Below, in pieces: positions 1 to 64,000 of a stretch of 64,000 nt of DNA. This DNA comes from Thiotrichaceae bacterium (lineage in GTDB: Bacteria; Pseudomonadota; Gammaproteobacteria; Beggiatoales; Beggiatoaceae). The notes beneath the pieces were generated by a model. The model did not search any database and was not told the DNA's origin. It saw only the letters and a list, made by a program, of their open reading frames with translations. The position numbers and the translations under genes are program-made. Each line of letters opens with the position of its first letter. The first letter of the stretch is position 1. Location: assembly GCA_011391085.1 (NCBI GenBank), contig JAABRD010000028.1, forward strand, positions 1-64,000, given 5' to 3'.

Positions 1-55
1 ATGAACCGGTTTATTCCACTTCGTTTTTTTCTGAAAACTTAGAGGACTTTATCTT

Positions 56-820
56 ATGCGTTTATCTAAACTTCTGGCAACGGCAACGTTAAGTCTTATT
101 TTAACTCAGCTTCCTTCCACCTTATGGGCGGAAGAGACTCCTCTGGACCCCAATGCTACCCCACCCACGGAAGGCGTCCCCATTGACCAAGCGGACGCCA
201 AATACAGTGGCCCCCCGAAAATTAGCTACTACCTCTCTGATGAGAACTTCATCATCATCAAAGTCGATGGTCTCAAACTCGGAGAAGTCAAAGGGTTCAC
301 CTTTGACGGCGACGACATCAGCGACGCCATGAAGCAATTTGAAACCGATGGCGTAGTCGAAATCGCTTCCAGAGACGACGGCTTCAACCTCACCGTCAAA
401 ATCCCCAATGACCAACTTCCAGGTCAACATAAATTCGGTCTCCTCTATGGAGAGAACGAACTGTCTGCCACCCTGGATTCAGAAAAACTCACCACTGAAG
501 CCAGCGCCAGCGACGGTCGTGCCTTTGGCTACCTGCGCATCTATGGCAACGTCCAAGAATATCTCTATGGATGTTCTTGGAATTGCTGGGGAAATGCCAG
601 CTATGCCACTGTCCATTTCTGGATTTGGGACGGTTACTGGGCTTATGTCGGTGCCACCACTGCGGATGCTTATGGCAACTTTGATGTTGATGTCAATGGC
701 GTGTGCGGCAACGTTTATATCGAAGCCGTCAACAACGGAAAATGGGGCAACACCTCCTCCTCCGTCTGGTCTTGCGGTTGGAGTAGAACCTATGTCAGTG
801 CCTATCCCTCTATCTGGTAG
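56..820 (+). CDS. Secreted Trp/Cys-rich protein of unknown function
   Basis: I do not recognise a family. The 254-residue product starts with a clear signal peptide (basic MRLSK, hydrophobic core, cleavage near LWAEE), so it is exported. The ATG has an AGAGGA ribosome site nine bases upstream. Residues about 50-150 are acidic and beta-rich. The last ~95 residues hold repeated Trp, Tyr and Cys (GCSWNCWGN, WIWDGYW, VWSCGW), which suggests a disulfide-stabilised beta domain that could bind carbohydrate or peptide. A clostripain-like protease gene follows 81 bases downstream on the same strand. A functional link, for example as substrate or ligand, is inference only. Confidence 0.75.
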   Translation: MRLSKLLATATLSLILTQLPSTLWAEETPLDPNATPPTEGVPIDQADAKYSGPPKISYYLSDENFIIIKVDGLKLGEVKGFTFDGDDISDAMKQFETDGVVEIASRDDGFNLTVKIPNDQLPGQHKFGLLYGENELSATLDSEKLTTEASASDGRAFGYLRIYGNVQEYLYGCSWNCWGNASYATVHFWIWDGYWAYVGATTADAYGNFDVDVNGVCGNVYIEAVNNGKWGNTSSSVWSCGWSRTYVSAYPSIW

Positions 821-844
821 TCTATAATACTCAATCCAATCCCA

Positions 845-876
845 TGAGTACAAAGCGTAAGCGTAGCTTTGTACTC
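845..876. terminator. Hairpin, GAGTACAAAGC-type
   Basis: GAGTACAAAGC pairs with GCTTTGTACTC around a short loop, just after the secreted protein and 25 bases before the C11 protease. It belongs to the dispersed hairpin family built on AAAGCGTAGCTTTG. It could act as an attenuator or a terminator between the two genes. There is no strong T-run. Confidence 0.45.
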
Positions 877-901
877 CTGGTCTTTTATTCAGGAGTCATC
901 T

Positions 902-3271
902 ATGACCACTAAATTTTCTATCTATTCAGTTTTACTCGGTTTCTTACTTCCCCTCAACGGCTACCCCCTCTATGACCAACTCGCCATAGACCTCAAGCCT
1001 ACGGAGAATGAACTTCAATTTTGCTTTACTCCAGGTTATTCCAATCCCAAGTGGCAAGTCTATCTCGCGGCCCTCATTAATAATCAACTCTACTTCGTCG
1101 ATACCCAAAACCAACCCGCCCCCTGGGATGGTGTCCAAGAACCTCCCTTCTTTATCAAAAAAGAACAGGGAGTGAAAACAACCTGTTTCCCTCCTCTGTC
1201 TAAAACTCTCCTGACTGGTATCCCCGTCTATGTGGGCATTGGTAGCGATTTCGCCGACATTGCTACCAACACCAGATACACCCGTATCTTTGACGGCACC
1301 TTCCCAACGCTACCTCAACCATCGCGCCTTTGGACCGTGATGGTCTATCTCATTGGTTCCACCCTCGAATCCATTCCTGAACACTTGGCCAGTCAAGACC
1401 TGATAGAAATGCTTAATGGCAGCAACCAGCAAATGGTCAGTGACAATGTCAACCTCGTCCTCACCACCGGCGGTTCCACCCGCGAAGGCTGGAAAACTGT
1501 TAAACGTTCCTTGATTCACCAAGGACAACAGCAGGTCCTCGCCGATTTAGGAGAACAGAACATGGCGGCACCAGAAACTTTGAGTGAATTTGTCCCCTGG
1601 GCCGTGACTCACTTTCCTGCCAGTCACTATGCGTTGATACTTTGGGACCATGGCCACGGTGCCCTCGGTTATGGTTTAGATGCCTCCAAAGCTGGTCTGG
1701 CTGCTAATCAGGGCAAACCCGACGAAATGACTCTGACTGAACTGCATCAAGCCTTTCAAACTATCCGTTCACAACTGACTAACCCGTTGGATATAATCAG
1801 TTACGATGCCTGTAACATGGCCACCATTGAAGTGGCAGAAGTAACGGCTACGCTGGCTAATGCCATGTCTGCCTCGGTTGAAAAAGAACCTGGTCATGGT
1901 GCCGATTACAATTATTTGCTGACCCACCTGGCCACCCATCCACCCGCCAATGGTCTTGAGTTTGGGAAACTGTTGAAAACTTCTTATCTGCAACAAACCC
2001 AACAGAAACTCAGTGCAACTTCCGAACAAACCACTTGGGACACCGACCAAATTACTTACAGTGTCCTCGATTTAACCCAATTATCCACCTTTCGCAACAC
2101 CTTCCAACAGTTTGCCACAGAACTCAATAATGTCCTGCGCAATACCGATTTTCTAAATGCCGACAGTAGCTATAAAATGCTCAGTTATGGGATGATTCAT
2201 GCCCCCTTCTATCCTGCGGTACTAAAAGATAAGATTCGTTCGAAACGGTTTAGTCAAGCCATCAATGAAAAAGATGTCCACATCGACCTCTATGCCGTGT
2301 TGCAAACCGTGTTACCCAATTTTCCAGAATTAAAATCGAATGCCGACGCCTTACTGACACAACTGAATCAACTGGTGATTGAGTATGAAGCCAATCCCAA
2401 CGTTAAAAAAATACATTCCGATGCGGGTCGCCTCAGTATCAACATTGGTACCAACTTACCTTACTTAACAGCGTTGCCAGAGGCTTATCAGTCCTTCCAT
2501 GACGCCTTGACTTATTACAACCAACGCAAAGCCAATGACCTGTCTGATATTAACGACGACTCGAAAAAGACCTGCTACGGCCACACCACCGAAGGTATGA
2601 TCTGTGCCGCCTTCCCCAACTGGTTACGCTTACCAGCCAGTGAAGTCTTAGAAGTGGAAGCCTACTTAGGGCAATATACCGAGAAGACAGACCATATTTA
2701 CTTGATGAAGACCCTTTATCAATCTCAAGGAGAAGTCACCGACGAGATAGAATTGGGCATCGATGGCAATCAAGCCTGCGATTATCAAGTGTGCGTCACC
2801 GACACCGATTGCGCCAGCATCACGTTGACCGAACAAAACGACCAACGCTTTGCCGACATTACCCTGAATGACAATCCTGCGGTACTCACTTTTTGTCAAG
2901 GTGAGGATAAGCAATGGCAGGCGTGCAGTGTCATGTCACAAACTGATGGCGTGTGGGGACGGTCTAGCGTGTTATATCCTGACGACACTATCGCCCCGAC
3001 TACCTTACAATGGTCGGATGGAGAAGACACACTGGAAGAAGTGACGGGGAAGACCTTAACCGTAGCTGCCCGTCCAGTCACTTTGAAACCACACTGTGAC
3101 CCTGCCAAGGCCGTCATTATTACCTCCTCTTACGGTGCGAATCTGCAACCGGCTTATCGGGAATTATGTAGAGATGCCAGTTGCGTTTGCACCGCCGAAG
3201 ACTTTGCAGAGAAGGGAGATGACGCATGTAAAAAGGTGGGGACGAAGGCGGGGGTGATAATTGAACCTTGA
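902..3271 (+). CDS. Secreted clostripain-like cysteine protease (family C11)
   Basis: The start is set at the ATG preceded by AGGAG (891-895), giving 789 residues with a signal peptide ending near LNGYP; an in-frame ATG 33 bases upstream lies in a hairpin. From about residue 145 the sequence follows clostripain-family enzymes: WTVMVYLIGST strand, ILWDHGHG with predicted catalytic His250, and ISYDACNM with predicted catalytic Cys304. Family members are clan CD endopeptidases, often cutting after Arg or Lys. Residues beyond ~560 form a Cys-containing beta-rich extension of unknown role. It is the first of six clan-CD protease loci in the window and is followed by the same 26-bp hairpin as three of the others. 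Confidence 0.88.
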   Translation: MTTKFSIYSVLLGFLLPLNGYPLYDQLAIDLKPTENELQFCFTPGYSNPKWQVYLAALINNQLYFVDTQNQPAPWDGVQEPPFFIKKEQGVKTTCFPPLSKTLLTGIPVYVGIGSDFADIATNTRYTRIFDGTFPTLPQPSRLWTVMVYLIGSTLESIPEHLASQDLIEMLNGSNQQMVSDNVNLVLTTGGSTREGWKTVKRSLIHQGQQQVLADLGEQNMAAPETLSEFVPWAVTHFPASHYALILWDHGHGALGYGLDASKAGLAANQGKPDEMTLTELHQAFQTIRSQLTNPLDIISYDACNMATIEVAEVTATLANAMSASVEKEPGHGADYNYLLTHLATHPPANGLEFGKLLKTSYLQQTQQKLSATSEQTTWDTDQITYSVLDLTQLSTFRNTFQQFATELNNVLRNTDFLNADSSYKMLSYGMIHAPFYPAVLKDKIRSKRFSQAINEKDVHIDLYAVLQTVLPNFPELKSNADALLTQLNQLVIEYEANPNVKKIHSDAGRLSINIGTNLPYLTALPEAYQSFHDALTYYNQRKANDLSDINDDSKKTCYGHTTEGMICAAFPNWLRLPASEVLEVEAYLGQYTEKTDHIYLMKTLYQSQGEVTDEIELGIDGNQACDYQVCVTDTDCASITLTEQNDQRFADITLNDNPAVLTFCQGEDKQWQACSVMSQTDGVWGRSSVLYPDDTIAPTTLQWSDGEDTLEEVTGKTLTVAARPVTLKPHCDPAKAVIITSSYGANLQPAYRELCRDASCVCTAEDFAEKGDDACKKVGTKAGVIIEP

Positions 3272-3284
3272 GTTGCCCGATTTT

Positions 3285-3310
3285 GGAGTCCAAGACAGGT
3301 CTTGGACTTC
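3285..3310. terminator. Terminator hairpin, GGAGTCCAAGAC family
   Basis: AGTCCAAGAC and GTCTTGGACT form a perfect stem 14 bases after the C11 protease stop, followed by a short T-run. Almost the same sequence follows three other caspase-like genes (9142, 19324, 23769). Confidence 0.7.
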
Positions 3311-3330
3311 ACAGGTTTTTAAAACTTTTA

Positions 3331-3463
3331 TAGTGATATTCCTATCCATTTGTACCCCCCCCAGCCCCCCCGCACGCGGGGGGGAGTCATCCACGCCGCG
3401 GGGGAGTCACCCCCCCGCGTGCGGGGGGGCTGGGGGGGGTACAAGAGAACAGGAATACTACTA
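3331..3463. mobile_element. MITE-like palindrome, TA-target family (family A)
   Basis: The ends are TAGTGATATTC and GAATACTACTA, inverted copies of each other, flanked by TA on both sides. The interior is a G/C-run palindrome around GCACGCGGGGG. The ends match the element at 25288-25458, whose empty site is visible in this window. No coding capacity. Confidence 0.7.
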
Positions 3464-3500
3464 TAAATCTGGCCACCAACCAAGGAAACTACCCAATTTC

Positions 3501-3593
3501 GGTAGTGATGCACAAGGTAGTGATGACTGTTACCAAACCTGACAGGTCTTCGAGACCTGTCAGGTTTAAACCACTACCTTGTGCATCACTACC
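3501..3593. mobile_element. MITE-like palindrome, GGTAGTGATGCA family (family B)
   Basis: Terminal inverted repeats GGTAGTGATGCAC/GTGCATCACTACC enclose a CCTGACAGGTCTTCGAGACCTGTCAGG hairpin. The flanks CCAATTTC and CAAATTTC look like an 8-bp target duplication with one mismatch. It lies just beyond the 3' end of the minus-strand TA pair. Confidence 0.65.
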
Positions 3594-3599
3594 CAAATT

Positions 3600-3896
3600 T
3601 CAAACCGTATTTTCCTCCCCCAACCCTTGTTCAAAAACTTGTAACAAGGTTGCCAGAGGAATATCTCCACGACCTCGTTCTAAACGAGAAATGTAGTCTT
3701 GGCGAGTACCCACTTTATCAGCTAATTGCTTCTGGGTCAAATGGGCTTCTTTCCTAGCGGCTTTTAACCACTCGGCGATGATAAACAATTGAGATTGATT
3801 CTCGAAATCATCACGCGCCGGTTGGCCCACGGGGCCATATTTTAACTCAAGGAGTTCATTGAAATTGTTGACGTTTGTTAAATGAGAGGTCATCAT
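3600..3896 (-). CDS. XRE-family antitoxin (HigA-like)
   Basis: This 98-residue protein has a helix-turn-helix in its C-terminal half (LTQKQLADKVGTRQDYISRLERGRG), typical of XRE/HigA antitoxins that bind both the toxin and the operator. It starts three bases after the toxin stop codon, so the order is toxin first, as in higBA. It probably neutralises the RelE/HigB-like toxin and autorepresses the pair. Confidence 0.8.
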   Translation of the reverse strand: MMTSHLTNVNNFNELLELKYGPVGQPARDDFENQSQLFIIAEWLKAARKEAHLTQKQLADKVGTRQDYISRLERGRGDIPLATLLQVFEQGLGEENTV

Positions 3897-3899
3897 TCA

Positions 3900-4199
3900 T
3901 CACCTGTATTTGGAAAAATATTTTCTTTTGAGACGTTCGGCCTGGTCAATTTCTCTTCTGGGTATTTTGTCAGTTTTCTTGGTAAAGGCATTTAACAGAA
4001 TGACTAGCCTATCTTCATCAAAACAGCAGAAAATTCGGAAACAGTTACCTTGATATTCCAAGCGGATTTCAAATAATCCGTCGGTTCCAGAAAGATGTTT
4101 GAGAAATTTCTCAGGAACTTTTTCCACGGTAGTTATCAGTTTTAACACGAACTCTACTTTCTCCTGTGCTTTGGGAGACAGTTGAAGATAATACTCCAT
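3900..4199 (-). CDS. RelE/HigB-like toxin (phage Gp49-like fold)
   Basis: The chosen start is the ATG giving MEYYLQLSPKAQEKV (99 residues); the frame stays open for another 18 codons upstream, but those residues do not look like the family. Motifs FLKHLSGTDGLFEIRLEYQGNCFRIFCCF and LVILLNAFTKKTDKIPRREI match HigB/Gp49-like mRNA interferases, including the late K-T/P-x-x-E-I segment. It is paired with the XRE antitoxin three bases downstream. Confidence 0.8.
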   Translation of the reverse strand: MEYYLQLSPKAQEKVEFVLKLITTVEKVPEKFLKHLSGTDGLFEIRLEYQGNCFRIFCCFDEDRLVILLNAFTKKTDKIPRREIDQAERLKRKYFSKYR

Positions 4200-4374
4200 A
4201 AAATGGTTTTCAAAAAAAACGATTTCTCTATAGATTAGAATAAAACAGAACACTCAAAGTTGTCAAGAGGACAATGTTACAGGGCTTCCACTGAATGTCA
4301 TTGCCATTAGAGAATTAGCTAGGACTGGCAGTCCTGACCCTTAAGCCACGGACAAATCCCTTAACTTAATAGTA

Positions 4375-4430
4375 AAGGCGTATCCACCGCTTTTGATTCT
4401 GGTGGATACGCGCAGCGAAATCCACCCTAC
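4375..4430. repeat. Dispersed hairpin, GGTGGATACGC family
   Basis: Degenerate inverted repeat GCGTATCCACC...GGTGGATACGC, ending in AATCCACCCTAC. Better-preserved copies lie at 11556-11631 and 60953-61029. Confidence 0.55.
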
Positions 4431-4449
4431 CTTAACTTATCTGCCTAAC

Positions 4450-4884
4450 TCATTTCAGACTCTTAATGAACCATTCAACTTCTTGAATCAAAGGCACTAA
4501 ATTAGGCTTTGTAAAACTCATCTGAGGAGCCGGAATACGATTATGTTTGAGATTAGGTGGAACATGTTTATGATGCGGGTGAGTACTGGCCAAGCTAGGG
4601 TCATTCGGATGCGGTTGTGAATCGTACCAATACCGTTTTTCTGAACCTTGCCAGACTTCGTAACCATACGCTTGGATAGTTGCTGACAAATCAGAAAAAC
4701 AGGTCAGACGTTCACGTACCACCAATCGAATATCTTGGTCAAAATGAAGTTCGCCCACGACTCTAGCCAGGGTAGCACCACGTCGGATTAGAACGACGGT
4801 AGAACTTTGCACCACGGTGAATGGTTCTGGAAGAGAGTATAAAAACAGTTCATAATCGGCCAGACTTCGGAACGGGTTGTTCAT
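4450..4884 (-). CDS. TumE-type (DUF6516) toxin-like protein
   Basis: The 144-residue protein has the layout of DUF6516/TumE proteins. An N-terminal beta segment (VVLIRRGATLARVVGELHF) is followed by a recognition segment (RYWYDSQPHPNDPSLASTHPHHKHVPPN) in which HPHHKH is the family hallmark. Its ATG overlaps the stop of the upstream gene by four bases (ATGA), so the two are translationally coupled. Members are predicted TA toxins, some nucleotidyltransferase- or nuclease-related; the activity here is not readable from sequence. Confidence 0.6.
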   Translation of the reverse strand: MNNPFRSLADYELFLYSLPEPFTVVQSSTVVLIRRGATLARVVGELHFDQDIRLVVRERLTCFSDLSATIQAYGYEVWQGSEKRYWYDSQPHPNDPSLASTHPHHKHVPPNLKHNRIPAPQMSFTKPNLVPLIQEVEWFIKSLK

Positions 4885-5153
4885 ACGGTAGCTACTTGAA
4901 TGAGTTCGGTTAAACGAGTAGATTGACGTTGCCGCCGTTGAATTTCATTACGATATTCAGCTTGACGAGTCAACCAAGTTTGGTAAACACCAGCCCACTC
5001 GCTAAAATCCAACACCCACTCGTCATGGTCTGGTTCTTCGCCGCTGAAGTAGGCTGGATAAAATGTTTCGGAACGAATGCCAAATTTTCGTTCAAAGGTT
5101 AACAGGTCTTCCTCTAAGGAGTGAATATCTAATAACAGGTTTCGTAGATTCAT
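4881..5153 (-). CDS. Probable antitoxin partner of the TumE-like protein
   Basis: A 90-residue, charged, mostly helical protein with a likely coiled-coil (RQAEYRNEIQRRQRQSTRLTELI). I do not recognise a named domain. Its four-base overlap with the downstream DUF6516 gene and small size make it the likely antitoxin of the pair. The 180 bases upstream, before the divergent protease gene, hold no further gene. Confidence 0.5.
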   Translation of the reverse strand: MNLRNLLLDIHSLEEDLLTFERKFGIRSETFYPAYFSGEEPDHDEWVLDFSEWAGVYQTWLTRQAEYRNEIQRRQRQSTRLTELIQVATV

Positions 5154-5333
5154 AACAATTTTATTGAAAAAAATGAAGGAAAGAAAGAATATCAGTTAAT
5201 CTTCCTCCAGTCAAGTCGTATCGAACGACAGAACCATGGGAACAAAGCAAGGCTTTGAAACCATTGAGTTAATTGTGCCAAACGACTTATCCATACACAT
5301 ACCACTCACTTACAATCAAGAGGACTTAATTTT

Positions 5334-8300
5334 ATGAACACACCAACGACTTTCTCCCAATCCCTTTCCTCCTTCCCTCACCCCTCCCTACTACTGGGCC
5401 TACTCTTCCTCCTCCTGTCAGCTATCGGTCAAGCGGCTGACTTAACCTTCACCCCCAACGCGCCCATTGTGGAACAGGGAAAACAGATAACATTGTCAGT
5501 CTCTGGCACCAGTGGCGAAGTGACTTGGACGGTCGCCAAAGGGCAAATTCAGGGGACGGGGACGCAGGTGACTTATGTGGCACCGGCGCAGGTGGGGTTG
5601 GATGTGGTGACGGTGATGGATGGGGGAGGGAATGTGGCGACGGTTAAAATCGTGGTTACACCGCTGTCTCAAACTCAGTCGTTACAGATGGAAAATGCCA
5701 ATTGGGAGATATTCACGAATCGCAGTGAGATTAACGCATTATTGCTGTCCGAGGATGAGAAAACGTTGTGGGTTGGAACCCAGGGTGGTTTGGAAAAGCG
5801 CGATACGCAAACGGGCGAAATTCAGCAGGTTTTTATCAATACGGATGGGTTGCCCAGTAATAATGTTACGGCCCTCATCAGTGATGATGAAGGTGGGCTG
5901 TGGGTCGGAACAGGTTCGCCTCGTAGTCAGAGAGGCATAGGTGGTGGTTTAGCCCACTACAGTGCAACAGGGCAGTGGCAGATATTCAACAAGGACAATT
6001 CCGGCTTGTCAGACAATGATGTTACTGCCTTATTAAGTGATAGCCAAGGTGGTCTGTGGGTTGGGACTTATAGAGGAGGAGTGGCCCATTACAATGCCCA
6101 AAAGCAATGGCAAGTGTTTAAGCCAGACAATTCTGGCTTGCCATCTAACGGCGGAGTTATGGCTTTATTAAGCGATAGCCAAGACGGTCTGTGGGTCGGC
6201 ACCGTTTGCGAATATACAGATATAATCGAGCATACATGTGTGACAGGTGGAGGGTTAGCTCATTACACCGCCCAGGGACAATGGGAGGTGTTTAACACTG
6301 ATAATTCGGGTTTGCCATTCAACGAGATCGGAACCTTGTTAAGTGATAACCAAGGTGGTCTATGGATAGAGAAGGGAGCTCGTTATGGAAACAACGGTGG
6401 ATTGGTCCACTACACTGCCCAAAAGCAATGGCAAGTGTTTAATGAAGAAAATTCGGGCTTGCCATCCGACTGGGTTTATGCCCTGTTAAGCGATGGTCAA
6501 GGCGGTCTGTGGGTGGGAACAAGTAGTGGTTTGGCCCACCGCGGTGCCCAGGGAGAATGGACTGAGTTCACCACCGACTCGGGCCTACCATACAAAGATG
6601 TAAGAACCCTGTTAAGTGATGGTCAAGGTGGGCTGTGGATGGTAACTGTTGAGGGTTTGGCCCACCGCAGTGCCCAGGGAAAAATGACCGGGTTCACAAT
6701 CGACTGGGGCTTGCCATCCAATAGAGTGACAGCCCTGTTAAGCGATGGTCAAGGTGGACAGTGGGTGGGAACTTGGGGTGGCGGTTTAGCCCACCGCAGT
6801 GCCCAGGGAGAATGGACCGCCGGGTTCACCACCGAATCGGGTCTATCATACAGCTCGGGTCTATCATACAGCCATGTAAGAACTCTGTTAAGCGATGGTC
6901 AAGGTGGGCTATGGGCTGGAATTTGGGAGGGTTTAGCCCATCGCAGTGCGGAGGGAGAATTGACCGTGTTCACCACCGACTCGGGCCTGCCAGCAAGCGC
7001 TTCCGGTATGGTAGATGTAAGTGCCTTGTTAAGCGATGGTCAAGGTGGGCTATGGGTGGGAACTTGGGGTCACGGTCTAGCCCACCGTGATGCCCAGGGA
7101 GAAGTGACCGTGTTCACCACTGACTCTGGCTTGCCGGACAACTGGGTGACTGACCTGTTAAGCGATGGTCAGGGTGGGCTGTGGGTGGGAACAAGTAGTG
7201 GTTTGGCCCACGGCAGTGCCCAGGGAGAAGTGACCGTGTTCACCACCGACTCTGGCTTGTCGAGCAACTACGTGAGTGCCCTGTTAAGCGATGGTCAAGG
7301 TGGGCTATGGGTGGGAACTGGGCGTGGTTTGGACCACCGCGATGCCCAAGGAAAAAAAGTGGCTATATTCACCACTCCAACAAACGTGAAAGCCTTGTTC
7401 AGCGATGGTCAAGGTGGGTTGTGGGTGGGAACCTCCTATGCTGGTTTGGCCCACTACAGTGCCCAGGGAGAATTGACCTGGTTCAACACCAAAAACTCGG
7501 GGTTGCCACACAATGAATTGGATGCCCTATTAAGTGATAGTCAAAGTGGCTTATGGATAGGAACTGGTTATGGCGGTCTAGCCCACCTCACCTTCACCCA
7601 AAAAACTGCCCTCTGCCAAACCACCGACGCCACCACCTGCGAAAACCTCCAGGCGAACAAACGTGCCGCTATCCTTATCGCTGGTGGAGGTGCCGACAGT
7701 TCCAACACCCTCTGGGACACGACTGAAGCTATCACCAGTTACCTTTACAAAGTCTTTAACAAACGCGGCTTTGATAACGATGAGATTTATTACCTTTCCC
7801 CCAAATCTTGGGCCGATTTCAACGGGGATGGCTTAGATGACCGCATTGTCGATGCCCCCAACCCAGAACGTCCTCTCACTCCCGAAGATGTTCGACTGGC
7901 TTTGGAATGGGCCAAGGGACTTGGCAAACTGGACCAACCGTTGTATCTATTTTTCGTGGACCACGGCGGCACGGAGAAATTCCAGTTAAGCAAATTGGAA
8001 TATCTGGAAGTCACCACCTTGAAAACCTGGTTAGACGATTATCAAACCGTCACCGGCAATCAAGTGATGATGGTCATTGATGCGTGTCATTCTGGGCAAT
8101 TGTTAGACTCTCTCAAAGCCCCTAACCGTGCCATCATCAGTAGCACCGGCGACGGTTTGGCGTATTTTTACCGCCCCGATAAACGTGGTTTCAGTCGCTT
8201 CTTTGCCGCGGGGTTACTCAAAGGCATGAACTTCTGGGAAGCCTTTGGTTATGCGGGAGGGGAACAAACTAAATTGTTAGGCGATATATCTAAACTGACA

Positions 8301-9134
8301 ACGGCCAGTTCAGGTAGCAGCAGTGAAATTGGTCAAGTGCCACGATTTGATGATGGCAGTGACGATGGCCAATGGTTAAAACAGATTTATCTCAACGGCA
8401 GTTTTGCGGCAGGAGATTTGACCTTAGCGGTGGAGAGTTTAACTACTTCCACCACGGTAGCCGCCGGCACCCCATTGCCACTGAAAGCTAAAGCGGTTCT
8501 CGCCGAAGGACAGATTAAACGAGTGTGGGCCGTCATGCGGCCACCGAAGATGAATCTGGTCATGGATAGCAACGGCACGCCGATTTTAGTGTTACCGCAA
8601 CTAACTTTGGCTACTTCTGGTAGTGAACAGGATGTCTGGGAAGCCACTTGGCAAGAAGCGATTTATAACGGTAACTATCAAGTGACCTTCTATGCCGAAG
8701 ATAACCAAGGCAATATTGCCAGCAGTGACCTGCCCGTAGTCATTACCGTCACCGGTGGCATTGACCCTCCTCCCCAAGCCATGGTGCAATTGGGATTGGA
8801 GAAGACGCAATATCATGCTGGCGAACGTTTTACCGCCACCTTGACCGAACAGTTAAGTTGGGGATATGACCTCTATGCCGCGGTCTTATTACCCGATGGT
8901 CAAACCTTTGTCACTTTGAAAACTCTCAATGAATTTGCCCCATTGAATGAACCCAAACCGTGGCGGGCGCAACGTGTTCAAACGCAGCCGGTGACGTGGA
9001 TAGACATGACGTTGCCTGATTCGTTACCGACGGGACAATATTGCTTATTTGGGATTCTGTCACCAGAGGGGGGAGATGTATTGTTGAGTCAGGGGTTGTG
9101 GGTGATGGATAGCCAGTGTTTTGAGATATTTTAA
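5334..9134 (+). CDS. Secreted propeller-repeat protein with legumain/caspase-like protease domain
   Basis: A 1266-residue exported protein; AGAGGA lies nine bases before the ATG and a signal peptide ends near IGQAA. An Ig-like domain (about residues 36-110) is followed by 14 repeats (about 130-755) of the form ALLSDGQGGLWVGT-x-GLAH-x-AQG-x-W-x-F-x-DSGLP, matching two-component-regulator propeller (Reg_prop) blades; 14 would make two seven-bladed propellers. A clan-CD protease domain follows, with predicted His877 (FFVDHGG) and Cys918 (IDACHSG), closer to legumain (C13) than to metacaspase. The last ~240 residues are two beta domains. Likely role: extracytoplasmic ligand sensing coupled to proteolysis (inference). 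A frameshifted paralogue starts at 20295. Confidence 0.82.
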   Translation: MNTPTTFSQSLSSFPHPSLLLGLLFLLLSAIGQAADLTFTPNAPIVEQGKQITLSVSGTSGEVTWTVAKGQIQGTGTQVTYVAPAQVGLDVVTVMDGGGNVATVKIVVTPLSQTQSLQMENANWEIFTNRSEINALLLSEDEKTLWVGTQGGLEKRDTQTGEIQQVFINTDGLPSNNVTALISDDEGGLWVGTGSPRSQRGIGGGLAHYSATGQWQIFNKDNSGLSDNDVTALLSDSQGGLWVGTYRGGVAHYNAQKQWQVFKPDNSGLPSNGGVMALLSDSQDGLWVGTVCEYTDIIEHTCVTGGGLAHYTAQGQWEVFNTDNSGLPFNEIGTLLSDNQGGLWIEKGARYGNNGGLVHYTAQKQWQVFNEENSGLPSDWVYALLSDGQGGLWVGTSSGLAHRGAQGEWTEFTTDSGLPYKDVRTLLSDGQGGLWMVTVEGLAHRSAQGKMTGFTIDWGLPSNRVTALLSDGQGGQWVGTWGGGLAHRSAQGEWTAGFTTESGLSYSSGLSYSHVRTLLSDGQGGLWAGIWEGLAHRSAEGELTVFTTDSGLPASASGMVDVSALLSDGQGGLWVGTWGHGLAHRDAQGEVTVFTTDSGLPDNWVTDLLSDGQGGLWVGTSSGLAHGSAQGEVTVFTTDSGLSSNYVSALLSDGQGGLWVGTGRGLDHRDAQGKKVAIFTTPTNVKALFSDGQGGLWVGTSYAGLAHYSAQGELTWFNTKNSGLPHNELDALLSDSQSGLWIGTGYGGLAHLTFTQKTALCQTTDATTCENLQANKRAAILIAGGGADSSNTLWDTTEAITSYLYKVFNKRGFDNDEIYYLSPKSWADFNGDGLDDRIVDAPNPERPLTPEDVRLALEWAKGLGKLDQPLYLFFVDHGGTEKFQLSKLEYLEVTTLKTWLDDYQTVTGNQVMMVIDACHSGQLLDSLKAPNRAIISSTGDGLAYFYRPDKRGFSRFFAAGLLKGMNFWEAFGYAGGEQTKLLGDISKLTTASSGSSSEIGQVPRFDDGSDDGQWLKQIYLNGSFAAGDLTLAVESLTTSTTVAAGTPLPLKAKAVLAEGQIKRVWAVMRPPKMNLVMDSNGTPILVLPQLTLATSGSEQDVWEATWQEAIYNGNYQVTFYAEDNQGNIASSDLPVVITVTGGIDPPPQAMVQLGLEKTQYHAGERFTATLTEQLSWGYDLYAAVLLPDGQTFVTLKTLNEFAPLNEPKPWRAQRVQTQPVTWIDMTLPDSLPTGQYCLFGILSPEGGDVLLSQGLWVMDSQCFEIF
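5705..7590 (+). repeat. Coding tandem repeat: 14 propeller blades
   Basis: Each blade is about 105-150 bases with a near-constant core encoding LLSDGQGGLWVGT. Blades between 6450 and 7330 are very similar at DNA level, so the array should be able to gain or lose units by recombination. The paralogue at 20295 shows 12 recognisable units. Confidence 0.75.
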
Positions 9135-9141
9135 GAACGTT

Positions 9142-9167
9142 GGAGTCCAAGACATGTCTTGGACTCC
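9142..9167. terminator. Terminator hairpin, GGAGTCCAAGAC family
   Basis: Perfect inverted repeat GGAGTCCAAGACATGTCTTGG plus ACTCC, beginning seven bases after the protease stop. It is the second copy of the hairpin that follows four caspase-like genes. Confidence 0.7.
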
Positions 9168-9303
9168 TTATTGGTGGGGGCGGAACCTAATCAAATGGCG
9201 GGGAACAGCCCAGTGCGATGAAGTTTATCCGTTGACTTCCTCAACCCGTTGTCCTAAACTCTGTTATACTTAAACCGGAACTCATCTAAAGAGGAATTAA
9301 CAG

Positions 9304-9552
9304 ATGGAACACATCGTAAAAATAGAACCCAATGGCGTCTTGACTATTCCAGAGGAATATCGCCAAATACTGGGGATTGCGGCAGGTGATGAAGTCACCT
9401 TGCATTTAGAAGGTAATAAACTCATCATCTTCTCCCCGCTGGATCCAGTGAAGTTTGCGCAAGCGATGGTGCGACGTTATACGGCGCCACGAACGCAGAG
9501 TATGGTTGATGAACTGATTGCAGAAAGACGACAAGAGGCCGCCCGTGAATAA
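9304..9552 (+). CDS. AbrB/SpoVT-fold antitoxin (VapB-like)
   Basis: An 82-residue protein with the swapped-hairpin AbrB motif at the N terminus (VKIEPNGVLTIPEEYRQILGIAAGDEVTLHLEGNKLII) that binds operator DNA. The basic tail (MVRRYTAPRTQSMVDELIAERRQE) probably wraps the toxin. GAGGAATTAAC precedes the ATG. The toxin gene starts inside its last codons. A truncated second copy of this gene lies at 25628-25755. Confidence 0.85.
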   Translation: MEHIVKIEPNGVLTIPEEYRQILGIAAGDEVTLHLEGNKLIIFSPLDPVKFAQAMVRRYTAPRTQSMVDELIAERRQEAARE

Positions 9553-9934
9553 AACTAAAATTCTTCTGGATTCCTCAGCCATTCTCGCACTCCTTTATCA
9601 AGAACCAGGGGCTGACCGAGTGGAAAAGGAGAGAAGTCATGCCGCAGTTTGCACCGTTAACTTGGCAGAAGCGGCCACTAAACTGTTTGAAGATGGAATG
9701 CAGGATGATATGGTACGAAATACTTTAATCGGTTTGAACTTAACCATCATCCCCTTTACCGACCTCATGGCTTACGAAGCCGGCCGTTTGCGCCCATTGA
9801 CCCGGCCGATTGGGCTATCATTGGGTGATAGGGCTTGTCTAGCTACCGCACGAGTGCTGGAGTTACCCGTGTTGACTGCGGATAGAATTTGGTTGCAAGC
9901 GGAAGTTGGGGTGCAGGTGGAGTGTATTCGTTAG
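9545..9934 (+). CDS. PIN-domain ribonuclease toxin (VapC-like)
   Basis: The chosen start is the GTG overlapping the antitoxin stop by eight bases, giving VNKTKILLDSSAIL and 129 residues. The PIN acidic residues are visible: Asp in ILLDSSA, Glu in VNLAEAA, Asp in SLGDRACLA and Asp in LTADRIW. It is a Mg-dependent RNase of the VapC type, probably repressed with its AbrB-like partner. The duplicated island near 25.6 kb has lost this gene. Confidence 0.85.
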   Translation: MNKTKILLDSSAILALLYQEPGADRVEKERSHAAVCTVNLAEAATKLFEDGMQDDMVRNTLIGLNLTIIPFTDLMAYEAGRLRPLTRPIGLSLGDRACLATARVLELPVLTADRIWLQAEVGVQVECIR

Positions 9935-9953
9935 CATTCTGATGACCCTCCCT

Positions 9954-9986
9954 AAACCTGACAGGTCTAACAGCCCTGTCAGGTTT
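9954..9986. terminator. Terminator-like hairpin after VapBC
   Basis: AAACCTGACAGG...CCTGTCAGGTTT inverted repeat starting 20 bases after the toxin stop. The same stem sits inside the family B element at 3501-3593. Confidence 0.6.
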
Positions 9987-9995
9987 GATTGACAA

Positions 9996-10110
9996 GCCGG
10001 GCGGGACTAGAGGCTTCAGCCGGGGGCCGGCGGGACTAGAGGCTTCAGCCGGGCGGTATGACAGAGGTTTCCCGGCTGAAGCCTCTAGTCCCGCCGGCCC
10101 CCGGCTGAAG
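9996..10110. repeat. Long palindrome, GACTAGAGGCTTCAGCCGG family
   Basis: Two direct copies of GGCGGGACTAGAGGCTTCAG face an inverted CTGAAGCCTCTAGTCCCGCC copy, forming a large cruciform-capable palindrome. Related copies lie at 36510-36820, 44166-44218 and 46958-47024. This 334-base gap holds only repeats and the Fic promoter. Confidence 0.65.
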
Positions 10111-10193
10111 AAAAACTTGAACGTCGCGTTGTCCTCCCATCTGTAGTCCTCATAACCATTCTACAATATCGGCAAACTAAACTGTTCAAGTGA

Positions 10194-10222
10194 TTGACAA
10201 TGATTAAATAATAACGTATAAT
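10194..10222 (+). promoter_or_regulatory. Consensus sigma-70 promoter upstream of the Fic gene
   Basis: TTGACA (10194-10199) and TATAAT (10217-10222) are separated by exactly 17 bases, a perfect consensus, 46 bases before the Fic ATG. The same promoter is conserved in the duplicated island (25887-25915), where the gene behind it is broken. Confidence 0.75.
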
Positions 10223-10268
10223 CAGATGGTTACTCAAAAATCATATCGGCAACCACATCGGCAAAACT

Positions 10269-11477
10269 ATGTACCATCATCCGTCTCAAATGCAACCTCT
10301 GTTTCCGAATGGCACGGAGGAATTAGAAGACCTTGCGTTACCCATTTTGAGTCACTCTGCCACGTTAGGGGGACAATTACACCCGTTAAGTCGTCAGCCG
10401 ATTATTGAACTGTTGCGAATTATCAATAGCTATTATTCCAATCGTCTGGAAGGTCATCACACTCATCCGATTGACATTGAGAAAGCGATGCGACAAGATT
10501 ACTCCACTGACCCAGCAAAACGGGCTTTACAAATAGAAAGTTGTATTCATATTCAAGTCCAACGTCAGATCGAACAACGGTTGGCTACGGAAACTTCTCT
10601 CAATGTGGCTGATAGTCAATTTATCGGTTGGATTCATCAACAGTTTTATGAACAAATGCCTGACGAATTAAAATGGGTCAGTGACCCTACTCATCAAACC
10701 CAAGTGGAAGTGAAAGCAGGACAATTACGTGACCGTGAAGTACAAGTGGGACGACATATTCCACCACGGCATGATAGTCTCTCGCTATTTCTCGAAACTT
10801 TTAGTCGGGCCTACTCGCCCAGTCAATTTCATGGTACGAAAAAACTGATAGCGGCAGCCGCTTCTCATCACCGCTTGATGTGGATCCATCCATTTTTAGA
10901 CGGCAATGGTCGGGTGGCGCGGTTGTTTAGTGATGCTTACTTAGGACACATTTTAACCGGTTATGGTTTATGGACGGTCAGTCGTGGTTTGGCGCGACAA
11001 CGTAATGATTATCTGGCGGCCTTAACCCAAGGTGATGCACCACGCCAACATGATTATGATGGACGCGGTAATTTATCCAATCAAGGATTGTTAGCGTTTT
11101 GTCGTTTTTTTCTGTCAACTTGCCTGGATCAGATTACTTTTATGCAAAGTTTGTTACAATTAGAGGCTTTGTTAGAACGGATTCGCGGCTATGTGGAAGC
11201 ACGACGCGCCGGTGTGTTGCCGTTTCCGCCACTTCGTTTGGAAGCTGCTGACATTTTGCAAGCGGTTTTGTTAAGAGGAGAATTGCCCAGAGGAGAAGCA
11301 CAAAGGGTCACGCAGTTGCCGGAACGAACGGCGAGGAATATTTTGAAGCAATTATTGACGGAAGGTTTGTTAGTGTCACCAACCGCGAAAGGGGTGGTGA
11401 GACTGGGAATACCGGCGGCGGTGGCTTATTATTGGTTGCCACAGTTGTATTCGGAAGCATTGGAATCCAAATGCTAA
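10269..11477 (+). CDS. Fic-family AMP/NMP transferase with C-terminal winged helix
   Basis: A 402-residue Fic protein. The catalytic motif HPFLDGNGRVARL is intact with His207. An N-terminal inhibitory-helix motif S-x-x-x-E-G (SNRLEG, Ser57/Glu61) indicates self-inhibited class II architecture. The last ~100 residues (EAADILQAVLLRGELPRGEAQRVTQLPERTARNILKQLL) look like a winged helix that may autoregulate. Family members modify target hydroxyls with AMP; the target here is unknown. The sigma-70 promoter is directly upstream. A pseudogene copy lies at 25962-26538. Confidence 0.88.
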   Translation: MYHHPSQMQPLFPNGTEELEDLALPILSHSATLGGQLHPLSRQPIIELLRIINSYYSNRLEGHHTHPIDIEKAMRQDYSTDPAKRALQIESCIHIQVQRQIEQRLATETSLNVADSQFIGWIHQQFYEQMPDELKWVSDPTHQTQVEVKAGQLRDREVQVGRHIPPRHDSLSLFLETFSRAYSPSQFHGTKKLIAAAASHHRLMWIHPFLDGNGRVARLFSDAYLGHILTGYGLWTVSRGLARQRNDYLAALTQGDAPRQHDYDGRGNLSNQGLLAFCRFFLSTCLDQITFMQSLLQLEALLERIRGYVEARRAGVLPFPPLRLEAADILQAVLLRGELPRGEAQRVTQLPERTARNILKQLLTEGLLVSPTAKGVVRLGIPAAVAYYWLPQLYSEALESKC

Positions 11478-11555
11478 TTGGAAAACTACAAATTAACGAC
11501 AAGAAAGTCTTCAATACACTGTAAGTACCTGTGCATAACGAACATGGTATTTCAG

Positions 11556-11631
11556 GTAGGGTGGATTAAGCGAAGCGTATCCACCTCCCGTTTTCAATGT
11601 TGGTGGATACGCTTCGCTTAATCCACCCTAC
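11556..11631. repeat. Dispersed hairpin, GTAGGGTGGATTAAGCGAAG family
   Basis: Near-perfect inverted repeat GTAGGGTGGATTAAGCGAAG...CTTCGCTTAATCCACCCTAC, almost identical to 60953-61029 except for the loop. It separates the Fic gene from the RelB-like gene. Confidence 0.7.
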
Positions 11632-11649
11632 AGATGGAACTAATCCTCT

Positions 11650-11958
11650 ATGAACCCAAGAACCACAATATCTGCTACAATTGACCCCCTTCTGAAAATG
11701 GAAGTGCAAGCTATTTTGAAACGTTTAGGTTTATCCACCTCACAAGCTATCACTCTCTTTTTTCAGCAAGTGCAACAAGCCCAAACTTTACCTTTTGCTG
11801 AGGCGGAAACACCTCTCCAATCAGAGACTTGTGAACTTTTGACCACGACCGCCGGAGTGTCTTGTTTAGAATTAATGCAGGATGACATCGGTTGCCTCAA
11901 GGAGGCACCGGCGGACCTTTCTACAAACAAATCTTATCTGAATGACTATGGCTTATGA
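11650..11958 (+). CDS. RelB/DinJ-type antitoxin (island copy 1)
   Basis: The 102-residue protein begins with a ribbon-helix-helix of RelB/DinJ type (TTISATIDPLLKMEVQAILKRLG, then LSTSQAITLFFQQV). It ends in an acidic tail that overlaps the start of a PIN toxin gene by four bases. The toxin is truncated in this copy, so the antitoxin is probably an orphan. An intact paralogous pair is at 26751-27481. Confidence 0.8.
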   Translation: MNPRTTISATIDPLLKMEVQAILKRLGLSTSQAITLFFQQVQQAQTLPFAEAETPLQSETCELLTTTAGVSCLELMQDDIGCLKEAPADLSTNKSYLNDYGL

Positions 11959-12068
11959 AACCACTGGCAATGATAGACACTGGCCCCTTGGCAGCCGCTT
12001 TGAGTCAGGCCGATAAACATCACCAATGGGTGGTTCAACAAGTTGACTTTTTCAATTCGTTGTCTTAA
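11955..12068 (+). pseudogene. Truncated PIN-domain toxin (island copy 1)
   Basis: The first ~30 codons (MKPLAMIDTGPLAAALSQAD and following) match the intact PIN gene at 27056. The reading then jumps into GTTGACTTTTTCAATTCGTTGTC, a sequence that resembles the leader of the vapB gene at 9230, and stops. Only the first catalytic Asp remains. The fusion suggests deletion by recombination between leader repeats. Confidence 0.8.
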
Positions 12069-12149
12069 ACTCTGTGGTACTCGGACCAAAACTTATCTGA
12101 CCAACATCGAAGTGACAGCCGATTGAATAAATACGGGAGACTTTTATCA

Positions 12150-12407
12150 ATGACAACTAAAGCCGAATTACATTATCTGATAGACTCCTTGCCAGACCAT
12201 GAATTACCTGCGGTGCAATGGTTTTTAAATTATGTCCATGCCCACAGTGACCCAGTGTTACGTGCTTTGAGGAACGCCCCTGCGGATGACGAAGAAACGA
12301 GTGTTGCAGAGGAACAGTTAGTTCAGGAGGCCCGCGCCGAAGTGGCGAGAGGTGAAGTGTCGTCGTGGGAAGTAGTGAAACAGCGATTGCTTAGGAGAAC
12401 CGTATGA
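12150..12407 (+). CDS. RelE-partner antitoxin
   Basis: The start is the ATG nine bases after GGGAGA, giving MTTKAELHYLIDSLPDHELP and 85 residues. The layout (short N-terminal helix, acidic centre, basic end EVVKQRLLRR) is that of small RelE-partner antitoxins. It overlaps the toxin start by four bases. Confidence 0.75.
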   Translation: MTTKAELHYLIDSLPDHELPAVQWFLNYVHAHSDPVLRALRNAPADDEETSVAEEQLVQEARAEVARGEVSSWEVVKQRLLRRTV

Positions 12408-12661
12408 AACCTTGGTCACTGTTTCTTACTTACGTCGCCGAAAAAGACCTGACTAAATTGCCGGAACGAGATTTACAGACAGTTATTCAAGCCTTGGATA
12501 GATTGACTCAAAATCCGTCTAGCGTGGATATTCGTAAATTAACAGGAAGTTCCAATGAATGGCGTTTACGGGTTGGAAAATGGCGAATACGTTTTATGTT
12601 TGTGGCAAACACTCACACTATTCAAATTTTGAGGGTCTTGCCGAGAAAAAGTGCTTATTAG
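12404..12661 (+). CDS. RelE-family mRNA interferase toxin
   Basis: An 85-residue RelE-fold protein. LPERDLQTVIQALDRLTQNP, DIRKLTGSSNEWRLRVGKWRIRFMF and IQILRVLPRKSAY match the helix–sheet–terminal arginine pattern of RelE/ParE toxins, with basic residues on the last strands. ATGA overlap with the antitoxin indicates one transcript. Confidence 0.85.
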   Translation: MKPWSLFLTYVAEKDLTKLPERDLQTVIQALDRLTQNPSSVDIRKLTGSSNEWRLRVGKWRIRFMFVANTHTIQILRVLPRKSAY

Positions 12662-12676
12662 TTAGTGGGTTTGATT

Positions 12677-12740
12677 ACAACGAATTGAGAAATAAACGAA
12701 TTGGTGACGGGCTTAATTCGTTTATTTCTCAATTCGTTGT
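12677..12740. repeat. Inverted repeat ACAACGAATTGAG...CTCAATTCGTTGT
   Basis: A stem-loop with long A/T-rich arms just after the RelE gene. Related inverted repeats lie at 14144-14220 and 20196-20264, each shortly upstream of a caspase-like gene or its relic. Confidence 0.6.
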
Positions 12741-12759
12741 CCTCAACTCCCATTGTCTT

Positions 12760-12888
12760 AGGACTTACGCAGCCGTTTTTGTAATTATTTGATTTTACAC
12801 ACTATCACCCCCCCGTACACGGGGGGACTCCCTCCCCGCGTGCGGGGAGGGTTGGGGTGGGGTAAAGACCGGCGGTTGCGTAAGTCCT
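12760..12888. repeat. Palindromic element AGGACTTACGCA...TGCGTAAGTCCT (family D)
   Basis: Inverted ends AGGACTTACGCA and TGCGTAAGTCCT enclose CACCCC / GGGGTG runs with a GTACACGGGG core. Related copies lie at 34190-34397, 34807-34940 and 35355-35428. No coding capacity. Confidence 0.6.
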
Positions 12889-12928
12889 GGTCTTTTAACC
12901 CATTTACTTTCATTTAGGAGATATTTTT

Positions 12929-13024
12929 ATGTCAACTCACTTAACCAAACTGATTTTCTACCTCACCCTCTCTCCTCATTTGGGCCAGCGAATCCTGGTA
13001 CGCATCGGACCTTTTACACACTAA
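12929..13024 (+). pseudogene. Relic of the 5' end of the WD40-caspase gene
   Basis: From about 12896 the sequence matches the leader, ribosome site (AGGAGATATTTTTATG) and signal-peptide codons of the gene at 14273 (MSTHLTKLIFYLTLSP against MPTNLTKLIFYFMLTLSP). It diverges and stops after 31 codons. It looks like the remnant of another, deleted member of the family or a failed duplication. The rest of the gap between 12662 and 13264 holds only the repeats listed. Confidence 0.75.
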
Positions 13025-13061
13025 AAAGGTATTGCACACCAGGTAATGCTATGCTATAATT

Positions 13062-13179
13062 GGTGGTGATGCAATATGGGTGGTTTTCTGGTAGGGGCAA
13101 CCCTTGTGGTTGCCCTCTGCTGGTGCAGGTTGGGCAACCACAAGGGTTGCCCCTACATCACCCACATTGCATCACTACC
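13062..13179. mobile_element. Family B element with 8-bp target duplication CTATAATT
   Basis: GGTGGTGATGCAAT...ATTGCATCACTACC ends are flanked by identical CTATAATT copies (13054-13061 and 13180-13187). The interior carries an inverted repeat built on GGGGCAACCCTTGTGGTTGCC. Confidence 0.75.
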
Positions 13180-13264
13180 CTATAATTTGACTTTTAGGAA
13201 TTGAGAGTGTCATTATAACCTTAAAATTTTTTAGTTGGGCAAGTTGACCATGGAGTGACCTATT

Positions 13265-13531
13265 ATGTATACCATTGAATTTGAATCTCACTTACACCAC
13301 GGACTGATTAAAATTCCAGACCGTTACCAGGACTGGTTTGGAAAGTCCGTTAAAGTGATTTTGTTACCCATTGAACCAGATGTTCAGGAAACCAACCCAG
13401 TATCTAAACCGCGTCGTTTGCCTAAAGGTGCCGGACTTTACCACAGTGGCCGTTCGGATATTTCGGAACGCGCCGAGGAACTCTTGTTTCAAACGGAAGT
13501 GGCGGTGGTTGGCCTCAGTGAGGAGGTTTAA
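13265..13531 (+). CDS. Small protein preceding DUF433/DUF5615 pair, possible antitoxin component
   Basis: An 88-residue protein of unknown family. The N terminus (MYTIEFESHLHHGLIKIPDRYQDWFGKSVKVILLP) could be an AbrB-like beta hairpin; the C terminus (GRSDISERAEELLFQTE) is helical. TAATG stop/start overlap with the DUF433 gene and the four-base overlap that follows make a three-gene operon, so it may be an extra DNA-binding part of the TA unit. Confidence 0.55.
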   Translation: MYTIEFESHLHHGLIKIPDRYQDWFGKSVKVILLPIEPDVQETNPVSKPRRLPKGAGLYHSGRSDISERAEELLFQTEVAVVGLSEEV

Positions 13532-13806
13532 TGAGGAAACCTCTTCGCGCCCAGGTTAAACAAGTCTTCCCCAGACGACCACGTAAACGGCCTCACCCGA
13601 ATCAATATGTCAAGATAGACGCTGATATTTTAGGAGGCACCCCCGTGTTTGTGAATACACGAGTGCCGGTGAAGGCATTATTTGACTATTTGGAAGGCAA
13701 CCAAACCTTAATGGACTTTTTGGAGGATTTTCCGTCCGTGAAACAGGAAGTCGTCGTGGCCTTTTTAGCCGAACTGGCCCAGCCATATAAAACTGAAGTA
13801 GCATGA
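13531..13806 (+). CDS. DUF433-family antitoxin
   Basis: A 91-residue DUF433 protein: VKIDADILGGTPVFVNTRVPVKALFDYLEGNQTLMDFLEDFPSVKQEVVVAFL is the family's helix-turn-helix-like signature. DUF433 proteins commonly sit beside DUF5615 PIN-like proteins as the antitoxin. It overlaps that gene by four bases here. Confidence 0.82.
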   Translation: MRKPLRAQVKQVFPRRPRKRPHPNQYVKIDADILGGTPVFVNTRVPVKALFDYLEGNQTLMDFLEDFPSVKQEVVVAFLAELAQPYKTEVA

Positions 13807-14126
13807 ATATCCTGTTAGACGAATGCGTTCCCAAAAGACTCAAGAGATATTTGGTCGGACACGCCGTGAGAACGGTGGTCGAAATGGGTTGGAGTGGCAC
13901 GAAAAACGCTCATCTTCTGACACTGGCAGAACCCTATTTTGAGGTATTTATCACGGTTGACCAAAATTTGCGCTATCAACAAAATCTGCGAGGTTTTAAG
14001 GTAGCGATAATAGTTCTCATCGTGCCTGACAACCAAATTGACTCTTTTTTGCCTTTATTGGACTCTCTCAACGCGGCCCTCATCTCGCCTTGCAAAGGCA
14101 CGGTGACACTGATTGGGAGAAAGTAA
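13803..14126 (+). CDS. DUF5615 PIN-like toxin
   Basis: A 107-residue protein with the DUF5615 opening MNILLDECVPKRLKRYL, the central FEVFITVDQNLRYQQNL (conserved T-x-D) and IIVLIVPDNQ. These are PIN-like nuclease folds with Asp/Glu in the first strand. It is the toxin candidate of the DUF433 pair. Confidence 0.82.
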   Translation: MNILLDECVPKRLKRYLVGHAVRTVVEMGWSGTKNAHLLTLAEPYFEVFITVDQNLRYQQNLRGFKVAIIVLIVPDNQIDSFLPLLDSLNAALISPCKGTVTLIGRK

Positions 14127-14143
14127 CACAAGAATGATAAATT

Positions 14144-14220
14144 GAGGACAACGAATTGAGGAAATCAACGGATAAAACCCTGACCTCTCACCATCCGTTC
14201 CTTTCCTCAATCTGTTGTCC
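14144..14220. repeat. Inverted repeat GGACAACGAATTGAGGAA...TTCCTCAATCTGTTGTCC
   Basis: An imperfect inverted repeat about 50 bases before the caspase gene start, containing an inner pair GAAATCAACGGAT/ATCCGTTCC. It is related to 12677-12740 and 20196-20264. It could be a regulatory stem-loop or a repeat element. Confidence 0.5.
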
Positions 14221-14272
14221 TTAAACCCACTTAACCCACTTAACCTATTTACTTTTACTTAGGAGATATTTT

Positions 14273-17200
14273 ATGCCAACTAACTTAACCAAACTGATTT
14301 TCTACTTCATGCTCACCCTGTCTCCCTTCACATGGGCCAGCGAACCTTCGGGCGCCCCGATTCTCCGTCTTGAAACGGGGATGCACACTGCCCCAATCAA
14401 TCAAATCAGTGTGGATGCCCAAGAACGCTTTTTACTGACTGCCTCACTGGATAAAACGTTGCGACTTTGGGATTTGAACGACGGAAAACAAATACAGATT
14501 TATCGTGTCCCCATCGGTGTTAACAATCAGGAAGGCCAACTGCGGGCGGGCGCCATCTCGCCTAACGGTGACTGGATAGCGGGGGGAGGTGATACGGGTA
14601 TTGAATGGGAAGGTGGTCCTTCGATTTATCTGTTCAATCGTATGACGGATAAGTTGGTCAAACGCCTATACGGTTTGCCAGCAAACATTTTGTACCTTTG
14701 TTTTTCTCCTGATGGTCAGTATCTTGCCGCTAGTTTAGCGGGGAATGGTGGTGTCCACGTATGGGAAACTCAACAGTGGGCACAAGTATTCAGTGACACC
14801 CAATATGGAAATAGTAGTACGAGTTGCCAGTTTGACTCTCAAAATCGCTTAATCACCAGTGCCTGGGACGGTTATCTACGCTTATATTCTCCAACTTCAG
14901 GCACTTTTACATTAGTGACTCAAGCGCAAGCCCCAGGCGGGAAGCAGCCTCTTCGTGCCGTTTTCTCTAGCAACGGAAATAAAATTGCGGTAGGGTTTGC
15001 TGATTCTCCCCAAGTCAATGTGTTAGATGGGCATACTCTTGGGCTATTGTATGCACCAGACCTCAACGATATTTTGGGTAGTAAAGTTACCTTCAGTATG
15101 ACTTGGTCGGATGATGAACAACAGTTATGTGCTAGTGGAGACTATGAAGACTATAGTGATAACCAGCCGAACTTTTTAATACGTTGTTGGTCGCAAGGTG
15201 GTCAAGGTGGTCATACCGATTATTGGCTAGGGACCACGATGATTACCCACATTCGTTGGTTGCGGAGTGGAGAATTAGTCTATAGTTCGATGGAACCAAG
15301 TTGGGGTATTTTAGACAGCACCGGGAAAAAGCGCGTGGAACATACTGCTACGACTGCTGACTACAGTAGTCTCATTTTTGGTGGTTTCCTGGTATCTTAC
15401 GATGGCAGTACCGTGCAATTTGGTTTAAAACTACTTGAATATCGTCCTGTACGATTTTCTCTCTTTCAGTCCTCTCTCTTGACTGATCCTCCTACGGATC
15501 CCTCGTTGGCCGGACCCGACACTACCAGCCTAAATATTACGGGTGTGGGTACCGTTCAAACTAAACTTAATGGCATCGCTTTGCCTTTAACACCAAATGA
15601 ACGGTCTGTTTCCACCGCAATTGCGCCCGACCAATCCAGTTTCCTGTTGGGTGCTGGTTTTTTACGGCTATTTGATGCCAAAGGGCAACTCAAGTGGGCA
15701 GTACCAGTGCCCGGTAGTGTGGTTTGGGCCGTGAATATTTCTGGCGATGGTCAAAAAGCCATTGCGGCCCTTGGAGATGGCACCATTCGTTGGTACAATT
15801 TACGCAATGGCGAAGAGTTACTCGCGCTCTTTCCTCATGTTGATGGTAAACGCTGGATTGCGTGGACTCCTTCGGGCTATTATATGAGTTCGGGTGAAGA
15901 TGCCGATAACTTATTGGGTTGGCATGTCAATCATGGCAAAGACCAGGCCGCGAGTTTTTATTTAGTCGGGCAATTATACTCTAAGACTTATAAAAAACCA
16001 GAAGTGGTACAAAGAACTTTAGTGACTTTAAGTGAGAAAAAAGCCCTGGCAGAACTGCAAGCCGAAAATACCCCCAATGAACCTTCCACAAAGCCGATTT
16101 TGCAATTAGAAACTGGAATGCACATTGCACCTATTAATTGGTTTGATATTGATGCCAATGAACAGTTCCTAATGACGGCTTCCAACGATAAAACATTACG
16201 ACTTTGGGATTTAACTACTGGGGGACTAATAACGACCTATCGTATTCCCATTGGTGCTGGCAGCGAGGGCTTCCTGCAAGCGGTTGCCATCTCACCTCAC
16301 GGTGAATGGATCGCGGGCGGAGGTAAGACGGGTTTTGAATGGGATCGCAGTACCTCGATTTATCTGTTTAATCGTAAGACGGGTAAATTGTTCAAACGCT
16401 TGGTCGGTTTACCAGAAGTTATTAGCCGCCTTTGTTTTTCTCCTGATGGTCAGTATCTGGCCGCCAGTCTGGTCGCCAGTTCAGTAGGGAAGGGCATCCG
16501 CGTGTGGGAAACTCAACAGTGGACCCAGGTGTTCAGCGACACTAACTATGGAGACCGCAGTATGAGTTGCCAGTTTGATTCTCAGAATCGCTTGCTGACC
16601 AGTGCATGGGATGGCTATCTGCGATTATATTCTCCAACTTCAGGCACTTTTACGTTAGTGACTCAAGCACAAGCCCCAGGAGGAAAACAACCTTCTCATG
16701 CGGTTTTCTCCCCCAGAGGCGATAAAATTGCCGTCGGGTTTAATGATTCGGCCAAAGTCAATGTGTTGGATGGACAAACTCTGGCCTTATTATATGCTCC
16801 GGATACCAGCAGTATTGGTAATGGGGCCCTTCATAGTGTGACTTGGTCAACTGATGAACAACTATTATGTGCGGGGGGTAGCTATCAGGATAACTACTTG
16901 AACAGATTAATACGTTGTTGGTCACAAGGGGATCAAGGCAGTTATACCGACTGGGTGGCCTCTACTAATACCATTTTTCAACTTCGTTTTTTGCAAAATG
17001 GCGATTTAGCTTATGGCACGGCAGAACCCAGTTGGGGAATTTTAGATGGCTCTGGGAAAAAACGTTTGGAACAAACCGCATCCATTGCTGACTATCGTTT
17101 CATGAAATTTTTGGTATCTTATGATGGTAGCATCGTTGATTTTTATTTCTCTTTACTAAGCGGTCGGCCAGCGCGTTTTTTCCTCGACCAGCAACGGTTG

Positions 17201-19312
17201 AACTTTTATCCTCTACCGGATTCTACACTGTATGCACCCGACACCACCGGCCTAAACATTACGGATTGGCAACATAATCCACAACCCAAGATCAATGGCA
17301 CGAATTTACCTTTGGAATCGCATGAACTGTCTCGTTCCTTAGCGATTGCACCCAACCGGTCGACTTTTCTACTAGGCACGGAATGGTATTTACGGTTATT
17401 TGATGCTGAAGGAAAATTATTGTGGACAGTGCCAGCACCCAGCACTACATGGGCCGTCAATATCTCCGGCGACGGTCAAAAAGCGATTGCCGCTTTAGGA
17501 GACGGCACCATCCGTTGGTATAACCTAAGCAATGGCGAAGAATTACTCGCCTTCTTTCCTCATACCGATGGCAAACGTTGGATTGCCTGGACCCCCTCTG
17601 GCTATTACATGAGTTCAGGAGAAGACGCAGATAATCTGATCGGTTGGCATGTCAATCAAGGCAAAGACCAGGCCGCGCAATTTTATCCTATCAGTGCCTT
17701 GCAAACGGAATTTAAACGGCCTGATGTTGTCAAAAAAGTGCTAGATACACTCACGGAAGATAAAGCGGTGTTGGTGGCTAATCTGGAAAAAGGTATCGAC
17801 GCGGGGGAACGAATGACGACTAGCCAACGGTTAGAATTGGCTAAGGAGAAATACCAAGTTAAAACCACGCCCAGCGGTTTGGGCAAAGCCATTATCGTCG
17901 CCGCTAGTGGGGAACAACAAGAGAATATGCTATTTCCCTATACCAACCAGTTTACCCAAGCCATGTATAATTTTCTCCATGACAAAGGCTTTTCCGATGG
18001 GGATATTGTGTATCTCAACCCACTTCCTCCCATTGTTCCATCCAGTGGATATACCGAAATTGGACGACAAGATTTTTCCATGCGGGACCCTTTACAGGAA
18101 CTGACGCAAGCCATTGACCAGGTGAGTAGTGAACTGAAACCTGGGCAACAGTTTATTTTTTACTTACATGGTCATGCCCGTGCGCAAGAAATCTTGTTGG
18201 GAAGAGATATGATTCTCTCCGCCACCCAATTGAAAGAACTGTTGGAACGTTTGCCCAAAGACGTTCAGCAAATTATCATTTTGGATACCTGCTACTCAGG
18301 CTCCTTTTTAGCGGCCTTGGCTGGAGTGCCGCAACGCACGGTCATCACCAGTGCCGATAACCAATCCAAAGCCTGGACCAACGAGGTGAAAAGTTTTGCC
18401 CAAACTTTTCTACAACGTTTGAGAAAGGGAGACAGTGTCTATCAATCGTTTGCCATCGCCAATCAGGACATTGTTAGCGACTCGCAAGTGTTTGGAGAAC
18501 AACGTCCTCAACTAGACGATAATCAAGATGGTAGTTACACCGACCAAGATGGTCCAGTGGCAAAGGCCATTTATTTGGGTGGGCAAAAAGTCTCGGCATC
18601 ATTACCACCCGAAATTACCAAAGTCCATCCCGCTATTTACCTTGACCCTAGCCAAACTTCGGCCACTTTATGGGTCGAGACTTCCTTTGGTTTGGACAGT
18701 ATCAATCAGGTGCAAGCGATTTTGACTAATGAAACTGATAAACCAACCGACTATCAAGGTGAACAAACCCAAGCCACTCGTCGAGAAATCACGCTGACAC
18801 CGAATTATGAATTGCAACGGTTTGAGGCGGAATATAACGGTTTTCAGGATGCCAAACAATGGCGAATTTTCTACCAAGCCGAGAGTATCGAAGGCGACTG
18901 GTCCGAGTTTCAAGTGGGCTTTGTTCGCACTGACATTGACCAGACTAGCGTGACGGTAGAAGCGATAGTGAATCAACCAGTTTATCAAATCGGCGACCCG
19001 TTTCGTTTTGAAGTGATGATAGCAGGCGAAGGGAATTTTGATTTCTACGTGGGCTTCCTCTTTCCGCACGGTGATTACGCCACCATTGGTTATCCATTTT
19101 CCTTCAGTACGATGAATGAACTATTACCTTACCAGAAAAATTTGACACTGGCGAAGGAGGGACAAACGTTCACCATTTTGAGTTTTGGTTTGGGACTGCC
19201 TACCATGGAGACGGGTGATTATCAAGCGTGTGCCTTACTGACTAAGGCAAATAGTGACCCGAATGAGAATAGCAATTGGGTGAAGTTGGATTGTGAGGGG
19301 TTTCGGTTTTAA
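14273..19312 (+). CDS. Secreted WD40-like double-propeller protein with caspase-like domain
   Basis: A 1679-residue exported protein; AGGAGATATTTT precedes the ATG and the signal peptide ends near FTWASE. Residues about 29-580 and 608-1160 are two homologous WD40-like halves (both contain LETGMH-x-APIN, DKTLRLWDL, FSPDGQYLAASL, WETQQW, GYYMSSGEDADNL), spaced about 1.74 kb in DNA. A clan-CD domain follows (about 1195-1420) with predicted His1301 (FYLHGHA) and Cys1340 (LDTCYSGSF). The remaining ~240 residues are beta domains resembling the C terminus of the 5334 protein (a single-domain surface module ending in a Cys). Probably an extracytoplasmic sensor-protease; substrate unknown. The WD-caspase layout recalls bacterial metacaspase-type proteins, but export makes it distinct. 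Confidence 0.85.
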   Translation: MPTNLTKLIFYFMLTLSPFTWASEPSGAPILRLETGMHTAPINQISVDAQERFLLTASLDKTLRLWDLNDGKQIQIYRVPIGVNNQEGQLRAGAISPNGDWIAGGGDTGIEWEGGPSIYLFNRMTDKLVKRLYGLPANILYLCFSPDGQYLAASLAGNGGVHVWETQQWAQVFSDTQYGNSSTSCQFDSQNRLITSAWDGYLRLYSPTSGTFTLVTQAQAPGGKQPLRAVFSSNGNKIAVGFADSPQVNVLDGHTLGLLYAPDLNDILGSKVTFSMTWSDDEQQLCASGDYEDYSDNQPNFLIRCWSQGGQGGHTDYWLGTTMITHIRWLRSGELVYSSMEPSWGILDSTGKKRVEHTATTADYSSLIFGGFLVSYDGSTVQFGLKLLEYRPVRFSLFQSSLLTDPPTDPSLAGPDTTSLNITGVGTVQTKLNGIALPLTPNERSVSTAIAPDQSSFLLGAGFLRLFDAKGQLKWAVPVPGSVVWAVNISGDGQKAIAALGDGTIRWYNLRNGEELLALFPHVDGKRWIAWTPSGYYMSSGEDADNLLGWHVNHGKDQAASFYLVGQLYSKTYKKPEVVQRTLVTLSEKKALAELQAENTPNEPSTKPILQLETGMHIAPINWFDIDANEQFLMTASNDKTLRLWDLTTGGLITTYRIPIGAGSEGFLQAVAISPHGEWIAGGGKTGFEWDRSTSIYLFNRKTGKLFKRLVGLPEVISRLCFSPDGQYLAASLVASSVGKGIRVWETQQWTQVFSDTNYGDRSMSCQFDSQNRLLTSAWDGYLRLYSPTSGTFTLVTQAQAPGGKQPSHAVFSPRGDKIAVGFNDSAKVNVLDGQTLALLYAPDTSSIGNGALHSVTWSTDEQLLCAGGSYQDNYLNRLIRCWSQGDQGSYTDWVASTNTIFQLRFLQNGDLAYGTAEPSWGILDGSGKKRLEQTASIADYRFMKFLVSYDGSIVDFYFSLLSGRPARFFLDQQRLNFYPLPDSTLYAPDTTGLNITDWQHNPQPKINGTNLPLESHELSRSLAIAPNRSTFLLGTEWYLRLFDAEGKLLWTVPAPSTTWAVNISGDGQKAIAALGDGTIRWYNLSNGEELLAFFPHTDGKRWIAWTPSGYYMSSGEDADNLIGWHVNQGKDQAAQFYPISALQTEFKRPDVVKKVLDTLTEDKAVLVANLEKGIDAGERMTTSQRLELAKEKYQVKTTPSGLGKAIIVAASGEQQENMLFPYTNQFTQAMYNFLHDKGFSDGDIVYLNPLPPIVPSSGYTEIGRQDFSMRDPLQELTQAIDQVSSELKPGQQFIFYLHGHARAQEILLGRDMILSATQLKELLERLPKDVQQIIILDTCYSGSFLAALAGVPQRTVITSADNQSKAWTNEVKSFAQTFLQRLRKGDSVYQSFAIANQDIVSDSQVFGEQRPQLDDNQDGSYTDQDGPVAKAIYLGGQKVSASLPPEITKVHPAIYLDPSQTSATLWVETSFGLDSINQVQAILTNETDKPTDYQGEQTQATRREITLTPNYELQRFEAEYNGFQDAKQWRIFYQAESIEGDWSEFQVGFVRTDIDQTSVTVEAIVNQPVYQIGDPFRFEVMIAGEGNFDFYVGFLFPHGDYATIGYPFSFSTMNELLPYQKNLTLAKEGQTFTILSFGLGLPTMETGDYQACALLTKANSDPNENSNWVKLDCEGFRF
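14357..17760 (+). repeat. Internal tandem duplication of the propeller module (~1.74 kb period)
   Basis: The stretch starting CCGATTCTCCGTCTTGAAAC at 14357 recurs as CCGATTTTGCAATTAGAAAC at 16094, and homology continues to about 17760. Some blocks are nearly identical (for example GGCACTTTTAC, CCAACTTCAGG), others have diverged, so the duplication is not recent everywhere. Confidence 0.8.
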
Positions 19313-19323
19313 GTTATCTCGGA

Positions 19324-19349
19324 GGAGTCCAAGACATGTTTTGGACTCC
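19324..19349. terminator. Terminator hairpin, GGAGTCCAAGAC family
   Basis: GGAGTCCAAGACATGTTTTGG plus ACTCC, 11 bases after the caspase stop, with one G-T pair in the stem. It also lies just past the 3' end of the convergent Uma2 gene, so it may serve both. Confidence 0.65.
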
Positions 19350-19359
19350 CCAAGTTGGA

Positions 19360-20127
19360 TTAAAGTTCCTCTGGGTCCAGACCCAAAGCTCGTAATTTGG
19401 CCGCGAATTTGTCGGCCCGTTGTCGTTCCAGCGTCGCTCGTTCCGCCGGCGTTGGTAGCCATTGACCATTGACATCGCGCCACCGTAACCATTGACGTTC
19501 CAAACCGTCATACTTACCGTCCCACGGACCCAATTCCAATTGGACCTCTGGTAGCCACAGGGTTTGGGTGGTTGACGGCTGTTTCACATAACCGGTGGAG
19601 GTTAATTTGAAAAACTGAACTTCATTGGTATAACGACTAAAGACCACGTAATAAGGAATCTGAAGAATTTTTTCATAAACTTCCCATTTAGTGGGCGGTC
19701 TCTGGGGGAGTGAGGTGGTGCGTCCCAAATCCTCGTTTTCGGTACCAGGGGAAAGCAATTCGACCACCAACAGAGGAATGACTTGCTCATCCCAGACTAC
19801 ATAACTATTACGCAAATCACGACCTTGATACAGTGGCGAGAGGCCCACCACCGCAAACCAATCAGGTCGTTTATACCAATGTTCATGTTGACGGTCATAG
19901 TATAAGTTCAAATCCGAAGCCACGAACACCTTATCACTGGCATACGCTGGCGGTTGGAAGGTTTCTTTTAACAATTGTGGTTGTTGGTCATGGAAAATGT
20001 CGGGCAAACCAGGGTCCTCCGGGTCTTCACTGGGTAACTCATACATAGTGGGCCACGGTTTCACCGGACGACCAGTGGTGGCCTCCAGAGACCGTGAGTA
20101 GGAGTCTAATAACATAGCAACAGACAT
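19360..20127 (-). CDS. Uma2-family (DUF820) endonuclease-like protein
   Basis: A 255-residue protein of the Uma2 family with PD-(D/E)XK-like features: VFVASDLNLYYD, WYKRPDWFAVVG, VIPLLVVELLSPGTENED and YYVVFSRYTNEVQFF. The C terminus is a charged helix (ERATLERQRADKFAAKLRALG). Uma2 genes are abundant in cyanobacteria and large sulfur bacteria; their function is unproven. It is convergent with the caspase gene and divergent from the frameshifted paralogue. Confidence 0.85.
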   Translation of the reverse strand: MSVAMLLDSYSRSLEATTGRPVKPWPTMYELPSEDPEDPGLPDIFHDQQPQLLKETFQPPAYASDKVFVASDLNLYYDRQHEHWYKRPDWFAVVGLSPLYQGRDLRNSYVVWDEQVIPLLVVELLSPGTENEDLGRTTSLPQRPPTKWEVYEKILQIPYYVVFSRYTNEVQFFKLTSTGYVKQPSTTQTLWLPEVQLELGPWDGKYDGLERQWLRWRDVNGQWLPTPAERATLERQRADKFAAKLRALGLDPEEL

Positions 20128-20195
20128 AATGAGGGATACCTCGTAGTGTTCAAACCATCGATAAGAATAGAATAGAATAGCATGTTTTGACGAGG

Positions 20196-20264
20196 AGTAC
20201 CACGAATTTAAAAATCAACGAATTGATGCAGGGTTAATTCGTTTCTTTCTCAATTCGTGGTACT
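20196..20264. repeat. Inverted repeat AGTACCACGAATT...AATTCGTGGTACT
   Basis: Imperfect stem-loop 30 bases upstream of the 20295 gene, containing AATCAACGAATTGA and TTAATTCGTTTC arms. It resembles 14144-14220, which sits in the same position before the other caspase gene. Confidence 0.55.
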
Positions 20265-20294
20265 ATCACTTTTTACTATAACAGGAAACTTAAT

Positions 20295-21014
20295 ATGACA
20301 AACTTAACTAAACTCAGCCACTTTTTCTTAGTATTCTGGTTATTATTTATCCACTCGGCGTTCACTTTCGCCGCCGACCTCACCTTCACCCCCAACGCGC
20401 CCATTGTGGAACAGGGAAAACAAATAACATTGTCTGTCTCTGGCACCAGTGGCGAAGTGACTTGGACGGTCGCCAAAGGGCAAATTCAGGGGACGGGGAT
20501 GCAGGTGACTTATGTGGCACAGGTAGGATTGGATGTGGTGACGGTGATGGATGGGGAGGGGAATGTGGCGACGGTTAAAATCGTCATCATGTTGTCCAAT
20601 AATATTTCGTTGGAAAACGCGAATTGGGAGGTGTTTACGAATCGCAGTAATATTTACGCATTGTTGCTGTCAGAAGATGGCAAAACGTTATGGGTGGGAA
20701 CAGAAGGGGGACTGGAAAAGCGAGATGCACAGACGGGAGAAATTCAGCAGGTTTTTATCAATACGGATGGCTTGCCAGGCAACTTTGTTAGTGCCCTCCT
20801 CTCCGATAGCCAAGGCGGGCTGTGGGTCGGGACTTGGGCTAAAGGCGGATTAGCCCACTATGCGCAAGGGCAGTGGCAGGTGTTCAACACCGACAATTCG
20901 GGCTTGCCATCCAACCTTGTTTCTTCCCTCTTCCCCGATAGCCAAGGCGGGCTGTGGGTAGCAACCGGTCCAGAATGGGATATTGAAAAGCAAGAGAGTG
21001 TAGGAGGGGGTTAG
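20295..21014 (+). CDS. N-terminal part of frameshifted propeller-protease paralogue
   Basis: Codes for 239 residues: signal peptide (ending near FTFAA), the Ig-like domain nearly identical to that of the 5334 protein (ADLTFTPNAPIVEQGKQ), and the first three propeller blades. It then stops at TAG in GGAGGGGGTTAGCC (21003-21016). One extra base in the G-run would restore GGGLAYLNAQGQW and join it to the next reading frame. This could be a real frameshift, phase variation, programmed slippage or a sequencing error; sequence alone cannot separate these. Confidence 0.75.
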   Translation: MTNLTKLSHFFLVFWLLFIHSAFTFAADLTFTPNAPIVEQGKQITLSVSGTSGEVTWTVAKGQIQGTGMQVTYVAQVGLDVVTVMDGEGNVATVKIVIMLSNNISLENANWEVFTNRSNIYALLLSEDGKTLWVGTEGGLEKRDAQTGEIQQVFINTDGLPGNFVSALLSDSQGGLWVGTWAKGGLAHYAQGQWQVFNTDNSGLPSNLVSSLFPDSQGGLWVATGPEWDIEKQESVGGG

Positions 21015-21019
21015 CCTAC

Positions 21020-23761
21020 TTGAATGCGCAAGGGCAGTGGCAGGTATTCAACACTGACAATTCGGTCTTGCCAACCAACGAAGTTTTTGCCTTATTAGGC
21101 GATGGTCAAGGTGGACTGTGGGTGGGAACTTCTAAAGGTTTAGCCCACCGCAATGTCCAAGGAGAGTGGGCGCTGTTCAAGGTCACGACCAACTCGTACT
21201 TCTTAACAGACCTAAACAATGTTGTGACCGCCCTGTCAAGTGATGGTCAAGGCGGACTGTGGATAGGAACTCTTAAAGAAGGTTTAGCCCACCGCAATGT
21301 CCAAGGAGAGATGGTGTTCACAAAAGATTTGGGCTTGCCAGACAACATGGTGCACACCCTGTTAAGTGATGGTAAGGGCGGGCTGTGGGTAGGAACTTTT
21401 GACAGTTTAGGCCACTACAGTGCCCAGGGAGAATGGATGATGGTGAATACAGAAAACTCGAACTGGCCATCCGACATAAAAGCCTTATTAAACGATGGTC
21501 AAGGCGGGCTGTGGGTAGGATTTCGTGGTGGTTTAGCTCACCGCAGTGCCCAGGGAGAATGGACGGCATTCAATACAGAATGGCCAGGCGGCTGGGTGAC
21601 AAGCCTGTCAAGCGATGGTCAAGACGGGCTGTGGGTGGGAACGGCTATTGCCTATGGTTCTAAAGGAGGTTTAGCGCACCGCAGTGCCCAGGGAGAATGG
21701 ACGGTATTCAATACAGAAAATTCTGGTTTGCCATCCAACGATGTAACAACCCTATTAAGCGATGGTCAAGGTGGGCTGTGGGTGGGAACTTATAAAGGTT
21801 TAGCCCACCGTGGTGTCCATGGAGAATGGACGGTGTTCAACGCAGAAAATTCGGGTCTGCCAGACGGCCGATTAGAGGCTCTGTTAAGCGATGGTCAAGG
21901 CGGTCTGTGGGTGGGAACTGATGGAGGAGGATTAGCCCATTACAGCGCCCAAAGACAATGGGAAGTGTTTAGTCCCGACAATTCCAGTTTGCCATCCTAC
22001 TATGTTCGTGCCTTATTAAGCGATAGCCAAGGCGGGCTGTGGGTCGGGACTTCTGGCGGATTAGCCCATTACACTACCTCTGGTCAATGGCAAGTGTTTA
22101 ATACCGACAATTCCGCTTTGCCTGACAACCGGGTTTTGGCCTTATTAGGCGATAGCCAAAGCGGCCTATGGGTCGGAACTGATGGAGGTCTCGCCCACCT
22201 CACCTTCACCCAAAAAACCGCCCTCTGCCAAACCACCGACGCCACCACCTGCGAGAACCTCCAGGCAACCAAACGCGCCGCTATTCTTATTGCTGGAGGA
22301 GGCGCCGACAGTTCCAACACCCTTTGGGACACGACTGAATCTATCACCAATTATCTCTACAAAGTCTTTAACAAACGCGGCTTTGATAACGATGAGATTT
22401 ACTACCTCTCCCCCAAAGCCTGGGCGGATTTCAATGGAGATGGCCTAGATGACCGCATTGTCGATGCCCCCAAACCAGAACGTCCTCTTACCCCAGAAGA
22501 TGTTCGACTGGCTTTGGAATGGGCCAAGGGACTGGGCAAACTGGACCAACCGTTGTATCTGTTTTTCGTGGACCACGGGGGCACGGAGAAATTCCAGTTA
22601 AGCAAAATGGAATATCTGGAAGTGACCACCTTGAAAACCTGGTTAGATGATTATCAAACGGTCACTGGTAACCAAGTGATGATGGTCATTGATGCGTGTC
22701 ATTCGGGGCAACTGTTAGACTCTCTCAAAGCCCCGAACCGTGCCATTATCAGTAGCACTGGCGACGGTTTGGCCTACTTTGAACGCACCGATAAACGCGG
22801 TTTTAGTCGCTTCTTTGCTACGGGGTTACTCAAAGGGATGAACTTCTGGGAAGCCTTTGGTTATGCGGGAGATGAACAAGTTAAGTTGTTAGGCGATGTT
22901 TCCAAAATGGAAACGGCCAGCACGGGTAAAACTCAAGAGATTGGTCAAGTGCCACGGTTTTATGATGGCTATGATGGCAGTGATGCGGGCAAATGGCTAA
23001 AACAGATTTATCTCAACGGCAGTTTCACGGCTGGCGATTTGACTTTGGCAGTGGAAAGTATGACCCCTTCCACTGCATTAACCGTCGGCACACCCTTGTC
23101 ACTGAAAGCCAAAGCCATTCTCGCCGAAGGCCTGATTGAACGAGTGTGGGCCGTCATCAGACCACCTAAAATGAACTTGGTCATGGATAGCAACGGCACC
23201 CCCATTTTGGTGTTACCACGACTCGCCTTGACTCCTTCCAAGAGTGAGAAAGAGATATGGGAAACCACTTGGCAAGAAGCGATGTATAACGGTGACTATC
23301 AAGTGACCTTCTATGCCGAAGACAACCAAGGCACGATTGCCAGCAGTGACCTGCCCGTGGTGATTACCGTCACCGGTGGCATTGACCCACCTCCCCAAGC
23401 CTTGGTGCAATTAGGTTTGGAGAAAATGCAATATCAGTTTGGCGAACGTTTCACGGCCACCTTGACCGAACAATTAAGTTGGGGATATGATTTATATGCC
23501 GCGGTCTTATTACCTGATGGTCAAACGTTTGTCACCTTGAAAAACACCAACGAATTTGCCCCGTTGAATGAACCCAAACCGTGGCGGGCACGACGTATTC
23601 AAACGCAACCGGTGACGTGGATAGATATGACCTTGCCTGACACGTTACCTACGGGACAATATTGCTTGTTTGGGATTTTGTCACCCGAAGGGGGAGACGT
23701 GTTTGAGACGTTGAGTCAGGGGTTGTGGGTATCGGAGACGAAGTGTTTCGAGATACTTTAA
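21020..23761 (+). CDS. C-terminal part of frameshifted propeller-protease paralogue (legumain/caspase-like)
   Basis: This frame carries nine more propeller blades, then the clan-CD domain with intact predicted His (codon 22574, FFVDHGG) and Cys (codon 22697, IDACHSG), and the two C-terminal beta domains. The protease part is almost the same as in the 5334 gene. The first possible start is a TTG at 21020 without a convincing ribosome site and without an export signal. It is therefore better read as the rest of the 20295 gene than as a separate gene. Joined, the protein would be about 1155 residues. Confidence 0.75.
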   Translation: MNAQGQWQVFNTDNSVLPTNEVFALLGDGQGGLWVGTSKGLAHRNVQGEWALFKVTTNSYFLTDLNNVVTALSSDGQGGLWIGTLKEGLAHRNVQGEMVFTKDLGLPDNMVHTLLSDGKGGLWVGTFDSLGHYSAQGEWMMVNTENSNWPSDIKALLNDGQGGLWVGFRGGLAHRSAQGEWTAFNTEWPGGWVTSLSSDGQDGLWVGTAIAYGSKGGLAHRSAQGEWTVFNTENSGLPSNDVTTLLSDGQGGLWVGTYKGLAHRGVHGEWTVFNAENSGLPDGRLEALLSDGQGGLWVGTDGGGLAHYSAQRQWEVFSPDNSSLPSYYVRALLSDSQGGLWVGTSGGLAHYTTSGQWQVFNTDNSALPDNRVLALLGDSQSGLWVGTDGGLAHLTFTQKTALCQTTDATTCENLQATKRAAILIAGGGADSSNTLWDTTESITNYLYKVFNKRGFDNDEIYYLSPKAWADFNGDGLDDRIVDAPKPERPLTPEDVRLALEWAKGLGKLDQPLYLFFVDHGGTEKFQLSKMEYLEVTTLKTWLDDYQTVTGNQVMMVIDACHSGQLLDSLKAPNRAIISSTGDGLAYFERTDKRGFSRFFATGLLKGMNFWEAFGYAGDEQVKLLGDVSKMETASTGKTQEIGQVPRFYDGYDGSDAGKWLKQIYLNGSFTAGDLTLAVESMTPSTALTVGTPLSLKAKAILAEGLIERVWAVIRPPKMNLVMDSNGTPILVLPRLALTPSKSEKEIWETTWQEAMYNGDYQVTFYAEDNQGTIASSDLPVVITVTGGIDPPPQALVQLGLEKMQYQFGERFTATLTEQLSWGYDLYAAVLLPDGQTFVTLKNTNEFAPLNEPKPWRARRIQTQPVTWIDMTLPDTLPTGQYCLFGILSPEGGDVFETLSQGLWVSETKCFEIL

Positions 23762-23768
23762 GAACGTT

Positions 23769-23794
23769 GGAGTCCAAGACAGGTCTTGGACTCC
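23769..23794. terminator. Terminator hairpin, GGAGTCCAAGAC family
   Basis: GGAGTCCAAGACAGGTCTTGG plus ACTCC, seven bases after the protease stop. It is the fourth copy of the shared hairpin. Confidence 0.7.
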
Positions 23795-23837
23795 CGTTGA
23801 ACCATTTGGCCGTTACGAGAACCTGCGACTTGAACTC

Positions 23838-24110
23838 CTAATTGAGAACCTCCGCTGGCCGCTTCTGCCGACGCCCAGAAATCGTCGAAATGTGATAGCC
23901 ATAGTCCAACAAAATGTCGGTGGAAATTTCCGAGGACAAGTCCACCAAGTCCATATATCTGTCATCCTCCTCAGGCACCGAAATGCGGATCCAAATATTG
24001 TCCCGATAAATAGGACTTTCCAGAATTTCCATCAACTCAATTTCAGGAAACCGTTCCTTGAGTTGCTGAAACAAATTGAGACTCAGTTCTTGTTGTTTAA
24101 GATTTATCAT
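23838..24110 (-). CDS. Small partner protein of HEPN module 1
   Basis: A 90-residue protein I do not recognise (MINLKQQELSLNLFQQLKERFPEIEL, then acidic SVPEEDDRY and C-terminal DILLDYGYHISTISGRRQKRPAEV). Its start overlaps the HEPN stop by four bases. It does not show a minimal nucleotidyltransferase GSx-D-x-D motif, so it is not an ordinary MNT partner. A close copy lies at 24637-24909 with an identical last ~29 residues. Confidence 0.65.
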   Translation of the reverse strand: MINLKQQELSLNLFQQLKERFPEIELMEILESPIYRDNIWIRISVPEEDDRYMDLVDLSSEISTDILLDYGYHISTISGRRQKRPAEVLN

Positions 24111-24481
24111 GATTGTAACTCCTTGAGGATGGTTTCGACAAATTCACGCGCCTTTTTCAAATGACGTGAAGCGACATTTTGTGACAACAAAATGGAATCA
24201 TAATCTGCATCATTTCTGACGTGTTGTAACGTCAACAAATAAGACTTCAGATGGTTCGGGTACACTTTGCGTTTCCGAATTAATTCGGCTGCAAAATAGG
24301 ATTGGGTGGTATCATGGTTTTTACGTTCAGGTTCAAAACCAATTTTAGCCAAAGCCGCAATTGCCGCTTGAAACGCCGCATAATAAGCACGATTTGCCGA
24401 AGCGTTGTATAACTGATTGGCTAAGAGTAACTCAGCCGCTTTGAGATTTTCTTGAGATTTGAGAAGAAATTCGGTTTTCAT
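24107..24481 (-). CDS. HEPN-domain protein, module 1
   Basis: The start is the ATG giving MKTEFLLKSQENLKAAELLL (124 residues), not the upstream in-frame codon. The helical sequence with YNASANRAYYAAFQAAIAAL and HVRNDADYD matches the PF05168-type HEPN domain; the R-N-x-A-D-Y motif stands where HEPN RNases have R-x4-6-H. HEPN proteins are often RNase toxins with a small partner, here the overlapping downstream gene. Confidence 0.8.
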   Translation of the reverse strand: MKTEFLLKSQENLKAAELLLANQLYNASANRAYYAAFQAAIAALAKIGFEPERKNHDTTQSYFAAELIRKRKVYPNHLKSYLLTLQHVRNDADYDSILLSQNVASRHLKKAREFVETILKELQS

Positions 24482-24636
24482 GGTGTTAAGATAAGACAAG
24501 GTCAATGGAAAGTCAAGCCCTTACTGTCAAGGTAATCTAGTTTATCACAAAAAAGGAGGTGGTGCAAGTTTTTTATTCGGGCTGACACCACGCAGGTTTA
24601 TGTCGCTTTGCCCAAACAAAGCGACGCTTTGAACTC

Positions 24637-24909
24637 CTAATTGAGAACCTCCGCTGGCCGCTTCTGCCGACGCCCAGAAATCGTCGAAATGTGATAGCCA
24701 TAGTCCAACAAAATGTCGGTGGAAAGTTCTGCTGACAACGCCCGTAATTCAATATATCGGTCATCCTCCTTTGGCATGACCACGCTTACCCAAATATTAT
24801 CTGGATAAACTGGACTTTCATCAATGCCTACCAGTTCGATGTCGGGAAACCGCGTCTGAAGTTGTTGAAAGAGATTTAAACTCAGTTCTTGTTGTTTGAA
24901 ATTTATCAT
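24637..24909 (-). CDS. Small partner protein of HEPN module 2
   Basis: A 90-residue paralogue of the 23838 gene. The middle (VGIDESPVYPDNIWVSVVMPKEDDRYIELRALSAE) has diverged while the last 29 residues and their DNA are identical, indicating gene conversion or strong constraint at the 3' end. Four-base overlap with the HEPN gene. Confidence 0.65.
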   Translation of the reverse strand: MINFKQQELSLNLFQQLQTRFPDIELVGIDESPVYPDNIWVSVVMPKEDDRYIELRALSAELSTDILLDYGYHISTISGRRQKRPAEVLN

Positions 24910-25280
24910 GATTGTAACTCCTTAACAATTGCCGCTACTAATTCTTGTGCCCGTTTTAATTGCCGTACCGCAACCTTTTGAGAAATCAATTGAACATTAT
25001 AATCTGCGTCATTCCTGACATCTTGCAATTCCATCAATGAGGATTTCAAGTGCCCAGGATAAACTTTGCGTTTCTGAATCAGTTCTGCAACAAAATTGGA
25101 CTGGATTCGGTGATGATTTTGATGTTCGGATTCCAAACCAATTTTAGCCAAAGCCGCAATCGCCGCTTGAAACACCGCATAATAAGCACGATTTGCCGAA
25201 GCGTTGTATAACTGATTGGCTAAGAGTAACTCAGCCGCTTTGAGATTTTCTTGAGATTTGAGAAGAAATTCGGTTTTCAT
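24906..25280 (-). CDS. HEPN-domain protein, module 2
   Basis: A 124-residue paralogue of the 24107 gene. The first ~40 codons are essentially the same as in module 1 and the rest has diverged (DVRNDADYNVQLISQK). A family A element has inserted into the leader seven bases upstream of the ATG, which may cut the pair off from its promoter. Confidence 0.8.
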   Translation of the reverse strand: MKTEFLLKSQENLKAAELLLANQLYNASANRAYYAVFQAAIAALAKIGLESEHQNHHRIQSNFVAELIQKRKVYPGHLKSSLMELQDVRNDADYNVQLISQKVAVRQLKRAQELVAAIVKELQS

Positions 25281-25287
25281 GGTGTTA

Positions 25288-25458
25288 TAGTAGTATTCCA
25301 GTTAAATTGTACGGTTCCATCTGGAGCGCAATAAGAATTATTGCGCCCTGTGCGCCCGCGTAGCGTCGGCGCGACGCACCAGAAGAAAATGAGTGCGCCG
25401 CACAATAATTCTTATTGCGCTCCAGAGGAAATTGTACAAATTTGAATGAATCTTACTA
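25288..25458. mobile_element. Family A MITE with proven TA target duplication
   Basis: The ends TAGTAGTATTC and GAATCTTACTA are inverted copies flanked by TA/TA. The paralogous leader of module 1 reads GGTGTTAAGATAAGAC without the insert (24483-24498), while module 2 reads GGTGTTA, 171 bases plus TA, then AGATAAGAC. This is an empty/filled site pair. TA duplication is the signature of IS630/Tc1-mariner transposases. The interior is a GCGCAATAAGAATTATTGCGC palindrome. Confidence 0.88.
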
Positions 25459-25627
25459 TAAGATAAGACAAAGTCAATGGAAAGTCAAGACCTTACTGTC
25501 AAGGTAATCTAGTTTATCACAGAAACAGCCAGTGTAGCGAGGTGGTGTGCAACTGGCTACCTGGCTAGTTCCGCAGTGCGATGAGATTTATCCGTTGATT
25601 TTTTCAATCCATTATCCTAAACTCTAA

Positions 25628-25755
25628 GGTAACAAACTCATCATCTTCTCGCCACAGGATCCGGTGAAATTTGCACAAGCGATGGTGCGACGTTATACGG
25701 CAGCACCTCGAACGCAAAGTATCGTGGACGAATTGATTGCGGAAAGACGAGAGGA
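25628..25755 (+). pseudogene. Fragment of AbrB-like antitoxin (island copy 2)
   Basis: Matches the second half of the 9304 gene (GNKLIIFSPQDPVKFAQAM, RRYTAAPRTQSIVDELIAERR). The DNA-binding half is deleted and the vapC gene that should follow is gone; the sequence jumps directly into the GACTAGAGGC-type repeat and the Fic leader. Confidence 0.8.
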
Positions 25756-25886
25756 GGGAGGTTTCCCGGCGGAAGCCTCTAGTCCCGCCCGGGCCGTCTG
25801 AAGAAAAACTTGAACGTCGCGTTGTCCTCCCATCTGTAGTCCTCATAACAATTCTACAATATCGGCAAACTAAACTGTTCAAGTGA

Positions 25887-25915
25887 TTGACAATGATTAA
25901 ATAATAACGTATAAT
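25887..25915 (+). promoter_or_regulatory. Second copy of the consensus promoter, now before a Fic pseudogene
   Basis: TTGACA (25887-25892), 17-base spacer and TATAAT (25910-25915), identical to the promoter at 10194-10222. It should still fire, but the first gene behind it is broken. Confidence 0.7.
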
Positions 25916-25961
25916 CAGATAGTTACTCAGAAATCATATCGGCAACCACATCGGCAAAACT

Positions 25962-26538
25962 ATGTACCATCATCCGTCTCAAATGCAACCTCTGTTTCCG
26001 AATGGCACGGAAGAGTTAGGAGACCTTGCGTTACCAATTTTGAGTCACTCTGCCACGTTAGGGGACAATTACACCCGTTAAGTCGTCAGCCGATTATTGA
26101 ACTGTTGCGAATTATCAATAGCTATTATTCCAATCGTCTGGAAGGTCATCACAATCATCCGATTGACATTGAGAAAGCGATGCGACAAGATTATTCCGCT
26201 GACCCAGCGAAACGGGCTATTACAAATAGAAAGTTGTATTCATATTCAAGTCCAACGTCAGTTCGAACAATGGTTGGCTACGGAAACTTCTCTCAATGTG
26301 GCTGATAGTCAATTTATCGGTTGGATTCATCAACAATTTTATGCACCAATGCCTGACGAATTAAGATGGGTCAGTGACCCGACTCATCAAACCCAAGTGG
26401 AGGTGATAGCGGGACAATTACGTGACTGTGAAGTACCAGTGGGACGACATATTCCACCACGGCATGATAGTCTCGCGCGATTTCTCAAAATTTTTAGTGC
26501 TGCTTATTCACCCACTCAATCTCATGGTGCGAAAAAAG
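25962..26538 (+). pseudogene. Fic pseudogene (island copy 2)
   Basis: Homologous to codons 1 to ~192 of the 10269 gene. One G is missing in the GGGGGACAATT region (near 26060) and one base is added near 26218 (GGGCTATTACAA), so the frame breaks twice. The catalytic HPFxxGNGR region is absent, because the sequence ends at a family B element inserted after GCGAAAAAA. Confidence 0.85.
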
Positions 26539-26685
26539 GGAGTGATGCAATTCTTTGTGATGTGTTTACCCTCTCCCCCGGCTCCTCTCCCGGAGGGGGA
26601 GGAGTGAAAACCACGGGTACCGCCGTTCTCACCACGCCTGTAGGGGGTGGGGGGAAGTGTCTATCACCCACATTGCATCACTACC
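26539..26685. mobile_element. Family B element truncating the Fic pseudogene
   Basis: GGAGTGATGCAAT start and ATTGCATCACTACC end, with a CCTCTCCCCCGG / CCGGAGGGGGAGG interior. No 8-bp duplication is visible because the right flank of the original target (the rest of the Fic gene) is missing. Confidence 0.65.
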
Positions 26686-26750
26686 CTAAAATCAACTATA
26701 CTCAACTCATAGAAACACACTAACACTACCCATTTTTGTTACCAATCTTT

Positions 26751-27059
26751 ATGAACCGAAAAACCACTATATCTGCTACGATTGACCCTCTTCTTAAAGG
26801 AGAAGTGCAAGCTATTTTGAAACGCTTAGGGTTATCCACGTCTCAAGCTATTACTCTCTTTTTTCAGCAAGTGCAACAGGCCCAAACTTTACCTTTTGTT
26901 GTGGCGGAAACACTTCGCAAACCGGAGACTCCAGAACTGTTGACTACGACCACCGGCATGTCTTGTTTAGAGTTAATGCAGGATGACATCGGTTGTCTCC
27001 AAGACGCACCGCCCGACCTTTCCACGAATAAATCTTATTTGAATGACTATGGCTTATGA
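26751..27059 (+). CDS. RelB/DinJ-type antitoxin (island copy 2)
   Basis: A 102-residue paralogue of the 11650 gene, starting at the ATG of MNRKTTISATIDPLLK. It has the ribbon-helix-helix and LSTSQAITLFFQQVQQAQ signature and ends in the same tail, NKSYLNDYGL. It overlaps the intact PIN toxin gene by four bases, so this is the functional copy of the pair. Confidence 0.82.
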   Translation: MNRKTTISATIDPLLKGEVQAILKRLGLSTSQAITLFFQQVQQAQTLPFVVAETLRKPETPELLTTTTGMSCLELMQDDIGCLQDAPPDLSTNKSYLNDYGL

Positions 27060-27481
27060 AACCACAGGCAATGATAGATACTGGTCCCTTGGTAGCGGCT
27101 TTGAGTCAGGCCGACAAACATCACCAATGGGTGGTTCAACAATTGGCCATCCTCCAACCACCGTTGTTGACGTGTGACGCAGTTATTTCAGAGGCGGTTT
27201 TTTTACTGTCAAAAAGACGGGCACAACCGTCTATTGAAGCCTTATTTCGTTGGTTAAACCGAGGTACTATCCAGTTGCCATTGCATGTTCATTATGAAAT
27301 CGCTGTGATAGGTCAACTGATGAAAAACTACGCCAATGTTCCTATGTCGTTAGGAGATGCTTGTTTGGTAAGAATGAGTGAACAGTATCCAAACCATGCG
27401 ATTTTGACCTTGGATAGTGATTTTTATAATTTACCGCAAACACGGTCGTCAAACAATACCGGTGATTATGCCATAAGGTAG
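27056..27481 (+). CDS. PIN-domain ribonuclease toxin
   Basis: A 141-residue PIN protein with all four expected acidic positions: Asp in AMIDTGP, Glu in VISEAVF, Asp in SLGDACLV and Asp in LTLDSDF. It is paired with a RelB/DinJ-type antitoxin instead of an AbrB one. The copy at 11955 keeps only the first ~30 codons, so this is the intact version. Confidence 0.85.
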   Translation: MKPQAMIDTGPLVAALSQADKHHQWVVQQLAILQPPLLTCDAVISEAVFLLSKRRAQPSIEALFRWLNRGTIQLPLHVHYEIAVIGQLMKNYANVPMSLGDACLVRMSEQYPNHAILTLDSDFYNLPQTRSSNNTGDYAIR

Positions 27482-27501
27482 TGATGCACAGGGTAGTGGT
27501 T

Positions 27502-27594
27502 CTCTCGTTCCCACGTGTCAGCGTGGGAATGCCGTCTTTTCGCGCCAGCGTCCTGTTCCCGCAACGCGTTCTCATGTGGCGCGTGGGAACGAGA
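27502..27594. repeat. Inverted repeat CTCGTTCCCACG...CGTGGGAACGAG
   Basis: A palindromic element with inner GCGTGGGAATGC arms, just after the PIN gene; a second copy lies at 54267-54366. It may act as a terminator or be another non-autonomous element. Confidence 0.6.
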
Positions 27595-28111
27595 AAAGCG
27601 TAGCTTTGAAAAAACTTAAGATTATTGTTCAACAACACTTGATTTTTTCTAATTCACCCTTATTTTGAGAAAACGTGGAATTTTCATTATTTAACTATAG
27701 CTATTACATGGTTGCAAGGATTGACAGGATGATAAAGTCATCTTACCATGTCGTTCAAAGATGATTAACGTTTAATTCGAGAAATACAATGAAATACAAA
27801 CATTTACCCCCCCCCCCCACATAAAAAGTAAGTCTTTGATTCTAAAGGCACAGCCCTCGCTTTGCCTACTCAAAATGACTCTTTTTCTAAAAAAAGAGAC
27901 TCGTCCTCCACGTCCTGATTTCCTCCCTTTAGATTGCTTCATAGTAGCAGTCTCCTGTTTTCAAAAAGTCATCACTCCGTCTTGCCTATTTGTTCTTCCT
28001 TGGTTTGTCTTAAAGTTTGAGAACTCACCCGTCTTGACTTTAATTCAAGGTTTCTTCTGGATTAACCAATCCTCTCAATTCAGAATTTCTTGAGAACAGG
28101 AGGAACTCGCT
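27595..28111. other. AT-rich gap before the glycan genes; no gene supported
   Basis: I see no supported gene. It contains a run of 12 C (27807-27818) and a CTCTTTTTCTAAAAAAAGAG stem (about 27871-27890). An 85-codon open frame at 27836-28093 lacks a ribosome site and has no protein-like composition. The end of the gap carries the AGGAGG site for the next gene. Confidence 0.6.
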
Positions 28112-29542
28112 GTGTATCACTTATCGCCTCAAAAACGGCAAGTCATGGAAGAGATGGACCAACTCGCTTGGCAACGAGAACAGTGGATAAAAAGCAATCA
28201 GACTTATTATCAAGATTTGCTGAAATTCCTCAAATATCAAATCCCAGAAGGTAGCCGTATTATAGAAATTGGCTGTGGTACAGGTTATTTGTTGAATAAT
28301 TTAAATCCAAAGATAGGTTGGGGAATCGACATTTCTCAGCAAATGATTGCTATTGCGAAGCAAAATTATCCACATTTGAACTTTTGCCAAATGGATGCAG
28401 AAGCACTCAATATCACGGAATCCTTTGATTATATCATTGTTTCCGATACAGTGGGTTATTTCGAAGATGTCCAAAAAGCGTTTTCGGAACTACTGAGAAT
28501 AGCTTCTGAAGACACCAGGATTATCATCACCTACCAGAATTTTTTATGGCTACCAATCCTAACTACGGCCGAATGGCTAAAGTTGAAAATGCCGACGACC
28601 AAATTGAATTGGTTAGATTTAGAAGACCTTACCAACCTCTTAAATCTAACTGGTTGGGAGGTGATAAAAACAGGACGTCGTTGCCTCTTCCCCAAACAGT
28701 TACCTATTTTCTCTGAATGGATGAATAAGTATCTTGCCTCTTTGCCTCTGTTTAATCGACTTTGCCTCACCACATTTGTGATAGCGAAACCACACTGGTC
28801 TTTGCCGGCGAACAATGACCAATTTGGGGTAAGCGTGATTATCCCGGCCCGGAACGAGAAAGGGAATATAGAGAATGCTGTGAAGCGAATGCCCAGGATG
28901 GGAAAATACACGGAGATTATTTTTGTGGAAGGACATTCACAGGATGACACTCTGGCGGAAATTCAACGGGTTTGCGACAAATATTTAAACGATTGGAACC
29001 TCTATTATGTTGTCCAAGATGGGCAAGGCAAAGCAGATGCGGTGCGAAAAGGTTTTAGTTTAGCAACGGGTGATATTTTGATGATTTTAGATGCTGATTT
29101 AACAGTGTCGCCAGAGGATTTACCAAAATTCTATAATGCAATAGCGACAGGTAAAGGGGAATATATTAATGGGTCACGGTTGGTTTATCCGATGGAAAAG
29201 GATGCGATGCGGTTTCTCAACATGGTTGCCAATAAATTTTTCTCGATAATGTTCTCTTGGCTACTCGGTCAATCATTGAAAGATACTTTGTGTGGCACCA
29301 AGGTGTTGTCCAAAAGGAATTGGGAAAAGTTGATGAGAAATCGTCATTACTTTGGTGATTTTGACCCGTTTGGTGATTTCGACTTGATTTTTGGGGCCGC
29401 TAAGTTAAATTTGAAAATGGTGGAAGTGCCCATCCACTATAAAGCGAGACAGTATGGGGAAACGAATATTTCTCGGTTTCAGCATGGCTGGCTATTACTG
29501 AAAATGGTGATGTTTGCGTTGCATAAAATTAAGTTTTATTAA
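28112..29542 (+). CDS. Fused SAM methyltransferase and family 2 glycosyltransferase
   Basis: Starts at GTG eight bases after AGGAGG. Residues about 1-200 are a class I methyltransferase (IIEIGCGTGYLL, GIDISQQMI, FDYIIVSDTVGYFED). Residues about 230-476 are a GT-A glycosyltransferase of the dolichyl-phosphate-mannose-synthase-like group (VSVIIPARNEKGNIENAV, GQGKADAVRKGF, LMILDADLTVSPEDL, DTLCGTKVL, PIHYKARQYGETNIS). The two modules are usually separate proteins. It probably builds a lipid-linked sugar and modifies a glycan; a multispanning GT-C-like protein is encoded downstream. Confidence 0.85.
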   Translation: MYHLSPQKRQVMEEMDQLAWQREQWIKSNQTYYQDLLKFLKYQIPEGSRIIEIGCGTGYLLNNLNPKIGWGIDISQQMIAIAKQNYPHLNFCQMDAEALNITESFDYIIVSDTVGYFEDVQKAFSELLRIASEDTRIIITYQNFLWLPILTTAEWLKLKMPTTKLNWLDLEDLTNLLNLTGWEVIKTGRRCLFPKQLPIFSEWMNKYLASLPLFNRLCLTTFVIAKPHWSLPANNDQFGVSVIIPARNEKGNIENAVKRMPRMGKYTEIIFVEGHSQDDTLAEIQRVCDKYLNDWNLYYVVQDGQGKADAVRKGFSLATGDILMILDADLTVSPEDLPKFYNAIATGKGEYINGSRLVYPMEKDAMRFLNMVANKFFSIMFSWLLGQSLKDTLCGTKVLSKRNWEKLMRNRHYFGDFDPFGDFDLIFGAAKLNLKMVEVPIHYKARQYGETNISRFQHGWLLLKMVMFALHKIKFY

Positions 29543-29560
29543 AAAGTTACGCAACCATCT

Positions 29561-29595
29561 AAAGAAACTCAGTTTCTTAAAGAAACTGAGTTTCT
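29561..29595. terminator. Hairpin AGAAACTCAGTTTC...GAAACTGAGTTTCT
   Basis: Strong stem-loop just after the methyltransferase/glycosyltransferase gene, with the arms AAACTCAGTTTCTT and AAGAAACTGAGTTT. It is one of a dispersed family (35371, 41990, 49378, 60173, 61044). Confidence 0.6.
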
Positions 29596-29664
29596 CATAG
29601 CTTTATACCGGTGGAAGCGAAAAAAAGCCACCACCACGGTTTTGTAACCCTGTAGGAGAGACTC

Positions 29665-30387
29665 ATGTCCAACAAATTAGTTAATCATACCCAGATTTGG
29701 AAAACTAAAAAGATACTAAGAGAAGTCTATACTGACTGGTACATGCAAATTGCCAAGGATCTATGCAACAGCGGTACCTCTGTAGAACTGGGCAGTGGAA
29801 CGGGAAATTTCAAAGTGTTCCAGCCAGCCGTTATTGCCTCTGATATACAGTGGTGTGAATGGCTTGACGTGTGTTTTGACGCCCATAAAATGCCGTTTCC
29901 AGACAATAGTTTGGCTAACCTGGTTATGATTGATGTGCTACATCACTTGTCAAACCCCATACAATTTTTTCAAGAAGCCTCGAGAGTTTTACAGTCAGGA
30001 GGCAGAATTTTGATGGTTGAACCCTTTCCTTCGCCATTGTCGCTACCTATTTACCAAACGTTTCATCCGGAACCATTTATTTGGGAGAACGACTATTTTA
30101 ACTATCAAGGTGAGATGCAACCTAAGGATCCCTGGGAAGCTAATCAAGCGATAGCGTATCTTCTATTTTTCAAAAAATGCAAACAGTTTTTGGCAAAGTT
30201 TGAGAGTTTAAAAATAATCAAACGGCAGAAAATGAGTTGTCTCCTCTATCCACTATCAGGAGGATTTGAACACCAATCATTCATCCCAGACCGTCTGATT
30301 TCGGTTTTTAAAGTGTTGGAAAGAATACTCATTCCTTTGCGTTGGCTAATGGCTTTTAGATGTTATATTGTGGTGGAGAAAATATGA
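29665..30387 (+). CDS. Class I SAM-dependent methyltransferase
   Basis: A 240-residue methyltransferase: VELGSGTGNFK is motif I, followed by DIQWCEWLDVCFDAHKMPFPDNSLANLVMIDVLHHLSNPIQFFQEASRVLQSGGRILMVEP, the UbiE/Methyltransf_11 pattern. The ATG has AGGAGA upstream. The stop overlaps the start of the next gene (ATGA). Probably a glycan or lipid tailoring enzyme in this three-gene set. Confidence 0.85.
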   Translation: MSNKLVNHTQIWKTKKILREVYTDWYMQIAKDLCNSGTSVELGSGTGNFKVFQPAVIASDIQWCEWLDVCFDAHKMPFPDNSLANLVMIDVLHHLSNPIQFFQEASRVLQSGGRILMVEPFPSPLSLPIYQTFHPEPFIWENDYFNYQGEMQPKDPWEANQAIAYLLFFKKCKQFLAKFESLKIIKRQKMSCLLYPLSGGFEHQSFIPDRLISVFKVLERILIPLRWLMAFRCYIVVEKI

Positions 30388-32003
30388 AAAATTTACCTGT
30401 GTTACTGGTATTGCCAATAATGTTAATTGTTACCGCTGTGCTTTTAAACGGTTCTCGTGGCCCCTATTGGATAGGCTACAACTCTGATTCTGAGTATGCT
30501 TACCTATTCAATTCTCTTAACCTGGCCAAATCAAGACCCGTGGGACATACCGACCATCCTGGGACAACCGTTCAACTGTTAGGGGCAACCGTGCTGGAAA
30601 TTTCACACGCCCTTGATTTTTCTGCAAAAGACGACTTAGAATTTGCGGTTCTCAAAAATCCAGAATTTTATTTGACCGTCCTTAACACGGTCCTAATAAC
30701 TTTCAATGCACTACTACTGTTCATCATTGGTGTAGTGGTGGTTACTTTAACCAAAAATGTTTGGCTAAGTCTCTTATTACAATTCTCACCGTTTTTTTCT
30801 ACCACCGTGTTGATCCAAGGTTTACCGAGAGTTTTCTGCGAACCTCTCTTGTTGTTTGCCAGTCTGTTATTGGCGTTGATTCTGGTGAAAATCGTCGTTG
30901 ATGAAAATCTCACCAAACTTTCTCCCTGGTACTTGGTGGCCCTGGCATTGGTTTCGAGTTTTGGGATAGCTACCAAAGTGACTTTTATCCCCTTACTGAT
31001 TATTCCCTTGCTGATTTTACCAACGTTACAAAAGAAACTTGGATTCCTCTTCTTGACGGGATTAAGTTTCATACTGTGGACCTGGCCAATCATTTCGCAA
31101 TATAAACGTGTCTATTCCTGGTTTTACGGTATCTTCACTCACACAGGCCATTATGGCGGTGGCAATACCGGAATAATAGACCCAACTCTCTATTTCCAAA
31201 ACCTTCAGAATCTCTTCCTTGGCAATCCATTATTCTTCCTAATCTGGTTATTTGCCGTCTGCTTCATCCTGATATTTAACGGGTCTCCGGCCATGAGAAA
31301 GAAGGCCTGGCAAGACACTTCCTTTAGAGTTTTAGTAGCCGTGGTGGTGGCGCAACTGTGTGCCATTCTGATGGTTGCTAAACATAGTGGTGACCACTAC
31401 TTGTTACCCGCTTTGAGTCTTTCAGGACTCGTGTTATTTTTGGTGTTTGTGTATTTACAACGACTTGACTATTTTAGTCGATTTAACACCAAAAAGGTTG
31501 CCATCGTCATTGGTATCTTCTTCCTGTTCAGTAGTGTGCTGAGAATAGTCGACCTCCAGAACGTATTTGTGCAAAATCTGCAAATCAAACAAGAATCATT
31601 GGCAGTCTATCAAAAGGTGGAAACGGAATATAAAAATCATCTCAAGGTTTCCTACTATCGTTCCTCTTCCCCTTTGTTTGCACTATACTTTGGTAATGGT
31701 TGGGCACATAACCGGTATTCCGACATCCTTCAAAAGATTTATGGGGAGGCTTACTTTTACAACCAGTGGAATGGAATATTTTACACTTGGACGAGAGTTT
31801 TTCTGATTGAGGAAGTCATTTCGAAAGGATATGGGATAATCTTCCACGGACAACCCATCTTCAGAAAACAAGGCGACCAACTAAGGGCTGGCACGGGTTC
31901 AATTTTGCAGTTGACAGATGTCTTGCGGGGACAGCATGAGACCATTTATGTTCCCCAGACTATTACTGTACCGAAAGGGATTCCTTTCCAACCACCTTCC
32001 TAA
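30384..32003 (+). CDS. Multispanning GT-C-like glycosyltransferase (PMT/ArnT-like)
   Basis: Starts at the ATG overlapping the upstream stop; 539 residues with about ten hydrophobic segments. The first periplasmic loop (YNSDSEYAYLFNSLNLAKSRPVGHTDHPGTTVQLLG) has the acidic and DHPGT features of GT-C transferases that use polyprenyl-phosphate sugars. The C-terminal ~150 residues are soluble. With the DPM-synthase-like gene upstream this suggests synthesis of a polyprenyl sugar and its transfer outside the membrane. The exact family is uncertain. Confidence 0.65.
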   Translation: MKNLPVLLVLPIMLIVTAVLLNGSRGPYWIGYNSDSEYAYLFNSLNLAKSRPVGHTDHPGTTVQLLGATVLEISHALDFSAKDDLEFAVLKNPEFYLTVLNTVLITFNALLLFIIGVVVVTLTKNVWLSLLLQFSPFFSTTVLIQGLPRVFCEPLLLFASLLLALILVKIVVDENLTKLSPWYLVALALVSSFGIATKVTFIPLLIIPLLILPTLQKKLGFLFLTGLSFILWTWPIISQYKRVYSWFYGIFTHTGHYGGGNTGIIDPTLYFQNLQNLFLGNPLFFLIWLFAVCFILIFNGSPAMRKKAWQDTSFRVLVAVVVAQLCAILMVAKHSGDHYLLPALSLSGLVLFLVFVYLQRLDYFSRFNTKKVAIVIGIFFLFSSVLRIVDLQNVFVQNLQIKQESLAVYQKVETEYKNHLKVSYYRSSSPLFALYFGNGWAHNRYSDILQKIYGEAYFYNQWNGIFYTWTRVFLIEEVISKGYGIIFHGQPIFRKQGDQLRAGTGSILQLTDVLRGQHETIYVPQTITVPKGIPFQPPS

Positions 32004-32090
32004 AATGCTAAAGTGCCGATTATGAGGAATTAACCAGGTCGATTTTGGAGACGGAATGTTTTGAGGTGGTGCCTTAAAAAAAACCAAAAC

Positions 32091-32139
32091 CAGGAATCCA
32101 AAGTAGCTTTGTCCGGACAAAGTACGCTTTAGACTCATG
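32091..32139. terminator. Hairpin AGCTTTGTCCGGACAAAG family
   Basis: Imperfect copy of the GGAGTCCAAAGCGTAGCTTTGTCCGGACAAAGC hairpin, 88 bases after the GT-C gene. It may terminate the glycan operon. Confidence 0.5.
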
Positions 32140-32364
32140 GACCAACATTCACTTTGTCACCTTTCTGACAACGCCCCAAGAGAACCCCTCCATTACGTTA
32201 TAAATCTAACACTTGTATAACATAAAAGATTTCTCTAAACTATTCATTTACAATGAATCATTCCCCAACACCCAAATTGGCATAGTTAATGTTACTATGG
32301 TCCAAATCGAAAATTTCGACTCTGGAACGCAATCTGAAATATTGCGGTCTTTTTTTCAGAATTT

Positions 32365-32524
32365 GGTAGTGATGCAATGTGAGTGAGATGTTTACCCTCA
32401 CCCCCGGCCCCTCTCCCAGAGGGAGATGGGGGAAAGGCGGAATCCGTGGTTTTCTCCCCACGCCCGTAGGGAGAGGTGCCGGGGGTGAGGGCAACCTGAA
32501 TATCACCCAGATTGCATCACTACC
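32365..32524. mobile_element. Family B element with 8-bp target duplication CAGAATTT
   Basis: GGTAGTGATGCAATG...TTGCATCACTACC ends flanked by CAGAATTT on both sides (32357-32364, 32525-32532). The interior carries CCCTCACCCCCGGCCCCTC and its inverse. It lies 58 bases before glnA, so the glnA promoter must read through or start inside it. The remaining bases of the 32004-32582 gap show no gene. Confidence 0.78.
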
Positions 32525-32582
32525 CAGAATTTAACCAACCTTCAACCACTACTCTATTCCACTTTAAGGAGTTACAATTAAC

Positions 32583-33992
32583 ATGTCTGGTGAAAAAGTC
32601 TTAAACCTAATCAAAGAGAAAAACGTCAAATTTGTTGACTTCCGCTTTACTGATACGAGAGGGAAAGAACAACATGTCACCTCCCCTGCGGAAACCTTAG
32701 ATGACGACATTTTTACAGATGGCAAAATGTTTGACGGCTCCTCCATTGCCGGCTGGAAAGGCATCAACGAATCGGATATGATTCTGATGCCCGACCCAAC
32801 CACTGCGGTGCTTGACCCCTTTGTTGAAGAAGTCACTCTCAACTTACGTTGTGATGTGATTGAACCCACCACCATGCAAGGCTATGAACGTGACCCACGT
32901 TCCCTGGCCAAACGGGCTGAGGCGTATTTAAAATCCACAGGCATTGCTGACATTGCCTATTTTGGTCCAGAGAATGAATTTTTCATTTTTGACGACATCC
33001 GGTGGGGCGCCGACATCAGCGGTTGCTTCTGCAAAGTCGATTCCAAAGAAGCGAATTGGAACTCTGAAAAAGTCTATTCCGATGGCAACTTAGGTCATCG
33101 TCCCTCCATCAAAGGCGGCTACTTCCCCGTGCCACCCGTGGACTCCCTGCATGACATTCGGTCCGACATGTGCTTGATGTTAAAAGACATGGGTCTCATC
33201 GTGGAAGTTCATCACCATGAAGTGGCCACCGCCGGCCAATGTGAAATCGGCGTCGGTTTCAACACCCTCGTCAAAAAAGCCGATGAAGTGCAAATTCTCA
33301 AATATGTCATCATGCAAGTCGCCCACGATTATGGCAAAACGGCCACCTTCATGCCGAAACCGCTAGTGGGGGACAATGGCAGTGGGATGCACGTTCACCA
33401 ATCGTTGGCTAAAGATGGCAAGAATCTGTTCAGTGGCGATAAATATGGCAACCTTTCGGAACTCGCCCTTTACTACATTGGTGGCATCATCAAACATGCC
33501 CGCGCCCTCAATGGTCTGACCAATCCCACGACGAACAGTTACAAACGCCTCGTCCCCGGCTTTGAAGCACCGACCCTGCTGGCTTACTCCGCCCGCAACC
33601 GTTCTGCTTCGATTCGCATTCCTTACGTGGCCAGTCCCAAGGCGCGTCGGATTGAAGTCCGCTTCCCAGATTCCATGAGTAATCCTTACTTCGCTTTTTC
33701 CGCCATGATGATGGCAGGGTTAGATGGGATTCAAAACAAGATTCATCCAGGGGAGGCGATGGACAAGGATTTGTATGATTTGCCACCTGAAGAGGAGAAA
33801 AACATTCCTACCGTGTGCCATTCCTTGGAGATGGCGTTGGAATATCTTGACAAAGATCGTCACTTCCTCTTGGCTGGCGGCGTCTTCACGAATGATGTGA
33901 TTGATGCTTACATTGGTTTGAAGATGCAAGAGGTGACGCGCCTCCGCATGACGACTCATCCGATAGAATTTGATATGTGTTATAGTTTGTAA
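32583..33992 (+). CDS. glnA: Glutamine synthetase, type I
   Basis: A 469-residue GSI-beta enzyme that makes glutamine from glutamate, ammonia and ATP. Visible landmarks: [16 protein letters not shown], the DGSSIAGW segment, [10 protein letters not shown] (metal ligands), the [15 protein letters not shown] block, the [17 protein letters not shown] loop, [10 protein letters not shown], and Tyr398 in DLYDLPPEE, the expected adenylylation site. A GGAG ribosome site precedes the ATG. No sigma-54 or NtrC sites were recognised. The gene stands alone between repeat-filled gaps; amtB lies 18 kb away. Confidence 0.97.
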
Positions 33993-34040
33993 AACGCGGA
34001 ACAGGTTCTCCACCCAAATTTTTCACCTAAATTCCTCACT

Positions 34041-34094
34041 CCAGGAGTCCAAGGCGTAGCTTTGTCAGTATAAAGCGGCGTTTTGGACTCCTGA
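34041..34094. terminator. Terminator-like hairpin after glnA
   Basis: CCAGGAGTCCAAGGCGTAGC...GCGGCGTTTTGGACTCCTG, 49 bases after the glnA stop; a member of the AGTCCAAAGCGTAGCTTTG hairpin family. Confidence 0.6.
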
Positions 34095-34174
34095 ATTTGT
34101 TGCGACATAAGCTGTTTCCCCCGAATAAATCGTTCGAATAAATCGTTTTGGAATTTTCCTTTGTGTCATTGTAT

Positions 34175-34536
34175 AGTGATATTCATATAGGACTGACGCA
34201 CTCACCCCCCCCAACCCCCCCGTACACGGGGGGGAGTCATTCCCCCCGCGTGCGGGGGGGCTAGGGGGGGTGTCAACCACCACCCCCCAACCCCCCCCAA
34301 CCCCCTCCGTACACGGGGGGGAGTCATTCCCCCCGCGTGCGGGGGGGCTAGGGGGGGTGTCAACTCAACGAGTTATAAAAAAAGTTGCGTAAGTCCTGTT
34401 ATATAAATTTGTACATATCCGCTTACGCGCAATAAGAATTATTGCGCCGTTTCGCGCCGCCACATAGCGGGCGCACGGCACAATAATTCTTATTGCGTTC
34501 CAGAGGGAACTGTACAGATTTGAAGGAATATGACTA
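34175..34536. mobile_element. Family A MITE interrupted by a nested family D element
   Basis: The outer ends TAGTGATATTC (34175) and GAATATGACTA (to 34536) are flanked by TA/TA. The inside near the right end carries the same GCGCAATAAGAATTATTGCGCC palindrome as 25288-25458. A second palindromic element has inserted about 15 bases from the left end. Confidence 0.7.
34190..34397. mobile_element. Nested family D palindrome
   Basis: Ends AGGACTGACGCA and TGCGTAAGTCCT, interior tandem copies of CACCCCCC...CCCCGCGTGCGGGG. It sits wholly inside the family A element. Confidence 0.6.
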
Positions 34537-34600
34537 TAACTCAGAATGAATAATGAATTCAGTACTTACTCTTACTCTATTATTTAAACATAAATAGTTG

Positions 34601-34764
34601 GGTAGTGATGCAATCTGGGTGAAATATCGTGCGGTTTCTCTTCGTCTTGAACTCTGATTGAGATGATTAAATGAGGGCTATGAAAGGAGGCTTGACTAAT
34701 CATAGTTCATCTGAAAATCATTCTAATCAGAGTTCAGACAGTGAACCCTCATTGCATCTCTACC
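34601..34764. mobile_element. Family B element (CTGGGTGAAATATCG subtype) with 8-bp duplication AATAGTTG
   Basis: GGTAGTGATGCAATCTGGGTG start and CATTGCATCTCTACC end, with AATAGTTG on both sides (34593-34600, 34765-34772). The interior arms GAACTCTGATTGAGATGATT / AATCATTCTAATCAGAGTTC form a stem. The same subtype occurs at 38588, 41768 and 50927. Confidence 0.78.
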
Positions 34765-34806
34765 AATAGTTGATGATAATCATGCCGTAGGTTTTGAGAA
34801 ACTCAG

Positions 34807-34940
34807 GGGGTACGCAACCGCCGGTATTTACCCCACCCCAACCCTCCCTGTACGCGGGGAGGGAGTCCCCCCCGTGTACGGGGGGCATGGGGTGATAGTG
34901 TGTAAAATCAAATAATTACAAAAACGATTGCATAAGTCCT
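34807..34940. repeat. Family D palindrome
   Basis: GGTACGCAACCG start and GATTGCATAAGTCCT end with a CACCCCAACCC/GGGGGCATGGGGTG interior; inverted orientation relative to 12760-12888, with which it shares the GATAGTGTGTAAAATCAAAT stretch. Confidence 0.6.
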
Positions 34941-34953
34941 AAAACCTTGACTC

Positions 34954-35055
34954 GTCTCGAGTCACGGGCTGACCCGTCTCGAGTCACGGGCTGACCCGTC
35001 TCGAGTCACGGGCTGACCCGTCTCGAGTCACGGGCTGACCCGTCTCGAGTCACGG
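34954..35055. repeat. Tandem 22-bp repeats GTCTCGAGTCACGGGCTGAC+CC
   Basis: Four perfect 22-bp units (34954, 34976, 34998, 35020) and a partial fifth (35042). There are no spacers, so it is not CRISPR. Each unit contains an XhoI-like CTCGAG centre. The rest of the 33993-35462 gap holds only the repeats listed, a CATTATTCATT microsatellite (about 35145-35175) and a DUF29 relic. Confidence 0.85.
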
Positions 35056-35176
35056 TGTGGGTGGAACAGACATTCAACAAGTATAAATAAATAATGAATA
35101 ATGACCAAACCAAAGCAGGACCGCTAACGAAAGCCTATTTTCCATTATTCATTATTCATTATTCATTATTCATTGT

Positions 35177-35335
35177 TTGAAAAGACAGTTGACGGAAGCC
35201 GTACACAAGGCTTATCCTAAAGCGGTTACCTTAGCCGTAGATGAAACAGGATTGCCAAGGAAAACATTTCTGTCACTTTGCCCTTATTCGTTGGAACAAT
35301 TATTAGATAAAACTTTTTATCCCCATCTTGAATAA
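35177..35335 (+). pseudogene. C-terminal relic of a DUF29-family protein
   Basis: Reads LKRQLTEAVHKAYPKAVTLA, VDETGLPRKTFLSLCPYSLE, QLLDKTFYPHLE and stop. The TGLP-x-x-TF-x-x-x-CPYS-x-EQLLD-x-x-F-P pattern is the conserved end of DUF29 proteins. The N-terminal two thirds are missing, replaced by microsatellite sequence. Confidence 0.7.
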
Positions 35336-35354
35336 TGTCGAAAATTAGGTAGTT

Positions 35355-35428
35355 AGGACTTATGCAACAATGCCTTAGAAACTCAATTTCTTAAAGAAAC
35401 GGAGTTTCTGTGGTGCAGTTGCATAAGG
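35355..35428. repeat. Short family D-like hairpin
   Basis: AGGACTTATGCAAC...GTTGCATAAG ends enclosing a GAAACTCAATTTCTTAAAGAAACGGAGTTTC stem, 35 bases before the malyl-CoA lyase-like gene. Confidence 0.5.
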
Positions 35429-35462
35429 TAAGTTAATATATCAACACACGAGGAAAAACCAA

Positions 35463-36443
35463 ATGAGTGCCACTATCATTGAACAAGCCACCCCACGTTT
35501 ACATCGTTCTGAATTAGCCGTCCCTGGAACTAATCCCAAGTTTTTTGAAAAAGCCGCGCAATCTGAAGTCGATTGCATTTTTCTGGATTTGGAAGATTCC
35601 ATCGCCCCCGATGAAAAAGAGGCAGCCCGCAAAAATATTGTGGCCGCGTTAAACGAAATTGATTGGGGCACCAAAACTATGTTGGTGCGAATCAATGGGT
35701 TAGACACCCACTACATGTACAAGGATGTGATTGACGTCGTGGAAAACTGTCCACGGTTGGACATGCTACTGATTCCTAAAGTGGGCGTGCCTGCGGATGT
35801 TTATGCGGTGGACATGTTAGTGACGCAAATTGAACAGGGAAAGAAACGGACCAAACGTTTAGGGTTTGAAGTGTTAATTGAAACCGCTTTGGGCATGGCC
35901 AATGTGGAAGCCATTGCCCAATCTAGTAAGCGGTTAGAAGCCATGAGTTTTGGTGTCGCTGATTTTGCCGCTTCGACCCGGGCGCGAACCACCGTCATTG
36001 GCGGCGCCCATCCAGAATATGGCGTGTTGACCGATAAAAATGCCGATGGCAGTCCACGAGAGTTTCATTGGAATGACATGTGGCATTTTGCCCAGGCAAG
36101 AATGGTGGTAGCTTGTCGGGCGTATGGATTACGGCCCATTGACGGGCCGTTTGGAGACTTTAGTGACCCAGATGGTTATGTTGCGGCCGCCAAACGGGCC
36201 GCCATTTTGGGTTATGAAGGAAAATGGGCAATTCATCCTTCGCAGGTTGCCCTGGCCAATCAGGTATTTAGCCCTTCCGATGCGGATGTGACCAAAGCCC
36301 AACGTATTTTAGAAGCCATGGAACAGGCAAAACGAGAAGGGAAGGGGGCAGTGAGTTTGGATGGTAGGTTGATTGACATTGCGAGTATCAAAATGGCCGA
36401 AAATTTGCTTTCCAAAGCGAAGGCAATTAAGAAATCTAGCTAA
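35463..36443 (+). CDS. mcl1: L-malyl-CoA/beta-methylmalyl-CoA lyase (HpcH/HpaI family)
   Basis: A 326-residue CitE/HpcH-type lyase. LHRSELAVPGTNPKFFEKA, VDCIFLDLEDSIAPDEK (Mg ligands), MLVRINGLDTHYMYKD, FEVLIETALGMANVEAIA, MSFGVADFAAS and KWAIHPSQVALAN track closely with Mcl1 of the ethylmalonyl-CoA and 3-hydroxypropionate pathways. It would cleave or form (S)-malyl-CoA or beta-methylmalyl-CoA. A CACGAGGAAAAACC ribosome site precedes the ATG. A second family member follows 444 bases downstream. Pathway assignment is inference, since no other enzymes of it are in the window. Confidence 0.82.
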   Translation: MSATIIEQATPRLHRSELAVPGTNPKFFEKAAQSEVDCIFLDLEDSIAPDEKEAARKNIVAALNEIDWGTKTMLVRINGLDTHYMYKDVIDVVENCPRLDMLLIPKVGVPADVYAVDMLVTQIEQGKKRTKRLGFEVLIETALGMANVEAIAQSSKRLEAMSFGVADFAASTRARTTVIGGAHPEYGVLTDKNADGSPREFHWNDMWHFAQARMVVACRAYGLRPIDGPFGDFSDPDGYVAAAKRAAILGYEGKWAIHPSQVALANQVFSPSDADVTKAQRILEAMEQAKREGKGAVSLDGRLIDIASIKMAENLLSKAKAIKKSS

Positions 36444-36509
36444 TATTTGGGGGCTGGGTTTTCAAAAATTGGAAGGTTAGGAATAGGAGACGTTTTTCAG
36501 AGAAACGCT

Positions 36510-36820
36510 GGACTAGAGGCTTTAGAGAAAGGTTTGGATTAGAGGCTTCAGCCGGAAGGTAGCGGATTGGCGAATGAAAAATTCCCCAAAATTAACCGAC
36601 AGGTGGAGTAGAGGCTTCAGCCGGAGGGGGGCACTGCGATTTCAATTCTGTTCCATTCCCACCGGCTAAAGCCTCTAGTCCACCATGACTTTCGACATTA
36701 ACCGACAGGTGGACTAGAGGCTTCAGCCGGAGGGGAGGCACTGTGATTTCAATTTTGTTCCCACCGGCTAAAGCCTCTAGTCCACCGTGACTTTCTAATG
36801 GACTAGAGACTTCAGCCTCC
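36510..36820. repeat. GACTAGAGGCTTCAGCCGG repeat block
   Basis: The 444-base gap between the two lyase genes is filled by copies of this repeat in both orientations, including a duplicated ~100-bp unit (36595-36690 and 36705-36796: AACCGACAGGTGGA...GCACTG, GATTTCAATT...CACCGGCTAAAGCC). No gene is supported. Confidence 0.7.
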
Positions 36821-36887
36821 GTTGTTCTGGAGACGACGACTCTCTTAACCATCCAAAATTAAACTCGGACCCCCAGGAGGACCATTT

Positions 36888-37808
36888 ATGTTATCACAAA
36901 ATATTCGTCCGCGCCGTTCCGTCCTATACATGCCAGGGTCTAACACCCGGGCATTGGAAAAAGCGCGAATTTTACCGGTAGACAGTTTGATTTTTGATTT
37001 GGAAGATGCGGTTGCACCTGAAGCTAAGGTACAAGCGCGGCAAGGTGTCATAGCTGCCGTCACGGAAGGGGGGTATAAACAACGAGAAATCGTGGTGCGG
37101 GTCAATGGTTTAGACACGCCTTGGGGACGCGATGACATTGCGGCGATTGCCAAGTTACCCATCCAAGGTGTACTCTTGCCCAAAGTGAACATACCCACCC
37201 AAATTGAACAAGCCATCGAGTGGCTTGATAAAAATGGAGGGGAGGCAACCTTACCCATCTGGATGATGGCAGAAACGCCGCAAGGTATCTTGAACATTGA
37301 TCGCATTGCGGGATGTCATCGACGATTGGCCGTCATTATCATGGGCACTTCGGACCTCGCTAAAGATATGCGAGTTCGTCATACCAAAGATCGCATTGGC
37401 CTCTTAGTGCCATTAAGTCTTTGTGTGATGGCGGCCCGGGCACACGGTCTGGAAATCATTGATGGTGTTCATCTCAATTTGGATGATGAAGACGGTTTCC
37501 AAGCCGCTTGTACACAAGCACGCGATTTGGGTTTCGACGGCAAAACGTTGATTCATCCCAAACAAATTGAAGTGGCTAACCAAATCTTTGCCCCTAGTGC
37601 AGTGGAAGTCAAACAGGCCCGTGAAATTCTGGGCGCGTGGGAAGAGGCACAGAAACAAGGCAAAGGAGTGGTGGTGGTCAATGGTCGATTGGTGGAAAAT
37701 CTCCATGTCGAGGAGGCTAAACGTTTGTTAGCGTTGGCCGGCGTCATTGGAGAACGGAATGGTAACGGAAATGGGACCAAGGAAAATGGTGTTCATCATG
37801 ACAATTAA
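36888..37808 (+). CDS. HpcH/HpaI-family lyase or malyl-CoA thioesterase (Mcl2/CitE-like)
   Basis: A 306-residue paralogue: RPRRSVLYMPGSNTRALEKA, VDSLIFDLEDAVAPEAK, IVVRVNGLDTPWGRDD, LPIWMMAETPQGILNID, IIMGTSDLAKDMR and KTLIHPKQIEVANQIF. The family includes (S)-malyl-CoA thioesterase (Mcl2), citramalyl-CoA lyase and CitE-like proteins, which I cannot separate by eye. GGAGGACC precedes the ATG. The tail is low-complexity (GERNGNGNGTKENG). Pairing with the Mcl1-like gene favours Mcl2 (inference). Confidence 0.78.
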   Translation: MLSQNIRPRRSVLYMPGSNTRALEKARILPVDSLIFDLEDAVAPEAKVQARQGVIAAVTEGGYKQREIVVRVNGLDTPWGRDDIAAIAKLPIQGVLLPKVNIPTQIEQAIEWLDKNGGEATLPIWMMAETPQGILNIDRIAGCHRRLAVIIMGTSDLAKDMRVRHTKDRIGLLVPLSLCVMAARAHGLEIIDGVHLNLDDEDGFQAACTQARDLGFDGKTLIHPKQIEVANQIFAPSAVEVKQAREILGAWEEAQKQGKGVVVVNGRLVENLHVEEAKRLLALAGVIGERNGNGNGTKENGVHHDN

Positions 37809-37810
37809 GG

Positions 37811-37926
37811 GGTAGTGATGCAATGTGGGTGATATTCATAAGAGTTGCCCTCACCCCCGGCCCCTCTCCCAGAGGGAGAGGGGCCGGGGGTGAGGGTAAA
37901 AATATCACCCACATTGCATCACTACC
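37811..37926. mobile_element. Family B element with target duplication CAATTAAGG
   Basis: GGTAGTGATGCAATG...CATTGCATCACTACC, flanked by CAATTAAGG at 37802-37810 and 37927-37935 (nine bases match). It begins two bases after the stop codon of the lyase gene. The interior is the CCCTCACCCCCGGCCCCTC palindrome. Confidence 0.8.
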
Positions 37927-37979
37927 CAATTAAGGTAGTTGCAAACAGATTTGTTGAAGTTTAATTTCAAGGGGACATT

Positions 37980-38414
37980 ATGCTAATCAAAAGCGTTTTA
38001 GAACAAAAACCACGCAGTGGCGTGATAACAATAGGCGTCACCCAAACGGTACTCACCGCTATCCAGAAGATGTGTGACGAAACCGTGGGGGCGTTGCTAG
38101 TACACTCTGAAAAAGGGGAGACGGTGGGAATCTTAACCGAACGCGATATTTTGCGGTTTAGTGCCAAGCGTGCTATGGAATTAAGTGAAGTGCCCATCAG
38201 TGCCGTGATGAAGAAAAATCCCGTCGTGGTCACCCCAGACACGACACTTGACCAAGCACAATCTATTATGACGGAGAAACGCTTTCGTCATCTGCCCGTG
38301 GTCGAAAATGGGAAAATTGTTGGCATGGTGTCCATTGGCGATTTAGTGAAAGCTAAACTGACCGAGACGATGGGAGAGGTTAAACATCTTCTGGATTACA
38401 TTGCTAATGCTTAA
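37980..38414 (+). CDS. CBS-domain pair protein
   Basis: A 144-residue protein made of two CBS motifs: residues about 10-70 (VGALLVHSEKGETVGILTERDILR) and 78-135 (MKKNPVVVTPDTTLDQAQSIMTEKRFRHLPVVENGKIVGMVSIGDLVK). Such stand-alone pairs bind adenine nucleotides and tune other proteins. An AAGGGGA ribosome site precedes the ATG. Its partner is not evident here. Confidence 0.9.
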   Translation: MLIKSVLEQKPRSGVITIGVTQTVLTAIQKMCDETVGALLVHSEKGETVGILTERDILRFSAKRAMELSEVPISAVMKKNPVVVTPDTTLDQAQSIMTEKRFRHLPVVENGKIVGMVSIGDLVKAKLTETMGEVKHLLDYIANA

Positions 38415-38442
38415 CCAGACGGTTAAAGACGGTGAACTTTAG

Positions 38443-38578
38443 GGTAGTGTTGCAAAGGTAATGGTTATGGGTTTTGGAGTACGGAATTGATTCCGCTTGA
38501 AACGGAATCAATTCCGTACTCCAACGGAATTAATTCCGTACTCCAAAACCGCTATACCATTACTTCTGCAACACCACC
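38443..38578. mobile_element. MITE-like element, GGTAGTGTTGCAAAGG family (family C), duplication GAACTTTAG
   Basis: Inverted ends GGTAGTGTTGCAAAGGTAATGG / CCATTACTTCTGCAACACCACC, trimmed here to their outer bases, flanked by GAACTTTAG (38434-38442, 38579-38587). The interior repeats GGAGTACGGAATTGATTCCG in inverted form. A family B element is inserted directly against its right flank. Confidence 0.78.
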
Positions 38579-38587
38579 GAACTTTAG

Positions 38588-38752
38588 GGTAGTGATGCAA
38601 TCTGGGTGAAATATCGTGCGGTTTCGCATTGGTCTTGAACTCTGATTGAAATGATTAAATGAGGGCTATGAAAGGAGGATTGACTAATCAAAGTCCATCT
38701 GAAAATCATTCTAATCAGAGTTCAGACAGTGAACCCAGATTGCCTCACTACC
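38588..38752. mobile_element. Family B element (CTGGGTGAAATATCG subtype) abutting family C
   Basis: GGTAGTGATGCAATCTGGG start and TTGCCTCACTACC end. The left flank is ACTTTAG of the family C duplication and the right flank (GTCTCTAT) does not match, so one of the pair has lost its target copy. Together the two elements fill the gap 38415-38792. Confidence 0.65.
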
Positions 38753-38792
38753 GTCTCTATGAAACTACCCGTTTCACGTTTCCTAATTTGCG

Positions 38793-40091
38793 TTAAACTC
38801 TCATTCCTTCAAACAATCCGATTACTTCCTTCTGAATCCCAGGTATTCTACTTCGTAACTCTTCGGCCACTTCATAACGCCTATCAAACACTTCCTGCAA
38901 CTGCTTTAACACTTCTTCATTACAATTACCGCGCAAGTCAATCACCGCTTCGCCTAAGCCAACTGAGTCAAAAACGCCTTTAAACTTCTGACTATAAGCG
39001 AGTCCAATCGCAGGAACGTTTTGTGACAACGCCGCAATACAGGCGTGCATTCGGGTCCCTAAGAAAAAGTCACATTGTCCGATCAGATATTTGACTTGCT
39101 TATGATTCAGTGTCTCTTGAAGAAGCAAGAGACGATCTGGATAATGGCTTTTCAACTTCTCATACAGGCTTTGACACGCCAGGGGGTCACTTTCAGCGGT
39201 CTTCTCACTGAAAACATGAGACACTAACACGAGAACATGATTGGGAGTGGCTAAAAAATGATGTACCAGTTTCTCCATTAACACGCGATAATCATCCCGA
39301 ATCCCGAAGCGTTGTTGGGCTTCCAGTCCACCGTTATAGACCAGACCGCTGACATTGAGTCCAATGACGGTATGTCCTTGGCTTTTCAGTTGTGCCAATT
39401 GCAAAATCAGAGGAATTTCAGGTTTCTCGGCATCCAGGGTGAAGGCCACGTCGGGGATGAATTTAAGATTTTTGAGGTCCACCTGAGACCCCAGCAGCGT
39501 TTTGAGGTCTTCAATACTTTGACGGTCTCTGGAATAGATGACGGTGGCCCGGGTTAGTAGGTAGCGGGCAAACCGTTGGGCAATGGGACTGTAAAAGGGT
39601 CCGTAGGTTTGGGGCAATAAGATAAGTTTCGTGCCACACCAGAGAAAGAGGAGTTTGGGGAGGGCATTGAGGATAAATTTGCGGGTGCCGTAAATGTCAC
39701 TGAAACTGTCGCCGGCGGTAATGTCAAAGGCGAGATCGGTTTCTAGCAGTTGTTTCAAATACGGATTCCAGGCTTGTAGGCGCTTTTGCAACCAGGCAAA
39801 GGGAAAGAGTTTGAGGAGGAGGGCTTGGAAAAGGAGTTTATAGAGATGGTTGGAACGGAACACGTTTTTGTTGAGGCGCAGTCCCATTCTGTGAATGGTG
39901 AATGCCTTTCCCAAGAGGCTGATGGTTTGTGTTTCTTCATGATGTTGGGCGCGTAACGTGACGTGGGCATTGGGCCAGTGGGTGAAGATACATTTGAGGC
40001 TGGATTCGGCTAGGGCATTGACGCCCATGTTAGCCGTTTCAAAAGTGGCGCCGAGAAACCAGAGATTGGGGGAGGATGTGGAGGTTTTCAT
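38793..40091 (-). CDS. Polysaccharide pyruvyl transferase family protein
   Basis: A 432-residue protein with the CsaB/WcaK-type layout: GATFETANMGVNALAESSLKCI at the start, FDITAGDSFSDIYG, LLPQTYGPF, ATVIYSRDRQSIEDL, FIPDVAFTL, HVLVLVSHVFSEK and DFFLGTRMHACIAALSQNVPAIGLAYSQKFKGVF near the end. It would add pyruvate ketals, or act as a related glycan-modifying transferase, during surface polysaccharide assembly. It is the last gene of the flippase/ligase cluster. Confidence 0.85.
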   Translation of the reverse strand: MKTSTSSPNLWFLGATFETANMGVNALAESSLKCIFTHWPNAHVTLRAQHHEETQTISLLGKAFTIHRMGLRLNKNVFRSNHLYKLLFQALLLKLFPFAWLQKRLQAWNPYLKQLLETDLAFDITAGDSFSDIYGTRKFILNALPKLLFLWCGTKLILLPQTYGPFYSPIAQRFARYLLTRATVIYSRDRQSIEDLKTLLGSQVDLKNLKFIPDVAFTLDAEKPEIPLILQLAQLKSQGHTVIGLNVSGLVYNGGLEAQQRFGIRDDYRVLMEKLVHHFLATPNHVLVLVSHVFSEKTAESDPLACQSLYEKLKSHYPDRLLLLQETLNHKQVKYLIGQCDFFLGTRMHACIAALSQNVPAIGLAYSQKFKGVFDSVGLGEAVIDLRGNCNEEVLKQLQEVFDRRYEVAEELRSRIPGIQKEVIGLFEGMRV

Positions 40092-40121
40092 AGTGATAGT
40101 GGTGGTGGTCCAGCATTCGTA

Positions 40122-41744
40122 TTAGGACGGTTTGGATGGTTTAATTTTTTGAATAAGGCGTTGGAGGCGTTGTTGTACAAATTGGTGTAAGCGCGTTTTT
40201 TCGTCAGTAGTGAAAATGAGGCCATAGATAATCAGTCCGGTGATAAGAGTATACACCATGCCACTGATGAGGACGAGACCGATTGCATTCCAACGGTCTG
40301 TCATGGCCATCGTCACATAGGGGGTCAGTGGCCACAGGAGTAAGTAGGCAATGCCGTAAGGTACAAGGCTAGGGAGGATAGCCTTGGTTAAAAAAGTGAG
40401 TTGGGGGACCCCGATCCGGTGGTTGTTACTGGTTAGGTAAAGGAGTGCGCTAAGGGAGGTCGCAATGGTAATGGTGGTGGTAATGGTGATGAGAGTGGTA
40501 CCAAAGAAATACAGTCCTGTCAAGACAATAATGGTGGTGAACGTTAGCCGACTGAAAGAGTAAATAAGGTTATTGGCGGGGTTGTCAATCCCTTTGAAGT
40601 AAGAGGAACCGGGACCTGTGAGAACGTGTAGGTGTTGAGAAAGGGTGTAAATGGTCAAGATGGTAGCCACAATTTGAAATTCCGGTTTGGTACCTAACCA
40701 GGCGACGATGATGGGGGAAGCGAAGGCCGCTAGAAAGCCCATGAGGAAACCCGTTATGAGGCCAATTGTGCGGGACCCTTCGATGTAGAGTTGAATCATT
40801 TCTTGGTGGCGTTGTTGACCGTACATGTAGGTGGTTGCAGGTAAGTACACAGCGGTCATGGAGGAGGGAATGGTGACGGCCATGACTGGGAATCTGGCAC
40901 CGAGTCCCAGAAGGGCAGTGGCTTGCATCCCCAGAAAGCTACTGGTGATTAACTTGTCCACCGTATTTAGAAAAGTGCCAATGATGCCAGCGACTTGGAC
41001 AATCGCCCCAAATCGGTAGAAGACTTTAAAATAGGCGGTGTCAAAGTTTTTGGGGGAGATTGAAAGGCCAGGCACGGCTTGATAGGACATGATGATATAG
41101 GCCAGCGTACTGACTAGGTATCTGACCACTTGGGCATAGAGAAGCGCGTAAATGCCGAAGCCGTTGAAGAGAAGGAGGACGCTGAGGGATGCTTCTAAGA
41201 AGAGTCCTAGAATAAACACGGAGGTGGTTTCAGAAATCTTTTGAAGCCCATTTAACATACGCATGAAGGCGCCACCAATACTCATTTGAAACATGAGGAT
41301 GCAAGCGGTGCTGAAAAACAGAACCGTGGCAGTGTGTTGCAATTCCGGTGGAATTCTGAAAATGGTTTGTACCAGCGGGTCTAAGAGATACCAGAAGAGG
41401 GTTAGCGAGAGGAGGCTGATGCTGGTGACCAGAATGATGCCTGTCGAAAGGAGGCCGCTGATTTTGGGAATTTCCTCTTTGGCGTGATATTCTGCCACAT
41501 AGCGAACATAAACATTGGTCACTCCAACTGCGCTTAGGTTTAGGTAAGTGATGAGGGTAAAGCAGATGGTCCAAATGCCATATTCTTCCAGACTGACAAA
41601 ATGAAGAATGATGGGAGGGAGGAAGAGGCGTACAAATAGGTTGATAACGTTGGAAAAAATGGTAGAGAAGAGGTTTCTCGATACCAGTCTTTTCATTTCA
41701 CGTTTGTCGATAATTTTGGGGTGTGAAGGTTCTTTGGAGTTCAT
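40122..41744 (-). CDS. Polysaccharide flippase (MOP superfamily, Wzx-like)
   Basis: The start is the ATG giving MNSKEPSHPKIIDKREMKRL (540 residues); 12 further codons upstream derive from a microsatellite. About 12-14 hydrophobic segments; LFSTIFSNVINLFVRLFLPPIILHFVSLEEYGIWTI is the typical N terminus of Wzx/RfbX proteins. It would move undecaprenyl-linked repeat units across the inner membrane, working with the Wzy/ligase-type gene upstream. Confidence 0.85.
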   Translation of the reverse strand: MNSKEPSHPKIIDKREMKRLVSRNLFSTIFSNVINLFVRLFLPPIILHFVSLEEYGIWTICFTLITYLNLSAVGVTNVYVRYVAEYHAKEEIPKISGLLSTGIILVTSISLLSLTLFWYLLDPLVQTIFRIPPELQHTATVLFFSTACILMFQMSIGGAFMRMLNGLQKISETTSVFILGLFLEASLSVLLLFNGFGIYALLYAQVVRYLVSTLAYIIMSYQAVPGLSISPKNFDTAYFKVFYRFGAIVQVAGIIGTFLNTVDKLITSSFLGMQATALLGLGARFPVMAVTIPSSMTAVYLPATTYMYGQQRHQEMIQLYIEGSRTIGLITGFLMGFLAAFASPIIVAWLGTKPEFQIVATILTIYTLSQHLHVLTGPGSSYFKGIDNPANNLIYSFSRLTFTTIIVLTGLYFFGTTLITITTTITIATSLSALLYLTSNNHRIGVPQLTFLTKAILPSLVPYGIAYLLLWPLTPYVTMAMTDRWNAIGLVLISGMVYTLITGLIIYGLIFTTDEKTRLHQFVQQRLQRLIQKIKPSKPS

Positions 41745-41767
41745 GGGAGAATGAATAATGAATAATG

Positions 41768-41957
41768 GGTAGTGATGCAATCTGGGTGAAATATCGCACG
41801 GTTTCGCGTCGGTCTGGAACTCTGATGGAGAGGATTAAATGAGGACTCTGATAAGGAGATTTTACTAATCATATAAGGAGATTTTACTAATCATAGTTCA
41901 TCTGAAAATCATTCTAATCAAAGTTCAGACAGTACACCCCCACATTGCCTCACTACC
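41768..41957. mobile_element. Family B element with 8-bp target duplication GAATAATG
   Basis: GGTAGTGATGCAATCTGGG...TTGCCTCACTACC flanked by GAATAATG (41760-41767, 41958-41965). It contains a short internal duplication AGGAGATTTTACTAATCATA. It lies in the leader of the flippase gene. The rest of the 41745-42074 gap holds a GAAACTCAGTTT...AGCTGAGTTTCT hairpin (about 41988-42019). Confidence 0.78.
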
Positions 41958-42074
41958 GAATAATGAATAATGGATAACTCACCATAGAAACTCAGTTTGC
42001 TTTCCGAAGCTGAGTTTCTTCGCCGGGAGGTTTGCACTCTACCAAGCCTCTAGTTCACCATAATTTCTCCATTA

Positions 42075-43478
42075 TCACATTATTCTACGAAATTGAAAAG
42101 GTAACGGGCTAGAATAAGTCGCCATAGAAACATGACGGATGGCTGTAGGTGAAGTCTGTAAATAAGCATCAGTCCAACCAAAAAGAATAAATAACAAGGT
42201 CTGGTGTGTGCCCCCTAATGCCACAGTAGCGAGACAGAAACCTGTGCCAACGAGAATACCCAATAACGTAAGGTCAAGCCCCCGATTGGGCATGGCCGTA
42301 GCAGGCTGTTGTATCATACGGAAAAATAAGCGAATGGGTAGATATAAAAATAACAGAAGAAGACACATAACGGCAATGAAGCCATGGTTTAAAGCCAATT
42401 GCAGATAGGTGTTATCTATTGACCATTGGGCTTTGTCTTGTGGCCAACCTAGCCGCCCCCATCCCAGCGCCCACTTTTCCATCACAATTTCTCCATACGT
42501 GGTATACAATTCAAAACGGTATGCAACAGTTTGGCGTTCTCTGGAACTTTCGAGGGCTTCTTCCCGGTCCACAGAGGCAAATTGTTCAACAGCGGTTTTG
42601 GCAACGAGACCTAATATTATCACTCCTATGAGTAAAGTTGCAATCACTAGAAGTCGTTGAACGGGTTGTTTGAACCAATTTATAACAATGGCCAATATAA
42701 AAATGAGAATGGCCGCGAGAATAGCAGATAGCCAGGGTGCACGGGCCAACGGTGTAATCGCCCCCAACAGAAGAATAAGAGTGAACGTTTTGGCAGGGGG
42801 GAACTTACTCGGTAGCCATTTCATTTTAGCAGGCCACGCTTGGTTCCATTCTAGCCACCGTTGCAGACGAAAACCTATGAACATAATGAGACCCGCGTAA
42901 ATCGAATGACCAAAGGGGCCTTCCGCACGGGTGAAGCCCCAACGGGTTTCAATGTCGCGAGTCCAGCCACTGCCAAAGAAGTTGCCCAGGAATCTTTGCC
43001 ACAGTGTATATTTCGGATTGGTGACCATTTCTAATAGAAGAAGGATTGAGATAATGGCTAACACGATAACAATCACCTTTGCAAAATCTATTCTCAATCC
43101 AGCAGATTCAACGGATTTAGCGAGGATGTAGGGAAACAGGACCGACAAGATCATGGTGGCCATTAAGTTTTGCGCCAATTTATAACCATAGCTGTGGTAT
43201 TCAGAAAGACAGGTTAACAACACCAGGGTAAAGACCAAGACATCGGTGAAGGAGAATTTCCAGCCGGGCATTCCGCGTCTGATGAACAGTAGCATGAGGG
43301 GAACAATCGCGGCTTCAGCAAAACTTGGGTTGGGGATGACAGGAATGTCCCATTGGAAATAGTAAGGAAACCAGAGCAGAATGGGAAGATAGGCATAGAC
43401 AAAAGCCCACTGGGCTGATCGACTGGTAGCCAGGTAAGTTGCCCAAAGGGCTGGGAAGATGACAATTGCAGAACCCAT
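42075..43478 (-). CDS. O-antigen ligase/polymerase (Wzy_C-type)
   Basis: A 467-residue membrane protein with about 11-12 hydrophobic segments. A long periplasmic loop between residues ~300 and 370 contains VAYRFELYTTYGEIVMEKWALGWGRLGWPQ and DNTYLQLALNHGFIAV, the pattern of O-antigen ligase and Wzy families. Its start lies three bases after the lipB stop, so the two are cotranscribed. It probably polymerises or ligates the surface polysaccharide handled by the flippase. Confidence 0.85.
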   Translation of the reverse strand: MGSAIVIFPALWATYLATSRSAQWAFVYAYLPILLWFPYYFQWDIPVIPNPSFAEAAIVPLMLLFIRRGMPGWKFSFTDVLVFTLVLLTCLSEYHSYGYKLAQNLMATMILSVLFPYILAKSVESAGLRIDFAKVIVIVLAIISILLLLEMVTNPKYTLWQRFLGNFFGSGWTRDIETRWGFTRAEGPFGHSIYAGLIMFIGFRLQRWLEWNQAWPAKMKWLPSKFPPAKTFTLILLLGAITPLARAPWLSAILAAILIFILAIVINWFKQPVQRLLVIATLLIGVIILGLVAKTAVEQFASVDREEALESSRERQTVAYRFELYTTYGEIVMEKWALGWGRLGWPQDKAQWSIDNTYLQLALNHGFIAVMCLLLLFLYLPIRLFFRMIQQPATAMPNRGLDLTLLGILVGTGFCLATVALGGTHQTLLFILFGWTDAYLQTSPTAIRHVSMATYSSPLPFQFRRIM

Positions 43479-43481
43479 ATC

Positions 43482-44240
43482 TTACAAATTAAGCATACGT
43501 GTTAAGTAGGGCAAGAATTGCTGAGTGACTTGAGGCAAACTATCGTCAACTCCTAATTCTTGTAGCTGAGTGACTTGCAGACCAGCATAGCCACAAGGAT
43601 TGATACCCGTAAAGGGAGTTAAGTCCATGTTGACATTGAAACTGAGACCATGATAACAACAGTGACGCTTGACTCTCAAACCCAAGGCAGAAATCTTTTG
43701 ACCATTAACATAGACCCCTGGGGCATTTTCACAGCGATGACCTTGAATATATTGTGATGCTAGGTAGTCAATGACGGCCTGTTCAATGGCCCAAACCAGT
43801 TGCTTTACACCCCATTGATGTCGTTTTAAATCCATCAAGATATAAACCACCAGTTGACCTGGCCCATGATAAGTGACCTGACCACCACGGTCCACGGAAT
43901 AGACGGGTATCTCCCCCGGATTGAGGAGATGTTCCCGTTTCCCAGCCATGCCTAACGTATATACTGGAGGATGTTCAAGTACCCAAAGTTCATCAGGTGT
44001 GTCAACTTGACGGCCCTCGGTAAAAGTTTGCATGGCATGGTAAGTGGGCAGGTAGGGGGCAAGACCTAAGTAACGGATAGTGGATAACGGATAGTGGATA
44101 ACGGATAGTGGATAGTGGATAGTGGATAACGGATAGTGGATAACGGATAGTGGAAAAACCAAGGCCGGACTAGAGGCTTTAGCCGGTGGCACGTCACCGG
44201 CTTCCGCCTCTAGTCCCCGTTGGTTTTTTTCATTAACCAC
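43482..44240 (-). CDS. lipB: Octanoyl-(acyl carrier protein) transferase
   Basis: LipB moves octanoate from ACP to lipoyl domains. Core motifs are complete: LGLAPYLPTYHAMQTFTEGR, LWVLEHPPVYTLG, VDRGGQVTYHGPGQLVVY, GQKISALGLRVKRHCCYHGLSFNV (catalytic Lys) and TGINPCGYAGLQVTQL (catalytic Cys). The core begins around residue 53, but no ATG, GTG or TTG lies at the usual start. The frame runs back through a GGATAACGGATAGT microsatellite and a GACTAGAGGC repeat to a GTG at 44240, adding ~50 repeat-coded residues. A TTG near 44160 or a non-standard start is also possible. Confidence 0.88.
   Translation of the reverse strand: MVNEKNQRGLEAEAGDVPPAKASSPALVFPLSVIHYPLSTIHYPLSVIHYPLSTIRYLGLAPYLPTYHAMQTFTEGRQVDTPDELWVLEHPPVYTLGMAGKREHLLNPGEIPVYSVDRGGQVTYHGPGQLVVYILMDLKRHQWGVKQLVWAIEQAVIDYLASQYIQGHRCENAPGVYVNGQKISALGLRVKRHCCYHGLSFNVNMDLTPFTGINPCGYAGLQVTQLQELGVDDSLPQVTQQFLPYLTRMLNL
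44072..44154. repeat. Microsatellite GGATAACGGATAGT in the 5' end of lipB
   Basis: Alternating GGATAGT and GGATAAC units over 83 bases, coding for a PLS(V/T)IHYPLS-type string in the lipB frame. Similar short GGATAGTGG strings occur at about 45793-45832 and 46919-46950 in other gaps of the same gene cluster. Confidence 0.8.
44166..44218. repeat. GACTAGAGGCTTTAGCCGG palindrome
   Basis: GGACTAGAGGCTTTAGCCGGTG and its inverted partner CACCGGCTTCCGCCTCTAGTCC; it lies inside the predicted extended 5' end of lipB. Confidence 0.65.
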
Positions 44241-44259
44241 TATTCACGACCTGCAACTA

Positions 44260-44871
44260 TTAATGGTGCGCTGGTTGCACTTCCCCTTTCTTATATTTTT
44301 CCTCCTTAGACTCTTCATCACAAGGAGAATGGGCCTCAGCATAATGACTGCCATGTTGAATTCTCTCCATCAACGCAAACAGCACACCAGAGATGACGAA
44401 GGTGAGATGAATGACGACTAGCCACATGACACTTTCGTAAGCAAAGTGAGGCGCCTCCGGTTTCTCATGGATAGTGGCCACGTCAATGAACACCTTTAAC
44501 AACTCGATGGAAGAGATGGCGACGATGGAGCCTATAACTTTCAGTTTTAAGGCACTATAATCCACTTTGCCCATCCAGTCAGGACGGTCCACATGACCTT
44601 CCACCAAATCGATTTTGGAAACGAAGTTCTCGTAGCCGCTGAAAATGATAATCAGCAATAGGTTAGCAATCAGGACCACGTCAATCAGTCCCAACACCCT
44701 CAAAATCAACTCTGTGCTTTCGATGGTCCAGGTGATAGAAGCCAGTTCAATAAACTTCTTAGCAAACTTTATCATCAAGATGAATAAGGTCCCAACCAAG
44801 CCAATGTAGAGTGGGGCGAGTAGCCATCTGCTTTGAAAGAGTAACGTTTCAATGCCTTTTTCAATTTTCAT
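44260..44871 (-). CDS. UPF0114 (YqhA-like) membrane protein
   Basis: A 203-residue inner-membrane protein with four hydrophobic segments. KGIETLLFQSRWLLAPLYIGLVGTL, GLIDVVLIANLLLIIIFSGYENFVSKID and DRPDWMGKVDYSALKLKVIGSIVAISSIELLKVF are the UPF0114 signature. Function unknown. The tail is hydrophilic and His-rich. It ends 20 bases before the predicted lipB start. Confidence 0.9.
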   Translation of the reverse strand: MKIEKGIETLLFQSRWLLAPLYIGLVGTLFILMIKFAKKFIELASITWTIESTELILRVLGLIDVVLIANLLLIIIFSGYENFVSKIDLVEGHVDRPDWMGKVDYSALKLKVIGSIVAISSIELLKVFIDVATIHEKPEAPHFAYESVMWLVVIHLTFVISGVLFALMERIQHGSHYAEAHSPCDEESKEEKYKKGEVQPAHH

Positions 44872-44934
44872 AGTCTTTTAAAAACTCTAAGTTGGGTGGT
44901 GGTGGTTAAAATTTATCCAGAAGTCCAATTCCCC

Positions 44935-44988
44935 ATGAGTCCACAGCGTAAGTTTTGCCAGGGACAAAGCTACGCTTAGGACTCCTGA
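44935..44988. terminator. Terminator-like hairpin after tatC
   Basis: ATGAGTCCACAGCGTAAG...CTACGCTTAGGACTCCTG, about 25 bases beyond the tatC stop; a member of the AGTCCAAAGCGTAGC hairpin family. Confidence 0.6.
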
Positions 44989-45010
44989 ATTATCTGAATT
45001 ATCTATAAAT

Positions 45011-45784
45011 CTATTCGCCAGATTCACTAGCGTCTGCGGCCCGTTCGTAGGCAACTTTTTTGGTTTTAAGGAACCGCGCAAACACCAGTCCTACTTCAAA
45101 CAGTAGCCACATGGGCACCGCCAGCAGAAATTGGGAAATGACATCGGGAGGTGTTAATACCATCCCCACGATAAATGCCAACACGATAATGTGACGACGT
45201 TTTTCGACCAGCCATTCGGGAGTGATAATGTCCATCCAAACTAGGACTACCGTGATAACTGGCACTTGAAAAGCGATTCCAAACGCAAAAAACAGGGCGA
45301 GAACAAAATCTAAATACTTTGAAATATCCGGCATCATCGTAGTCCCTTCCGGGGTGGTACTGACCATGAAGCCAAAGACTAACGGTAGCACAATGTAGTA
45401 GGCAAACAGGGCGCCAATATAGAAGAGAAGGACGCTGACGATTAATAATGGCAACGTCAATTGTTTCTCATGTTGGTATAAACCCGGTGCTACAAACGTC
45501 CAAAAGTGGTACAAAATCACTGGCATCGCCAGAAAAATAGATAACACAGCCGTCAGTTTCAAGGGCGTGAAAAACGGTGAAGCTGGATCCACAGCTATCA
45601 GTTCGACACCAGCCGGCAAAAAACGCAATAAGGGTTTAGCCAAGAAAGTGAACAGGTCGTTGGCAAAGGGCATCAGCACCAACAGAATCACCACCACAGC
45701 CAAAACCATTTTTAGCAGACGTTCTCGTAACTCCAATAAATGCTGAATGAACGGCATTTCGTTATCGTTAGCATGATTGGACAT
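45011..45784 (-). CDS. tatC: Twin-arginine translocase subunit TatC
   Basis: A 257-residue membrane protein with six hydrophobic segments. MPFIQHLLELRERLLKMVLAVV is the TatC N-terminal signature; YHFWTFVAPGLYQHEKQ and the FGIAFQVPV segment are also conserved. TatC recognises twin-arginine signal peptides and, with TatA/B, exports folded proteins. Last gene of the tatABC set. Confidence 0.95.
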   Translation of the reverse strand: MSNHANDNEMPFIQHLLELRERLLKMVLAVVVILLVLMPFANDLFTFLAKPLLRFLPAGVELIAVDPASPFFTPLKLTAVLSIFLAMPVILYHFWTFVAPGLYQHEKQLTLPLLIVSVLLFYIGALFAYYIVLPLVFGFMVSTTPEGTTMMPDISKYLDFVLALFFAFGIAFQVPVITVVLVWMDIITPEWLVEKRRHIIVLAFIVGMVLTPPDVISQFLLAVPMWLLFEVGLVFARFLKTKKVAYERAADASESGE

Positions 45785-45842
45785 ATTTTGGGTTAGTGGA
45801 TAGTGGTTTTAGTGGATAGTGGATAGCGGTTAACATCTGGTT

Positions 45843-46235
45843 TTATAGACGAGTTGGGGGTATTGGATTGTTAATGGAAGCAGGTAATACCGCCTGGCCT
45901 GCCGCAGGTGTCGTGGTAGAAGTTGACGTGGTAGAAGCAGAGGTAGTAAAACTGCTGGTAGTCTCCTTCACAGATTTTTCCAATTCACTGATACCACTTT
46001 TCGTCTCCTCTAAAAATTGATGCAGCCCCAATTTTTCATTTTCCTTAATCGCGTCTCGCATTTCTTGTAAATGCAGTTCACGATCAATTTCTTGTTGAAT
46101 ACTGGAAACCATCCGACGCGCACGACCCACCCACATCCCTGCGGTACGGGCCGCTTGGGGGAGGTTTTCAGGGCCAAAGACCAGCAAAGCGACTAGGACA
46201 ACCAGGCAAATTTCCCAAAATCCTATATCAAACAT
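45843..46235 (-). CDS. tatB: Sec-independent translocase protein TatB
   Basis: A 130-residue protein with the TatB start MFDIGFWEICLVVLVALLVFGPENLPQAARTAGMWVGRARR: one transmembrane helix, the F-G-P-E-x-L-P hinge, then an amphipathic helix. The rest is a charged helix and a Thr/Ser/Pro-rich tail (TTSSFTTSASTTSTSTTT). Works with TatC at the receptor complex. Confidence 0.93.
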   Translation of the reverse strand: MFDIGFWEICLVVLVALLVFGPENLPQAARTAGMWVGRARRMVSSIQQEIDRELHLQEMRDAIKENEKLGLHQFLEETKSGISELEKSVKETTSSFTTSASTTSTSTTTPAAGQAVLPASINNPIPPTRL

Positions 46236-46265
46236 GGTAGTGAAGAGTAACTCGTGGTTTGAAAT

Positions 46266-46544
46266 TTAGACCGGACCCGTTTGCTTGTGAGTCACTTGAC
46301 CCTCAATCAGTTGGCCTGGATGAGTTTGGGTGACTTGGGTGGGGGCCGTAGTCGGTGCCGTGGCAGAGGCAGAACGTGCGGCCGCCTGTTGTTCTTCCTC
46401 TTTTTCACTGTCGCGCATGGAACGCCGGAAACTGTTGATAGCACCACCTATGTCGCTACCTATGTTTTTGAGTTTTTTGGTGCCAAAGAGAAGCACGATA
46501 ATTAATAAGACGACTATCAAGTGTCCCAGACTGAAAGTACCCAT
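46266..46544 (-). CDS. tatA: Sec-independent translocase protein TatA
   Basis: A 92-residue protein: [43 protein letters not shown] is the TatA transmembrane helix, FGTKKL hinge and amphipathic helix. It would form the pore-like assembly of the Tat system. It lies between hinT and tatB on one transcript. Confidence 0.95.
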
Positions 46545-46570
46545 TCGATTTGATTCCTCCGAAAATGTAG

Positions 46571-46915
46571 TTAATCATCAAAACCTGCGCCGCTAAGTTT
46601 GTCACCGCCTAGCAGGTGAATATGTAAATGAAAGACAATTTGGCCCCCCGCAGGTCCCGTATTAATCACGGTCCGAAAACCATGATTTAGCCCTTGTTGT
46701 TTAGCAATTTTGGGCAACAGGCGCATCCAGTGGGCGATCAATCCGTCATGCTGTTCTTCAAGTTCAGCGAGACTAATAATATGTTTACGGGGGACGATTA
46801 ACAAGTGGACCGGCGCCTTGGGATGAATATCCTTAAACACCACCGCGTGTTCATCGCTATACACTTGTGTTGAGGGGATTTCGCCCGCGATAATTTTACA
46901 AAATAAACAGTCCAT
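46571..46915 (-). CDS. hinT: HIT-family nucleotide hydrolase (HinT-like)
   Basis: A 114-residue HIT protein: [39 protein letters not shown], and the catalytic histidine triad in [15 protein letters not shown]. Members hydrolyse purine nucleoside phosphoramidates. The order hisE, hinT, tatA is common in gammaproteobacteria. Confidence 0.95.
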
Positions 46916-46957
46916 AATTATAGTGGATAGTGGTTTTAGTGGATAGTGGAAAATTTT

Positions 46958-47024
46958 GGTGGAGTAGAGGCTTCAGCCGGAAGTCGCGGCACGTCACCCG
47001 GCTAAAGCCGTAAGTCCCGCACCA
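46958..47024. repeat. GGAGTAGAGGCTTCAGCCGG palindrome
   Basis: GTGGAGTAGAGGCTTCAGCCGG...CCGGCTAAAGCCGTAAGTCC between hisE and hinT, next to a GGATAGTGG microsatellite (46919-46950). It separates two genes usually cotranscribed. Confidence 0.6.
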
Positions 47025-47038
47025 TGACTCACTATCCA

Positions 47039-47356
47039 CTATCTCCGTTGCGCTTTCTCTTGTAAGCCGGAAATACCTACTCGACGCTGTAATTCGTTTA
47101 ACACCGCTTCTGGCCCTAACCCTTGATGGGCCAACAGAATTAAGGTATGAAACCATAAATCTGCCATCTCATAAATCAATTGAGAAGCGGTACCATTTTT
47201 GGCGGCAATGACGGTTTCAGTGGCTTCTTCGCCTATTTTTTTCAAGATCACGTCCAGTCCTTTGGCGTATAAACTGGCCACATAAGATTGCTTCGGGTCA
47301 GCTTGTTTACGTTCTTCTAGGATTTGGGCGAGGTGTTGTAAGATGTCGTCGTTCAT
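47039..47356 (-). CDS. hisE: Phosphoribosyl-ATP pyrophosphatase
   Basis: The start is the ATG of [18 protein letters not shown] (105 residues); a TTG eight codons upstream is less likely. [32 protein letters not shown] and [21 protein letters not shown] are the all-alpha HisE/MazG-type metal-binding segments (E-E-x-x-E, E-x-x-D). It catalyses the second step of histidine synthesis. hisI, usually its neighbour, is 2.1 kb upstream. Confidence 0.95.
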
Positions 47357-47381
47357 AACTTCTTTGGGTTCTAAATTCAAG

Positions 47382-47633
47382 TTAAGAAATCTTCACTTCG
47401 TCCGCCTTTGTCCAATTCCTAAGACGGTGCCCGCAATTTGGACACACCTCCACGGCGCCCGAATCTTCAGACTTGGGCACACGCTGCTTCGATGGTAACG
47501 AAACCATCTGATGTTCATGCAGTTTTTCCCCCGCCTTTAAATCCTCAAACATTGCATCCAGGTCATAATTAAACTGGGCAGCATATTCTTCGCGGACTTT
47601 TCTTAAGTCCTCTATGATGAGATCCACTCTCAT
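47382..47633 (-). CDS. Orphan antitoxin-like protein with CPNC motif
   Basis: The start is the ATG nine bases after AGGAG (83 residues). [33 protein letters not shown] resembles the small antitoxins that accompany PIN proteins opening with YLDTSIVSYLT. A single CPNCGH knuckle near the C terminus is unusual. A broken PIN gene of exactly that type lies upstream (47770-47873), so this is probably the surviving half of the pair. Confidence 0.6.
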
Positions 47634-47687
47634 AACTGTTTTTCTCCTCCTAAAAACCCCTCTGGAGTACAAAGGGTTGGCATTTCA

Positions 47688-47769
47688 GGTAGTGATGCAA
47701 TGTGGGTGATATTTTTACCCTCACCCCCGGCCCCTCTCCCAGAGGGAGAGGGGTCGGGGGTGAGGGTGT
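47688..47769. mobile_element. One-ended family B element
   Basis: GGTAGTGATGCAATGTGGGTGATATTT and the CCCTCACCCCCGGCCCCTC palindrome are present, but the right-hand CATTGCATCACTACC end is missing. It adjoins the PIN remnant. Confidence 0.65.
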
Positions 47770-47873
47770 CGTTATACCAGAAAACTTCTGCTTCACTACT
47801 TATCATGTCCCGACTTAAACTACTGGTCAAGTAACTGACGATACTGGTATCTAAAATAAATCAGTGGTTTCAT
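47770..47873 (-). pseudogene. N-terminal remnant of a PIN toxin gene
   Basis: From the ATG at 47873, removing one T from the TTTT run near 47854 gives MKPLIYLDTSIVSYLTSSLS and RDMISSEAEVFWYN. This is the start of a PIN toxin family (YxDTSIVSYLT-x-x-x-SRD). The frame is broken by one base and the rest is cut off by a family B element. Confidence 0.7.
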
Positions 47874-47922
47874 GCTTCACTTCACTTTTTCACAGCGTCT
47901 ATTTCGTTGTCATAAAATACTT

Positions 47923-48648
47923 TCATTTTCCATTCCCCATTTTCCATTTTCCCCTTGTCATTAACCACAACCTCAAATTATCCACCGCATCCCTAGCAAT
48001 CCCTGCCACCGGCACCAGTGAACCTGCAACCAATGTTGCTTCATTCACCTTCTGCCCATAGAGACCTTCATTGAGAATGGGATCAATCTGCACACCGATA
48101 CTTTCAATTCCAATACTGGCAAATAAACCCGTTTCATGGGAATAGTCATACACTTTTGAATTGACTATCTGAGACCCAGTTGAAAGGCTTTGGGGACCGA
48201 TGGCAATTTGTATATCGGCACCGATTTTCAACTCCCTGGCTAACAAACTGTCTAATTCTTTTCGACGGGTAAAAACCAAAACCATGTCGCCTGATTTTAA
48301 TCCCGCCTTCAATCCCGCCCCAGCCCCTGACAAGGTGACCAGGAGAGGTTGAGTCCAGGTTAAACCTTGACGTATCAACACTATGCCTTGACCGACGCTG
48401 GCCGTGATTAAAAAGCCACCCGTGGTCACTTTAGGAATGACCATGATTCCTTGTGCAGAATGAAGCACTGCCGCTGGAATCTGTTTAGATTGCAAAATTG
48501 CTGTGGAAACGTTCACCAATAACACTGACTTGATCAAGTCAGGTACCTCTTTTACAACGTTTTCAGATGTCCCCTCCGCACTGATTTTGTCAACGATTAT
48601 TAACCAAAGTACAAAGAGTGAAAAACGGATAACGGGGCATTTTCTCAT
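47923..48648 (-). CDS. Secreted SYLF-domain (Ysc84-like) lipid-binding protein 1
   Basis: A 241-residue protein with a signal peptide (IIVDKISAEG). AAVLHSAQGIMVIPKVTTGGFLITASVGQGIVLIRQ, AGLKAGLKSGDMVLVFTRRKELDSLL and SKVYDYSHETGLFASIGIESIGVQID are the SYLF pattern. SYLF domains bind phosphoinositides in eukaryotes; the bacterial role is unclear. The last ~10 residues (RGKWKMGNGK) are coded by a CATTTTCCATTCCCC microsatellite, so the natural end was probably altered. Confidence 0.8.
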   Translation of the reverse strand: MRKCPVIRFSLFVLWLIIVDKISAEGTSENVVKEVPDLIKSVLLVNVSTAILQSKQIPAAVLHSAQGIMVIPKVTTGGFLITASVGQGIVLIRQGLTWTQPLLVTLSGAGAGLKAGLKSGDMVLVFTRRKELDSLLARELKIGADIQIAIGPQSLSTGSQIVNSKVYDYSHETGLFASIGIESIGVQIDPILNEGLYGQKVNEATLVAGSLVPVAGIARDAVDNLRLWLMTRGKWKMGNGK

Positions 48649-48654
48649 CCTAAT

Positions 48655-49305
48655 CTACTTCGACCTTTCTGTCAACAGTTCCTTAAATTTCTTTAAGGAT
48701 TCCGATTGGGTTATCACTTTACCCGCAAAAATATCTTCAGGGCTGACCGCCCGGCCATAAAAGTTGGTATTCGACACCTCGTCGATACTCAAGGCCGACC
48801 CATCTAGCGAAATTCCCAAGAACACGCCCTTACTAAGAGAATACGAATAAATTTCCGCAGAAAAATCCGTCGCGGCCCCTATTTCGCCCCCCACGGGGCC
48901 TAATGCAAGACTCCCGGTTGCCCCCAAAGTAGCGGTCCCATCCATGATTCCTTCTATCCCTCTGCGGTTTCTAACTACCAATACCAGGTCACTGGACTGC
49001 ACACCCAATTGTAATCCCAGACTGCCGCCAGTGATTTTGACGAATGACGGATGACTCCATTCCCCCGTTTTCTCATCACGCATCAGCAAAATGCCATATC
49101 CTGACTGCACAGCTATGACTAATCCCCCTTTCATCAAATTGGGTACGACCACCACCGCCTCCGCCTGTTGTAACAAAGCGGGGGGAATATTGGATTCTTC
49201 TAAGACCAGACGGGTTTTATCAAACATGGTATCCAGAGGGTTGGCATAGATAAAACCGCTGGTTAAACCAAAAATTATAAGAAATAACGATTTTAGCAAC
49301 TTCAT
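48655..49305 (-). CDS. Secreted SYLF-domain (Ysc84-like) lipid-binding protein 2
   Basis: The start is the ATG of MKLLKSLFLIIFGLTSGFIYA (216 residues, signal peptide), eight bases after AAGGTGA. LLQQAEAVVVVPNLMKGGLVIAVQSGYGILLMRD, LGLQLGVQSSDLVLVVRNRRGIEGI and EIYSYSLSKGVFLGISLDGSALSID match SYLF domains. It ends six bases before the paralogue starts, so both are on one transcript. The pair sits between hisI and hisE. Confidence 0.82.
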   Translation of the reverse strand: MKLLKSLFLIIFGLTSGFIYANPLDTMFDKTRLVLEESNIPPALLQQAEAVVVVPNLMKGGLVIAVQSGYGILLMRDEKTGEWSHPSFVKITGGSLGLQLGVQSSDLVLVVRNRRGIEGIMDGTATLGATGSLALGPVGGEIGAATDFSAEIYSYSLSKGVFLGISLDGSALSIDEVSNTNFYGRAVSPEDIFAGKVITQSESLKKFKELLTERSK

Positions 49306-49413
49306 AATTAATATCACCTTTTAATCGCTAGTTTTCCTAAACCTAAAAGGTTTAGGAAAGCTGAACCAGTGAACCAGAAACTAAGTTTCTTTAAGAAACT
49401 TAGTTTATTTATA

Positions 49414-49516
49414 TAGTAATATTCATTTTTGTACCCCCCCGCCCCCCGCACGCAGGGGGGGTCACTCCCCCCGTGTACGGGGGGTTGGGGGGTACAAGAA
49501 TAAGTGAATATTACTA
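49414..49516. mobile_element. Family A MITE, 103 bp
   Basis: Ends TAGTAATATTC / GAATATTACTA are perfect inverted repeats with TA on both flanks; the interior is a GTACCCCCC...GGGGGGTAC palindrome. It lies two bases beyond the hisI stop codon. A GAAACTAAGTTTCTTTAAGAAACTTAG hairpin precedes it (49378-49405). Confidence 0.78.
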
Positions 49517-49518
49517 TA

Positions 49519-49905
49519 TCATTTGGAATACAAAACCGCAGGATCCTTTAAAACAGGTTCGACTTTCACCCATTTTTCATCCTGCAATTGTTGAAAAAAA
49601 CAATGATGCCGCCCCGTATGACAAGCGATTCCGCCTATTTGTTCAACCATAAGCAAGATCACATCATTGTCACAATCTAGGCGAATATCCTTGACATATT
49701 GGATATTGCCAGATTCTTCGCCTTTAAACCATAATTTACCACGAGACCGCGACCAATAGACGGCCCGTTTTTGTTCAACCGTCAATTGTAAGGCATCACG
49801 ATTCATCCATGCCAACATTAACACCTGCCCCGTATTGGCCTCCTGGGCAATCGCAGGCACTAAACCTTGTTCATTCCAATGGATATTATCCAACCAATTT
49901 TTCAT
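49519..49905 (-). CDS. hisI: Phosphoribosyl-AMP cyclohydrolase
   Basis: The start is the ATG of [20 protein letters not shown] (128 residues). [53 protein letters not shown] (metal-binding Asp/Cys) and [10 protein letters not shown] (zinc ligands) are the HisI signature. It catalyses the third step of histidine synthesis. It is separated from hisE by the SYLF pair and a TA relic. Confidence 0.95.
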
Positions 49906-50060
49906 AGTGTAAATCACTCACATCTTGCTGTCAAGTGAGGATTATGTTAACATATTTTTTAGATAAACCTGTCAATTTTATTAAAACAGGAATCCAAAGC
50001 GTAGCTTTGTACATCCCTTTGAACTCCCACATTACCTTACTCAAAAAAGAACACGCCATT

Positions 50061-50903
50061 ATGACAAAAGCCGTTTTTATCGTGGGCAACAAACGCAGTG
50101 GTTCCACCCACTTCATGCACTTGTTGAATCTCCACCCCAACATTTTCGTCTCGAACGAATCTGACATCATCTGGATTTTGTACCGATTTCATAACAACCA
50201 AGAAATCACTCCCTACCCATGGGACACCCCCGTGGGCATGAACCGCACTCTGGAAAAATACACTAATCTTCTCTCCAAGGATAAAACGCCCTTTGAAAAT
50301 TTCGTGACCATCCAAGCTGCTGTGATGAGAGACGGTGTCAAAGGTCAACCTCCCCTGCAAAAAGATAACCTCTTGTGGATAGGTGACCAAAAACCTTTCC
50401 AACAAATTGACCCAGACCTCCTCCCTTTTATCAAAACCAATTTTCCCGGCGCCAAATTTCTCCACTTGATTCGGCACCCGTTTCCCGTCATCAGAAGTTC
50501 CAAAGTGTTCAAAGCCGGTGAACTTTGGAAAGGGATGACCGAAGATGACATTCTAAAGCGTTGGACCATGCACGAACAATGGGTGCAACTAGAAAAAAGC
50601 AAGAATGACGTACCCATGTTGGATGTCAAATACGAAGAGATTGTGGAACACACTCAACCGGCGATGGCCAAAGTTTTCGATTTTTTAGAAGTTCCTTATG
50701 ACCAGGCACTTCTCAAGGAATCCCGCAAAATCACCCAAAAGCAACTGAAACTGCACCCGCGTCTCCAGTGTCCTCCAGAAACGCAAGCTATCATGGCCCA
50801 ATATGACTATCTACCCCAGTCGGGCCTCCTCGAAAAAGCTTGGTACGTGAACTCGGTTAACTTCCTGAGAAAGGTGAAAAGGAAGTTGACAGGGACTTGG
50901 TAA
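50061..50903 (+). CDS. PAPS-dependent sulfotransferase family protein
   Basis: The start is the ATG of MTKAVFIVGNKRSGSTHFMH (280 residues); the frame is open upstream, but those codons come from a hairpin repeat. GNKRSGSTHF is the 5'-phosphosulfate-binding loop, and LIRHPFPVIRSSKVFK is the 3'-phosphate-binding segment. It would transfer sulfate from PAPS to a glycan, lipid or peptide. It stands alone between hisI (divergent) and amtB. Confidence 0.82.
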   Translation: MTKAVFIVGNKRSGSTHFMHLLNLHPNIFVSNESDIIWILYRFHNNQEITPYPWDTPVGMNRTLEKYTNLLSKDKTPFENFVTIQAAVMRDGVKGQPPLQKDNLLWIGDQKPFQQIDPDLLPFIKTNFPGAKFLHLIRHPFPVIRSSKVFKAGELWKGMTEDDILKRWTMHEQWVQLEKSKNDVPMLDVKYEEIVEHTQPAMAKVFDFLEVPYDQALLKESRKITQKQLKLHPRLQCPPETQAIMAQYDYLPQSGLLEKAWYVNSVNFLRKVKRKLTGTW

Positions 50904-50926
50904 AGCGACAGAAACTAAGTTTTTCA

Positions 50927-51092
50927 GGTAGTGATGCAATGTGGGTTCTCTGTCTGAACTTTGATTAGAATGATTTTCAGATGAACTATGATTAGTAAAA
51001 TCTCCTTATCAGAGTCCTCATTTAATCCTCTCAATCAGAGTTCCAGACCTTCGCGAAACCGTGCGTTATTTTACCCAGATGGCATCACTACC
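50927..51092. mobile_element. Family B element with 8-bp target duplication GTTTTTCA
   Basis: GGTAGTGATGCAATG start and TGGCATCACTACC end, with GTTTTTCA on both sides (50919-50926, 51093-51100). The interior carries GAACTTTGATTAGAATGATT / CTCAATCAGAGTTC arms, so it is the CTGGGTGAAATATCG subtype in inverse orientation. Confidence 0.8.
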
Positions 51093-51112
51093 GTTTTTCA
51101 AGCGTTCATTTA

Positions 51113-51233
51113 TAGTGATATTCCTTCACTCTTGTACCCCCCCCAACCCCCCCCAACCCCCCCGTACACGGGGGGAGTGACTCCCCCCGCGTGCGGGGGG
51201 GTGGGGGGGTACAAGAGTAGAGGAAGATCACTA
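51113..51233. mobile_element. Family A MITE
   Basis: TAGTGATATTC start and GAAGATCACTA end, with TA on the left and GA on the right, so slightly decayed. The interior is a GTACCCCCC / GGGGGGTAC palindrome. With the previous element it fills the 50904-51268 gap; amtB starts 35 bases later. Confidence 0.68.
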
Positions 51234-51268
51234 GAATTAGAAATTATCACTCACACCACACACCATAT

Positions 51269-52579
51269 ATGAGAAGCATCACCAAACACTATTTTAACAC
51301 CTGTATCGGGTTACTCTTCTGTTTCCCCCAACTCAGTTGGGCGGCTGACGCCACCTTGGATCCTGCCAATACAGCTTGGGTACTCACTGCCACCGCCCTC
51401 GTTTTATTTATGACATTACCAGGGCTATCACTCTTCTATGGCGGTTTAGTCCGTTCCAAAAACGTCCTCTCGGTCCTCATGCAATGTGGCGCCATCACCG
51501 CGCTAGTCTCCGTGTTATGGCTATTTGGACTCTACTCACTGGCCTTTAGCGAAGGCAACTCTTTCATTGGCGGTGTCAGCAAACTGTTTTTCAGTGGCAT
51601 GTCGAAAACGACCCTTTACAACAACATCCCTGAAAGCGTGTTTGCGATGTTTCAATTGACCTTTGCTATCATTACCCCAGCCTTGATTGTCGGTGGCTTT
51701 GCCGAACGCATGAAATTTTCTGCCGTGCTACTGTTTAGTGGCTTATGGGTCATCTTCGTCTATACCCCCATCGCCCACTGGGTCTGGGGAGGTGGCTGGT
51801 TACAAACCAGAGGACTCTTAGACTTTGCCGGCGGCACCGTCGTACACATCACCGCCGGCGTATCTGCATTAGTCGCCGCGCTAGTCATGGGCCCCCGCCG
51901 CGGATTCCCTGAAACTGCATTAATGCCACATAACATGACCATGACCGTTTCAGGTGCCGGCATGTTATGGGTAGGATGGTATGGATTCAACGGCGGCAGT
52001 GCCTTAGCTGCCAACGGCGACGCCGGCATGGCCATCTTAGTCACCCATATCTCGGCTGCCACCGCCGCATTAGTGTGGATGTCCCTCGAATGGTTGAAAT
52101 ACGGCAAACCTAGCGTATTAGGCATCGTCACAGGCATGGTGGCAGGATTAGGCACCGTCACCGGTGCTTCCGGTTACATCGGACCCGCAGGTAGCTTTAT
52201 CGTTGGACTGTTAGCAGGTTCCGTATGCTTCCTTGCTACCAATTTCCTCAAACGCAAACTCAAAGTGGATGACTCTTTAGATGTCTTCCCAGTCCACGGG
52301 GTAGGCGGAATACTAGGTACCTTATCGGCCGGCATTTTAGCTTCGCCAAACTTGGGACTCTTTAGCGGTTCCGGCTTTGGCAACGGGATTCAAAGCATCA
52401 GTGCGCAACTGAGTGTACAATTCCTGGGCGTGTTAGCCACCGTGATTTACACAGCGGTACTCACCTGGAGCATTCTCCACGTAGTGCAACTACTGGTTGG
52501 ATTGCGCGTGACGCAAGAAGAGGAAACGCAAGGTTTGGACATCACGCAACATGAAGAACGCGGATATGATTATTTGTAG
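51269..52579 (+). CDS. amtB: Ammonium transporter
   Basis: A 436-residue Amt protein with signal peptide (FPQLSWAAD) and 11 predicted helices. DPANTAWVLTATALVLFMTLPGLSLFYGGLVRSKNVLSVLMQC, FAIITPALIVGGFAERMKF, DFAGGTVVHITAGVSALVAAL (first pore His) and DVFPVHGVGGILGTL (second pore His) are diagnostic. It moves ammonium into the cell. No glnK neighbour, which is the usual partner, is visible. Confidence 0.96.
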   Translation: MRSITKHYFNTCIGLLFCFPQLSWAADATLDPANTAWVLTATALVLFMTLPGLSLFYGGLVRSKNVLSVLMQCGAITALVSVLWLFGLYSLAFSEGNSFIGGVSKLFFSGMSKTTLYNNIPESVFAMFQLTFAIITPALIVGGFAERMKFSAVLLFSGLWVIFVYTPIAHWVWGGGWLQTRGLLDFAGGTVVHITAGVSALVAALVMGPRRGFPETALMPHNMTMTVSGAGMLWVGWYGFNGGSALAANGDAGMAILVTHISAATAALVWMSLEWLKYGKPSVLGIVTGMVAGLGTVTGASGYIGPAGSFIVGLLAGSVCFLATNFLKRKLKVDDSLDVFPVHGVGGILGTLSAGILASPNLGLFSGSGFGNGIQSISAQLSVQFLGVLATVIYTAVLTWSILHVVQLLVGLRVTQEEETQGLDITQHEERGYDYL

Positions 52580-52647
52580 CGGATCGTGGAAAAACTTCAA
52601 TAGGGGATCCAAAACGTAGCTTTGTCTGTCTCACTGGCTATTAATTG

Positions 52648-52783
52648 GGTGGTGTTGCAGAGGTAATGGTATAGCGGTTTTGGAGTACGGAATTGATTCC
52701 GTTGGAGTACGGAATTGATTCCGTTTCAAGCGGAATCAATTCCGTACTCCAAAACCCATAACCATTACCTTTGCAACACTACC
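52648..52783. mobile_element. Family C element with 8-bp target duplication ATTAATTG
   Basis: GGTGGTGTTGCAGAGGTAAT...ATTACCTTTGCAACACTACC, flanked by ATTAATTG (52640-52647, 52784-52791). The interior repeats GGAGTACGGAATTGATTCCG. After it, TGAATGTCACTATA (52848-52861) resembles a right end of family A whose left end is missing. No gene in the 52580-52863 gap. Confidence 0.8.
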
Positions 52784-52863
52784 ATTAATTGAATTGGACT
52801 CCCTCAAACATGTACCATTCCCTCCAGTGGATAATATACAAATTTGTATGAATGTCACTATAT

Positions 52864-54165
52864 CTATTCTGCCAACGTCACCACCCTCCCCATAAACAAA
52901 ATCACCCCTGTCGCAGTTTCCCGAATCACAAACAGAAATGGACGATTAACCCGAAACTCAAGGACCTGTTCCACTCCCTTTTCAACCATTCCAGTCGCCG
53001 TTGCGGCTGCCGCTTCCGTTCCCTTCTCGTTGACTTCCACAAATGCTTTATGCAACACGGTGGACAAGAACAAATCTTTGTGACCAGTCATCCCTGAAAA
53101 ATCCGCCCGGTCACGGTTAAAAGCCTCCGTCATTTCCAAATTCTGAAGAGACTCGGTTAATTCCATCGCCGTTTCTACCTGGAAACGTGGCAAATACACA
53201 GCCACTTTTTTTCGCTTAAACGGCATCGTCAAGCGTGCGACCAAGCCTTTCCCCAAGTTCTCTTCCACCGTGGTTAGAGGAAGACCTTCGGCAGGTAAAA
53301 TGATGACCATGGTGAGTCCAGTTTTCTCACCCGCTTTCCGCAGATAAGGCAATTCCAACATCTGCATTTGGTCATCGGCTTGATAGTTAAAGCGACCTTC
53401 TTGAAACATCATCGGGACTTCGACTGCGGAATCAGTGGTGGGGTGGAAAGGCAACCGTTGCGTGTCTTTTGCATCAAACGGGGAGAACCAACTGCCTTTA
53501 AAGTAAATGGCATTGGTCAACAGTAACCGAGTTTGCGGCGGAATCGCTTCCCGATTCACTAATTCCGTAATCTTCCCCTGCGTTTCCTGTTGCGTCCACT
53601 GATTGATTTTGGCTATCCCAGTCGGATCAGAAAAGTTCACACTTTTCAAACCGGCTTGGTAATTTTCATAAGTGAGGTCAGTGAAGTCTATCAAAAACTG
53701 GGAACCGGATTGTGCCCATAACGCATTGGCAATTTGTAACGCATCCCCACCACCGCCAGACGCGGCTACCAAGGTTTGGTTCAGACGTGCGAAATCGGCA
53801 TGAACGGTGGTACCGGTGGGAAATCGCAAAACGTTGGCCATTTCCTCAGCCGTCTTACCACGCGCCCCTGCATAAGTCATGGCCAAAGCGGAGGAGATGC
53901 TATAGGGAGAGAAACACCAATTCTGATTTGGCATCGTTTTCAGTTGTTGTGTATAGAGAACGGTGGCAAATTCATTGATGCCTTGGGCCACGGTGAGAGG
54001 TTGCGTGGTTGTGAGTCTGGAGAGGTCTTGTCTAGGGACGTTCTCCTGAATGACAGGAGGACCTTCCAAAGTTTTTTCAGTGGCACTACATGCACTGAGA
54101 GTTAATCCGGAGAGACCCAGATATATGATTTTTAATACCGTTTTCATAGAGTTTGTCATTGTCAT
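52864..54165 (-). CDS. Serpin-family protease inhibitor lipoprotein
   Basis: A 433-residue serpin. AAGGAAA precedes the ATG, and the signal peptide ends in the lipobox LTLSAC (Cys26), so it is predicted membrane-anchored. NWCFSPYSISSALAMTYAGARGKTAEEM, LTNAIYFKGSWFSPFD and NRPFLFVIRETATGVILFMGRV are core serpin motifs. The hinge EKGTEAAAATA fits the inhibitory consensus (P17-P8). Counting from it puts Lys (codon about 52980) at P1 and Gly at P1', suggesting inhibition of Arg/Lys-specific proteases. Clostripain and many metacaspases have that specificity, so the protease genes in this window are candidate targets (inference). Confidence 0.92.
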   Translation of the reverse strand: MTMTNSMKTVLKIIYLGLSGLTLSACSATEKTLEGPPVIQENVPRQDLSRLTTTQPLTVAQGINEFATVLYTQQLKTMPNQNWCFSPYSISSALAMTYAGARGKTAEEMANVLRFPTGTTVHADFARLNQTLVAASGGGGDALQIANALWAQSGSQFLIDFTDLTYENYQAGLKSVNFSDPTGIAKINQWTQQETQGKITELVNREAIPPQTRLLLTNAIYFKGSWFSPFDAKDTQRLPFHPTTDSAVEVPMMFQEGRFNYQADDQMQMLELPYLRKAGEKTGLTMVIILPAEGLPLTTVEENLGKGLVARLTMPFKRKKVAVYLPRFQVETAMELTESLQNLEMTEAFNRDRADFSGMTGHKDLFLSTVLHKAFVEVNEKGTEAAAATATGMVEKGVEQVLEFRVNRPFLFVIRETATGVILFMGRVVTLAE

Positions 54166-54266
54166 AATGTGTTTCCTTGTTTAATCGAAAAGTTATAATA
54201 GAGTTGTCCGGAAATAAAAATTCATCTGTGATAGAATCATAAACACCAAAATATTTTGCTTATTGA

Positions 54267-54366
54267 CTCGTTCCCACGCGCCGGCGTGGGAATGCGGTGG
54301 AGGCGTTGCAGGAACGAGACGCTGGCACGTCCGCCCCACGTTCCCACGCTGGCGCGTGGGAACGAG
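54267..54366. repeat. Inverted repeat CTCGTTCCCACGC...GCGTGGGAACGAG
   Basis: Second copy of the element at 27502-27594, with internal arms CCGGCGTGGGAATGC and GCTGGCGCGTGGGAACG. It overlaps the 3' end of a HigA-like remnant. Nothing else is seen in 54166-54400. Confidence 0.65.
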
Positions 54367-54399
54367 AGATAAACCGGTACTCGCGGTTCCACACGCGGC

Positions 54400-54491
54400 C
54401 AAACAGTACGTTGGGCCAGCCGCAATTCATAATCCATTTGCAAACCTAACCACACGTCGGGGGAGACACTAAAACCTTCAATATACTTCAT
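54400..54491 (-). pseudogene. C-terminal remnant of a HigA-like antitoxin
   Basis: Reads MKYIEGFSVSPDVWLGLQMD then YELRLAQRTVWPRVEPRVPV. The SP-x-x-WL-x-LQ-x-x-Y-L motif is the conserved end of HigA proteins (usually SPEFWLNLQ). The DNA-binding N terminus is missing and the frame runs on into a repeat. It follows the RelE toxin directly. Confidence 0.65.
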
Positions 54492-54765
54492 TATGATGCC
54501 CCACATCAAACAAGATAATCACTTCTTGACCTGTTTCTCTATCGACTTCGATGGCAAATACGATTCGGCAGTCGTACCCACAGGAACAAGCCCGCAAACC
54601 TAACAGTTCGCCACTTAGTTTATGGGTGTCTAACTGGAGGGTAAACACCTCCAATCGCATTTGCGCCAAAGTCTCCTCTATCCGTTTTTTTAACTTCGCG
54701 TCACGGCGCACAAAGCTACGAAAGGCCCGCTTGAATTTTGGAGTTAAGACCAATTCTCTTATCAT
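54478..54765 (-). CDS. RelE/YafQ-family mRNA interferase toxin
   Basis: The start is the ATG five bases after the antitoxin stop (95 residues). LVLTPKFKRAFRSFVRRDAKLKKRIEETLAQM, LDTHKLSGELLGLRACSCGYDCRIVFAIE and EVIILFDVGHHNEVY match the YafQ/RelE fold, with the late His pair and Tyr in the GHHNEVY end. Paired with the upstream antitoxin. Confidence 0.82.
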   Translation of the reverse strand: MIRELVLTPKFKRAFRSFVRRDAKLKKRIEETLAQMRLEVFTLQLDTHKLSGELLGLRACSCGYDCRIVFAIEVDRETGQEVIILFDVGHHNEVY

Positions 54766-54770
54766 CACTA

Positions 54771-54995
54771 TCAGGCATCTTCCTCTAAGCACCGTTGAAG
54801 TTCTGCAAGGATTTCAGGAAATGCCTGCGGTTTCAATTTACCTTGTCGAAAAGCGTCTTTCGCCTCTCGGGCGTCTCTGGCTATTTCGTGGCGACGCTTC
54901 TCAACCCGACGTTGTCGGAGGATGTCTATTAACATTTCTTGTTGTTCCCACGGCAATTGGGTAACGGTATCAATGGCTAGGTCAAGAGTTATCAT
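54771..54995 (-). CDS. Antitoxin partner of the RelE-like toxin
   Basis: The start is the ATG after AAAGGAAAA (74 residues): MITLDLAIDTVTQLPWEQQEMLIDILRQRRVEKRRHEIARDA followed by an acidic helix. Small, helical and directly upstream of the toxin, so the likely antitoxin. No named DNA-binding motif recognised. Confidence 0.68.
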   Translation of the reverse strand: MITLDLAIDTVTQLPWEQQEMLIDILRQRRVEKRRHEIARDAREAKDAFRQGKLKPQAFPEILAELQRCLEEDA

Positions 54996-55247
54996 GGTTT
55001 TCCTTTGATTCTCAAAATAAGGTTGAATGTTAGCCAATCAAGAGGTTAATGTCAAGAGGTTTAGCACAACGGATAGCTGGGATACCCGGATAAACCAACC
55101 CGCCTTAACCGTTTATTCCCCCATTCGCGGTCCTCCCGCCTTATCCGTTTATCCCCAACATCCACCGTCACCGACTGCACTCCTTCAGGGCTGGGAGGTG
55201 GGCAACGGTAACTTATCGGGTTGCCCACTCTACTCCACTCCACCCTC

Positions 55248-55384
55248 TCACTTCCGTAAATCCGCCGCCACTTTCTCAGCAATGGCCGCTATCCCTGCTT
55301 GCAAGCCTTCTATGAGGAGTGGCTGGTTTTCGGGTTTGGTATCGCCGACTCCAAAAATGGGGTATGACGCTTCGCTTATACACC
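55248..55384 (-). pseudogene. Gene fragment, copy A (SYPIFGVGDTKPENQPLLIE tail)
   Basis: Reads ISEASYPIFGVGDTKPENQP, LLIEGLQAGIAAIAEKVAAD, LRK and stop. It looks like the C terminus of an unidentified protein; its upstream part is absent. A second copy with a 7-base deletion lies at 56422-56550. The rest of the 54996-55489 gap has no supported gene. Confidence 0.45.
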
Positions 55385-55489
55385 CTACGCGGGCTGTGAA
55401 GGGTGGACCACAGGGTTGTCGTGGCCTGTTGGGAACGGAATGGTGGGCAAATCAACACTTGCCCATCCTACCTGACTACCTAACTACGG

Positions 55490-55897
55490 CTAAATTTGTA
55501 GTGCTTGCCCTATTTCAAGAGGCGAGTAAATGGGAAGAATCGCCTGTTTGAAATCTTTCGCATTTCTGGTAATTATCGCTTCTACTCCGAGTTGACGCCC
55601 CGATTCATATAACACCGCATCATCGGCAAAGCCAGTTGCCAGGGCTGCCTCTAAGACTGCACGGTTGACGGGTGCGATTTCAAATAATTTAAGCAACTTC
55701 TGAATTTCCCGCTGTGCCTGTGGTGCGCCAACGACTTTGGTAGCTAAATAATCAATAGTAGTCACGGTGGTAGCACACAGATAGCCCGTTAGTAACCCGT
55801 TTTCAATGCCGGCAAACAGTTGTTTAGCCACCGCTACATAAGGTTCTCGGTCCAGCACGACATCCAAAATAATATTCGTATCTAGTAGCACTTTCAC
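55490..55897 (-). CDS. PIN-domain ribonuclease toxin (VapC-like)
   Basis: A 135-residue PIN protein: KVLLDTNIILDVVLDREPYVAVAKQLF (first Asp), TVTTIDYLATKVVG, GFADDAVLYESGRQLGVEAIITRNAKDFKQA (Asp pair, late Asn/Asp). ATGA overlap with the upstream antitoxin gene. Metal-dependent RNase role by family. Confidence 0.85.
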   Translation of the reverse strand: MKVLLDTNIILDVVLDREPYVAVAKQLFAGIENGLLTGYLCATTVTTIDYLATKVVGAPQAQREIQKLLKLFEIAPVNRAVLEAALATGFADDAVLYESGRQLGVEAIITRNAKDFKQAILPIYSPLEIGQALQI

Positions 55898-56208
55898 AGA
55901 TATTTGTCCTCCAGATGCCGGTGGTAATCCTGTTCTTCAAAGCGCGTCTGACGTAAGCTACCTACTAAAGAACCTGTAATCGGTGGTAACTTTTGCGGAG
56001 TTTCTTGAACGTCGGTGTATAACGACGAAGATTGCTTAAGTTGACCAACTAATTTGCGCAAAGTTTCTTCTCTGGTTAAGTTCTGAGAAGCGGGTTTGGG
56101 GTGAATGACTAACACCATTTCAACTTCTCCCACTGGAATATGGTGAGGTAAAGTCAAACTGATTTGGTGGTTTGTGGGTACTGATAACGAGTGGTAAAGT
56201 GTTTCCAT
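55894..56208 (-). CDS. Antitoxin partner of the VapC-like toxin
   Basis: The start is the ATG of METLYHSLSVPTNHQISLTL (104 residues), nine bases after CAGG. The N-terminal part (SVPTNHQISLTLPHHIPVGEVEMVLVI) is beta-rich and the C-terminal part is basic/acidic with RFEEQDYHRHLEDKYL. No named family recognised, but it overlaps the toxin start and is of antitoxin size. Confidence 0.7.
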   Translation of the reverse strand: METLYHSLSVPTNHQISLTLPHHIPVGEVEMVLVIHPKPASQNLTREETLRKLVGQLKQSSSLYTDVQETPQKLPPITGSLVGSLRQTRFEEQDYHRHLEDKYL

Positions 56209-56350
56209 TAGATTCGCCTGCTTTCTAAAAAAGTTCCGAATCATTATGATAAGTGATTGAGGTGAAGTTGTCAACATTAATCGGGTGTCTGAAAAAAAGC
56301 ATCTTAACCAGGAGTCCAAAGCGTAGCTTTGTCCGGACAGAAGTGATGGG

Positions 56351-56405
56351 TTGGAGTCCGGAATTTATTCCGTTTCATTAGGCGGAATCAGTTCCGGACT
56401 CCAAT
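56351..56405. repeat. Hairpin TTGGAGTCCGGAATTTATTCC
   Basis: TTGGAGTCCGGAA...TTCCGGACTCCAA stem with inner GGAAT pairs, resembling the interior of family C elements without their ends. Next to it (56311-56338) is a partial GAGTCCAAAGCGTAGC hairpin. Confidence 0.55.
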
Positions 56406-56421
56406 TAGAAACCAATACCTC

Positions 56422-56550
56422 TCACTTCCGCAAATCCGTCGCCACTTTCTCGGCAATGGCCGCTATCCCTGCTTGCAAGCCTTCGATGATGAGTGGCTGG
56501 TTTTCGGGTCACCGACTCCAAAAATGGGGTATGACGCTTCGCTTATACAC
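56422..56550 (-). pseudogene. Gene fragment, copy B
   Basis: Second copy of the 55248-55384 fragment (LIIEGLQAGIAAIAEKVATDLRK and stop), with TTTGGTA lost near 56507. The two copies flank the VapC module, as if it had moved together with them or inserted between duplicates. Confidence 0.45.
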
Positions 56551-56570
56551 CCTACACTGGCTACTCTGCC

Positions 56571-56945
56571 TCACTGTGTGTAACGGATTCCAGTAGCTGT
56601 AACGTGATAGATTTTGGTTTCTCCTACCATGGAAGAACTCTCTTTAATATCGATGATAGCATCGGCACCTGATAAACGAGCTTGTTTCTTCAAATCGGGC
56701 AGGGCATCATTAAGAGATGACCCGATGAAATGGGTCTTCTCTAAATGGACATCAAGGCGCGATATTTTGATGAACGGCCGTTGGGGTATGTCATCATCAT
56801 AGAAGGTTTGGATGTCGTACCCTTCAGGTTTGGCAGAATACGAATCTGCCACAAGCATTGAGTAACGACTTTGCGTACTAGCACATGATATGGTAAGTAA
56901 AGCCACCAAACATAACACCAAAGCACTCAGAATGGTCTTCTTCAT
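56571..56945 (-). CDS. Small lipoprotein of unknown function 1
   Basis: A 124-residue protein with signal peptide and lipobox (LLTISC). The soluble part (RLDVHLEKTHFIGSSLNDALPDLKKQARLSGADAIIDIKESSSMVGETKIYHVTATGIRYT) has the alternating strand pattern of small envelope lipoproteins that sense or bind metals or peptides, but no family is certain. It follows another lipoprotein gene by 16 bases. Confidence 0.75.
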   Translation of the reverse strand: MKKTILSALVLCLVALLTISCASTQSRYSMLVADSYSAKPEGYDIQTFYDDDIPQRPFIKISRLDVHLEKTHFIGSSLNDALPDLKKQARLSGADAIIDIKESSSMVGETKIYHVTATGIRYTQ

Positions 56946-56961
56946 AATTCAGTCCCTCTCG

Positions 56962-57357
56962 TTACTTGGTAAGCGATTTGGTCATTTCATTCAGAATCTC
57001 GGTATTCCAAATCTTCTGTCCAACAATGCCAACAAAGGATCTGGCGGTATCCACTTTGACTGCGGTCTGGTTTGGTCCTTGTTCAGTTAACCAGATACCT
57101 ACAGTCTCCCCTCCGGATCCGACAAGCAAGCCAATCTTGCGAGGACGAAAACCTTCGACGTAGGTAACTTCTTGTTTGGCAACATCAAAACCAGTTACGA
57201 CCAGTGCATCCACCGCGGCTTTCTGCACTTGCACGATTGGTTGTTCAAACACCGTCATGGGTGTGGTATTACTAGCCACTGGGGTAGAAGCACAGGCAGC
57301 CATCATGGCTAAAATCAATCCGAATAACATCACTCGAACAACATGTCTTTTTATCAT
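56962..57357 (-). CDS. Small lipoprotein of unknown function 2
   Basis: A 131-residue protein with lipobox MMAACAST. The body (VFEQPIVQVQKAAVDALVVTGFDVAKQEVTYVEGFRPRKIGLLVGSGGETVGIWLTEQGPNQTAVKVDTARSF) resembles DUF3568-type envelope lipoproteins in its A-x-x-x-AL-x-x-x-GF pattern; assignment is tentative. Cotranscribed with the next lipoprotein gene. Confidence 0.75.
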   Translation of the reverse strand: MIKRHVVRVMLFGLILAMMAACASTPVASNTTPMTVFEQPIVQVQKAAVDALVVTGFDVAKQEVTYVEGFRPRKIGLLVGSGGETVGIWLTEQGPNQTAVKVDTARSFVGIVGQKIWNTEILNEMTKSLTK

Positions 57358-57413
57358 TTATTTTTCCTCTATGCAATTATGCAATTTAAACTACTTGAAC
57401 TAAAGTCAGGTAA

Positions 57414-57592
57414 CCAGGAGTCCAAAGCGTAGCTTTGTCCGGACAAAGCTACGCTTTGGACTCCTGGTCTGGTGTAGCTTTGTCCGGACAAAGCTACGCT
57501 TTGGACTCCTGGTCTGGTGTCCGGACAAAGCTACGCTTTGGACTCCTGGTCTGGTGTCCGGACAAAGCTACGCTTTGGACTCCTGGTCTGGT
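57414..57592. repeat. Tandem array of GTCCGGACAAAGCTACGCTT hairpin units
   Basis: One full GGAGTCCAAAGCGTAGC / GCTACGCTTTGGACTCC hairpin followed by three further partial units ending CTCCTGGTCTGGT, each with GTCCGGAC at its centre. It is the most expanded copy of this dispersed hairpin family and lies between two lipoprotein genes. Confidence 0.8.
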
Positions 57593-57628
57593 GGTTGGGT
57601 GGTCGGTCTCTCGTTTAACCCTACCTCC

Positions 57629-57865
57629 TCAAAACGCCGGCGGCAAAAATATTTCTGCGGTCTCCTGTTTCTGCGCCTGAAGAAACATATTTTGCATTTG
57701 TAATCTTTTGATTTCCTCTTGCAAAACTTGGAGAGACTCCAAACATTGTGCCGGTGGCAGTGGTTCCAACCGTTCCTTGGTTGGCAATGGGTCATCTGCG
57801 GACAAGATTTGAATGGTGCAACCACTCAAAAGAATGAGAAGGAGAAACACCCAAAAGTTCTTCAT
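57629..57865 (-). CDS. Small coiled-coil lipoprotein
   Basis: A 78-residue lipoprotein (lipobox LLSGC). After the anchor comes a short linker and a helix CLESLQVLQEEIKRLQMQNMFLQAQKQE with heptad leucines, likely a coiled coil. It lies downstream of the beta-barrel gene. Function unknown. Confidence 0.65.
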   Translation of the reverse strand: MKNFWVFLLLILLSGCTIQILSADDPLPTKERLEPLPPAQCLESLQVLQEEIKRLQMQNMFLQAQKQETAEIFLPPAF

Positions 57866-57929
57866 ATTGGTTCGCCTCTATTTGACCACGGCTTGAACCT
57901 CGTCCTTGGTCAAGCCGTTGCCGGTGTGC

Positions 57930-58796
57930 TTAAAAGGTAACAGTGAGACCCAAGGCAAACCCTTCCGTGCCATCGCGCACTTCCAGTCCATTGCCAGCTT
58001 CGTAGTATAGACTCTGGAAGCGATACCCCAGGCTGACAGAGGCTGCATCAATTACTTTGGCAAACTTGAAAGAGTAGAGGAGACCCATATCGCCTAGATA
58101 GTAATCGGCGGGGTCCTTATCCCCGTTCCCTAGCCGTCCATAAGCAAAGTTGCCATAGAGACCGAAACGTCCTTGCAAGGGAACGACACCGGCAATTCCT
58201 AGAGTGGGTCCGGAGGATTTGGTATTTATGTCGGGTGCTGTTCCGGCAGTAAAGTCTGATATTTGTCCAGTCACTTTAGCAATTCTTTTGACTCCCTTGT
58301 AACCTGCCGTCACCAGCAGATACTTATGGAGATAATATCCTGTATTAATATCCCATTCGGTGCGTTCATTCTTTAAGGATATATTCAAAGGAAGAACAGT
58401 ACCATTACCGGACTGAACACCTATTGTCTGTTCCTCAAAACTGTACTCGGTTTTGGTGAAGTAGCTACCCGACACCAACCAGTTTTTAGCTCTTACACTA
58501 AGTACCGGTATAAGGGCAATCTTAGTCCCAGAAGTGTAGGACATAATAAATTTTTGACCATTGTTCCCGATCATAGCATCAGGTAAAATCCACTGATTCA
58601 TCCACATTTTTACCCCCACCGAGGCACTAAAGTCCTTTTCAAAGTGAGAGTCAGAGGCAGAACTCAGAAAGGATTTGCTAGTTCCCCCTTCCATAGCCCC
58701 AGGAGACTGGGTTACAGAAGGAGATTCTTCCGCGTTGACGCTACTCCCAATTAAGTAGCTACTGGTGACAATCGCAAACGCGACAATTTTTCGCAT
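57930..58796 (-). CDS. Outer-membrane beta-barrel protein
   Basis: A 288-residue protein with a signal peptide (IGSSVNAEE). After a Ser-rich linker it shows alternating hydrophobic strands with Gly/Tyr/Trp turns (DFSASVGVKMWMNQW, WDINTGYYLHKYLLVTAGYKG, GLYGNFAYGRLGNG, ASVSLGYRFQSLYYEAG) and ends in LGLTVTF, a C-terminal Phe as outer-membrane proteins have. Probably a 10-12 strand barrel; substrate unknown. Confidence 0.78.
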   Translation of the reverse strand: MRKIVAFAIVTSSYLIGSSVNAEESPSVTQSPGAMEGGTSKSFLSSASDSHFEKDFSASVGVKMWMNQWILPDAMIGNNGQKFIMSYTSGTKIALIPVLSVRAKNWLVSGSYFTKTEYSFEEQTIGVQSGNGTVLPLNISLKNERTEWDINTGYYLHKYLLVTAGYKGVKRIAKVTGQISDFTAGTAPDINTKSSGPTLGIAGVVPLQGRFGLYGNFAYGRLGNGDKDPADYYLGDMGLLYSFKFAKVIDAASVSLGYRFQSLYYEAGNGLEVRDGTEGFALGLTVTF

Positions 58797-58823
58797 GGTG
58801 TGTTCCTCTTGTTGGTTGTTGAA

Positions 58824-58909
58824 AAGAAACCGAGTTTTTTCAAAAAACTCGGTTTCTAAAGTTAGAAAGAGAAACCGAGTTTTTTCAAAAAACTCGGTTT
58901 CTAAAATTA
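58824..58909. terminator. Tandem GAAACCGAGTTTTTTCAAAA hairpins
   Basis: Two copies of GAAACCGAG-TTTTTT-C-AAAAAA-CTCGGTTTC in tandem immediately after the caspase gene stop on the minus strand; likely terminator/attenuator upstream of the barrel gene. Confidence 0.65.
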
Positions 58910-60145
58910 GAATGACAGTGGTACTTCCATTTCTTCACGACTATTATTGGTTGATTTACTCTTCTCGGATTGTTCTTTGGCCAGTCTGGCCTCTTCTCTG
59001 GCGCGTTGTGCTGCTATTTCAGCTTCTTTGGCGCGTCGATTAGCTTCTTCGATTTGGCGATTTGCATCACCTCCTATTTCTCCACTAGGAACTGGTTGAA
59101 TTTTCAGTTGCGCATCTCTCAATGCCTGTTCGGCCTCCTTAGCCCGTTGTTGCGCTTCTCTCGCCTGCTTTTCTGCCTCCTCAGCCCGTTGCTGGGCTTG
59201 TTGTGCCTGCACATTTTGACAACCCAAAAAACAAAACTTCCCCATGGTGGAATCGTAATTTTGCGGCACTTGTTGTCCATTGGTCGCGTCTGACACCCGT
59301 TGGCGCACATTAATCAACATGTCAGCCAAAGACAAATGGCCATCTTCTTGGATAGAAGTCAGTAAGTGTTTGGTAAAAGTACCATTCCGACCACCCGTAC
59401 CATCTTGATCTTGGGCCTCCGTCTCAGGTTGCGTGGGGTAAATGACAATAGCACCCTTTGAATTAGGCGGGGCGGCCAATCCTCCACGACTAATCCCCCG
59501 TGTGCCTCTTGTCAGTCCACCCTTTTGTCGACACGCATCTAAAATGACAATGTTGAACTTATTGCCCGCTTCGTTCATGCGTTCTAGCACTTCATCAACG
59601 ACCAGGGCGTTATACTTCACCTCCGCTTCACTGGTGCTATGAACATCGGTAGGAATCAGATAATTCTTGCTACCCGTTCTATCATCAATTTGCACCCCAT
59701 GGCCTGCATAATAGAACAAGCCAACGCTGTTGGAATCTTGTTGGAGAGTTTGAACAAACTTATCGACGGCCTCCCCCATTTGTTGGTAACTGGCATCAGT
59801 CAAGGAAACCACCGTAAACCGTTTATCTCCTCCTAGAGATTCCAAGGAACTTCTTATATCGGTAGCATCATTGACCGAATTATCTAACACTTCCCATTTG
59901 TCATCGTCATATTTGGCATTGCCAATTATCAAGGCATACCGCTTTCCTGTCACTTCACCCGTCGCACTGCCTTTTGACTGGGAAGGATGTTTCAGGTGTG
60001 TGGGAGAGGGTGCAACCGCGTCCCCGGAATAACTCCCCCTGGACAGAGACGGTCCGGGAATGGAGTTTTCTTTGATTTGGTTACATCCAGTACCAATGAG
60101 TCCAAGGGTAGCCATCATACTCACAAATAACACTTTGGTTTTCAT
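58907..60145 (-). CDS. Caspase-like (C14) lipoprotein with C-terminal coiled coil
   Basis: A 412-residue protein with lipobox LIGTGC (Cys21). The p20 caspase domain spans about residues 67-310: KRYALIIGNAKYDDDKWEVLDNSVNDATDIRSSLESLG, YYAGHGVQ with predicted His149, and VILDACRQK with predicted Cys205. SVNDA and the Asp-rich S1 region suggest Arg/Lys preference as in metacaspases (inference). The last ~100 residues are a long Ala/Gln/Glu/Arg coiled coil (AQQRAEEAEKQAREAQQRAKEAEQ). Probably anchored in the envelope. Confidence 0.9.
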   Translation of the reverse strand: MKTKVLFVSMMATLGLIGTGCNQIKENSIPGPSLSRGSYSGDAVAPSPTHLKHPSQSKGSATGEVTGKRYALIIGNAKYDDDKWEVLDNSVNDATDIRSSLESLGGDKRFTVVSLTDASYQQMGEAVDKFVQTLQQDSNSVGLFYYAGHGVQIDDRTGSKNYLIPTDVHSTSEAEVKYNALVVDEVLERMNEAGNKFNIVILDACRQKGGLTRGTRGISRGGLAAPPNSKGAIVIYPTQPETEAQDQDGTGGRNGTFTKHLLTSIQEDGHLSLADMLINVRQRVSDATNGQQVPQNYDSTMGKFCFLGCQNVQAQQAQQRAEEAEKQAREAQQRAKEAEQALRDAQLKIQPVPSGEIGGDANRQIEEANRRAKEAEIAAQRAREEARLAKEQSEKSKSTNNSREEMEVPLSF

Positions 60146-60172
60146 AAATTACCTCGTCATCTGACCTCTTGA

Positions 60173-60206
60173 GAAACTAAGTTTCTTTAAGAAACTTAGT
60201 TTCTGA
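60173..60206. terminator. Hairpin GAAACTAAGTTTCTTTAAGA
   Basis: AGAAACTAAGTTTCTT / AAGAAACTTAGTTTCT stem between the OmpA-like gene stop and the caspase gene start; the same sequence follows the FG-GAP gene. Confidence 0.6.
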
Positions 60207-60210
60207 TAGT

Positions 60211-60921
60211 TCATTCCGTAATAATTTCGACGCGCCGATTCATGGCATCAACTTCTGCGGGAGAATAAGAGTCAGGATTGTCGATGGGAATCGGTGCTTC
60301 TTCTCCCTTGCCTTCCGTAAGAATAGTGCTGGTGACACCTTTGTCTTTTAAATAACTTTCCAACGTTTTAGCACGTTTTTTAGACAACACCAGATTGGGT
60401 TGCGGGTCGCCTGCGGCATCGGTATGACCAATCAACTTAATGACAGGGATATTCTGTTCTGTCAGACAAGTGACCAGTTGTTTGGCCACCTGTTGACCTC
60501 TGTCACTGAAAGTGACTTTCCCGAATTGAAATTGAACTGGTATCGAATGTTTGGTCACCAGAACACCTCGAACTTGATGACGCATCATGGTATCGCAATT
60601 GAGAACCCCGCGTGTCGAATCACCAAACTCGGTAGCCAACAGTTGGGCTTTGGCCAAACTATCAAGCAACCGTTTAATCTCCATTTCCGCGGGTACTTGA
60701 GGAGTCACTTCGGGGTCATCGATAAAACTTAATGCCTGATTGTAAAAATTGGCTGCCGTTTGCCATTGCTTGCGTGCCATTGCCTGGTCTGCTTTGTTCT
60801 GGACTTTCTGCCATTCGGGTAGCGGTCCATGCGTTGGTGTGTGCAAGAATGATTGGGCTTGGAGGTTTTGGTTAAAAACCATACCAATCAAAAACAGTAA
60901 TAATGTAATTTTTTTGTTCAT
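60211..60921 (-). CDS. OmpA-family peptidoglycan-binding protein
   Basis: A 236-residue protein with a signal peptide (NQNLQAQ). Residues ~30-110 contain a TPR-like helix pair (ADQAMARKQWQTAANFYNQALSF). Residues ~120-236 are an OmpA C-like domain: VQFQFGKVTFSDRGQQVAKQLVTCL, IKLIGHTDAAGDPQPNLVLSKKRAKTLESYL and MNRRVEIITE carry the peptidoglycan-binding Asp/Arg positions. It is upstream of the caspase lipoprotein and may be coexpressed. Confidence 0.88.
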   Translation of the reverse strand: MNKKITLLLFLIGMVFNQNLQAQSFLHTPTHGPLPEWQKVQNKADQAMARKQWQTAANFYNQALSFIDDPEVTPQVPAEMEIKRLLDSLAKAQLLATEFGDSTRGVLNCDTMMRHQVRGVLVTKHSIPVQFQFGKVTFSDRGQQVAKQLVTCLTEQNIPVIKLIGHTDAAGDPQPNLVLSKKRAKTLESYLKDKGVTSTILTEGKGEEAPIPIDNPDSYSPAEVDAMNRRVEIITE

Positions 60922-60952
60922 AGGGAATAATTATTGCCTCTGAGTCGTTAAA

Positions 60953-61029
60953 GTAGGGTGGATTAAGCGAAGCGTATCCACCACTTTGTTATAAATTTTG
61001 GTGGATACGCTTCGCTTAATCCACCCTAC
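60953..61029. repeat. Hairpin GTAGGGTGGATTAAGCGAAG family
   Basis: Near-perfect inverted repeat, almost identical to 11556-11631. It is followed by another AGAAACTAAGTTTCTT hairpin (61044-61076) that probably terminates the FG-GAP gene. Confidence 0.7.
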
Positions 61030-61100
61030 GATTTAGGTATAAAAGAAACTAAGTTTCTTTAAGAAACTTAGTTTCTCCGCACTATCACTTCACTTCATAT

Positions 61101-62813
61101 CTACCGCGGTGACCAATTTAAGTCCGGCACGAGTCCCCTGGAATGACGGGCGCCTTTACCACCATTATCCCAGATATAGACTTCCCCAGTCTTCTGGTTC
61201 CACCAGAGAATATCAGCCTTCCCATCACGGTCAAAGTCGCCCGCCCCAGCCGCCATCCAACCGGTGCCGATGGGTACGCCTGGATATGATTCCCCGAAGA
61301 ACAAGTCGCCCGTTTTCTCATTCCACCAGAGAACGTCGCCGAAATTATCCCCGTCAAAATCCGCCACGCCCTTAGGCCGCCAACCCGTGTTTGGATCAAC
61401 GGTCACCCCCAAAGGCACTTTCGCCCCGCCGCTATACCAGACATAAAGTTCCCCCGTGGTTTGGTGATACCAAAGCACGTCACCAAAGCCGTCACCATTC
61501 AGGTCGCCACCACAGCAAGGTTTCCATTGGGTATCTGCGACAGTTCCAAGTGAACCCTTAGAACCATTCCCCAACCAGACATAGACTTCGCCCGTTTTCT
61601 GATTCCACCAAAGGATGTCCGCACGCCCATCTTTGTCATAATCAAACACGCCTCTAACCATCCAGCCGGTGTCAACTGGGACATTGCCAGCAGGATAATT
61701 GCCATGGCTACTCGTATAGAGGAACAGGTCACCGGTCGCTTTGTTAGACCACAAAATATCGTCTATCCCATCTCCATCAAAGTCGCGTGAGGTAGCGAGT
61801 AGCTTGGTGCCTGTACCAGTGAGAGGGTATGGATACTGTAACTGATTATCTATAGCGTAGGCGTGATAACTTCCACTAGCACTGCAACACCCCTGAAGTT
61901 TGAATCTAAACGCATCTTGCAAGGTGTTAATTACAACAATGATATATTCTCCAATCGCTGGTAGATATCCGGCACGAGCTTCCTCATTCTGCGGGGTAGT
62001 GCAGTTCAATATAAAACCACCGTCTGGTGGTGTGGTAAAGGTACTACCGCAAGAAACGGTCGCGGTGTAAGTTTGGGTACCTACTGTATAGGTGAACTGC
62101 CAAGAGGTGTTTACCAAAGGTTGTAAATCATCTCTATTGGTAGAGACGAAATTCGTACCTACGGTGTCGATTCGTGTGCCCGTAAGAGGGTATGGATGCT
62201 GTAACTGACTATCTATAGCGTAGGCGTAATAACTCCCACTCGCACTACAACAACCCTGAAGTTTAAAGACAAACCAGTCCTGTAAGGTGTTATTTACTAC
62301 AATGACATATTGCCCAGATGTTGGGTCATATGCAGCACCCACCACCTCATTCTGCGGGGTAGTGCAAGCCAGCCCAGCAGTCCCGTCCGGAGCCGCAACA
62401 ATGGCACTGGCACCACCGCACGAAATGGTCGCCGTGTAAGTTTTGGTACCGACTGTATAGGTGAACAGCCAAGAGGTGCTTACCAACGGTTGCAAATCAC
62501 TGGGATTGGTAGAACCAGCGGCCCTGACTAAACGTGTGGAAGCGTTTTCCGTAGCAAGATTCACTAACATCACTTCCGCAGGATAATTGGCCAGGCTACC
62601 CATTTCTGGGTAAGGAACCGAGGCGGTGGCCATTTCTTTCACCATTCTGGTTAGCGATGAACCACCCCCCTCAAAGTCGCCTTCGGCAAAGACTGGCGCA
62701 GTAGCGAATAGGGCCAAGAAGCCCAAAATCACCGTGTACTTGACACGATGACGTGTTCTTTTAGCCAGTTGGCACGAACTTGGCGCTGGCTGGTATATCA
62801 CGTTGTTAATCAT
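61101..62813 (-). CDS. Secreted FG-GAP/VCBS-repeat protein with duplicated Cys module
   Basis: A 570-residue exported protein (signal peptide ending APVFAEG). Residues ~95-325 hold two copies of a ~115-residue module (DLQPLV-x-TSW-x-FTYTVGT-x-TYTAT, CTTPQNE, FKLQGCCSASGSY-x-AYAID) that I do not recognise. Residues ~330-570 are five FG-GAP/VCBS repeats with Ca-binding loops (DFDGDGIDD, DYDKDGRAD, DLNGDGFGD, DFDGDNFGD, DFDRDGKAD) and ILWWNQKTGEVYVW-type blades. Probably a surface adhesin or ligand-binding protein. Confidence 0.85.
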   Translation of the reverse strand: MINNVIYQPAPSSCQLAKRTRHRVKYTVILGFLALFATAPVFAEGDFEGGGSSLTRMVKEMATASVPYPEMGSLANYPAEVMLVNLATENASTRLVRAAGSTNPSDLQPLVSTSWLFTYTVGTKTYTATISCGGASAIVAAPDGTAGLACTTPQNEVVGAAYDPTSGQYVIVVNNTLQDWFVFKLQGCCSASGSYYAYAIDSQLQHPYPLTGTRIDTVGTNFVSTNRDDLQPLVNTSWQFTYTVGTQTYTATVSCGSTFTTPPDGGFILNCTTPQNEEARAGYLPAIGEYIIVVINTLQDAFRFKLQGCCSASGSYHAYAIDNQLQYPYPLTGTGTKLLATSRDFDGDGIDDILWSNKATGDLFLYTSSHGNYPAGNVPVDTGWMVRGVFDYDKDGRADILWWNQKTGEVYVWLGNGSKGSLGTVADTQWKPCCGGDLNGDGFGDVLWYHQTTGELYVWYSGGAKVPLGVTVDPNTGWRPKGVADFDGDNFGDVLWWNEKTGDLFFGESYPGVPIGTGWMAAGAGDFDRDGKADILWWNQKTGEVYIWDNGGKGARHSRGLVPDLNWSPR

Positions 62814-62885
62814 TATTAAGGTACCTCTTTATTGGTAAAATGACAAAATGAATAGTCATGAAGTTTACACCTATAGAAACTATAG

Positions 62886-63047
62886 GGGGTGATGCAATGT
62901 GGGTGATATTTTTACCCTCACCCCCGGCCCCTCTCCCAGAGGGAGAGGGGGGAACGGCGGCACCAGTGGTTTTCTCCCCTCTCCCTCTGGGAGAGGGGCC
63001 GGGGGTGAGGGCAACTCTATGAATATCACCCACATTGCATCACTACC
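62886..63047. mobile_element. Family B element
   Basis: GGGTGATGCAATGTGGGTGATAT...ATATCACCCACATTGCATCACTACC, with the CCCTCACCCCCGGCCCCTC palindrome. The left outer base pair is altered and no target duplication is evident. It lies between the caspase/DUF4384 gene and the FG-GAP gene. Confidence 0.65.
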
Positions 63048-63057
63048 CTCCGCACCA

Positions 63058-64000
63058 TCACTTCACTTCATATTCCCCCGCCGCCATCACCCACCGCTTC
63101 GTCCCCAACTGTTGCGTTAATAACTCACGCAGTTGCGATTCGGTGATTGACGCCTGGTTTTTGGGTAACTGCGCAGTTTGGCCATCTACTACCACGGCTA
63201 TGAATAAGTTCTTCCCCGGTATATTTCCCGCAGTTAATTGGAAACCAGCATAAACATTTTCAGGAATTGTTACCGTTTGGCCGGCCTTAATCAGACGTTT
63301 TTCCTTGGCTTGCGGGATAATTCGAGTTAACTGGCCAGTGTAGTCAAGTTCCCAGACGATTAATTGTCCCGCCTGGTCACTTTGCACTTGCACTCGTAAC
63401 ACGTCACCGCTTCTCACTTCATTCCCTGGCAACACCGTTAACCGTAAAGATGGGTTGGACAGAATAGCCGTTGAGGGTGGCGGTGACGGGGAGGCACCCA
63501 TCGGTTTAATATCAAAGACAGCTTGCGGCGTTTGCACTTTGCCTTCTTCTACGGCGATTTGAACGGTCGACCGTTTAATAATCCTTTCCCAAGTCGTTTC
63601 GCTATTTAAACTGGCTAACCAAGCGTTAGTAAATAATCCTCCTGTTGTGGTGCCCACAGAGGGTTGGCCCGGTTTAGAACTGGCAAAAATGAGATGACCT
63701 TGATAATTCAAAAACAGTTCACGATATTCTCCCACCTTTGGCATACCGCGGTCTTTCGGTGGCGGCACCACATTGTTACACGCATCGGCAATGGCTAAAA
63801 ATAAGCGGGGACGTTTTTGTTGAAGACGTTCGATGATGTTATCAAAATCGTACAGTGAAGCGGCACCTGTAGCCTTTTTATTAAGTGCCAAAGAGGGCCA
63901 CCGAGTCGTTTTAGTTAACGCCCGTCCACCATGTCCAGAATAGTAAAAAATCACCACATCCTCCTTAGCCACCGTCAAGTTATTTAGGGCTGATTCCACT
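63058..64000 (-). CDS. Caspase-like protein with DUF4384-type domain (5' end beyond the window)
   Basis: Partial: the N terminus lies past the window edge. The visible 313 residues begin inside a C14 caspase domain: VVIFYYSGHGGRAL (predicted catalytic His) and LFLAIADACNNVVP (predicted Cys). Residues ~180-290 (LRLTVLPGNEVRSGDVLRVQVQSDQAGQLIVWELDYTGQLTRIIPQ) resemble DUF4384, a domain often joined to bacterial caspases. It is the sixth clan-CD protease locus of the window. Export cannot be judged. Confidence 0.85.
   Translation of the reverse strand, partial: VESALNNLTVAKEDVVIFYYSGHGGRALTKTTRWPSLALNKKATGAASLYDFDNIIERLQQKRPRLFLAIADACNNVVPPPKDRGMPKVGEYRELFLNYQGHLIFASSKPGQPSVGTTTGGLFTNAWLASLNSETTWERIIKRSTVQIAVEEGKVQTPQAVFDIKPMGASPSPPPSTAILSNPSLRLTVLPGNEVRSGDVLRVQVQSDQAGQLIVWELDYTGQLTRIIPQAKEKRLIKAGQTVTIPENVYAGFQLTAGNIPGKNLFIAVVVDGQTAQLPKNQASITESQLRELLTQQLGTKRWVMAAGEYEVK

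Follow-up and report, generated by a model that had tools for sequence, protein, structure and literature searches.

Introduction

CrmA, a poxvirus serpin, traps caspase-1, a protease of clan CD. Unlike the bacterial serpin described here, CrmA is viral, has Asp at P1 and acts on host caspases. Miropin from Tannerella forsythia is a bacterial serpin that is anchored as a lipoprotein and has Lys-type targets and serine-protease targets, and we know of no C14 cluster at its gene. Its source is a host-associated bacterium, unlike the organism studied here. The chain 3le2, which we take to be the Arabidopsis serpin AtSerpin1, carries the reactive loop KLR-GLL, where the hyphen, here and below, marks the bond between P1 and P1'. 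To our knowledge AtSerpin1 has no lipid anchor and forms no serpin-metacaspase gene cluster. A review lists AtSerpin1 as an inhibitor of the metacaspases AtMC9 and AtMC1 (PMC10609998).

Chloropin is an inhibitory serpin from a prokaryote, the sulfur bacterium Chlorobium limicola. Its authors call the natural targets of prokaryotic serpins elusive, and the accessible excerpts of their paper contain no link to C14 proteases (PMC10090351). A phylogeny of the superfamily describes the functions of prokaryotic serpins as relatively enigmatic (PMC8233489). The single-cell genome of Ca. Thiomargarita nelsonii encodes 59 metacaspases (PMC4853749), and the word serpin is absent from the main text of that paper. 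The pairing of a serpin with caspase-like proteases is known from plants; within the accessible text of the open-licence literature we recognised no case of a C14 protease being linked to a serpin in bacteria, in agreement with the initial annotation of the present locus, which knew of no description of such a pairing in bacteria.

Here we analyze a stretch of 64,000 nucleotides (the window) from Thiotrichaceae bacterium (Beggiatoales; Beggiatoaceae), assembly GCA_011391085.1, contig JAABRD010000028.1, positions 1 to 64,000 of the forward strand. The window is the first 64,000 nt of the contig that we call C62, and contigs C48 and C62 of this genome are referred to as own C48 and own C62. We propose that the serpin encoded in the window is tethered by a lipid and acts as a suicide inhibitor on C14 proteases of the same cell envelope, chiefly on the paracaspase-like first-type ones whose genes share its cluster, and we give this proposal about an even chance of being right.

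A full-length serpin with a predicted Lys at P1

The gene and its predicted P1 codon are located in the window as follows.

52864..54165, (-) strand: serpin, predicted envelope lipoprotein, 433 aa (PF00079, AF2, Foldseek)
52978-52980, (-) strand: codon of Lys396, the predicted P1, with Gly397 as P1' (P17-P1 count, conserpin alignment, end of the modelled strand)

The ORF starts with ATG, and by eye AAGGAAA lies six bases before it. Pfam Serpin (PF00079) matched residues 62-429 with E=1.4e-116 over positions 2-368 of the 370 in the profile, which places the protein in the serpin family (MEROPS I4) at full length. The AF2 model, built from 31 sequences, reached pLDDT 84.8 and pTM 0.81 with low confidence for residues 1-54. 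Foldseek matched this model to serpins, many of them in cleaved form, including miropin (5ncu, 5nct, 5ncw). Among solved serpins, conserpin (5cdx and its variants) and 8gxv, presumably chloropin, lie nearest by sequence. By inspection, the N-terminus carries a signal of the lipoprotein type, which closes with LTLSAC at residue 26. The profile match, model and Foldseek result thus confirm the serpin of the initial annotation at full length, and the signal agrees with the membrane anchoring predicted there. Inverted repeats of the CCCACGC...GCGTGGG type lie immediately upstream of the gene (window 54260-54390).

The reactive loop reads EKGTEAAAATATGMVEK-GVEQVLEF. Its hinge from P17 to P9, EKGTEAAAA, fits the inhibitory consensus ExGTEAAAA (PMC8233489), in line with the reading of the hinge in the initial annotation. 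Counting forward from Glu380 as P17 places P1 at Lys396. HMMER aligned Lys396 on the P1 residue of conserpin (5cdx) and on that of 6ee5, a conserpin carrying the alpha1-antitrypsin loop, in both cases without a gap between hinge and P1; the P1 residues of the two chains are those of our own count. In the AF2 model the loop is an inserted strand of residues 382-395, or P15-P2, which ends before Lys396. Because the count, the conserpin alignments and the end of the modelled strand agree, Lys396 stands as the predicted P1. The Lys P1 read from the sequence at the outset was therefore retained, and the structure-based comparison produced no shift to a non-basic residue in either the alignments or the model.

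With Lys396-Gly397 the serpin has a basic P1 followed by Gly, as has AtSerpin1; that this pair defines metacaspase-inhibiting serpins is our assumption, made from AtSerpin1. The two proteins also share a hydrophobic P2' (KLR-GLL and VEK-GV), and loops of relatives such as TR-GM and TR-GL are AtSerpin1-like as well. AtSerpin1 is a plant protein with Arg at P1, whereas the window serpin is bacterial with Lys at P1. The target class would be shared, C14 being that of the listed targets of AtSerpin1 and the one proposed for the window serpin.

Gene neighborhood of the serpin

Near the serpin the window holds a row of envelope-type and C14 genes, and a C11 gene lies at its far end.

869-3271: C11 clostripain (E 1.8e-37)
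56571..56945, (-) strand: small lipoprotein-like ORF (by eye), with a weak YbjQ_1 match below the cut-off
56962..57357, (-) strand: small lipoprotein-like ORF (by eye), without a family
57930..58796, (-) strand: putative outer-membrane barrel (by eye), without a Pfam family, similar by BLASTP to C14-barrel fusions
58907..60145, (-) strand: first-type C14 caspase-like protein with a lipoprotein-type N-terminus and an intact His/Cys dyad (PF00656, 6e-39)
60211..60921, (-) strand: OmpA-family protein (PF00691, 1.3e-12)
61101..62813, (-) strand: FG-GAP repeat protein within the cluster (PF13517, 2e-22)
63058..64000, continuing to contig position 64239, (-) strand: second-type C14 with DUF4384, 3' part (E 5.8e-10)
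64459-65439 of contig C62, outside the window: further second-type C14 gene

The nearest C14 gene (58907-60145) is 4.74 kb from the serpin, with toxin-antitoxin-like ORFs, the two small lipoprotein-like ORFs and the barrel gene between them. The toxin-antitoxin-like ORFs lie upstream of the serpin on the same strand and resemble YafQ/ParE (below or near the cut-off) and a PIN domain. The C11 gene is about 50 kb away. The serpin had been described as standing beside Arg/Lys-type protease genes, which holds loosely for C14 and fails for the unlinked C11. The C14-barrel fusions found upstream of serpins elsewhere contain, as their C-terminal half, a homolog of this lone barrel (BLASTP 3e-19 to the fusion in G014 C23 and 6.5e-15 to that in own C48), and the rest of contig C62 also carries a protein, X, without a family. 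A scan for promoters and terminators gave 7 promoter-like sites against 5.9 in shuffles and 1 terminator-like site against 5.7, counts that do not bear on operon structure.

Elsewhere in the window, weak C13-like stretches occur in two long ORFs. Genes at 5334-9134 and 20295-23761 encode Reg_prop propellers that resemble each other and match C13 (legumain-like) weakly, and the one at 20295-23761 is split into two ORFs.

Clusters of serpin and C14 genes in three genomes of the order

We compared 42 genomes of the order from 25 genera. Serpin flanks were fetched in 33 stretches, and their genes were clustered together with those of the window. Two C14 families are of concern here. The first type (F3) is of the YYAGHG...DACR kind. 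The second type (F4) is mostly of the LHAIIVADT...YYSGHG...DACN kind and may carry DUF4384 or a barrel as a fusion partner, or neither. F3 and F4 genes occur in five of the 34 serpin loci examined, serpin and C14 always on the same strand, and these loci fall in three genomes.

Own C48: 905 bases between C14 and serpin
Own C62: the window
G014 C23: C14, 12 bases, C14-barrel gene, 21 bases, serpin
G014 C201: two serpins, one overlapping its C14 by 4 bases and the second 42 bases after its C14
G016 C96: OmpA-type gene between C14 and serpin (about 1.25 kb)

OmpA-type genes are thus found in the clusters of G014 C201 and G016 C96 as well as in the window. HMMs built from F3 and F4 found no further C14 gene in the serpin stretches of the order.

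A C14 gene lies within 5 kb on the same strand at 6/35 serpin places against 1.18 expected (P=0.0009); the expectation, from the C14 number and size of each genome with flanks cut at contig ends, is generous because C14 genes are clumped, and the events are not independent since one genome accounts for three of the six linked serpins and one locus for two. With the window left out, five places remain (P=0.005). Within 2 kb there are five against 0.62 expected (P=0.0003), and five of the linked serpins are within 1.3 kb of a C14 gene. For 29 of the 35 places no C14 gene lies within the flanks read, some of them cut short by a nearby contig end, and no serpin-C14 linkage was found in the four genomes richest in C14 (G025, G027, G029 and G037, with 36-52 genes). 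Two of these C14-rich relatives hold broken serpin copies, L070 7614-8793 (G027 C103) and L071 6946-8404 (G037 C183).

The order C14, C14, C14-barrel, serpin is common to own C48 (genus g1) and G014 C23 (genus g8), at identities of 47% for the serpin, 43% for the first-type C14 and 39% for the C14-barrel protein. Clustering of the flanking genes gave no other family in common between the two. We read the kept order as selection for co-retention of these genes, because it persists at 47% serpin identity while the other flanking families are unshared. Own C48 and own C62 match in their X proteins (1.5e-29), second-type C14 proteins (5e-55) and first-type C14 proteins (1.9e-14), and the two clusters look paralogous, the window being the looser copy with other genes interposed. 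The C14 proteins of G014 C201 match the window C14 more closely (1.4e-29, 1.7e-24) than the first-type one of own C48 does.

In one serpin tree, the six linked serpins fall within one set of 14 rows (SH-aLRT 95) together with eight others; a larger tree of 84 rows did not recover this set with support and contains no supported set of half of the rows or fewer around the window serpin. Of the eight others, L050 (G031) and L063 (G011) are cut off by a contig end on the upstream side, and the neighbors of L063 are the same OmpA-type and small lipoprotein genes as in the G014 C201 cluster. A lipoprotein-type N-terminus was called by eye, as throughout this work, in five of the six linked serpins against 0/19 rows of the order's other large set; a lipobox regular expression flagged only 3 rows. 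The ORF directly after the serpin of G014 C23 (L064 45-428) looks by eye like a metzincin fragment and has no Pfam match.

Predicted S1 pocket of the C14 proteases

The window C14 (58907-60145) has a caspase domain with His and Cys in GHG and DAC and belongs to Peptidase C14. As an EACC1-associated caspase (NCBIfam NF047832) it was rejected, its score of 72.6 bits lying below the curated cut-off of 140. An AF2 model of this protein alone had pLDDT 44.5 and was not used.

Its nearest solved chain is that of MALT1 (3v4o, E 3.5e-12). In MALT1, P1 specificity is ascribed to D365, D462 and E500 (PMC4357240), and almost only Gly is accepted at P1' (PMC6207715). The window C14 has Asp at all three positions. 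Acids stand at all three in 6/6 first-type C14 proteins of the serpin clusters, and the third acid is absent from five of the six complete second-type ones. The comparison with MALT1 is a distant one, and the Arg/Lys specificity of these C14 proteases is a prediction. The first-type proteins appear the likelier serpin targets, because the acidic S1 triad is kept in them and the third acid is mostly absent in the second type. A lipoprotein-type N-terminus was seen by eye in five of the six F3 proteins.

Two further features of the C14 proteins were observed. In L062 (6500-8347) and L064 (1783-3540) the C14 domain and a putative outer-membrane barrel form single proteins, giving a caspase fold an architecture reminiscent of autotransporters. 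Beyond its catalytic Cys the window C14 contains TRGTRGISRGG, in which several R-G bonds resemble those in the serpin loops, and self-processing might take place here.

The reactive-loop signature among serpins

For the order, loops were parsed in 34 serpin ORFs, with four serpin fragments left out, and were compared with those of 76 serpin ORFs from outside (80 loci with 83 ORFs, less one unparsed and six own-order rows). Arg or Lys occupies the canonical P1 in 24/34 serpins of the order and is followed by Gly in 19/34, counts that are not independent because the basic-Gly loops are clustered on the tree, with 7 changes among 84 rows. The next residue in these loops is, by reading, always L, M, I, F or V. 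Outside the order Arg or Lys is at P1 in 20/76, with Gly next in 0/76 and Ser or Ala next in 18 of the 20. Anywhere in P2-P1', the basic-Gly pair is present in 23/34 serpins of the order against 5/76 outside. Two sequences were misparsed in the count: L064 of the order was entered as non-basic, its actual loop being EEGTEATAATAAIVSR-GRS, and the actual loop of L081 in the outside group has no basic P1.

Among the linked serpins, the canonical Lys-Gly pair is found in 2/6, the window serpin and that of G016. The pair sits one residue earlier in own C48, G014 C23 and the first serpin of G014 C201 (L062, L064 and the first of L060), and the second serpin of G014 C201 has Arg-Ser. The hinges of all six follow the inhibitory consensus or are one residue off. 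The basic-Gly loop also occurs in 17 of the 29 serpin places without a nearby C14 gene; it characterizes serpins of the order and is not confined to the C14-linked ones. Another serpin of the lipoprotein type, L067 9304-10629 (G016 C79), has the hinge EQGSRATSGGTSTVQAM, which looks non-inhibitory.

In the genomes outside the order, Arg or Lys is at P1 in 8/18 serpins where C14 is present against 5/35 where it is absent (p=0.022). The variants of this comparison gave p=0.042 for Arg or Lys anywhere in P2-P1', p=0.32 for the basic-Gly pair and p=0.09 for at least 4 C14 genes, and there are only 4 kin-independent pairs on supported branches. The cross-phylum association of P1 with C14 is suggestive only.

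These loops bear on another reading of the serpin, in which the anchored protein shields the cell surface from trypsin-like proteases of the environment or of grazers or hosts, and its proximity to C14 genes reflects shared islands of envelope genes. A basic P1 suits trypsin-like enzymes, a role of this kind has been proposed for other bacterial serpins, and 29/35 serpin places of the order are unlinked to C14. For chloropin, which traps thrombin, the authors consider proteases of endogenous or environmental origin (PMC10090351). Such a shield, however, predicts neither Gly at P1' nor a same-strand order of serpin and C14 genes kept between genera, and we regard it as unlikely, if worth keeping in view.

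Co-occurrence with C14, C11 and other proteases

Among the 42 genomes, serpin genes are found in 26, C14 genes in 40 and C11 genes in 14. Co-occurrence across related genomes had been suggested as a check on the pairing. For C14 it says little: we rejected presence and absence as evidence because C14 is in 40/42 genomes, namely in 25/26 with a serpin and 15/16 without. Genomes with a serpin carry more C14 genes (median 12.5 against 4, p=0.004; per Mb p=0.012), with kinship and assembly differences uncontrolled. For C11 the association held, with serpins in 13/14 genomes that have C11 against 13/28 that lack it (p=0.006), and by genus in 8/9 against 6/16 (p=0.033), both uncorrected for kinship.

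Beyond the order, 80 loci (six of them own-order, many on short contigs) include 0/80 with C14 or C11 in the stretch, and C14 is absent from 33/50 of the outside serpin-bearing genomes. A sample of the class has serpins in 11/369 genomes, two of them own-order, and none of its 9 serpin stretches contains C14 or C11. The viral contigs hold no C14 relative, and none of their 6 serpin loci has C14 or C11 in the stretch.

A further reading takes a different Arg/Lys protease of the cell as the serpin's target: clostripain (C11), a gingipain-like C25 enzyme or an S1 trypsin-like enzyme. The co-occurrence with C11 speaks for this, as does the supply of the other two, with C25 in 29/42 and the trypsin family in 41/42 genomes. 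No serpin stretch other than that of the window, where it lies about 50 kb off, contains C11, and clostripain was rejected as the target as it co-occurs at the genome level and is unlinked. Within 5 kb of a serpin no trypsin or C25 gene was seen by eye among the matches listed, and the trypsin family is too broad to be of diagnostic value. We consider a target of this sort improbable. Contig G016 C96 also has a C11 gene (8523-9494) and a serpin (74518-75618), about 65 kb apart.

Discussion

The serpin was initially viewed as a possible brake on clan-CD proteases of the same window. The C14 part of this view is strengthened by the same-strand clusters, the basic-Gly bond and the S1 acids, and the C11 part has genome-level co-occurrence but no linkage behind it. 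As a hypothesis, the serpin-protease pairing now has real, if circumstantial, evidence on the C14 side and little on the C11 side.

If the serpin inhibits the C14 proteases of its own envelope, a C14 enzyme would attack the loop between Lys396 and Gly397. The cut loop would then insert into sheet A and leave the C14 enzyme as a covalent, distorted complex, so that a limit would be set on C14 activity, whether periplasmic or at the cell surface. That both proteins reside in the envelope is suggested by the envelope-type signals seen by eye on each.

Clustering and loop match would fit equally well if the serpin were a substrate or structural partner of C14, cleavage of its loop switching a signal or releasing a fragment; the lipoprotein-type L067, with a hinge seemingly unable to insert, is in keeping with such a role. 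A mere substrate would not need the near-consensus inhibitory hinges that the six linked serpins keep, and we hold this role to be very improbable.

Inhibition of the C14 proteases can be placed in a wider frame. Filamentous and giant sulfur bacteria may possess an envelope caspase-serpin module, in which paracaspase-like proteases at the surface or in the periplasm, some of them fused to outer-membrane barrels, are checked by co-encoded and mostly lipid-anchored serpins whose loops evolved towards a rule of Lys or Arg followed by Gly. We put this generalization forward tentatively and with more doubt than confidence.

The serpin/C14 cluster kept between genera offers concrete pairs to express and test. 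If such a module exists, bacterial serpins would have an endogenous target, and the plant brake formed by serpin and metacaspase would gain a parallel in bacteria, in a group whose caspase-like repertoires are very large. The pairing would also point to caspase-fold proteases being under serpin control beyond eukaryotes and their viruses.
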